31,159 nt of DNA from positions 1 to 31,159 of IMG/VR virus record IMGVR_UViG_3300002835_000727; one strand, written 5' to 3'. Source of the stretch: a virus. The position numbers and the translations under genes are program-made. Positions 1 through 31,159 of this stretch are shown piece by piece. The notes beneath the pieces are model-generated. The model saw nothing but the letters and a program-made list of their open reading frames with translations. It was not told the DNA's origin and made no database searches. Position 1 is the stretch's first letter. Every line of letters begins with the position of its first letter.

Positions 1-7318: not shown

Positions 7319-10300
7319 TTATCCTTTATTATTAAATATCAATTTATTTAAAATTTCTTTCATTTCTTCAATTTCATCCGCTTGCTTTTTGATAATTTGA
7401 TTTTGCTCTTTAATTGCTTCAATAAGTAATGCTGACATATTACCATATGCAACTGCATATTCATCTAAATCTTTCACATATGATACTACTTCAGGAACTA
7501 CTTCATTTACTTCTTGTGCAATTACACCAAGTTGTCTTTTGTCAGCACCTCCATCAGGAATGGTATCATTTTCATTATAAATTTTAGTATAGTAAACACC
7601 TCTTAATTGTAAAACTTTATCTAAAGCCTTATCAACTGTAACAACATCTTTTTTCTTTCGTGCATCCGAATAAGCCACAACGTTACCAGTTGCATAAACA
7701 CCACCATTTACATAAATTCCATACCCACTAGCCGTTGATGAAGTTCCAAGTCCAGTACAGTTATTTCCTAATGAATGATAGAATACCCATCTTCCATTAT
7801 CTTGATAGTAAATACCACCATTACCACTTTCAAACATTATATGAGGTGCGTAAGATGAATCTATTCTATGACCATACCATCCATTTCTATTACCGGCCAT
7901 TCTCCACGCACCATAAGTAACATCGTTTGGATACCAGTGTGCACCATTAGTACCAGAATAATGTCCGTGGTGTCCTGTAAGTTGAGTCCAAGTGTATTGA
8001 TAATTATAACCACTACCTCCATTAAACTGCCATCTGATAGTACCCATTGGATAATCATCATAAATACGAGTTCCTTCGTATGATGCATTTGCTCCCAATT
8101 TAATACCAGTATGGAATGCAATTCTTAAATCCGGATAAGGATAACCCCAACCACCACCTTCTTGGAAGATAGCGTATGCGTGTGCACCATTTCCGGAGTT
8201 ACCACCCTCACCAGTAAATGTCAATCTTGATACTCTCCAATAATCATTTGCTTCACCAGAACTAAATTGAGAATATGCATTAGGATTACAATAGTAACCA
8301 GTATTATTATCATCGTAAAATATTGGAGATTGTACGGATGTTCTAAACCAACCACGTGATGAAATTGCTGCGAATGCCGTACCATAATTGGCAACAATCA
8401 TACCATGGTCATTCAAGTACCCACCCTGTCCTCCAACGTTTGGATGTGACCAAGCAATACCATACAAGTTATTCATAGATGTACCATCTATTGCTGGTTT
8501 ATATGAATTACCCATTGAGAATACACCTTGATATCTTACAGATGTATAAACACCCACAACAGATTGTCCGTAGTTGTTATCTAAATAAAGGTCTGCATTT
8601 CCATCAATACGAATACCACCATTTGCTGCTACATATGATAATCTAGCCGTACCATTAGGGTCACAATAATATGCAGTATTGTTTGAATCATAGAATATTG
8701 GTGCTCTAAAATCATAAACAGCTTCAGTAGTACCACCCATTAAACAATAGTTGGTATTAAGTTGCCAATATGTAGGCCAATACCCATTTACAGTACCCCA
8801 GCTTTCACTATCAGTACCACCTCTTAATACATAAAGACGGTTACTATTGTTGTGAAGCATTGCAGAGTTTTCATCCGTATCTCTGAAATATAAAGTTGGA
8901 GAACCTCCTCTAATTACTAATCTATTTCCATAAAATATACCTGTGCTAAAACTTGATTCACCATTTGGATTAGCATAATATCCAGTATCATCACTATCAT
9001 AGAATATTGGTGCTCTAAATGAACCATTTGCCCAAACAGTAGAACCATTATCCCAACGTAAGTTCCAACCAACAATACTATTACCACCACCATAACCCAA
9101 TCTCCAGTCATTTGCAGATACGTTTAACATCATACCCCAATAGGTAGATGCGTTATTCATCATAAATGAACCATTGTTATTATACGCGTTATGTTGATAA
9201 GATGCTCCGTTAGCAGCAATTACATAGTTAAAATTAGATGTTGATGCTGGATTTGCATAGTATCCAGTATTATCTCTATCATAGAAAGTATAAGCGTAAA
9301 CTGAATTTCTTACATAGAAGTTATTAGATGTATCATACCAAATAGATGCTGGGTAAGACCAGTTAATACCTACTCCATAGTGCGGATTGTAGTTATTATC
9401 ATACCAACCAAAACTCATTTCGTTTGGATTGGTATTTGCGATACCCATTACAAATCTTCTAAATCCACCACCTGTCAAAAAACCACTCATACTAAATACA
9501 CCACCATGCGTAGGGTTACCACCATTTGCATATGAGTTTATGTATAAGTGTGGGTAGTATGGTGCATTAACTACTACTCCATATCTAGCATCATCTGGAT
9601 ATATAAACGTTTGCCCATTTGTAGATAATGTATAAGGTCCAAACATAGCGGTATAACCACTAGTCGATACATCAGTTCTTAGAATTGCTAATTGAGATAT
9701 TGAATTTGTATTTAAATAATAACTACTATTATTATTCATAAACAAGTTACCATTTAAGGTCTTTCTCAAATCCCAACTTGCCCACGGACCATTTAAGAAA
9801 CCATAGTTACTACTATTATCTGCATATAATTGGAATTTGAATGAACCCCCTGCGTTTTGTAATAAAATACCACCATCACTATTTCCAGCAGTTCTTATCA
9901 TTATATTTGCACTATTATATGTGTAATAATAATGCCCACCTATATAAGTTGCAAGTAAAACAGATGTACCATCAGGATCTAAATAATAGTTTGTATTATT
10001 GTAATCATAGAATATTGGTGCTCTTAATGAAGTGTATGAAAACGCATGTCCACCACCATTATTCATAAAAATAGTTCCGTTTGAATAATGGTTTAAATAT
10101 AATCCATATCCATTGGCACTATCAATGTGTAAGTTTCCGTTTGATGCTGATAAAGTTGCTTCATCGATTGCTCCACCATTTCCACCAATTCTAGTATATC
10201 TACCAGATGAGTTTGGACCTATTAAAAGTTGTCCTCTAAATCTACCAGCAGTTCCAGTTGTATTTGGGTCTGTGTAATATCCAGTATCATCATAATCATA

Positions 10301-13300
10301 AAATACAGTACCTCTAATATCGGATGTTGTTACAATTCTACCACCACCTATTGCTGTTCTAAATGTACCATATTGTAATAGTAATAAACCATGGTCTGCT
10401 AAGTTACTAGCCACACCACCTCTATTTGGATGTGACCATGCTAAACCATATAAGTTACCAGTACCAGTTCCATCTATTGATAATTTATATGCATCACCCA
10501 TTGCGAATATACCCTGATATCTAACATCCGAATATACACCAACAACAGATTGTCCGTAATTATAATCCAAATAAAGATTACCATTATTACGAATATATAC
10601 ACCAGCTGATGTTATGCCAGTATGAATTGCGTTCCAAGGACCAAAGGTTACACCATTTTGTCCTTCTATATTAATACCACCAGTAGATGAACCTAATAAA
10701 TTACCACTCTGCCAGTTTGCAGAGAATGCATGTATAGTTTGGTGGTTACTATCACTTTGATAAAAACGAATTCTACCATAACCACTTGAATAGTTTTGAT
10801 AACGAATTTGAATACCAGTGTTAGATGCTAATCCAGTTGTACCAAATATAGAATCGTTGAATTGAGATGTTCCAGCAGGATTAGTATAGTAAGTTGTATC
10901 ATTACTATCATAGAATATTGGTGCTCTCATATCACCATTTGCTTGCATTTGACCGGCTCTATTAAAATAAAATTGGTCTCCTATACCGTTAAAATGGAAA
11001 ATCAATGCTTCGTATCCATTCCAAGTATCATTTGCTAACCAAGGATAATACGAACTATTATTATAATTTAAAGCTAGTAAATATCTATTGTTATGTGATA
11101 ATTGTAGAGCGTAAGTATTACCAGAATTAAATGTACCTAAGTTTCCAACTTTTAATGCTAATAATCTAGATTGATTATTTCCATCAATATAATATCCACT
11201 ATCATTTGAATCATAGTATATTGGAGAGTACATTGCTGATGTAGCACTTATAGTTGTACTTCTAAATCCACTTAAATCACCAGATATATTTGAATATGTA
11301 TCAGATTCAATTGCCGCAGTATATCCTTCAGCAACATCCATTACACCATCATAATAAGCTCCGTTTTGTATTTTACGAAGAACAACTTGTCCATATGACC
11401 AAGATGATGAACCATTACCAATTACGATACAATATTTACCATCTTTAACACCAACTCTAATTGGTTTATCAGTATATCCTACAAGAGTTGCTCCGAAATT
11501 ATACCAAGCACCATTCCAGTTATGTCCACCAACTATTACAGTACATGCATTATTTCCATTATATTCATAAATGTCAATAACCGCATGAATCATACCATAG
11601 TTTCCTGTATTACCAGGGAATTTAACAACAACTGCTCCAGTTGCACCAGTTGCTCCCCAAACGGCATAAGGTCTACCTACTAAGTTATTTTGTTTTATAC
11701 CACCTGCTATTCTTAATGAAGTTGCGGTTGATGCTGGGTTTAAGAAAAAATTAGTATTATCGTAATCATAAAAAATACTTGCTCTAGCATCACTCATATT
11801 AGTAACACTACTACCACCTGCATTTATACCACCATACAACCAATTGTATCCAGCCGAATAAATACCAGATGGATGCCAAGATGCGTTACCAGTACCACCA
11901 ACGTTACCATTACCTTGATATGAATATGTAAGTAATGCATTTAAATTACTTGTAACAGAAGGTCTTACATAATATGCTGTGTTATCAATATCATAATAAT
12001 ATCTTGAGAAAACATAACCATTACCATTTACTCTATAAGTCCAGTTAGTACCATCACTAAGTAAAGCATATCCATATGTTGCTGTATTTGGAATATCCAC
12101 ATACATACCATATTCAGTCTTACTACTATTTCTAGCATTTAATCTTAATAACCAATCATTGTTATTTGTGGCGGTTATATAAACTGTTGCATCGTTTGCT
12201 CCATTTATAGTACTACCATTTATATTAAATGTACCAGTTAAATTACTATCAGCGGTATTGCCATATCCAATATTCATTGCTCCATATGTGGATAAACCAT
12301 ATATAGGAGTACTTGTTTCACCAACTCCCCAACCACTTGGATTACCTATACCAACTTTATTATATAAATGAATATATTCGTTTGTGAATCTACCCCTAAT
12401 ACCATATAGGTTCATAGATTCCGCTGCATTCATTTGTAAGTAATTTAATACAGATGTACCATTACCATTTATTCTATATGTGGTATCATCTCTATCATAA
12501 TAAATTGGAGATTGCATTTCCCCTGCAGCATGTACAGCGTTTCCACTATAAATGTTATTGTTAGTAGCTAAACCAGCATAATCATTTGGAACTACTTCAG
12601 CTGCCGTTGTTGAACCCGGAGTACCAGTACCACCATTTGTCAATACCCAACCAGCACTTTGATAGTTATCAGTCATTGCTATATACAATGTACCAGTTGA
12701 AGCTACATATATTTGTAAAAAATGAGTATCGTATGTACCTGTTCTTCTAATACGAATGTTATTAAATATACCACCACCACTATACCAAGATTTACCAAGC
12801 ATAGTAATATCAGCCGTTCCACCAAATGAAATACCAGCATTAAATTTCATAGAACCATGCCTAGAACTTTCAGTATCCCAAATATGGAATGTTGCCATTG
12901 CCCTATTACCAGCATTAGTTGCTACTGTGTACCAGTTTCCACCAGTAACAGAAATACTTAATGTATCTCTAACAGACCAACCTTGAACATTTAATGAATT
13001 TAAATTTGATGTTCCCCCATTTACATAATAAGTTGTACCGCCACCTAAATAAACTGTGTTACCAGTTATATTAGCATATGTTACATTATCAGTTGTACGG
13101 AGATTTTGGTTCATTAAATAAACTTCAGTTGCTCCCTGTCCTGTATCTATTGTACCACTAATTGTTATGTTACCAGAACTTAATGTTAAATTACCTGCAT
13201 TAATAGTTATACCACTACCAAATGTATATAATCCACCACCATCTCCAGAGTTTAATGCTAAATTACCACCAGTTGCTTTTATATTCCAAGAACGAGTACC

Positions 13301-16069
13301 AGATTGGTCAAATCCTAATCTATCACCACTTGTTACCAATATACCTTGGTCACCTGTACTATTTATATTAGATGAGTTGCGTAATATACCATTTACAAAA
13401 GTATAATCATCATGATACCATCTATCACTTCCTTCATCCCAATAAAATGCTTTTGTTGCTGCATTACCTCTCTTAACTTCTATACCAGCATTTTCAGTTG
13501 GTGCAGTTGATGCTCCAATATCTGCGTTTAATGTAATGATATTATCACCTACATTTAAAGTTGTTGTATTAATATATGTTGTAGTTCCACTAACAGTTAA
13601 GTTACCACTAATTGTAGCATCTCCAGTTACCGTCAATGTACTACCATCGAATTTTAAATTTGCTTCAACAGTTCCGTTTGGTGCAGTTCCGTTTAATGTA
13701 ATTACACCATTATCAGTTGTACCAGTTAATGCTAATAATCCAGAAGAACCTGATGTACCCTGCGTTCCAGATGTTCCCGATGAACCGCTTGACCCACTAG
13801 TACCACTACTTCCCGATGTACCACTACTTCCACTTGTGCCACTAGAACCACTACTACCACTTGTACCACTACTTCCGCTTGTGCCGCTAGAACCACTACT
13901 ACCTGATGTGCCTCCCGTGCCTCTAGTTCCCGATGTACCACTACTACCTGACGTACCAGCTGACCCAGCCGTTCCAGTTGTACCACTACTACCAGAAGTT
14001 CCCGATGACCCACTACTACCAGAAGTTCCCGATGAACCACTACTACCTGATGTGCCACTACTACCACGAGTTCCTGATGAACCAGAAGTTCCCGATGAAC
14101 CACTACTTCCGCTTGTGCCACTAGAACCACTACTTCCGCTTGTACCAGCTGACCCACCAGTTCCAGTTGTACCACTACTACCAGAAGTTCCTGATGAACC
14201 ACTACTACCACGAGTTCCTGATGAACCAGAAGTTCCCGATGAACCACTACTACCAGATGTACCAGCAGACCCAGATGAACCTTGTGCTCCAGAAGTTCCC
14301 GATGAACCACTTATTCCACTTGTGCCACTACTTCCAGAAGTACCTGTACTTCCACTTGTACCACTACTTCCGCTTGTGCCACGAGTTCCTGATGTACCAC
14401 TACTACCAGATGTACCAGCAGAACCTGATGAACCTTGTCCTCCAGAAGTTCCACTACTTCCAGAACTTCCTGATGAACCTGTTACTCCACTACTACCACT
14501 TGTTCCAGAACTTCCTGATGTGCCAGAACTTCCTGATGTACCAGAACTTCCTGATGAACCTTGTGCCCCACCACTTCCACTCGTTCCACTACTACCAGAA
14601 GTTCCTGATGAACCGCTACTACCACTTGTGCCACGAGTTCCTGATGTACCAGACGAACCGCTACTACCACTACTACCAGCTCCACCACCAGCACCAGTAA
14701 TACCCGATGAACCACTACTTCCGCTTGTGCCGCTAGAACCACTACTTCCACTACTTCCAGATGTACCCGCTGAAGATGATGCTCCAGCTATACCAGATGA
14801 ACCAGAAGTTCCACTACTGCCACTACTTCCACTTGTACCACTACTTCCGCTTGTACCACTACTTCCCGATGTACCATTTGTTGATGAAGCTCCAGTTAAT
14901 CCAGATGTTCCACTACTTCCGCTTGTGCCACTACTTCCGCTTGTACCAGATGAACCTGATGAACCACTGCTACCACTACTTCCACTAACACCGCTACTAC
15001 CACTTGAACCACTAGAACCACTACTACCGTTTGAACCATCTTTACCACTACTTCCACTACTTCCACTTGTGCCAGAAGTTCCCGAAGAACCACTACTACC
15101 GCTACTACCACTACTTCCGCTTGTGCCAGATGAACCTGATGTACCGCTACTTCCACTACTACCACTTGTGCCACTACTTCCTGATGTACCTCTTGTTCCA
15201 GATGAACCACTACTACCACTTGTGCCACTTGAACCAGAAGAGCCGGATGTACCACCACTTCCAGAAGTTCCCGATGAACCCGATGTGCCGCTTGTCCCAG
15301 AACTTCCCGATGAACCACTACTGCCACTACTTCCACTCGTGCCACTACTTCCGCTTGTGCCACTAGAACCACTACTACCTGATGTACCAGATGTACCAGA
15401 AGTTCCCGAAGTTGCTGCTGCAAATCTTCTACTAATTCTTCCTGTTGTTGTATTAAGAACTAATACTTCGTTTGTTGTATTATCAGTTGGTATTGTATCA
15501 CCAGTTACAAATATCGAACCACTAACTGATAAACTACCAGTTATTTCTTGCTTATCATTTGATGCATCACCGAATTTATTTGAACCTGATGAGAATATTA
15601 CTGATGATGATATAAATGTTGTATGTAATTCAGTTGATGTTATTTTACCAGCTACACTAATATCTCCTTTAAAAATACCACTACCAGTTACTATTAAATA
15701 ATCTTTAACAATAACACCTGTATTTATTTCTAAACCTTTATTTGGCGATATTGCTGCTACTGCTGAACCTGATTTGATTCTAAACAAATCTCCAATAGAT
15801 GCTGCATTAATATTAAATAACCCACTACCATCACCTTGAAATAAAGATGCTGTTATAGACCCACTTATTATTGTATTTCCTTTTATTTGTAGAGAAGAAC
15901 CGCTGGTAACTCCAATAACATTTGTTTGTACTGCGGATGCCGTAAAATTACCCACAACACTTACAGATTGGGATGAGGCATTTAAAATAGGAGAACCACT
16001 TACAAAAAGTGAAACACTATTAACGCTAGTTTGATTTATACCATTTGGGCTCTTACCTTCGAACTTCAT
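7319..16069 (-). CDS. Giant tail fibre with Gly-Ser/Thr-Ser triplet stalk and C-terminal S74 chaperone (2916 aa)
   Basis: This is a long virion fibre, probably trimeric. Residues 1-215 hold fibre repeat motifs (GDGSGLFNI, SGSITAS). Residues 222-777 are an uninterrupted Gly-x-Ser/Thr triplet tract with no regular proline. An exit module follows (TDNGVITLNGT, then NLKFDGSTLTVTG). From about 1165 to 2605, eleven FYD-x-D/N-x-T-x-YY repeats alternate with Gly/Tyr/Asn-rich beta segments. The end is an S74 intramolecular chaperone: SDARKKKD at 2801-2808, LGVIAQEVNEVVPEVV, then a coiled coil to the C-terminus. Proteins of this family trimerise through the domain and then cut it off near the conserved Ser, so the mature fibre would end near residue 2800. 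The N-terminus presumably binds the baseplate or another fibre. The 143-residue gene follows 3 bp later. Confidence 0.93.
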   Translation of the reverse strand: MKFEGKSPNGINQTSVNSVSLFVSGSPILNASSQSVSVVGNFTASAVQTNVIGVTSGSSLQIKGNTIISGSITASLFQGDGSGLFNINAASIGDLFRIKSGSAVAAISPNKGLEINTGVIVKDYLIVTGSGIFKGDISVAGKITSTELHTTFISSSVIFSSGSNKFGDASNDKQEITGSLSVSGSIFVTGDTIPTDNTTNEVLVLNTTTGRISRRFAAATSGTSGTSGTSGSSGSSGTSGSSGTSGSSGSSGSSGSSGTSGTSGSSGTSGSGGTSGSSGSSGTSGSSGSSGTRGTSGSSGTSGSSGSSGTSGSSGTSGSSGSSGSSGSSGTSGTSGSSGSSGKDGSNGSSGSSGSSGSSGVSGSSGSSGSSGSSGTSGSSGTSGSSGTSGLTGASSTNGTSGSSGTSGSSGTSGSSGSSGTSGSSGIAGASSSAGTSGSSGSSGSSGTSGSSGSSGITGAGGGAGSSGSSGSSGTSGTRGTSGSSGSSGTSGSSGTSGSGGAQGSSGSSGTSGSSGTSGSSGTSGSSGVTGSSGSSGSSGTSGGQGSSGSAGTSGSSGTSGTRGTSGSSGTSGSTGTSGSSGTSGISGSSGTSGAQGSSGSAGTSGSSGSSGTSGSSGTRGSSGSSGTSGSSGTTGTGGSAGTSGSSGSSGTSGSSGSSGTSGSSGTRGSSGTSGSSGSSGTSGSSGSSGTSGSSGTTGTAGSAGTSGSSGTSGTRGTGGTSGSSGSSGTSGSSGTSGSSGSSGTSGSSGTSGSSGTSGSSGSSGTSGTQGTSGSSGLLALTGTTDNGVITLNGTAPNGTVEANLKFDGSTLTVTGDATISGNLTVSGTTTYINTTTLNVGDNIITLNADIGASTAPTENAGIEVKRGNAATKAFYWDEGSDRWYHDDYTFVNGILRNSSNINSTGDQGILVTSGDRLGFDQSGTRSWNIKATGGNLALNSGDGGGLYTFGSGITINAGNLTLSSGNITISGTIDTGQGATEVYLMNQNLRTTDNVTYANITGNTVYLGGGTTYYVNGGTSNLNSLNVQGWSVRDTLSISVTGGNWYTVATNAGNRAMATFHIWDTESSRHGSMKFNAGISFGGTADITMLGKSWYSGGGIFNNIRIRRTGTYDTHFLQIYVASTGTLYIAMTDNYQSAGWVLTNGGTGTPGSTTAAEVVPNDYAGLATNNNIYSGNAVHAAGEMQSPIYYDRDDTTYRINGNGTSVLNYLQMNAAESMNLYGIRGRFTNEYIHLYNKVGIGNPSGWGVGETSTPIYGLSTYGAMNIGYGNTADSNLTGTFNINGSTINGANDATVYITATNNNDWLLRLNARNSSKTEYGMYVDIPNTATYGYALLSDGTNWTYRVNGNGYVFSRYYYDIDNTAYYVRPSVTSNLNALLTYSYQGNGNVGGTGNASWHPSGIYSAGYNWLYGGINAGGSSVTNMSDARASIFYDYDNTNFFLNPASTATSLRIAGGIKQNNLVGRPYAVWGATGATGAVVVKFPGNTGNYGMIHAVIDIYEYNGNNACTVIVGGHNWNGAWYNFGATLVGYTDKPIRVGVKDGKYCIVIGNGSSSWSYGQVVLRKIQNGAYYDGVMDVAEGYTAAIESDTYSNISGDLSGFRSTTISATSAMYSPIYYDSNDSGYYIDGNNQSRLLALKVGNLGTFNSGNTYALQLSHNNRYLLALNYNNSSYYPWLANDTWNGYEALIFHFNGIGDQFYFNRAGQMQANGDMRAPIFYDSNDTTYYTNPAGTSQFNDSIFGTTGLASNTGIQIRYQNYSSGYGRIRFYQSDSNHQTIHAFSANWQSGNLLGSSTGGINIEGQNGVTFGPWNAIHTGITSAGVYIRNNGNLYLDYNYGQSVVGVYSDVRYQGIFAMGDAYKLSIDGTGTGNLYGLAWSHPNRGGVASNLADHGLLLLQYGTFRTAIGGGRIVTTSDIRGTVFYDYDDTGYYTDPNTTGTAGRFRGQLLIGPNSSGRYTRIGGNGGAIDEATLSASNGNLHIDSANGYGLYLNHYSNGTIFMNNGGGHAFSYTSLRAPIFYDYNNTNYYLDPDGTSVLLATYIGGHYYYTYNSANIMIRTAGNSDGGILLQNAGGSFKFQLYADNSSNYGFLNGPWASWDLRKTLNGNLFMNNNSSYYLNTNSISQLAILRTDVSTSGYTAMFGPYTLSTNGQTFIYPDDARYGVVVNAPYYPHLYINSYANGGNPTHGGVFSMSGFLTGGGFRRFVMGIANTNPNEMSFGWYDNNYNPHYGVGINWSYPASIWYDTSNNFYVRNSVYAYTFYDRDNTGYYANPASTSNFNYVIAANGASYQHNAYNNNGSFMMNNASTYWGMMLNVSANDWRLGYGGGNSIVGWNLRWDNGSTVWANGSFRAPIFYDSDDTGYYANPNGESSFSTGIFYGNRLVIRGGSPTLYFRDTDENSAMLHNNSNRLYVLRGGTDSESWGTVNGYWPTYWQLNTNYCLMGGTTEAVYDFRAPIFYDSNNTAYYCDPNGTARLSYVAANGGIRIDGNADLYLDNNYGQSVVGVYTSVRYQGVFSMGNSYKPAIDGTSMNNLYGIAWSHPNVGGQGGYLNDHGMIVANYGTAFAAISSRGWFRTSVQSPIFYDDNNTGYYCNPNAYSQFSSGEANDYWRVSRLTFTGEGGNSGNGAHAYAIFQEGGGWGYPYPDLRIAFHTGIKLGANASYEGTRIYDDYPMGTIRWQFNGGSGYNYQYTWTQLTGHHGHYSGTNGAHWYPNDVTYGAWRMAGNRNGWYGHRIDSSYAPHIMFESGNGGIYYQDNGRWVFYHSLGNNCTGLGTSSTASGYGIYVNGGVYATGNVVAYSDARKKKDVVTVDKALDKVLQLRGVYYTKIYNENDTIPDGGADKRQLGVIAQEVNEVVPEVVSYVKDLDEYAVAYGNMSALLIEAIKEQNQIIKKQADEIEEMKEILNKLIFNNKG
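7322..7669 (-). other. S74 intramolecular chaperone/autoprotease domain (codons 2801-2916)
   Basis: Ser2801 begins the S-D-x-R-x-K motif at which S74 domains self-cleave. The motif (R)QLGVIAQEVNEVVPE and the terminal helix rich in Ile/Lys/Glu are the other family signatures. Length and position (last 116 residues) are typical. Confidence 0.88.
8265..8597 (-). repeat. Duplicated ~105-residue fibre module, copy B
   Basis: Same motif order as 10255-10578: NYGQSVVGVY, RYQGVFSMG, IDGT, NLYGIAWSHPN, NDHG, then an FYD repeat. This is an intragenic duplication followed by divergence. Confidence 0.8.
10255..10578 (-). repeat. Duplicated ~105-residue fibre module, copy A
   Basis: Contains NYGQSVVGVY, RYQG-F-MG, YK-x-x-IDGT, NLYG-x-AWSHPN and a DHG segment, ending in an FYD repeat. 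Copy B lies at 8265-8597 with the same order of motifs but diverged sequence between them. Confidence 0.8.
13739..15406 (-). repeat. Gly-x-Ser/Thr triplet tract of the 2916-aa fibre (residues 222-777)
   Basis: About 185 Gly-led triplets, mostly GTS and GSS, with occasional GTR, GAQ, GLT or GKD. The DNA is a degenerate 9-nt tandem array. Ser is encoded by AGT, TCA, TCT and TCG in mixture, which limits exact repeats. No proline-rich pattern is present, so a classical stable collagen helix is not assured. Confidence 0.9.
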
Positions 16070-16084
16070 TCAATTTATCTTTTA

Positions 16085-16417
16085 TTATGTTAATTCCAAT
16101 ACCGAAATAATTACATCTGCTGAATTAGCTAGTGATGATGTTACTGAAAGAAAATCATTTGCTTCCAAAACAATTTTTTGCTCACCACCAATTAAAATTG
16201 CAGTACTAGCTTGAACAATTATAGCATCTTTTACCAAATATACAGTTTTATTTGATGAACTATCTCTAGCCATTACACTTACTGAAATATTTTGTGTTGC
16301 TACATTTGCTACATTTAGTCCAATTACGGTTGTAGTAGTTGCTGCTGGGGTTTGGTAGGTTATTACACCCGTTGTACCAATTGAACCTGTTATACTATTT
16401 TTAAAAAAGTTTGCCAT
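16085..16417 (-). CDS. Small virion structural protein (110 aa)
   Basis: The protein begins MANFFKNSITGSIGTTG and has beta-rich segments VIGLNVANVATQNISVSVMARD, VYLVKDAIIV and GEQKIVLEANDFLSV, ending VIISVLELT. That pattern suits a single beta-sandwich of the kind found among small virion proteins near fibre genes in marine and freshwater myoviruses. I cannot assign a precise role. It lies 12 bp after the 109-residue gene and 15 bp before the giant fibre gene, and looks co-transcribed with both. A fibre connector or tip protein is possible, but this is inference from position. Confidence 0.72.
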   Translation of the reverse strand: MANFFKNSITGSIGTTGVITYQTPAATTTTVIGLNVANVATQNISVSVMARDSSSNKTVYLVKDAIIVQASTAILIGGEQKIVLEANDFLSVTSSLANSADVIISVLELT

Positions 16418-16429
16418 TTATATTTTATT

Positions 16430-16759
16430 TTATCCTAACGCTATTGAATATGCTAATGCCGTATCTAACACATTAACCCCATCTTGTAAAAATGAGCCTT
16501 GTGTTAAATTTATCGAACCAGTTGTTGACATAGAACCAGTAAACAACAAAGAACCAGTTACTATTTGTTTATCAGTTACACTAGAACCTAATTTTAAAGT
16601 ACTTCTTACTATTAAATTATCAAATGTAGCTTGCTGTACATCGATTTCTCCCTTAAATGAACCAGTTAATGAGCCTGTGAATGAACCACTAAGGTCAGCA
16701 TAACCAAAATTTCTATCTTGAATTATTGAGCCTGAAAATATGGGACTATGTATTACCAT
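16430..16759 (-). CDS. Small fibre-motif protein (109 aa)
   Basis: The protein carries the same short motifs as the N-terminal parts of the two giant fibres: SGSFTGSLTGSFKGEIDV, a DKQIVTGSLLFTGS segment and TGSINL. It ends in a short hydrophobic stretch (VLDTALAYSIALG). It has no Gly-triplet tract and no chaperone domain. It may be a minor fibre segment or an adaptor built from the same module, or a relic of a once larger fibre gene; the sequence does not decide. It opens a run of four closely packed genes (16759 to 6884), and a double TATTTATA element stands 26 nt upstream of its ATG. Confidence 0.7.
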   Translation of the reverse strand: MVIHSPIFSGSIIQDRNFGYADLSGSFTGSLTGSFKGEIDVQQATFDNLIVRSTLKLGSSVTDKQIVTGSLLFTGSMSTTGSINLTQGSFLQDGVNVLDTALAYSIALG

Positions 16760-16785
16760 TTATATCTATATACGTTTGTTATGTG

Positions 16786-16799
16786 TATAAATATAAATA
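16786..16799 (-). promoter_or_regulatory. Double, overlapping TATTTATA element before the 109-aa gene
   Basis: Two overlapping copies read TATTTATATTTATA on the coding strand, followed by CACATAACAAACG, 26 nt upstream of the ATG at 16759. It is the only such element ahead of the four-gene run that includes the 2916-residue fibre. Confidence 0.5.
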
Positions 16800-16808
16800 A
16801 ATTTCCTT

Positions 16809-17252
16809 TTAAGGTTTAACCGGCCAAGTTATGTTATATGGGTTTGATTGAGATGTAATATCTCTTAACGATTGTCTGTAAGTTTGCCACAATTCTTTTG
16901 TTTCGGTTGGGATATCCAATAATTGTGTCCAATCGCATTCTGTTAATAATTCGTTTCTTTGAATTCTAATTTCCTCCCACTTTGTTTGAATTCTATAAGA
17001 AATTTCTTCTTCCGATGCATTTGTTTGTATCCAATTTCTGCAATAATTTCCATCAATTAAAACAGGTGTTCCTTCGATAATATTTTTTGTATAATCATTT
17101 GGCATTGGAGTTGGGGTAACTACATACATATCCCACTCTATTAAAGATTCATCCGTTAATTGAGCAGGTAAGCTTGTGTTTGGATATGATTTTCTTAATT
17201 GAGGAATACTATAAGGATAATGAATTGTATCTTCTATAATTCTTAAATACAT
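16809..17252 (-). CDS. Tail fibre assembly chaperone-like protein (Phage_tail_APC type, 147 aa)
   Basis: The C-terminal half has the signature of the phage tail assembly chaperone family: KWEEIRIQRNELLTECDWTQ at residues 91-110, LLDIP, then YRQSLRDI at 125-132, and a terminal WPVKP. The N-terminal half (YPYSIPQLRKSYPNTSLP, then a LTDESLIEWDMYVV segment) also fits members encoded after a fibre gene. Such proteins help fold or attach fibres and are often not in the mature virion. The gene begins 1 bp after the stop of the PKD/LRR gene, so translation is probably coupled and that protein is its most likely client. The giant fibre upstream is a second possibility. Cys71 and Cys106 are present but form no known motif. 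Confidence 0.8.
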   Translation of the reverse strand: MYLRIIEDTIHYPYSIPQLRKSYPNTSLPAQLTDESLIEWDMYVVTPTPMPNDYTKNIIEGTPVLIDGNYCRNWIQTNASEEEISYRIQTKWEEIRIQRNELLTECDWTQLLDIPTETKELWQTYRQSLRDITSQSNPYNITWPVKP

Positions 17253-17253
17253 A

Positions 17254-18159
17254 TTATTTGAAAGTTGATGGTATTGATGCGTAATTTGCTAAACCAAAAC
17301 AGTTATTAAATGCATTAGTTCCAAGAGGTACTGGACTTCTACTCCATATTGTTGGAGCGGTTCCTGTTAAAGCATTTGATACTGAGGTCATATTATAAAT
17401 ATTACTAAAATTGCTAACCGATGTGTTGAATGTAAATTGTAATACATTAGTTAATTGTAAACAGTTTCTAAATGTTCCCACAAAACTAAGTACGTTTGGA
17501 TTATTATCAAACAATGTTGCTGGTACAGTTGTCAATGCAGGACATCCAAGAAATGCGTTTGCAAATGTTGTTGCATTTGGTACATTATCAAATAATCCAG
17601 TTGGTACTGTTGTTATTGTTGTAATTGATGAAAAACAATCCGTAAATGATGTTGCATTTGGAGAATAATCAAAAAGGTCAGATGGTATTGATGTTATCCT
17701 AGTACCTCTCATAAACGATGTGAATGAAATCACTTCTTCCAATCCAGTATACCCACCAACTGCACTTAAAGTTGCACTTGCAGGTATTTCTGTTAAATTA
17801 CTACAACCATAAAAATCAATTGTTCGTAATCCAACAATTCCCCATTGAACCAACTCTGTAATCAAACCTCTAATTGCTGAATTATTATTTACCTTAAAGC
17901 CAGGCATAAGTCCATTTATAGTAATTGTATAAGTTCCAGCAGTAGCATATGTATGAATTCTATCTGTTGATGTTGATGATGTTATTAATGGAGAATTTGC
18001 TCCACCATCACCCCAACTAATAGTTAAATTAGGAGTTAATGTACCATAATCAACCAATGGGGTTGTAAATACAGTGCTGCTCGTAGTTGTTGTTATTTTA
18101 AAAACAAATGGATACACTTCCGAACCATCTTGTGATACCAATCTTCTAAATATTCCCAT
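17254..18159 (-). CDS. PKD-domain and leucine-rich-repeat adhesin, candidate receptor-binding protein (301 aa)
   Basis: Residues about 20-83 look like a PKD beta-sandwich: LTISWGDG at 45-52 and HTYATAGTYTITING at 69-83, the classic WGDG and HTY-x-x-x-GTYT pair. From about 95 to 240 are leucine-rich, BspA-like repeats of about 26 residues with the core VP-x-x-LFD-N-x-PN-x-x-x-F-x-x-x-F-x-x-C-x-x-LT; three clear copies begin near 157, 183 and 211, with weaker ones on either side. No signal peptide is present, as expected for a virion protein. PKD and LRR folds both serve in carbohydrate or protein binding, so host-surface recognition is the likely role. The gene sits between the 3758-residue fibre (16-bp gap) and the assembly chaperone (1-bp gap). 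Confidence 0.8.
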   Translation of the reverse strand: MGIFRRLVSQDGSEVYPFVFKITTTTSSTVFTTPLVDYGTLTPNLTISWGDGGANSPLITSSTSTDRIHTYATAGTYTITINGLMPGFKVNNNSAIRGLITELVQWGIVGLRTIDFYGCSNLTEIPASATLSAVGGYTGLEEVISFTSFMRGTRITSIPSDLFDYSPNATSFTDCFSSITTITTVPTGLFDNVPNATTFANAFLGCPALTTVPATLFDNNPNVLSFVGTFRNCLQLTNVLQFTFNTSVSNFSNIYNMTSVSNALTGTAPTIWSRSPVPLGTNAFNNCFGLANYASIPSTFK

Positions 18160-18175
18160 AACTTTAAATATAATA

Positions 18176-21100
18176 TTAATTTAAATTCTTACCTCCTACA
18201 AATCCTAAATATGTAGTACCACCATTAAATGTGTAAAATACTAATACATCCACACCAGATGTTGTTAGAAGTGGTACACTCCCACCTGCCCAATCAATAC
18301 TAGCAGGAAAGTTTACTGTATATGCTCCAGCATTTACTGTCACTAACGTAAACCCAAATGCGTTTGATGCAGGTGCGTTAGTAAATGTTAATGTTGATGT
18401 ACCATTAAATTGTCTTCTAAAGTTGTTTGCTGTTGATAAATCTAAAGTTGCACTTCCACCAGTTCCTAAATCAGAATAAGTTTCTCTAAATGTTGTAGAT
18501 GCTACGTTACCTGCTACCGATAGAGTAGTACCATCAAAAGTTAAATTACTTTCAACAATACCAGTTGTTGTACTATTTTGCCAAGTCAATACACCATTTT
18601 CAGTTGCTCCAGACAATAACATAAATCCAGAACTTCCCGATGTACCATTTGTGCCACTAAAACCAGAAGTTCCTGATGTACCATTAGTACTTGTAACCCC
18701 AGAAGTTCCATTTACACCGCTTGTACCACTACTACCAAATAAAGTACCATCTAATCCAGATGTTCCAGATGTACCCAATCCAGAAGTTCCTGATGTACCA
18801 TTTGATGCTGATAATCCTGATGAACCTGATGTTCCACTGCTTCCAAAGAAAGTTCCATCCAATCCAGAACTTCCTGAAGTACCATTTGTGCCCAATCCAG
18901 AAGTTCCAGCTGACCCAGATATACCTGAAGTTCCTGATGTTCCAGTAGTTCCACTACTACCAAAGAATGTACCATCAAATCCAGAACTTCCTGATGTACC
19001 AGTTGTACCCGATGAACCGGCTGTGCCAGTTATACCTGATGTACCAGTTGTACCCGATGTTCCGCTACTACCAAAGAATGTTCCATCTAAACCGCTACTA
19101 CCAGAAGTACCTGTTGTACCAGATGTGCCGCTACTTCCATTACTTCCAGTTATACCCGATGTACCAGAACTTCCTGATGTTCCACTACTTCCAAAGAAAG
19201 TTCCATCTAAACCGCTACTACCAGAAGTACCAGTTGTACCTGATGTTCCAGCTGACCCAGATATTCCAGAAGTACCTGTTGTACCCGATGTACCACTACT
19301 TCCAAATAACGTACCATCTAATCCAGAACTTCCCGATGTACCAGTTGTACCTGATGTTCCAGCTGACCCAGATATTCCAGAAGTTCCTGATGTACCAGAA
19401 GTACCGCTACTACCAAATAAAGTACCATCTAATCCAGAACTTCCCGATGTACCAGTTGTTCCCGATGAACCACTTTCTCCAGAACTTCCCGAAGTACCAC
19501 TTGTACCAAATCCAGAAGTTCCCGATGAACCAAAATACGTTCCGTCTAAACCACTACTACCCGAAGTTCCGTTTTCTCCAGAAGTTCCTGATGTACCTGT
19601 TGTGCCAGAAGTTCCCGAAGTACCTGTTGTGCCAGAAGTTCCCGATGACCCAAAGAATGTACCATCTAAACCACTACTACCAGAAGTTCCGTTTACGCCA
19701 CTGCTACCCGAAGTACCATTTATTCCCGATGTTCCAGAACTTCCAGCAGAACCGTCAGTTCCACTAAGTCCATCCGTTCCACTAATTCCAGAACTTCCCG
19801 ATGTTCCATTACTACCAAAGAAAGTTCCATCTAAACCACTACTACCAGAAGTTCCCGATGTACCTTGCGTACCACTTGTACCATGACTACCATCATATCC
19901 AGAACTTCCTGATGTACCACTTATACCACTACTTCCAAAAAATGTTCCGTCTTGTCCAGAACTTCCCGATGTACCAACAGTTCCATCTTTACCAGAAGTT
20001 CCCGATGTACCTTCGGTGCCAGATGAACCAGAAGAGCCTGATGTACCACTACTTCCAGAACTTCCAAATGAAGTTCCGTCTTTACCAGAAGTTCCTGAAG
20101 TACCACTACTACCAGAAGTTCCCGATGTGCCTTCAGTGCCGCTTGTACCTTCGGTTCCTGATGTTCCAGATGAACCGAATGAAGTTCCATCTTTACCGCT
20201 ACTACCAGAAGTTCCCGAAGTACCTTCAGTACCGCTACTACCACTACTACCAGAAGTTCCTGATGTGCCAGAAGTTCCACTACTGCCACTAGTACCGCTA
20301 CTACCAAAATATGTTCCATCTATACCAGAAGTTCCTGATGTACCCTCCGTACCACTACTGCCACTTGTGCCAGAAGTTCCGCTACTACCACTAGTACCGC
20401 TACTACCAAAATATGTTCCATCCAATCCAGATGTTCCAGAAGTTCCCGATGTGCCACCACTACCAGAAGTTCCTGATGTACCTTCAGTACCACTACTTCC
20501 AGAAGTTCCTGATGTGCCACTACTTCCGTCTATACCAGAAGTTCCTGATGTACCTTCAGTACCACTACTGCCACTTGTGCCGCTTGTCCCATCCGTTCCA
20601 CTTAAACCAGAAGTTCCCGATGTGCCATCTATACCAGAAGTTCCCGATGTGCCATTTACTCCAGAAGTTCCTGATGTGCCAGCAGTTCCCTCAGTACCGC
20701 TACTACCGCTTGTACCTTCAGTACCACTACTTCCAGAAGTTCCCGATGTGCCATCTTTACCAGAAGTTCCTGATGTACCTTCAGTACCACTACTGCCGCT
20801 TGTGCCAGAAGTTCCACTACTACCGCTTGTGCCACTAGAACCACTACTTCCACTTGTGCCATCTATTCCAGAAGTTCCCGATGTACCTTCAGTACCGCTA
20901 CTACCACTAGTGCCTTCAGTACCACTACTACCCGATGTACCTTCAGTACCACTTGTGCCACTTGTACCAGAAGTTCCCGATGTGCCATCTATACCAGAAG
21001 TTCCTGATGTACCTTCGGTACCTGATGTGCCAGAAGTTCCTGATGAACCACCAGTACCGCTACTACCGCTACTTCCAGAAGTTCCCGATGTACCATCTTT

Positions 21101-24100
21101 ACCAGAAGTTCCTGATGTGCCAGAAGTTCCTGATGTTCCAGCCGAACCAGTTGTTCCTGACGTGCCAGACGAACCGCTAGTTCCCGATGTACCAGCAGAA
21201 CCACCACTACCTGCTGTACCAGATGAACCCGATGTACCAGCCGAACCACTTATACCAGAACTTCCTGATGTGCCGCTTGTACCAGATGAGCCGGATGTAC
21301 CCGATGTACCAGCAGAACCACCACTACCAGAAGTTGCAGATGTACCACTACTTCCTGATGTGCCCTCCGTACCACTACTACCACTACTTCCCGATGAACC
21401 ACTACTTCCACTTGTGCCACTAGAACCACCAGTACCAGAACTAGAACTAGTACCGCTACTACCAGAAGTTCCCGATGTTCCAGATGTTCCTGAAGACCCA
21501 GAAGTTCCTGATGTACCTTCAGTACCACTTGTGCCGCTTGTGCCAGAAGTTCCTGATGTACCCCCACTTCCGCTTGTACCAAATGAACCTGTACTTCCAG
21601 ATGTGCCACTTGAACCAGAAGTTCCTGATGTACCCCCACTTCCACTACTTCCGCTTGTGCCAGAAGTTCCTGATGTACCTTCAGTACCGCTACTACCAGA
21701 ACTTCCCGAAGAACCACTACTTCCAGATGTGCCACTACTTCCCGAAGAACCAGACGTTCCATCTATTCCAGATGAACCTGATGTACCTTCGGTGCCAGAA
21801 GTTCCTGATGTACCTTCGGTTCCTGAAGAACCACTACTTCCACTACTTCCGCTAGTACCTTCGGTGCCAGAAGTTCCTGATGTACCTGCAGTGCCAGAAG
21901 TTCCTGATGTACCTTCCGTGCCAGAAGTTCCTGATGTACCTTCAGTGCCAGAAGTTCCCGATGTTCCATTTGAACCGTCAACACCAGATGACCCAGATGT
22001 TCCTTCAGTACCACTACTTCCAGATGTGCCAGAACTTCCTGATGTACCATCCGTACCACTTTCACCAGAAGTTCCTGATGTACCACCCGTACCAGACGAA
22101 CCCACTGCAGCTGCTATATTTCTTCTTTCTAATTTTTTTGTTATATCATTCCAAACAACAACATTATCCGATGAACCAGTTGGTAATGAATTTAATAACA
22201 CACTACCACTAACACCCAAACTACCACTAATAGTTAAGTTAGCATTAATGTTACTATCTTTATTTACTTGTAAGAATGATGCCGTATCAACGTTTGCTGC
22301 ATTTAAAGCAAAAAGTGCCACACTAGCCGTAAATGCCAATGAGGCCGTTCCAACAGTCATTGATGCCGTTTGTGAATTCTGAACAAAGTTAGATGTATCT
22401 ACGTTTGATGCATTTTGTGCAAACAATGCGTAAGATGCTGTAATTGCTAATGAAGCAGTACCAACCAACATTGATGATGTTCTATCATTTCTAACATAAT
22501 CTGTCAAATTCAATCCACTTAAATTTGATATATATGATGCCGTTAATGCGTGAGATGAACTAACTGCGAAAAACACACTCATCGAAGATGTTTGTGAGTT
22601 TCTTACTAAGTTTTGAATATCATTTAATGCTGATAATGATGCCGAATCAAATCCAGTAACTGTATCAGCAACCGATGCTCTATCTGCATATGATGCAGAA
22701 AGAACACTACCAAATACTCTATTTCCCTGTACAGTTCCACTAATTATACTACCACCACTACCAATAACTGCATGTCCACTTGTCAATCCACTAAATACAA
22801 TTTGTATTGTATCATCATCTATTGATTTAATTGTACCAGCCATTATTTGGTCTTCCGAACCAGTAGCATATATTTGAACTAATGGATAACGAATACCCAA
22901 ATTATGTACAATTGTTAAATTACTTATATTATTAAATCCAACAGTTTCAGTTAATGAATATTCAGGTTGAGGAATAAAATATCCTCTACTTTCATCATAT
23001 CTTAAAATATCATATTCAGCCGATGCAGTTGGCCCTACTCCTTTAAAATTATATGTACCAACCAAACCACCACTAACTATTGGTGCAAATACTGCGTGAG
23101 AACCAGTTATATCTACCGCTGATATATTATGTGTTACAATTAAATTACCATCAATTGAAGATGATGTACTTACTCTAAATCCTCTATTTGGAGATATTTC
23201 TGCAAATTGAGAACCTGATTTTAATATTGATGTTTCAAATGCTAAATTAGCGATATTAATATTTCGTAATCCACTACCATCACCAAAATAACTTGAACCA
23301 GATGCTAATACAATATCAGAACCAGTAACAAACAATCCACCAGTAACACTTAAGTTACCAGACACAAATGTTCTAGTTCCAATCTCTAAACCTTTATTTG
23401 GCGATATTACCGCCTGAACTGAACCAGAAATAATTCTATCCAATTTAAGGTCTTGCAATGCGTTCGCAGGGATATTGAATAATCCACCACCATCACCTAT
23501 GTAAAGTGCTGCGGTTATTGGTACGTTTACATCTAATTTAGTTGGGTCTATAATTGCTCTACCAGAACCAGAATTAATTTTAAACAATTCAAGTCCTTCA
23601 ATTGATTCAGGTGGGATATTGAATAATCCACCACCATCACCATAGTAAATAGATGCGGTTATTGAACCACTAATCGCTACCGATGATGTAAATTGAGATT
23701 TATATGAACCAGATGCTGGTGCAGTTATTACAATAAATTGTTCACCACTTGCTACGGATGCCGTTGCCGAACCACTTGCTATTAAAGGTGATGCTGCAGC
23801 TTGTACATTTGTTAATTGAGAACCATCTCCAATAAAATTAAATGCCCTAACACTACCACTAACATCAACAGAACCAGTAAATCTAGAACCAATAGCTGAA
23901 CCAGTTGCTCCGGTTGTTACTATAAATGTATTTCCACTTTGAACCGATGCTGTTGCTGAACCACTTGCTATCAATGGTGCTGCTGCCGCTTGTACATTAG
24001 TTAATTGCGAACCATCTCCAATAAATGAAAATGCCTTTACACTACCACTCACATCAATTGAACCCGTAAATTGAGAACCTATTTGAGAACCGGTCTTTGC

Positions 24101-27100
24101 AGTTGTTACTATAAATTGCTCTCCACTTGTAACAGATGCAGTTGCAGAACCACTTGCTATTAAAGGTGATGCTGCTGCTTGTACATTTGTTATTTGTGAA
24201 CCATCTCCTATGAATGCAAATGCTCTTAATGAACCACTTACGTCAACACTTCCAGTAAATTGAGAACCACTTTCTTGTGATTGTACTCTAAATCCAAAAT
24301 TAGGAGAAACAGATGCAGTTACCGAACCTGATTTAATTTCAAATGAAGTTAGTGCATCTTCGGTTAAAGCAGAACGAGGAATATTTCTTAAATATGTACC
24401 TTCACCATAATATTTTGAAGATGATGCTAAGAACAATCCGCCACTAGCTTCGTTTATAAACAAACTACCACTTATATCAACCGAACCAGTAAATTTAGAA
24501 CCAATTTGAGTATTATATATAAAGGTTGGATTACCATCTACTACATTTATAACACCAGCCATTGCTGAATGTAATTGGCAATTATAATATAATGTATTTG
24601 GTGCACTTCCAGAAACTAAGAATGTTATCTGTCCAACATCTTCACCATTATTAGTAACCCAAGTATTATATCCATTTACAACACCAACTGCACTTGCCGA
24701 ATTAATCCAAAAAGGGTGGCCATTTGCATTTACATTAAAAACATATTCATAATTTCTATGTAATGTAATTGTAGGATTTGAACCACTTATTAATCCGTTA
24801 CTTATATTGTAATTACCACTTCCATTATTAGTTACAGTGAATACGTTGTCAAATGATAAAGAAGATGTAAACGGAGTTGTTACTTTAAATCCAAAATCGG
24901 GACTAACCGAAGCAGTTACACTACCACTTTTAATTTCCGTTGATATAAGTGCATCTTCCGTTAATGCTGACCTAGGTATTTTTCGTAAATAAGTACCTTC
25001 TGCATATATGAATGAAGATGAATCAATTAATATACTTCCACTAAATGATGAACCACTTACAAATGAATCAACAACTAATCCTTTATTTGGGGAAACTGAT
25101 GCAGTTACACTACCACTTGCAATTCTAAATACTTCACGAGATAATGCTGATAATGGTATATCAAATAACCCAGCACCACTACCAGTAAACATAGATGCGG
25201 TTACATTTCCTTCTACTTTAGTTTCACCAATAAATTTAATTTCGGCCGGTATTACTATACTGTCTATTATATTAATAGCTCCCACCATCGATGAGTGTAG
25301 CTGACAATTATAATAAAGTGTATTAGGCGAACCAGATGGTGGGGTAAATACAATAATACCATTATCAGTTCCGTTATTTGTAATACTACTACTATATTCC
25401 CATATAGTTCCAGTAGAATTAACGTATTTAATCCAAAATGGATGACCCGATGCGTTTACATTAATTGTATATTCCAATCCTCTAACTAATGTTAAATTTG
25501 GATTAGAACCACTAATAATACCATTTTCTATTATATATGCACTAGAACCATCATTTGTTACATTAACAATTCTATCAATTAAATAATCAGGAGTAGGTCT
25601 TCCAGATGAAGATACAATAAAACTACCATCAAATCTAGAATGAGTATTTACTTCAAATCCTTCCGTTGGTGAAATTGATGCCGTTGCACTTCCACTAAAT
25701 ATTTTTGTAGAATCAATTGCTAAATTAGCTAATGTAATATTATTAAGGAATCTACCATCTCCTACAAAGAATGAACCACTTGCTACATTTACATTTCCTT
25801 TAATATCAACACTTCCAGTAAATTCAGAACCACTTAGTAATGATTCTACTCTAAATCCATAAACAGGACTAACAGAAGCAGTTACACTACCACTTGCAAT
25901 TCTATATGGAGCGAATGATAGAGCTGATTCAGGAATATTAAATAATCCTTCACCACTACCACTAAAATACCCACTTCCAGAAGGTATTCTAACATTACCA
26001 TAAAATGTACTCCCACTAACTTGCGATTGTACTATAAATCCAGAATCAGCCAATGCTGATGCAGTTACACTACCACTTGCAATTCTAAATAATTCTTGCG
26101 AAAGTGCAGAGAATGGAATATCAGTTAATCCAGCACCACTACCACTAAATACCGATGCCGATACACCAGACTGAAATCTAGTATAACCACTAACCGATAA
26201 ACTTCCACTAAATGTAGAACCACTAGCAACAGATGTTACAACAAATCCAAAATTAGGGGTTGCTGATGCTGTTACCGAACCACTAAATATTTTTGATGTA
26301 TCTAAATCAGAAAGTGCTGATGCTGGTATATCAAATAAGAATCTACCACTACCAGAATATGATGAACCAGAACTGATAGATACACTACCACTAATTTTTA
26401 AACTTCCAGTAAATTCAGAACCACTAGCTGCCGATTGAATTATAAATCCTCTATTGGGTATTGCAGATGCGGTTACCGAACCAGATGCTATAAATGTTGT
26501 TAATAATGCATCAGGTGTTAATGCCGTTCTTGGGATATTGAATAATCTAGCACCACTACCAGAGTAAGATGAACCAGATGAAATTTCTATACCCCTAGCA
26601 CCACTTACAAATAAAGAACCAGTAAATTGAGAACCAATATCTGCAGAAACTACTCTAAATCCTAATTCAGGAGTTACAGATGCAGTTATCGAACCCGTTA
26701 CAATTTTATTACTTTCTTGAGAAGGTACGTTTATTAATTGAGAACCATCTCCTGCGAAAAATGTAGCCTTAACAGAACCAGTTACAAATAAAGAACCAGT
26801 TACGTTTATAGAACCAGTGAATGTACTACCATATTCCAAAGATTCAACTCTAAATCCATAATCAGGACTAACAGATGCAGTTACACTACCACTAACAATT
26901 CTAAATACTTCTTCGGATAATGCTGAACGAGGAATATCAAATAAACCTTTACCAGAACCACTAAACATTGATGCTGTAACATTACCACTAACACCTAAAC
27001 TTCCAGTTATATTTGTTTTACCTATAAATGTTATTTCAGCTGGTAATGTATATGTATCAACAATATTAATCATTCCCGCCATATCCGAGTGGAATTGGCA

Positions 27101-29452
27101 ATTATAATAAAGTGTATTTGGTGCGTTAGATGGTACTGTAAACGTTATAACTCCAACCGCTGTTCCGTTATTGGTTACACCATCGTTATAAGCATTAGCA
27201 GTTCCAGTTGAATTAATAGTTTTTATATAAAATGGATGCCCAGATGCATTTAAATTAAATGTATAAGTTACACCTCTAACTAAAGTTAATGTTGAATTTG
27301 GTCCTACAATAGCATTACTAAATGCATAAGATAGTGATGATGCGTTTGTAACATCAAATACAGTATTTAATGATGCAGTTGGTATTGTAAAATTAGATGA
27401 TGATACTATTAAACTTCCACTAAGTTTACTTGGTACATTTACATTAAATCCTTTAACAGGATCAATAGATGCGGTTGCTGAACCAGAGAATATTAAATTA
27501 ACATCTAAGTTTGAAATTGCAGAACGAGGGATATCAAATAATCCAGCGCCACTTCCACTAAATACACCACTACCACTTGGAATGAATACACTTCCGCTAA
27601 CATTTATACTTCCAGTAAATTGAGAACCAGTTCCTAAAGATTCAACTCTAAATCCATAAACAGAACTTACAGATGCAGTTATTAAACCATCTCCTATGAA
27701 TGTAGGTCTGGTTACTCTTTCAGCTAATGCTGATAGTGGAATATTAAATAACCCCTCACCACTACCACTAAAGAATCCACTTCCAGATGGAATTTGTATA
27801 TTACCACTTACAATTAAACTACCACTAAACGTAGAACCACTTGCTACTGATTTTATCTGAAATCCAAAATTTGGTGAAACTGATGCCGTTACACTACCAC
27901 TTGCTATAAATGTAGAAAGTAATGCATCGGGTGTTAAAGCTGAACGAGGAATATCAAATAAATTTTTACCACTACCACTAAACGCTGAACCACTACTTAT
28001 CGATACGCTACCACTAATTTTTAAACTTCCAGTAAATTGTGAGCCGCTTTCAAATGATTCAACTACAAACCCATTGACAGGGTTAGCAGATGCCGTTACC
28101 GAACCACTTCCTATTCTTGATACATTATCAGGATTTACATTTATTAATTGAGAACCATCTCCTGCGAAAAATTGTGCAAATACACTACCACTAACAGAAA
28201 CAGAACCAGTAAACTGAGAACCTATAACAGATCCAGTTGCTAAAGTTTCTACTCTAAATCCATAATCAGGATTTACGGATGCGGTTACACTACCACTTGC
28301 TATTAAATTTGCATCTTCGGATAATGCTGACCGAGGTATATCAAACAATCCCTTACCGCTACCAGTAAACATTGATGCCGATACATTACCTTCAAATTGT
28401 CCAGATGTATTTACTTGTAAGCCTCTATCAGGAGAAATTGATGCAGTTGCAGAACCACTAGCGATTCTAGGTGCATCTCCTGATAATGCTGATTGTGGGA
28501 TATCGAATAACCCTCTACCAGAACCAGAATACATTGATGCAGTTATTGTTGTATTAACTACCAAACCAGTATTCGGTGCTATTGATGCAGTTACACTACC
28601 ACTTGCTATTCTAGTTGATACTAATGAATCAATATTAAGTGCTGATAATGGTATATTAAATAATCCCTCACCACTACCACTAAAAAACCCACTACCAGAT
28701 GGAATTACTACATTTCCACTTACAAATAAACTTCCAGTAAAATTAGAACCGCTTTCAATTGAAATTACTTTAAATCCTTCTTGTGGAGAAACCGATGCGG
28801 TTACACTACCACTTGCTAATCTAGTTGCTTTTGGTAAATTAAATAAATTAGAACCATCTCCAAAAAACGAACCAGTAAACGAACCAGTGAAAGATGAACC
28901 GGTAATATTATTACCAATTAATTCACTTTGTATTCTAACAGAACCAGTAAATTGTTGTATATCGGATGTTTCATCGCCAAATATATTAGAACCAGATGAA
29001 TATATTACAGAAGATGAAATATAAGATACTATTAAACTTTCTGCATAAATCGTATCATCAACATAAAGGTCACCTTTAATTATAGTGTTTGTATTAACAA
29101 ACAAATTACCTTCCTTAAAAGATGCAGTTGCCGAACCACTTGCTATAAATGTTACATTTGGTAAATTAAATAAATCTCTACCATCACCAAAATATGAACC
29201 AGTAAATGAACCTGTGAATGAACCAGTAAATGCACCAGATGCTCTATCTAAATCTAAACTTCTTACAAATCCTCTATTACCTTGGTCATCCGAAACTACA
29301 ATAGCAGGATTTGTTAATAACGAAGCAGAAAAATTAGGAACACCTAAATTCGGCTCTGCTTGGGATATATCCAAGAATTGATACCTATCAGATGTTACAT
29401 TTTTAGGGTTTACTACCCTTACCCTACCCGTTAATAGATTACTAATTGCCAT
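18176..29452 (-). CDS. Giant fibre-like virion protein with three cupredoxin-like domains and a Gly-triplet stalk (3758 aa)
   Basis: Residues 1-2150 consist of about 25 units of roughly 45-65 residues, each with SGS-V/A-TAS, a GSxFTGS segment, a SGSG-x-GLF-x-IP segment and SAL. Three cupredoxin-like domains interrupt them at about 696-800, 1294-1397 and 1536-1638. Near 2168-2236 is a small beta domain with IVHNLGIRYPLVQIY, common in phage appendages. An entry module (NVVVWNDITKKLERRNIAAA) leads into a Gly-triplet tract at 2451-3609. The C-terminal 150 residues hold an exit module and a beta-rich fibre-tip domain (NGTSTLTFTNAP, then WAGGSVPLL, DVLVFYTFNGGTTYLGF). No S74 domain is present. The start at 29452 has a TGGAAAG ribosome site. 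It is probably a long side fibre; its very large mass makes it a major surface feature of the virion. Confidence 0.9.
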   Translation of the reverse strand: MAISNLLTGRVRVVNPKNVTSDRYQFLDISQAEPNLGVPNFSASLLTNPAIVVSDDQGNRGFVRSLDLDRASGAFTGSFTGSFTGSYFGDGRDLFNLPNVTFIASGSATASFKEGNLFVNTNTIIKGDLYVDDTIYAESLIVSYISSSVIYSSGSNIFGDETSDIQQFTGSVRIQSELIGNNITGSSFTGSFTGSFFGDGSNLFNLPKATRLASGSVTASVSPQEGFKVISIESGSNFTGSLFVSGNVVIPSGSGFFSGSGEGLFNIPLSALNIDSLVSTRIASGSVTASIAPNTGLVVNTTITASMYSGSGRGLFDIPQSALSGDAPRIASGSATASISPDRGLQVNTSGQFEGNVSASMFTGSGKGLFDIPRSALSEDANLIASGSVTASVNPDYGFRVETLATGSVIGSQFTGSVSVSGSVFAQFFAGDGSQLINVNPDNVSRIGSGSVTASANPVNGFVVESFESGSQFTGSLKISGSVSISSGSAFSGSGKNLFDIPRSALTPDALLSTFIASGSVTASVSPNFGFQIKSVASGSTFSGSLIVSGNIQIPSGSGFFSGSGEGLFNIPLSALAERVTRPTFIGDGLITASVSSVYGFRVESLGTGSQFTGSINVSGSVFIPSGSGVFSGSGAGLFDIPRSAISNLDVNLIFSGSATASIDPVKGFNVNVPSKLSGSLIVSSSNFTIPTASLNTVFDVTNASSLSYAFSNAIVGPNSTLTLVRGVTYTFNLNASGHPFYIKTINSTGTANAYNDGVTNNGTAVGVITFTVPSNAPNTLYYNCQFHSDMAGMINIVDTYTLPAEITFIGKTNITGSLGVSGNVTASMFSGSGKGLFDIPRSALSEEVFRIVSGSVTASVSPDYGFRVESLEYGSTFTGSINVTGSLFVTGSVKATFFAGDGSQLINVPSQESNKIVTGSITASVTPELGFRVVSADIGSQFTGSLFVSGARGIEISSGSSYSGSGARLFNIPRTALTPDALLTTFIASGSVTASAIPNRGFIIQSAASGSEFTGSLKISGSVSISSGSSYSGSGRFLFDIPASALSDLDTSKIFSGSVTASATPNFGFVVTSVASGSTFSGSLSVSGYTRFQSGVSASVFSGSGAGLTDIPFSALSQELFRIASGSVTASALADSGFIVQSQVSGSTFYGNVRIPSGSGYFSGSGEGLFNIPESALSFAPYRIASGSVTASVSPVYGFRVESLLSGSEFTGSVDIKGNVNVASGSFFVGDGRFLNNITLANLAIDSTKIFSGSATASISPTEGFEVNTHSRFDGSFIVSSSGRPTPDYLIDRIVNVTNDGSSAYIIENGIISGSNPNLTLVRGLEYTINVNASGHPFWIKYVNSTGTIWEYSSSITNNGTDNGIIVFTPPSGSPNTLYYNCQLHSSMVGAINIIDSIVIPAEIKFIGETKVEGNVTASMFTGSGAGLFDIPLSALSREVFRIASGSVTASVSPNKGLVVDSFVSGSSFSGSILIDSSSFIYAEGTYLRKIPRSALTEDALISTEIKSGSVTASVSPDFGFKVTTPFTSSLSFDNVFTVTNNGSGNYNISNGLISGSNPTITLHRNYEYVFNVNANGHPFWINSASAVGVVNGYNTWVTNNGEDVGQITFLVSGSAPNTLYYNCQLHSAMAGVINVVDGNPTFIYNTQIGSKFTGSVDISGSLFINEASGGLFLASSSKYYGEGTYLRNIPRSALTEDALTSFEIKSGSVTASVSPNFGFRVQSQESGSQFTGSVDVSGSLRAFAFIGDGSQITNVQAAASPLIASGSATASVTSGEQFIVTTAKTGSQIGSQFTGSIDVSGSVKAFSFIGDGSQLTNVQAAAAPLIASGSATASVQSGNTFIVTTGATGSAIGSRFTGSVDVSGSVRAFNFIGDGSQLTNVQAAASPLIASGSATASVASGEQFIVITAPASGSYKSQFTSSVAISGSITASIYYGDGGGLFNIPPESIEGLELFKINSGSGRAIIDPTKLDVNVPITAALYIGDGGGLFNIPANALQDLKLDRIISGSVQAVISPNKGLEIGTRTFVSGNLSVTGGLFVTGSDIVLASGSSYFGDGSGLRNINIANLAFETSILKSGSQFAEISPNRGFRVSTSSSIDGNLIVTHNISAVDITGSHAVFAPIVSGGLVGTYNFKGVGPTASAEYDILRYDESRGYFIPQPEYSLTETVGFNNISNLTIVHNLGIRYPLVQIYATGSEDQIMAGTIKSIDDDTIQIVFSGLTSGHAVIGSGGSIISGTVQGNRVFGSVLSASYADRASVADTVTGFDSASLSALNDIQNLVRNSQTSSMSVFFAVSSSHALTASYISNLSGLNLTDYVRNDRTSSMLVGTASLAITASYALFAQNASNVDTSNFVQNSQTASMTVGTASLAFTASVALFALNAANVDTASFLQVNKDSNINANLTISGSLGVSGSVLLNSLPTGSSDNVVVWNDITKKLERRNIAAAVGSSGTGGTSGTSGESGTDGTSGSSGTSGSSGTEGTSGSSGVDGSNGTSGTSGTEGTSGTSGTEGTSGTSGTAGTSGTSGTEGTSGSSGSSGSSGTEGTSGTSGTEGTSGSSGIDGTSGSSGSSGTSGSSGSSGSSGSSGTEGTSGTSGTSGSSGSGGTSGTSGSSGTSGSTGSFGTSGSGGTSGTSGTSGTSGTEGTSGTSGSSGTSGTSGTSGSSGTSSSSGTGGSSGTSGSSGSSGSSGSSGTEGTSGSSGTSATSGSGGSAGTSGTSGSSGTSGTSGSSGISGSAGTSGSSGTAGSGGSAGTSGTSGSSGTSGTTGSAGTSGTSGTSGTSGKDGTSGTSGSSGSSGTGGSSGTSGTSGTEGTSGTSGIDGTSGTSGTSGTSGTEGTSGSSGTEGTSGSSGTEGTSGTSGIDGTSGSSGSSGTSGSSGTSGTSGSSGTEGTSGTSGKDGTSGTSGSSGTEGTSGSSGTEGTAGTSGTSGVNGTSGTSGIDGTSGTSGLSGTDGTSGTSGSSGTEGTSGTSGIDGSSGTSGTSGSSGTEGTSGTSGSGGTSGTSGTSGLDGTYFGSSGTSGSSGTSGTSGSSGTEGTSGTSGIDGTYFGSSGTSGSSGTSGTSGTSGSSGSSGTEGTSGTSGSSGKDGTSFGSSGTSGTEGTSGTEGTSGTSGSSGTSGTSGKDGTSFGSSGSSGTSGSSGSSGTEGTSGTSGKDGTVGTSGSSGQDGTFFGSSGISGTSGSSGYDGSHGTSGTQGTSGTSGSSGLDGTFFGSNGTSGSSGISGTDGLSGTDGSAGSSGTSGINGTSGSSGVNGTSGSSGLDGTFFGSSGTSGTTGTSGTSGTTGTSGTSGENGTSGSSGLDGTYFGSSGTSGFGTSGTSGSSGESGSSGTTGTSGSSGLDGTLFGSSGTSGTSGTSGISGSAGTSGTTGTSGSSGLDGTLFGSSGTSGTTGTSGISGSAGTSGTTGTSGSSGLDGTFFGSSGTSGSSGTSGITGSNGSSGTSGTTGTSGSSGLDGTFFGSSGTSGTTGTSGITGTAGSSGTTGTSGSSGFDGTFFGSSGTTGTSGTSGISGSAGTSGLGTNGTSGSSGLDGTFFGSSGTSGSSGLSASNGTSGTSGLGTSGTSGLDGTLFGSSGTSGVNGTSGVTSTNGTSGTSGFSGTNGTSGSSGFMLLSGATENGVLTWQNSTTTGIVESNLTFDGTTLSVAGNVASTTFRETYSDLGTGGSATLDLSTANNFRRQFNGTSTLTFTNAPASNAFGFTLVTVNAGAYTVNFPASIDWAGGSVPLLTTSGVDVLVFYTFNGGTTYLGFVGGKNLN
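18626..22102 (-). repeat. Gly-x-Ser/Thr triplet tract of the 3758-aa protein (residues 2451-3609)
   Basis: About 385 Gly-led triplets, mainly GTS, GSS and GTE. Its downstream half (plus about 18730-20420) is broken fifteen times by DGT-x-FGSSG, where three residues instead of two separate the glycines. The upstream half lacks these breaks. The DNA is a degenerate 9-nt array. Confidence 0.9.
23700..24265 (-). repeat. Three tandem near-identical ~63-residue units
   Basis: Three consecutive units share FIGDGSQ-I/L-TNVQAAA, then PLIASGSATASV and a FTGS-V/I-DVSGS segment, far more alike than the other units. This points to a recent tandem expansion within the N-terminal repeat region. Confidence 0.8.
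24540..24846 (-). other. Cupredoxin-like domain 3 (residues about 1536-1638)
   Basis: NANGHPFWIN, VTNNGE, PNTLYYNCQLHSAMAGVINV. Candidate copper ligands are His1579, Cys1625, His1628 and Met1631, again 46 residues from His to Cys. Confidence 0.7.
25264..25572 (-). other. Cupredoxin-like domain 2 (residues about 1294-1397)
   Basis: Same order of strands as domain 1, with NASGHPFWIK, SITNNGT, PNTLYYNCQLHSSMVGAINI. Candidate copper ligands are His1337, Cys1383, His1386 and Met1389, with identical 46-residue His-to-Cys spacing. Confidence 0.7.
27055..27366 (-). other. Cupredoxin-like domain 1 (residues about 696-800)
   Basis: TLVRGVTYTFNLNASGHPF, then a VTNNGT segment, VITFTVPSNAPNTLYYNCQF and HSDMAGMINIVD. 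Candidate type-1 copper ligands are His739, Cys785, His788 and Met791 (C-x2-H-x2-M, the spacing of amicyanin). Confidence 0.7.
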
Positions 29453-29472
29453 GCGTTACTTTCCAGCTTTGT

Positions 29473-29500
29473 TATAAATATAGAGAATCCCTTATAAATA
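29473..29500 (-). promoter_or_regulatory. Two TATTTATA elements before the 3758-aa gene
   Basis: Exact copies occur at 29473-29480 (20 nt from the ATG at 29452; coding strand ATATTTATAACAAAG) and 29493-29500. They lie in the 67-bp gap after the 305-residue gene. A weak 7-bp AT hairpin (29497-29503 with 29509-29515) overlaps the upstream copy; it lacks a T run and is not called a terminator. Confidence 0.5.
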
Positions 29501-29519
29501 TCAATCAATGATATTATTG

Positions 29520-30437
29520 TTATTCATTCGCACTTTCTAACAAAGAAAGAATTACAGTCAATTCGGTTGAACCAGAAACAATAAATCCATAAGTTTCTTC
29601 TAATACTAATTTACCAGAAACAATAGGAGATAATGAATCAGCTGCTGGTATTGTTACGTTTGTAACTAATCTCACAGCTTCTTGCTCAACAAGTACAGGA
29701 GATTCAATAGTTTTTTTAATAACATCTACTAAAGAATTTACTACATATATAGATGCTGATATTCCTGTTTGTGTTCCGTTTGTAAATCCACTTAATACAG
29801 ATTGCGTAACTCCAGCTTGAAACAATAATGGAGAATCAGCCGAACCAGTTACAGATTGATTTTTTATAATTTGATTTGATAATGTTTTTAAATAATCTAA
29901 AGCAAATAGAGATGCAGAATATTCCGTTACATCGATTAAAGATACCCCATTTTTATCAAAATATGCTTTTGCTGCTTTATTTGTTCTGATTGTTGTATTA
30001 TTAATTATATCATATTTTATTGCATCAACATCATCTAAAGTATTTTGTTCAAAGTAATCAGATACAAATGTAAATGGTGTTTCTGATAAACTATTTTGAT
30101 ATGATGTATATGCTGCTATTTCTTTTCTCAAAAATTGTCTATTTGAATTAAGTAATAAAGATGCACTAGCAAAACTACCACTAAAGTTTAATAAACTTAT
30201 AGAAGAACTAACAAAAGCGCTTCCACTATATATATCACCAAATTCCGGTACAGGTACTTCTTTATTTGATGTTACAAATATAGTTACAGGTTGTGTTATT
30301 GAACTATTATTTGTAATTTGACAAGATAACACAATTGATGATACTCCTGCTGGAGTTGCATATATTTCATCGGGCTCACCAGTCAGGCCTGTTATTACTG
30401 ACTGGAATCGATTTAAGGGAACAAAAACTTCTGCCAT
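29520..30437 (-). CDS. Virion structural protein of unknown function (305 aa)
   Basis: The N-terminal part (about 1-75) looks like a beta domain: EIYATPAGVSSIVLSCQITN then QPVTIFVTSN, a pattern seen in small virion and fibre-base proteins. The middle part (about 105-190) is helical and contains DDVDAIKYDIINNTT, then KAAKAYFDKNG, echoing a motif in the gene just upstream. The C-terminal part (about 255-305) is beta-rich (LVTNVTIPAADS, then YGFIVSGSTELTVILSL). There is no enzyme motif, signal peptide or membrane segment. It starts 26 bp after the preceding gene with an A-rich leader. Its position ahead of the giant fibre suggests a fibre-attachment or baseplate component, but this is inference. 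Confidence 0.72.
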   Translation of the reverse strand: MAEVFVPLNRFQSVITGLTGEPDEIYATPAGVSSIVLSCQITNNSSITQPVTIFVTSNKEVPVPEFGDIYSGSAFVSSSISLLNFSGSFASASLLLNSNRQFLRKEIAAYTSYQNSLSETPFTFVSDYFEQNTLDDVDAIKYDIINNTTIRTNKAAKAYFDKNGVSLIDVTEYSASLFALDYLKTLSNQIIKNQSVTGSADSPLLFQAGVTQSVLSGFTNGTQTGISASIYVVNSLVDVIKKTIESPVLVEQEAVRLVTNVTIPAADSLSPIVSGKLVLEETYGFIVSGSTELTVILSLLESANE

Positions 30438-30463
30438 TTCTTTTTATTTTTTTATTTTCTTTT

Positions 30464-31159
30464 TTATATTTGTAGTGCTAATGAGAACGGAGTTACCAAT
30501 GAGAATAGAGATTTACTAAATGTTCTACCCACAAGAGTACCAGTTGCCTGATTAATACTTAAACCTGTACCAATTCTAAAGTCACCATCCTGATTACCGG
30601 ATGTGAAGAAGATTCTACCTCCACCCAATTCAGTAATTTCGTATATTGGATTTGCAACACCACTACCACCCTGATTTGGAGGAAGTGCTTTAAATGTCAC
30701 ACCACTACCATTATAAGAGTAGTCAATACCAGTTGCCACAATTAATGAACCAAATGATTCTAATGGTGCACCTGCTGCTATAAACTCTGCTCTAGTTCTT
30801 AGATAACGATTTGTTTCCAATGTTTCTAATAATTGGTCTCTAGTCACAGCTATTGCACTTCCGTACTGACCATCATAGTATGAAGATGCTGCTCTGATTC
30901 CTCTCTCATTTCCACCATACAATAAATCAGTCACACATGCATCTACAATAAATCCAGTATCACGTGAACAACTTGCTTCATTATATACTAAATATGGAAA
31001 TGCTCCATTTGTGTATCCAATTGCTCTTTGTTTTAATTCATCTTTACCAGCTTTTAATCTTTCAGCCGCTTGTCTTCTCTTAGTTGCAGGTGCTAAATAA
31101 GTTAATAAAGTATTTGCTACAATTTTTTCAGATATTCCTCTTGCGAAGTTAATACCATC
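30464..31159 (-). CDS. Virion structural protein, C-terminal 231 residues (cut by the window edge)
   Basis: The frame is open to the right edge, so the start lies outside; the GTG at 30934 is internal to clear coding sequence. Visible motifs are GINFARGISEKIVANTLL, then CSRDTGFIVDACVTDLLYGG, SSYYDGQYGS, and a C-terminal FFTSGNQDGDFRIGTGLSIN with QATGT. I associate the CxRD-x-x-x-x-x-DA-x-x-x-DLLYGGN pattern and the GDFRIG-x-x-x-x-INQATG ending with large structural proteins of T4-like phages of aquatic bacteria, where they are virion or baseplate/fibre components. The exact role is not known to me. Two cysteines are present in the visible part. The 305-residue gene follows 26 bp later. Confidence 0.8.
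   Translation of the reverse strand, partial: DGINFARGISEKIVANTLLTYLAPATKRRQAAERLKAGKDELKQRAIGYTNGAFPYLVYNEASCSRDTGFIVDACVTDLLYGGNERGIRAASSYYDGQYGSAIAVTRDQLLETLETNRYLRTRAEFIAAGAPLESFGSLIVATGIDYSYNGSGVTFKALPPNQGGSGVANPIYEITELGGGRIFFTSGNQDGDFRIGTGLSINQATGTLVGRTFSKSLFSLVTPFSLALQI

Follow-up and report, generated by a model that had tools for sequence, protein, structure and literature searches.

What does a phage fibre do with domains that resemble blue copper proteins? The question is raised by the virus record IMGVR_UViG_3300002835_000727, whose 31,159 bases are the window analysed here. A first-pass annotation had placed three cupredoxin-like domains with full copper ligand sets inside a phage fibre. 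The ORF concerned lies on the minus strand (18176..29452) and encodes 3758 amino acids, running from a repeat shaft with three cupredoxin inserts through a collagen-like G-[TS]-S tract in its later part (Pfam Collagen, E 3e-116) to a C-terminal part. It sits in the tail module of a myovirus-like phage. Upstream, a cut-off frame (30464..31159, minus strand) matches tail-fibre and baseplate-wedge families (phrog_17885, E 4.7e-17; phrog_13163, E 5e-7), and downstream follows a tail-fibre-assembly-like protein (16809..17252, minus strand; phrog_4912, E 2.8e-18). Other neighbours match tail-tube and baseplate-hub families, and one is a tail sheath, whose nearest relatives are those of Microcystis phage Mel-JY01 (47.6%) and of Flavobacterium phages (41%). 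The repeat shaft and the tail-gene neighbours thus both bear out the location in a fibre.

The same tail region holds a second fibre-like ORF (7319-16069, minus strand, 2916 aa). Its C-terminal domain is a Peptidase_S74 (endosialidase chaperone), and [YF]YDxx[DN][TS]xYY motifs can be seen by eye to recur in it. The collagen-like G-[TS]-S tracts of the two giant tail ORFs are very long (~18,500-22,100 and 13,700-15,400, minus strand; the latter matches Pfam Collagen at E 2e-64), lack proline by eye and overlap long antisense open frames, for example 13536..15701 on the plus strand. A 301-aa protein (17254-18159, minus strand) contains five cysteines in repeats around GC/DCF/GCP/NCL; it gave no Pfam match, and its sole match is phrog_9915, function not assigned (E 2.2e-23).

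The architecture of the shaft shows how the three domains are accommodated. The N-terminal fibre is a chain of repeats, each starting with SGS[VA]TAS or a near variant, and within residues 1-2100 we count 22 such starts and hence 21 intervals. Seventeen intervals measure 48-70 residues and the first measures 109; the remaining three, of 198, 193 and 199 residues, are exactly those that contain the cupredoxin-like domains. Because the three long intervals coincide with the three domains, each domain is an insert of ~130 residues in one shaft repeat. The modules concerned, all on the minus strand, are residues 655-852 for domain 1 (26897..27490), residues 1252-1444 for domain 2 (25121..25699) and residues 1508-1706 for domain 3 (24335..24931).

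A family profile delimits the domains themselves, again on the minus strand, at 27059..27349 (domain 1, residues 702-798; phrog_677, E 5.5e-25), 25265..25561 (domain 2, residues 1298-1396; E 5.6e-20) and 24539..24835 (domain 3, residues 1540-1638; E 1.1e-20); the annotated positions differ from these by no more than a few residues. Compared with domain 1, domain 2 shows 57% and domain 3 54% identity. The ORF contains only 3 cysteines, next to 14 histidines and 14 methionines, and these cysteines (785, 1383 and 1625) fall one per domain, each in the motif YYNCQ[FL]HSxM. The histidine of the GHPF[YW]I motif (739, 1337 and 1579) precedes the cysteine of its domain by exactly 46 residues, and [VI]TNNG occurs in all three domains. 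The putative ligands of domain 1 are accordingly His739 (27236..27238) and the loop Cys785-x2-His788-x2-Met791 (27080..27100), assigned by motif and by conservation among relatives. By motif, they are His1337 (25442..25444) with Cys1383-x2-His1386-x2-Met1389 (25286..25306) in domain 2 and His1579 (24716..24718) with Cys1625-x2-His1628-x2-Met1631 (24560..24580) in domain 3, all on the minus strand. Every element of the motif description in the annotation, including the spacing and the absence of any further cysteine, is reproduced at the level of residue positions. This putative ligand pattern is not a product of chance, since it recurs in most members of a large family of homologues. The family-profile search found no fourth domain in the 31,159-nt record. 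In a 274-kb virus record with a related fibre (L026), a separate frame of 4187 residues holds a fourth cupredoxin-like domain (G001:C1:219675-219992).

Homology to proteins of known structure becomes visible with profiles. A phmmer search of the PDB with the single sequence of domain 1 gave no match, so that a profile was needed. We used two alignments, A4 with 51 sequences from the 31,159-nt record and IMG/VR, and A3 with six domains taken from records of cyanophages and marine viruses. At E<=0.01, all 19 PDB matches listed for the A4 profile and all 38 listed for the A3 profile are either cupredoxins or copper proteins with cupredoxin domains. Amicyanin is the best match of A3 (3.8e-5; 2.1e-4 with A4), rusticyanin is found at 1.1e-4 (A3), and plastocyanin is also among the homologues. 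Non-copper matches start only above E 0.01, with penicillin acylase at 0.039 (A4) and ribosomal L31 at 0.025 (A3). In the rusticyanin alignment (A3), the His, Cys, His and Met of the family all stand opposite the GHSF histidine, C, H and M of rusticyanin, which we take to be its copper ligands. In the amicyanin alignments of both profiles Cys, the second His and Met match, and the first His lies two positions off amicyanin's own. The cupredoxin-like identity of the domains and their full ligand set, both claimed from motifs in the annotation, are supported by profile homology, the ligand set most directly by rusticyanin.

Standard family models register this relationship only in part. Pfam gave nothing over cut-off for domains 1-3 (best match, the At5g54830-like domain, E 0.0017), and PF00127 and PF13473 stay below the gathering cut-off and are absent even at E<=10. 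At E<=0.1, 17 and 11 of the 51 relatives match these two models, respectively, and 19 of the 51 match the amicyanin model TIGR02657 of NCBIfam (best 2.4e-4), a collection in which domain 1 itself matches no family. Against PHROG 677, queries consisting of the single domains match only the C-terminal ~110 positions of the 412-position profile (302-411, 309-412 and 307-410 for domains 1, 2 and 3). We rejected an identity with plastocyanin (petE), as we are dealing with an inserted domain with a C-x2-H-x2-M loop and not with a stand-alone secreted protein; the plastocyanin loop is C-x2-H-x4-M, and C-x2-H-x2-M is the loop of native amicyanin. We regard it as close to certain that the three domains belong to the cupredoxin superfamily and carry a complete ligand set.

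Structure prediction supports a cupredoxin-type eight-strand fold. The AlphaFold2 model of domain 1, calculated with alignment A4 as input, has a pLDDT of 90.5, a pTM of 0.82 and eight strands. Foldseek returned 43 PDB chains at E<=0.001, namely rusticyanin, plastocyanin, pseudoazurin, Cu nitrite reductase and multicopper oxidases, with CueO and NirK among the named matches; the TM-scores are modest (0.42-0.59 by query length, among the 50 matches listed). VIA-align, which re-aligns Foldseek's own hits, placed the N-terminal region of Hyphomicrobium nitrite reductase on top (2dv6 residues 24-147; Z 10.8, 3.5 A over 104 residues) and gave Z 10.2 for rusticyanin (2.6 A over 97 residues). The eight strands expected by the first-pass annotation are thus recovered in the predicted model, with copper-protein folds as its nearest PDB neighbours. 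In a second model, of one whole shaft module, only the inserted domain is confident and separate, and the flanking shaft blocks reach a pLDDT of ~45-75, which is what a single chain of a probably trimeric shaft should give. The domain 1 model also matches small "beta-sandwich proteins" in BFVD (A0A481Z6J5, A0A481Z7Q7 and A0A481YVH3) from Pithovirus and Marseillevirus metagenome genomes; one has 124 aa, and the match is one of fold only.

Does the ligand set mean that a metal is bound? The domains might instead serve as fold without metal: an immunoglobulin-like beta-sandwich that decorates the fibre, with cupredoxin residues that are inherited relics or purely structural. Immunoglobulin-like domains of phage surface proteins, which are thought to aid weak surface binding, are likewise beta-sandwich modules in virion proteins, but our domains differ from them by cupredoxin homology and by a conserved four-residue putative metal site. 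The two views make different demands on conservation, since a relic is expected to decay randomly and a metal site is not. We scanned for relatives with two peptide patterns that include none of the four residues, PNTLYYN and [ET]Y[TV][FI]N[VL]NA. The scan gave 194 relatives in 252 matched stretches, of which the best 80, representing 76 loci, were used. Counting distinct segments of >=75 aa from these and from the 31,159-nt record, H-C-H-M is kept in 67 of 71 domains, a figure that the choice of the best-scoring 80 of 194 relatives may shift toward intact copies. The four exceptions read Q-S-G-M, H-D-L-L, H-S-N-M and H-S-D-M. In all four both Cys and the second His are replaced, while the first His and the Met each stay in three. 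Each site-less domain is the first of its fibre and is followed by one or more intact domains. All 78 frames have at least one intact site; this count takes in near-copies as well as frames truncated by the end of a locus, and seven of the frames show one domain only. Three of the site-less domains (L005, L050 and L054) group together in a poorly resolved tree, so that the four exceptions may go back to as few as two events, two or three in all. The annotation's expectation that homologues conserve Cys, His and Met consequently stands for the large majority of relatives, with this minority as exceptions.

Other samples need to be read with more care. Among 18 phage records chosen by eye for diversity, 23 of 27 distinct segments are H-C-H-M; the domain of phage S-B43 reads F-A-V-M and is thus kept without ligands, and in S-CAM1 the alignment stops before the Cys loop. 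Our larger scans used patterns containing Cys and His, which biases conservation, and the argument for selection is built on the ligand-free set only. This larger, partly ligand-selected set has drifted in part into a related ligand-free domain; of its 367 segments, 295 are H-C-H-M. None of the 367 combines Cys with a substituted second His or the second His with a missing Cys, one segment ending with its contig after Cys. All four residues are invariant down to 34% identity in A4, whose 51 rows are also partly ligand-selected. The joint loss of Cys and the second His is a weaker argument than a loss of all four residues would be, because the two lie three residues apart in one short loop and a single loop change could remove both.

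Taken together, the conservation pattern looks like that of a selected metal site. From a fold relic one would expect neither all four residues kept together in 67 of 71 domains nor an intact copy left in every frame, and the invariance in A4 points the same way. For the metal-free fold speak the four domains that persist without Cys and second His, often with the first His or Met still in place, the ligand-free domain of S-B43, and a large related set of ligand-free domains in the protein that cyanophages encode after gp9. We judge it to be unlikely. The putative metal is not needed in every copy, as the four site-less domains and S-B43 persist, and the frequent survival of the first His and Met where the other two ligands are gone slightly lowers our confidence in the overall reading. 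Because at least one intact site remains per fibre and loss affects only the first copy, the pattern fits a function for which part of the sites would suffice. An enzyme with a dedicated partner fits less well here than surface contact or metal-dependent stiffness.

That a metal is bound in the virion is, judging from the sequences, quite probable. Its identity is the next question. Zinc or another soft metal could be loaded in the cytoplasm during assembly and act as a clamp for stability, leaving copper no role. In favour of this, fibre synthesis takes place in the cytoplasm, which contains very little free copper, and a Bacillus cupredoxin-like protein among the structure matches has been solved, according to the titles of the entries, with zinc and with copper (4hcg, 4hcf). 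However, all four residues, Met included, align with the ligands of a blue copper protein, and Met is rarely a zinc ligand. We consider the clamp improbable and lean somewhat toward copper as the predicted metal.

The domain is by no means confined to this fibre. With domain 1 as tblastn query, 349 of 50,697 phage records match, 340 of them named Synechococcus, Prochlorococcus or Cyanophage; domain 2 finds 355 phage records. The proteins that carry it are gp9 connectors, fibres and hypothetical proteins, and structure matches in BFVD show the same distribution. Among the 18 phage records, the domain occurs in gp9 of P-RSM4 and P-SSM4, in proteins annotated as tail fibres in P-SSM2 and Bellamy, in a protein annotated as subtilisin-like in S-H9-1 and in hypothetical proteins of the podoviruses P-GSP1 and P-SCSP2. 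The gp9 proteins correspond to PHROG 677, the cyanophage "baseplate wedge tail fiber protein connector", whose C-terminal domain belongs to the same family with the same ligands in P-RSM4 and P-SSM4; cupredoxin is not named in the PHROG description. In gp9 a single domain forms the end of a connector of ~410 residues, whereas here three interrupt a fibre of 3758 residues. In the cyanophages L083, L090 and L093, the protein encoded after gp9 has one diverged copy of the form HP..C..HRYM, and in at least L083 and L090 the same frame holds a second related domain without ligands. The fibre-like gene with the domain in P-SSM2 (L080) lies three genes before piuC.

Bacteria use the same domain in proteins of secreted type. 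In bacterial and archaeal genome contigs, patterns containing Cys and His gave 62 loci in 114 matched stretches. In Flavobacteriia it forms the C-terminal domain of proteins that resemble lipoproteins by eye; a Pfam scan of two of these showed CHRD or Lipoprotein_15 repeats. Proteins of marine alphaproteobacteria that carry the domain have, by eye, an RTX-like start, and the short stand-alone proteins at L261, L265, L284, L313, L318 and L319 have N-termini that by eye look signal-like. The strict motif fits 63 of the 73 bacterial domains, and by eye six of the other ten keep H-C-H-M in variant surroundings. The rest are three fragments and L297, where Asn stands at the first His while Cys, the second His and Met are retained. 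This last protein, from a Lentisphaerae MAG, joins the domain to an FGE-sulfatase domain. A family sample centred on L268 (Flavobacterium glaciei) showed matches in 16 of 149 genomes at E<=0.001, 11 of them, the centre genome included, at E<1e-10. Ten neighbouring frames at L261, L265 and L319 contained no copper-linked genes beside the stand-alone copies. L261 (a Bdellovibrionales MAG) and L319 (a Methylotenera MAG) both lie a few genes from an NAD kinase and an SMC/RecN-like gene.

In a tree of 134 domains with few columns, in which 80 of 131 inner branches are open, phage and bacterial domains are interleaved; the label "bacteria" takes seven changes, and the least number forced by starred branches is three. 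One locus in the tree, an archaeal MAG, stands beside a viral contig. Many "bacterial" loci are MAG or single-cell contigs, some of which may be wrongly binned viral DNA. The interleaving suggests that the domain may have passed between phages and bacteria more than once. By its sequences, the family is common to secreted-type bacterial proteins and phage tail proteins.

Two further ideas concern the role of the fibre domains. In a copper Trojan horse, or capture, copper on the fibre would be recognised by a copper-uptake or copper-binding surface protein of the host. The fibre may hold several copper sites, and secreted-type Bacteroidota proteins carry the domain as well. T4 gp37 is presumably an HxH iron-binding tail fibre. 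A precedent hypothesis has been put forward for iron in HxH tail fibres, including those of Alteromonas phage R22Y (PMC11705849). Metal sites are proposed on a phage fibre in both cases, but the fibre ORF here is devoid of HxH (none of its 14 histidines are spaced i, i+2), and the putative His2CysMet site lies within one chain. For a copper Trojan horse no receptor is known, and the sheath relatives point to Microcystis and to Flavobacterium hosts alike; we find it rather doubtful.

The other idea is electron transfer with redox proteins of the host surface, or mimicry of plastocyanin. Type-1 copper sites are usually redox-active. Amicyanin, rusticyanin and plastocyanin share with our domains the fold, profile homology and the ligand order H...C-H-M, amicyanin also the length of the C-x2-H-x2-M loop, and the GHSFDI of rusticyanin resembles GHPF[YW]I in the alignment. 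Those proteins, however, are free and periplasmic, whereas here three copies are embedded in a fibre shaft, have no known redox partner and are only predicted to hold copper. The loop spacing, moreover, is unlike that of plastocyanin. The Photo_RC family (psbA/psbD) is found in none of seven records, the 31,159-nt record and six relatives, which as fragments may lack such genes, so that the host may yet be a phototroph. Cyanophages do carry petE plastocyanin genes (PMC2984593), and these too are phage-encoded cupredoxins, but petE is a separate metabolic gene and not a structural one. We rate electron transfer as very improbable.

The reading we prefer, with a probability of roughly 0.5, is that an un-named cupredoxin family with an amicyanin-type C-x2-H-x2-M loop serves as a fibre module that probably binds copper, most likely for adsorption or fibre stability. 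Set into one shaft repeat each, the domains should project sideways from a presumably trimeric fibre, which would then present nine sites. A metal, most likely copper, would enter the ligand sites after lysis or outside the cell. It would fix the loops at one barrel end and, as a side effect, make the fibre more stable; redox catalysis would not be required. The main job would probably be adsorption, the domain acting as a surface-contact module, a role that we read from its location only. For adsorption or stability as the role of the domain we see the odds as evenly balanced.

How new is this? Among the titles and abstract openings that searches of the open-access literature listed, none describes a cupredoxin in a phage fibre or connector. 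The first-pass annotation called such domains, to its knowledge, undescribed, which agrees with this search; as a picture of one odd fibre it does not hold, for many cyanophage tail proteins, gp9 among them, carry members of the family, and it occurs in secreted-type bacterial proteins too. We are thus dealing with a known superfamily within a known phage protein family, whose identity has apparently gone unrecognised and whose place is unusual.

Metal in phage fibres has so far been discussed for iron; a conserved blue-copper-type site in the tail proteins of ~340 cyanophage records and of the relatives of the 31,159-nt record would bring a new metal and a new fold there. At the far end of what may be imagined, and as a long shot, the virions of many aquatic phages could be copper metalloparticles: working type-1 sites in fibres and gp9 connectors, of the same family as the secreted cupredoxins of bacteria, would make contact with copper proteins of the host or react to copper on the cell surface, and would form a small pool of organic copper ligands in the water. 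With the finding, a domain that is un-named in PHROG 677 and in many "hypothetical" proteins of the tail region receives a name and a chemistry that can be tested, and this phage tail domain is tied to an un-named family of secreted-type bacterial cupredoxins.
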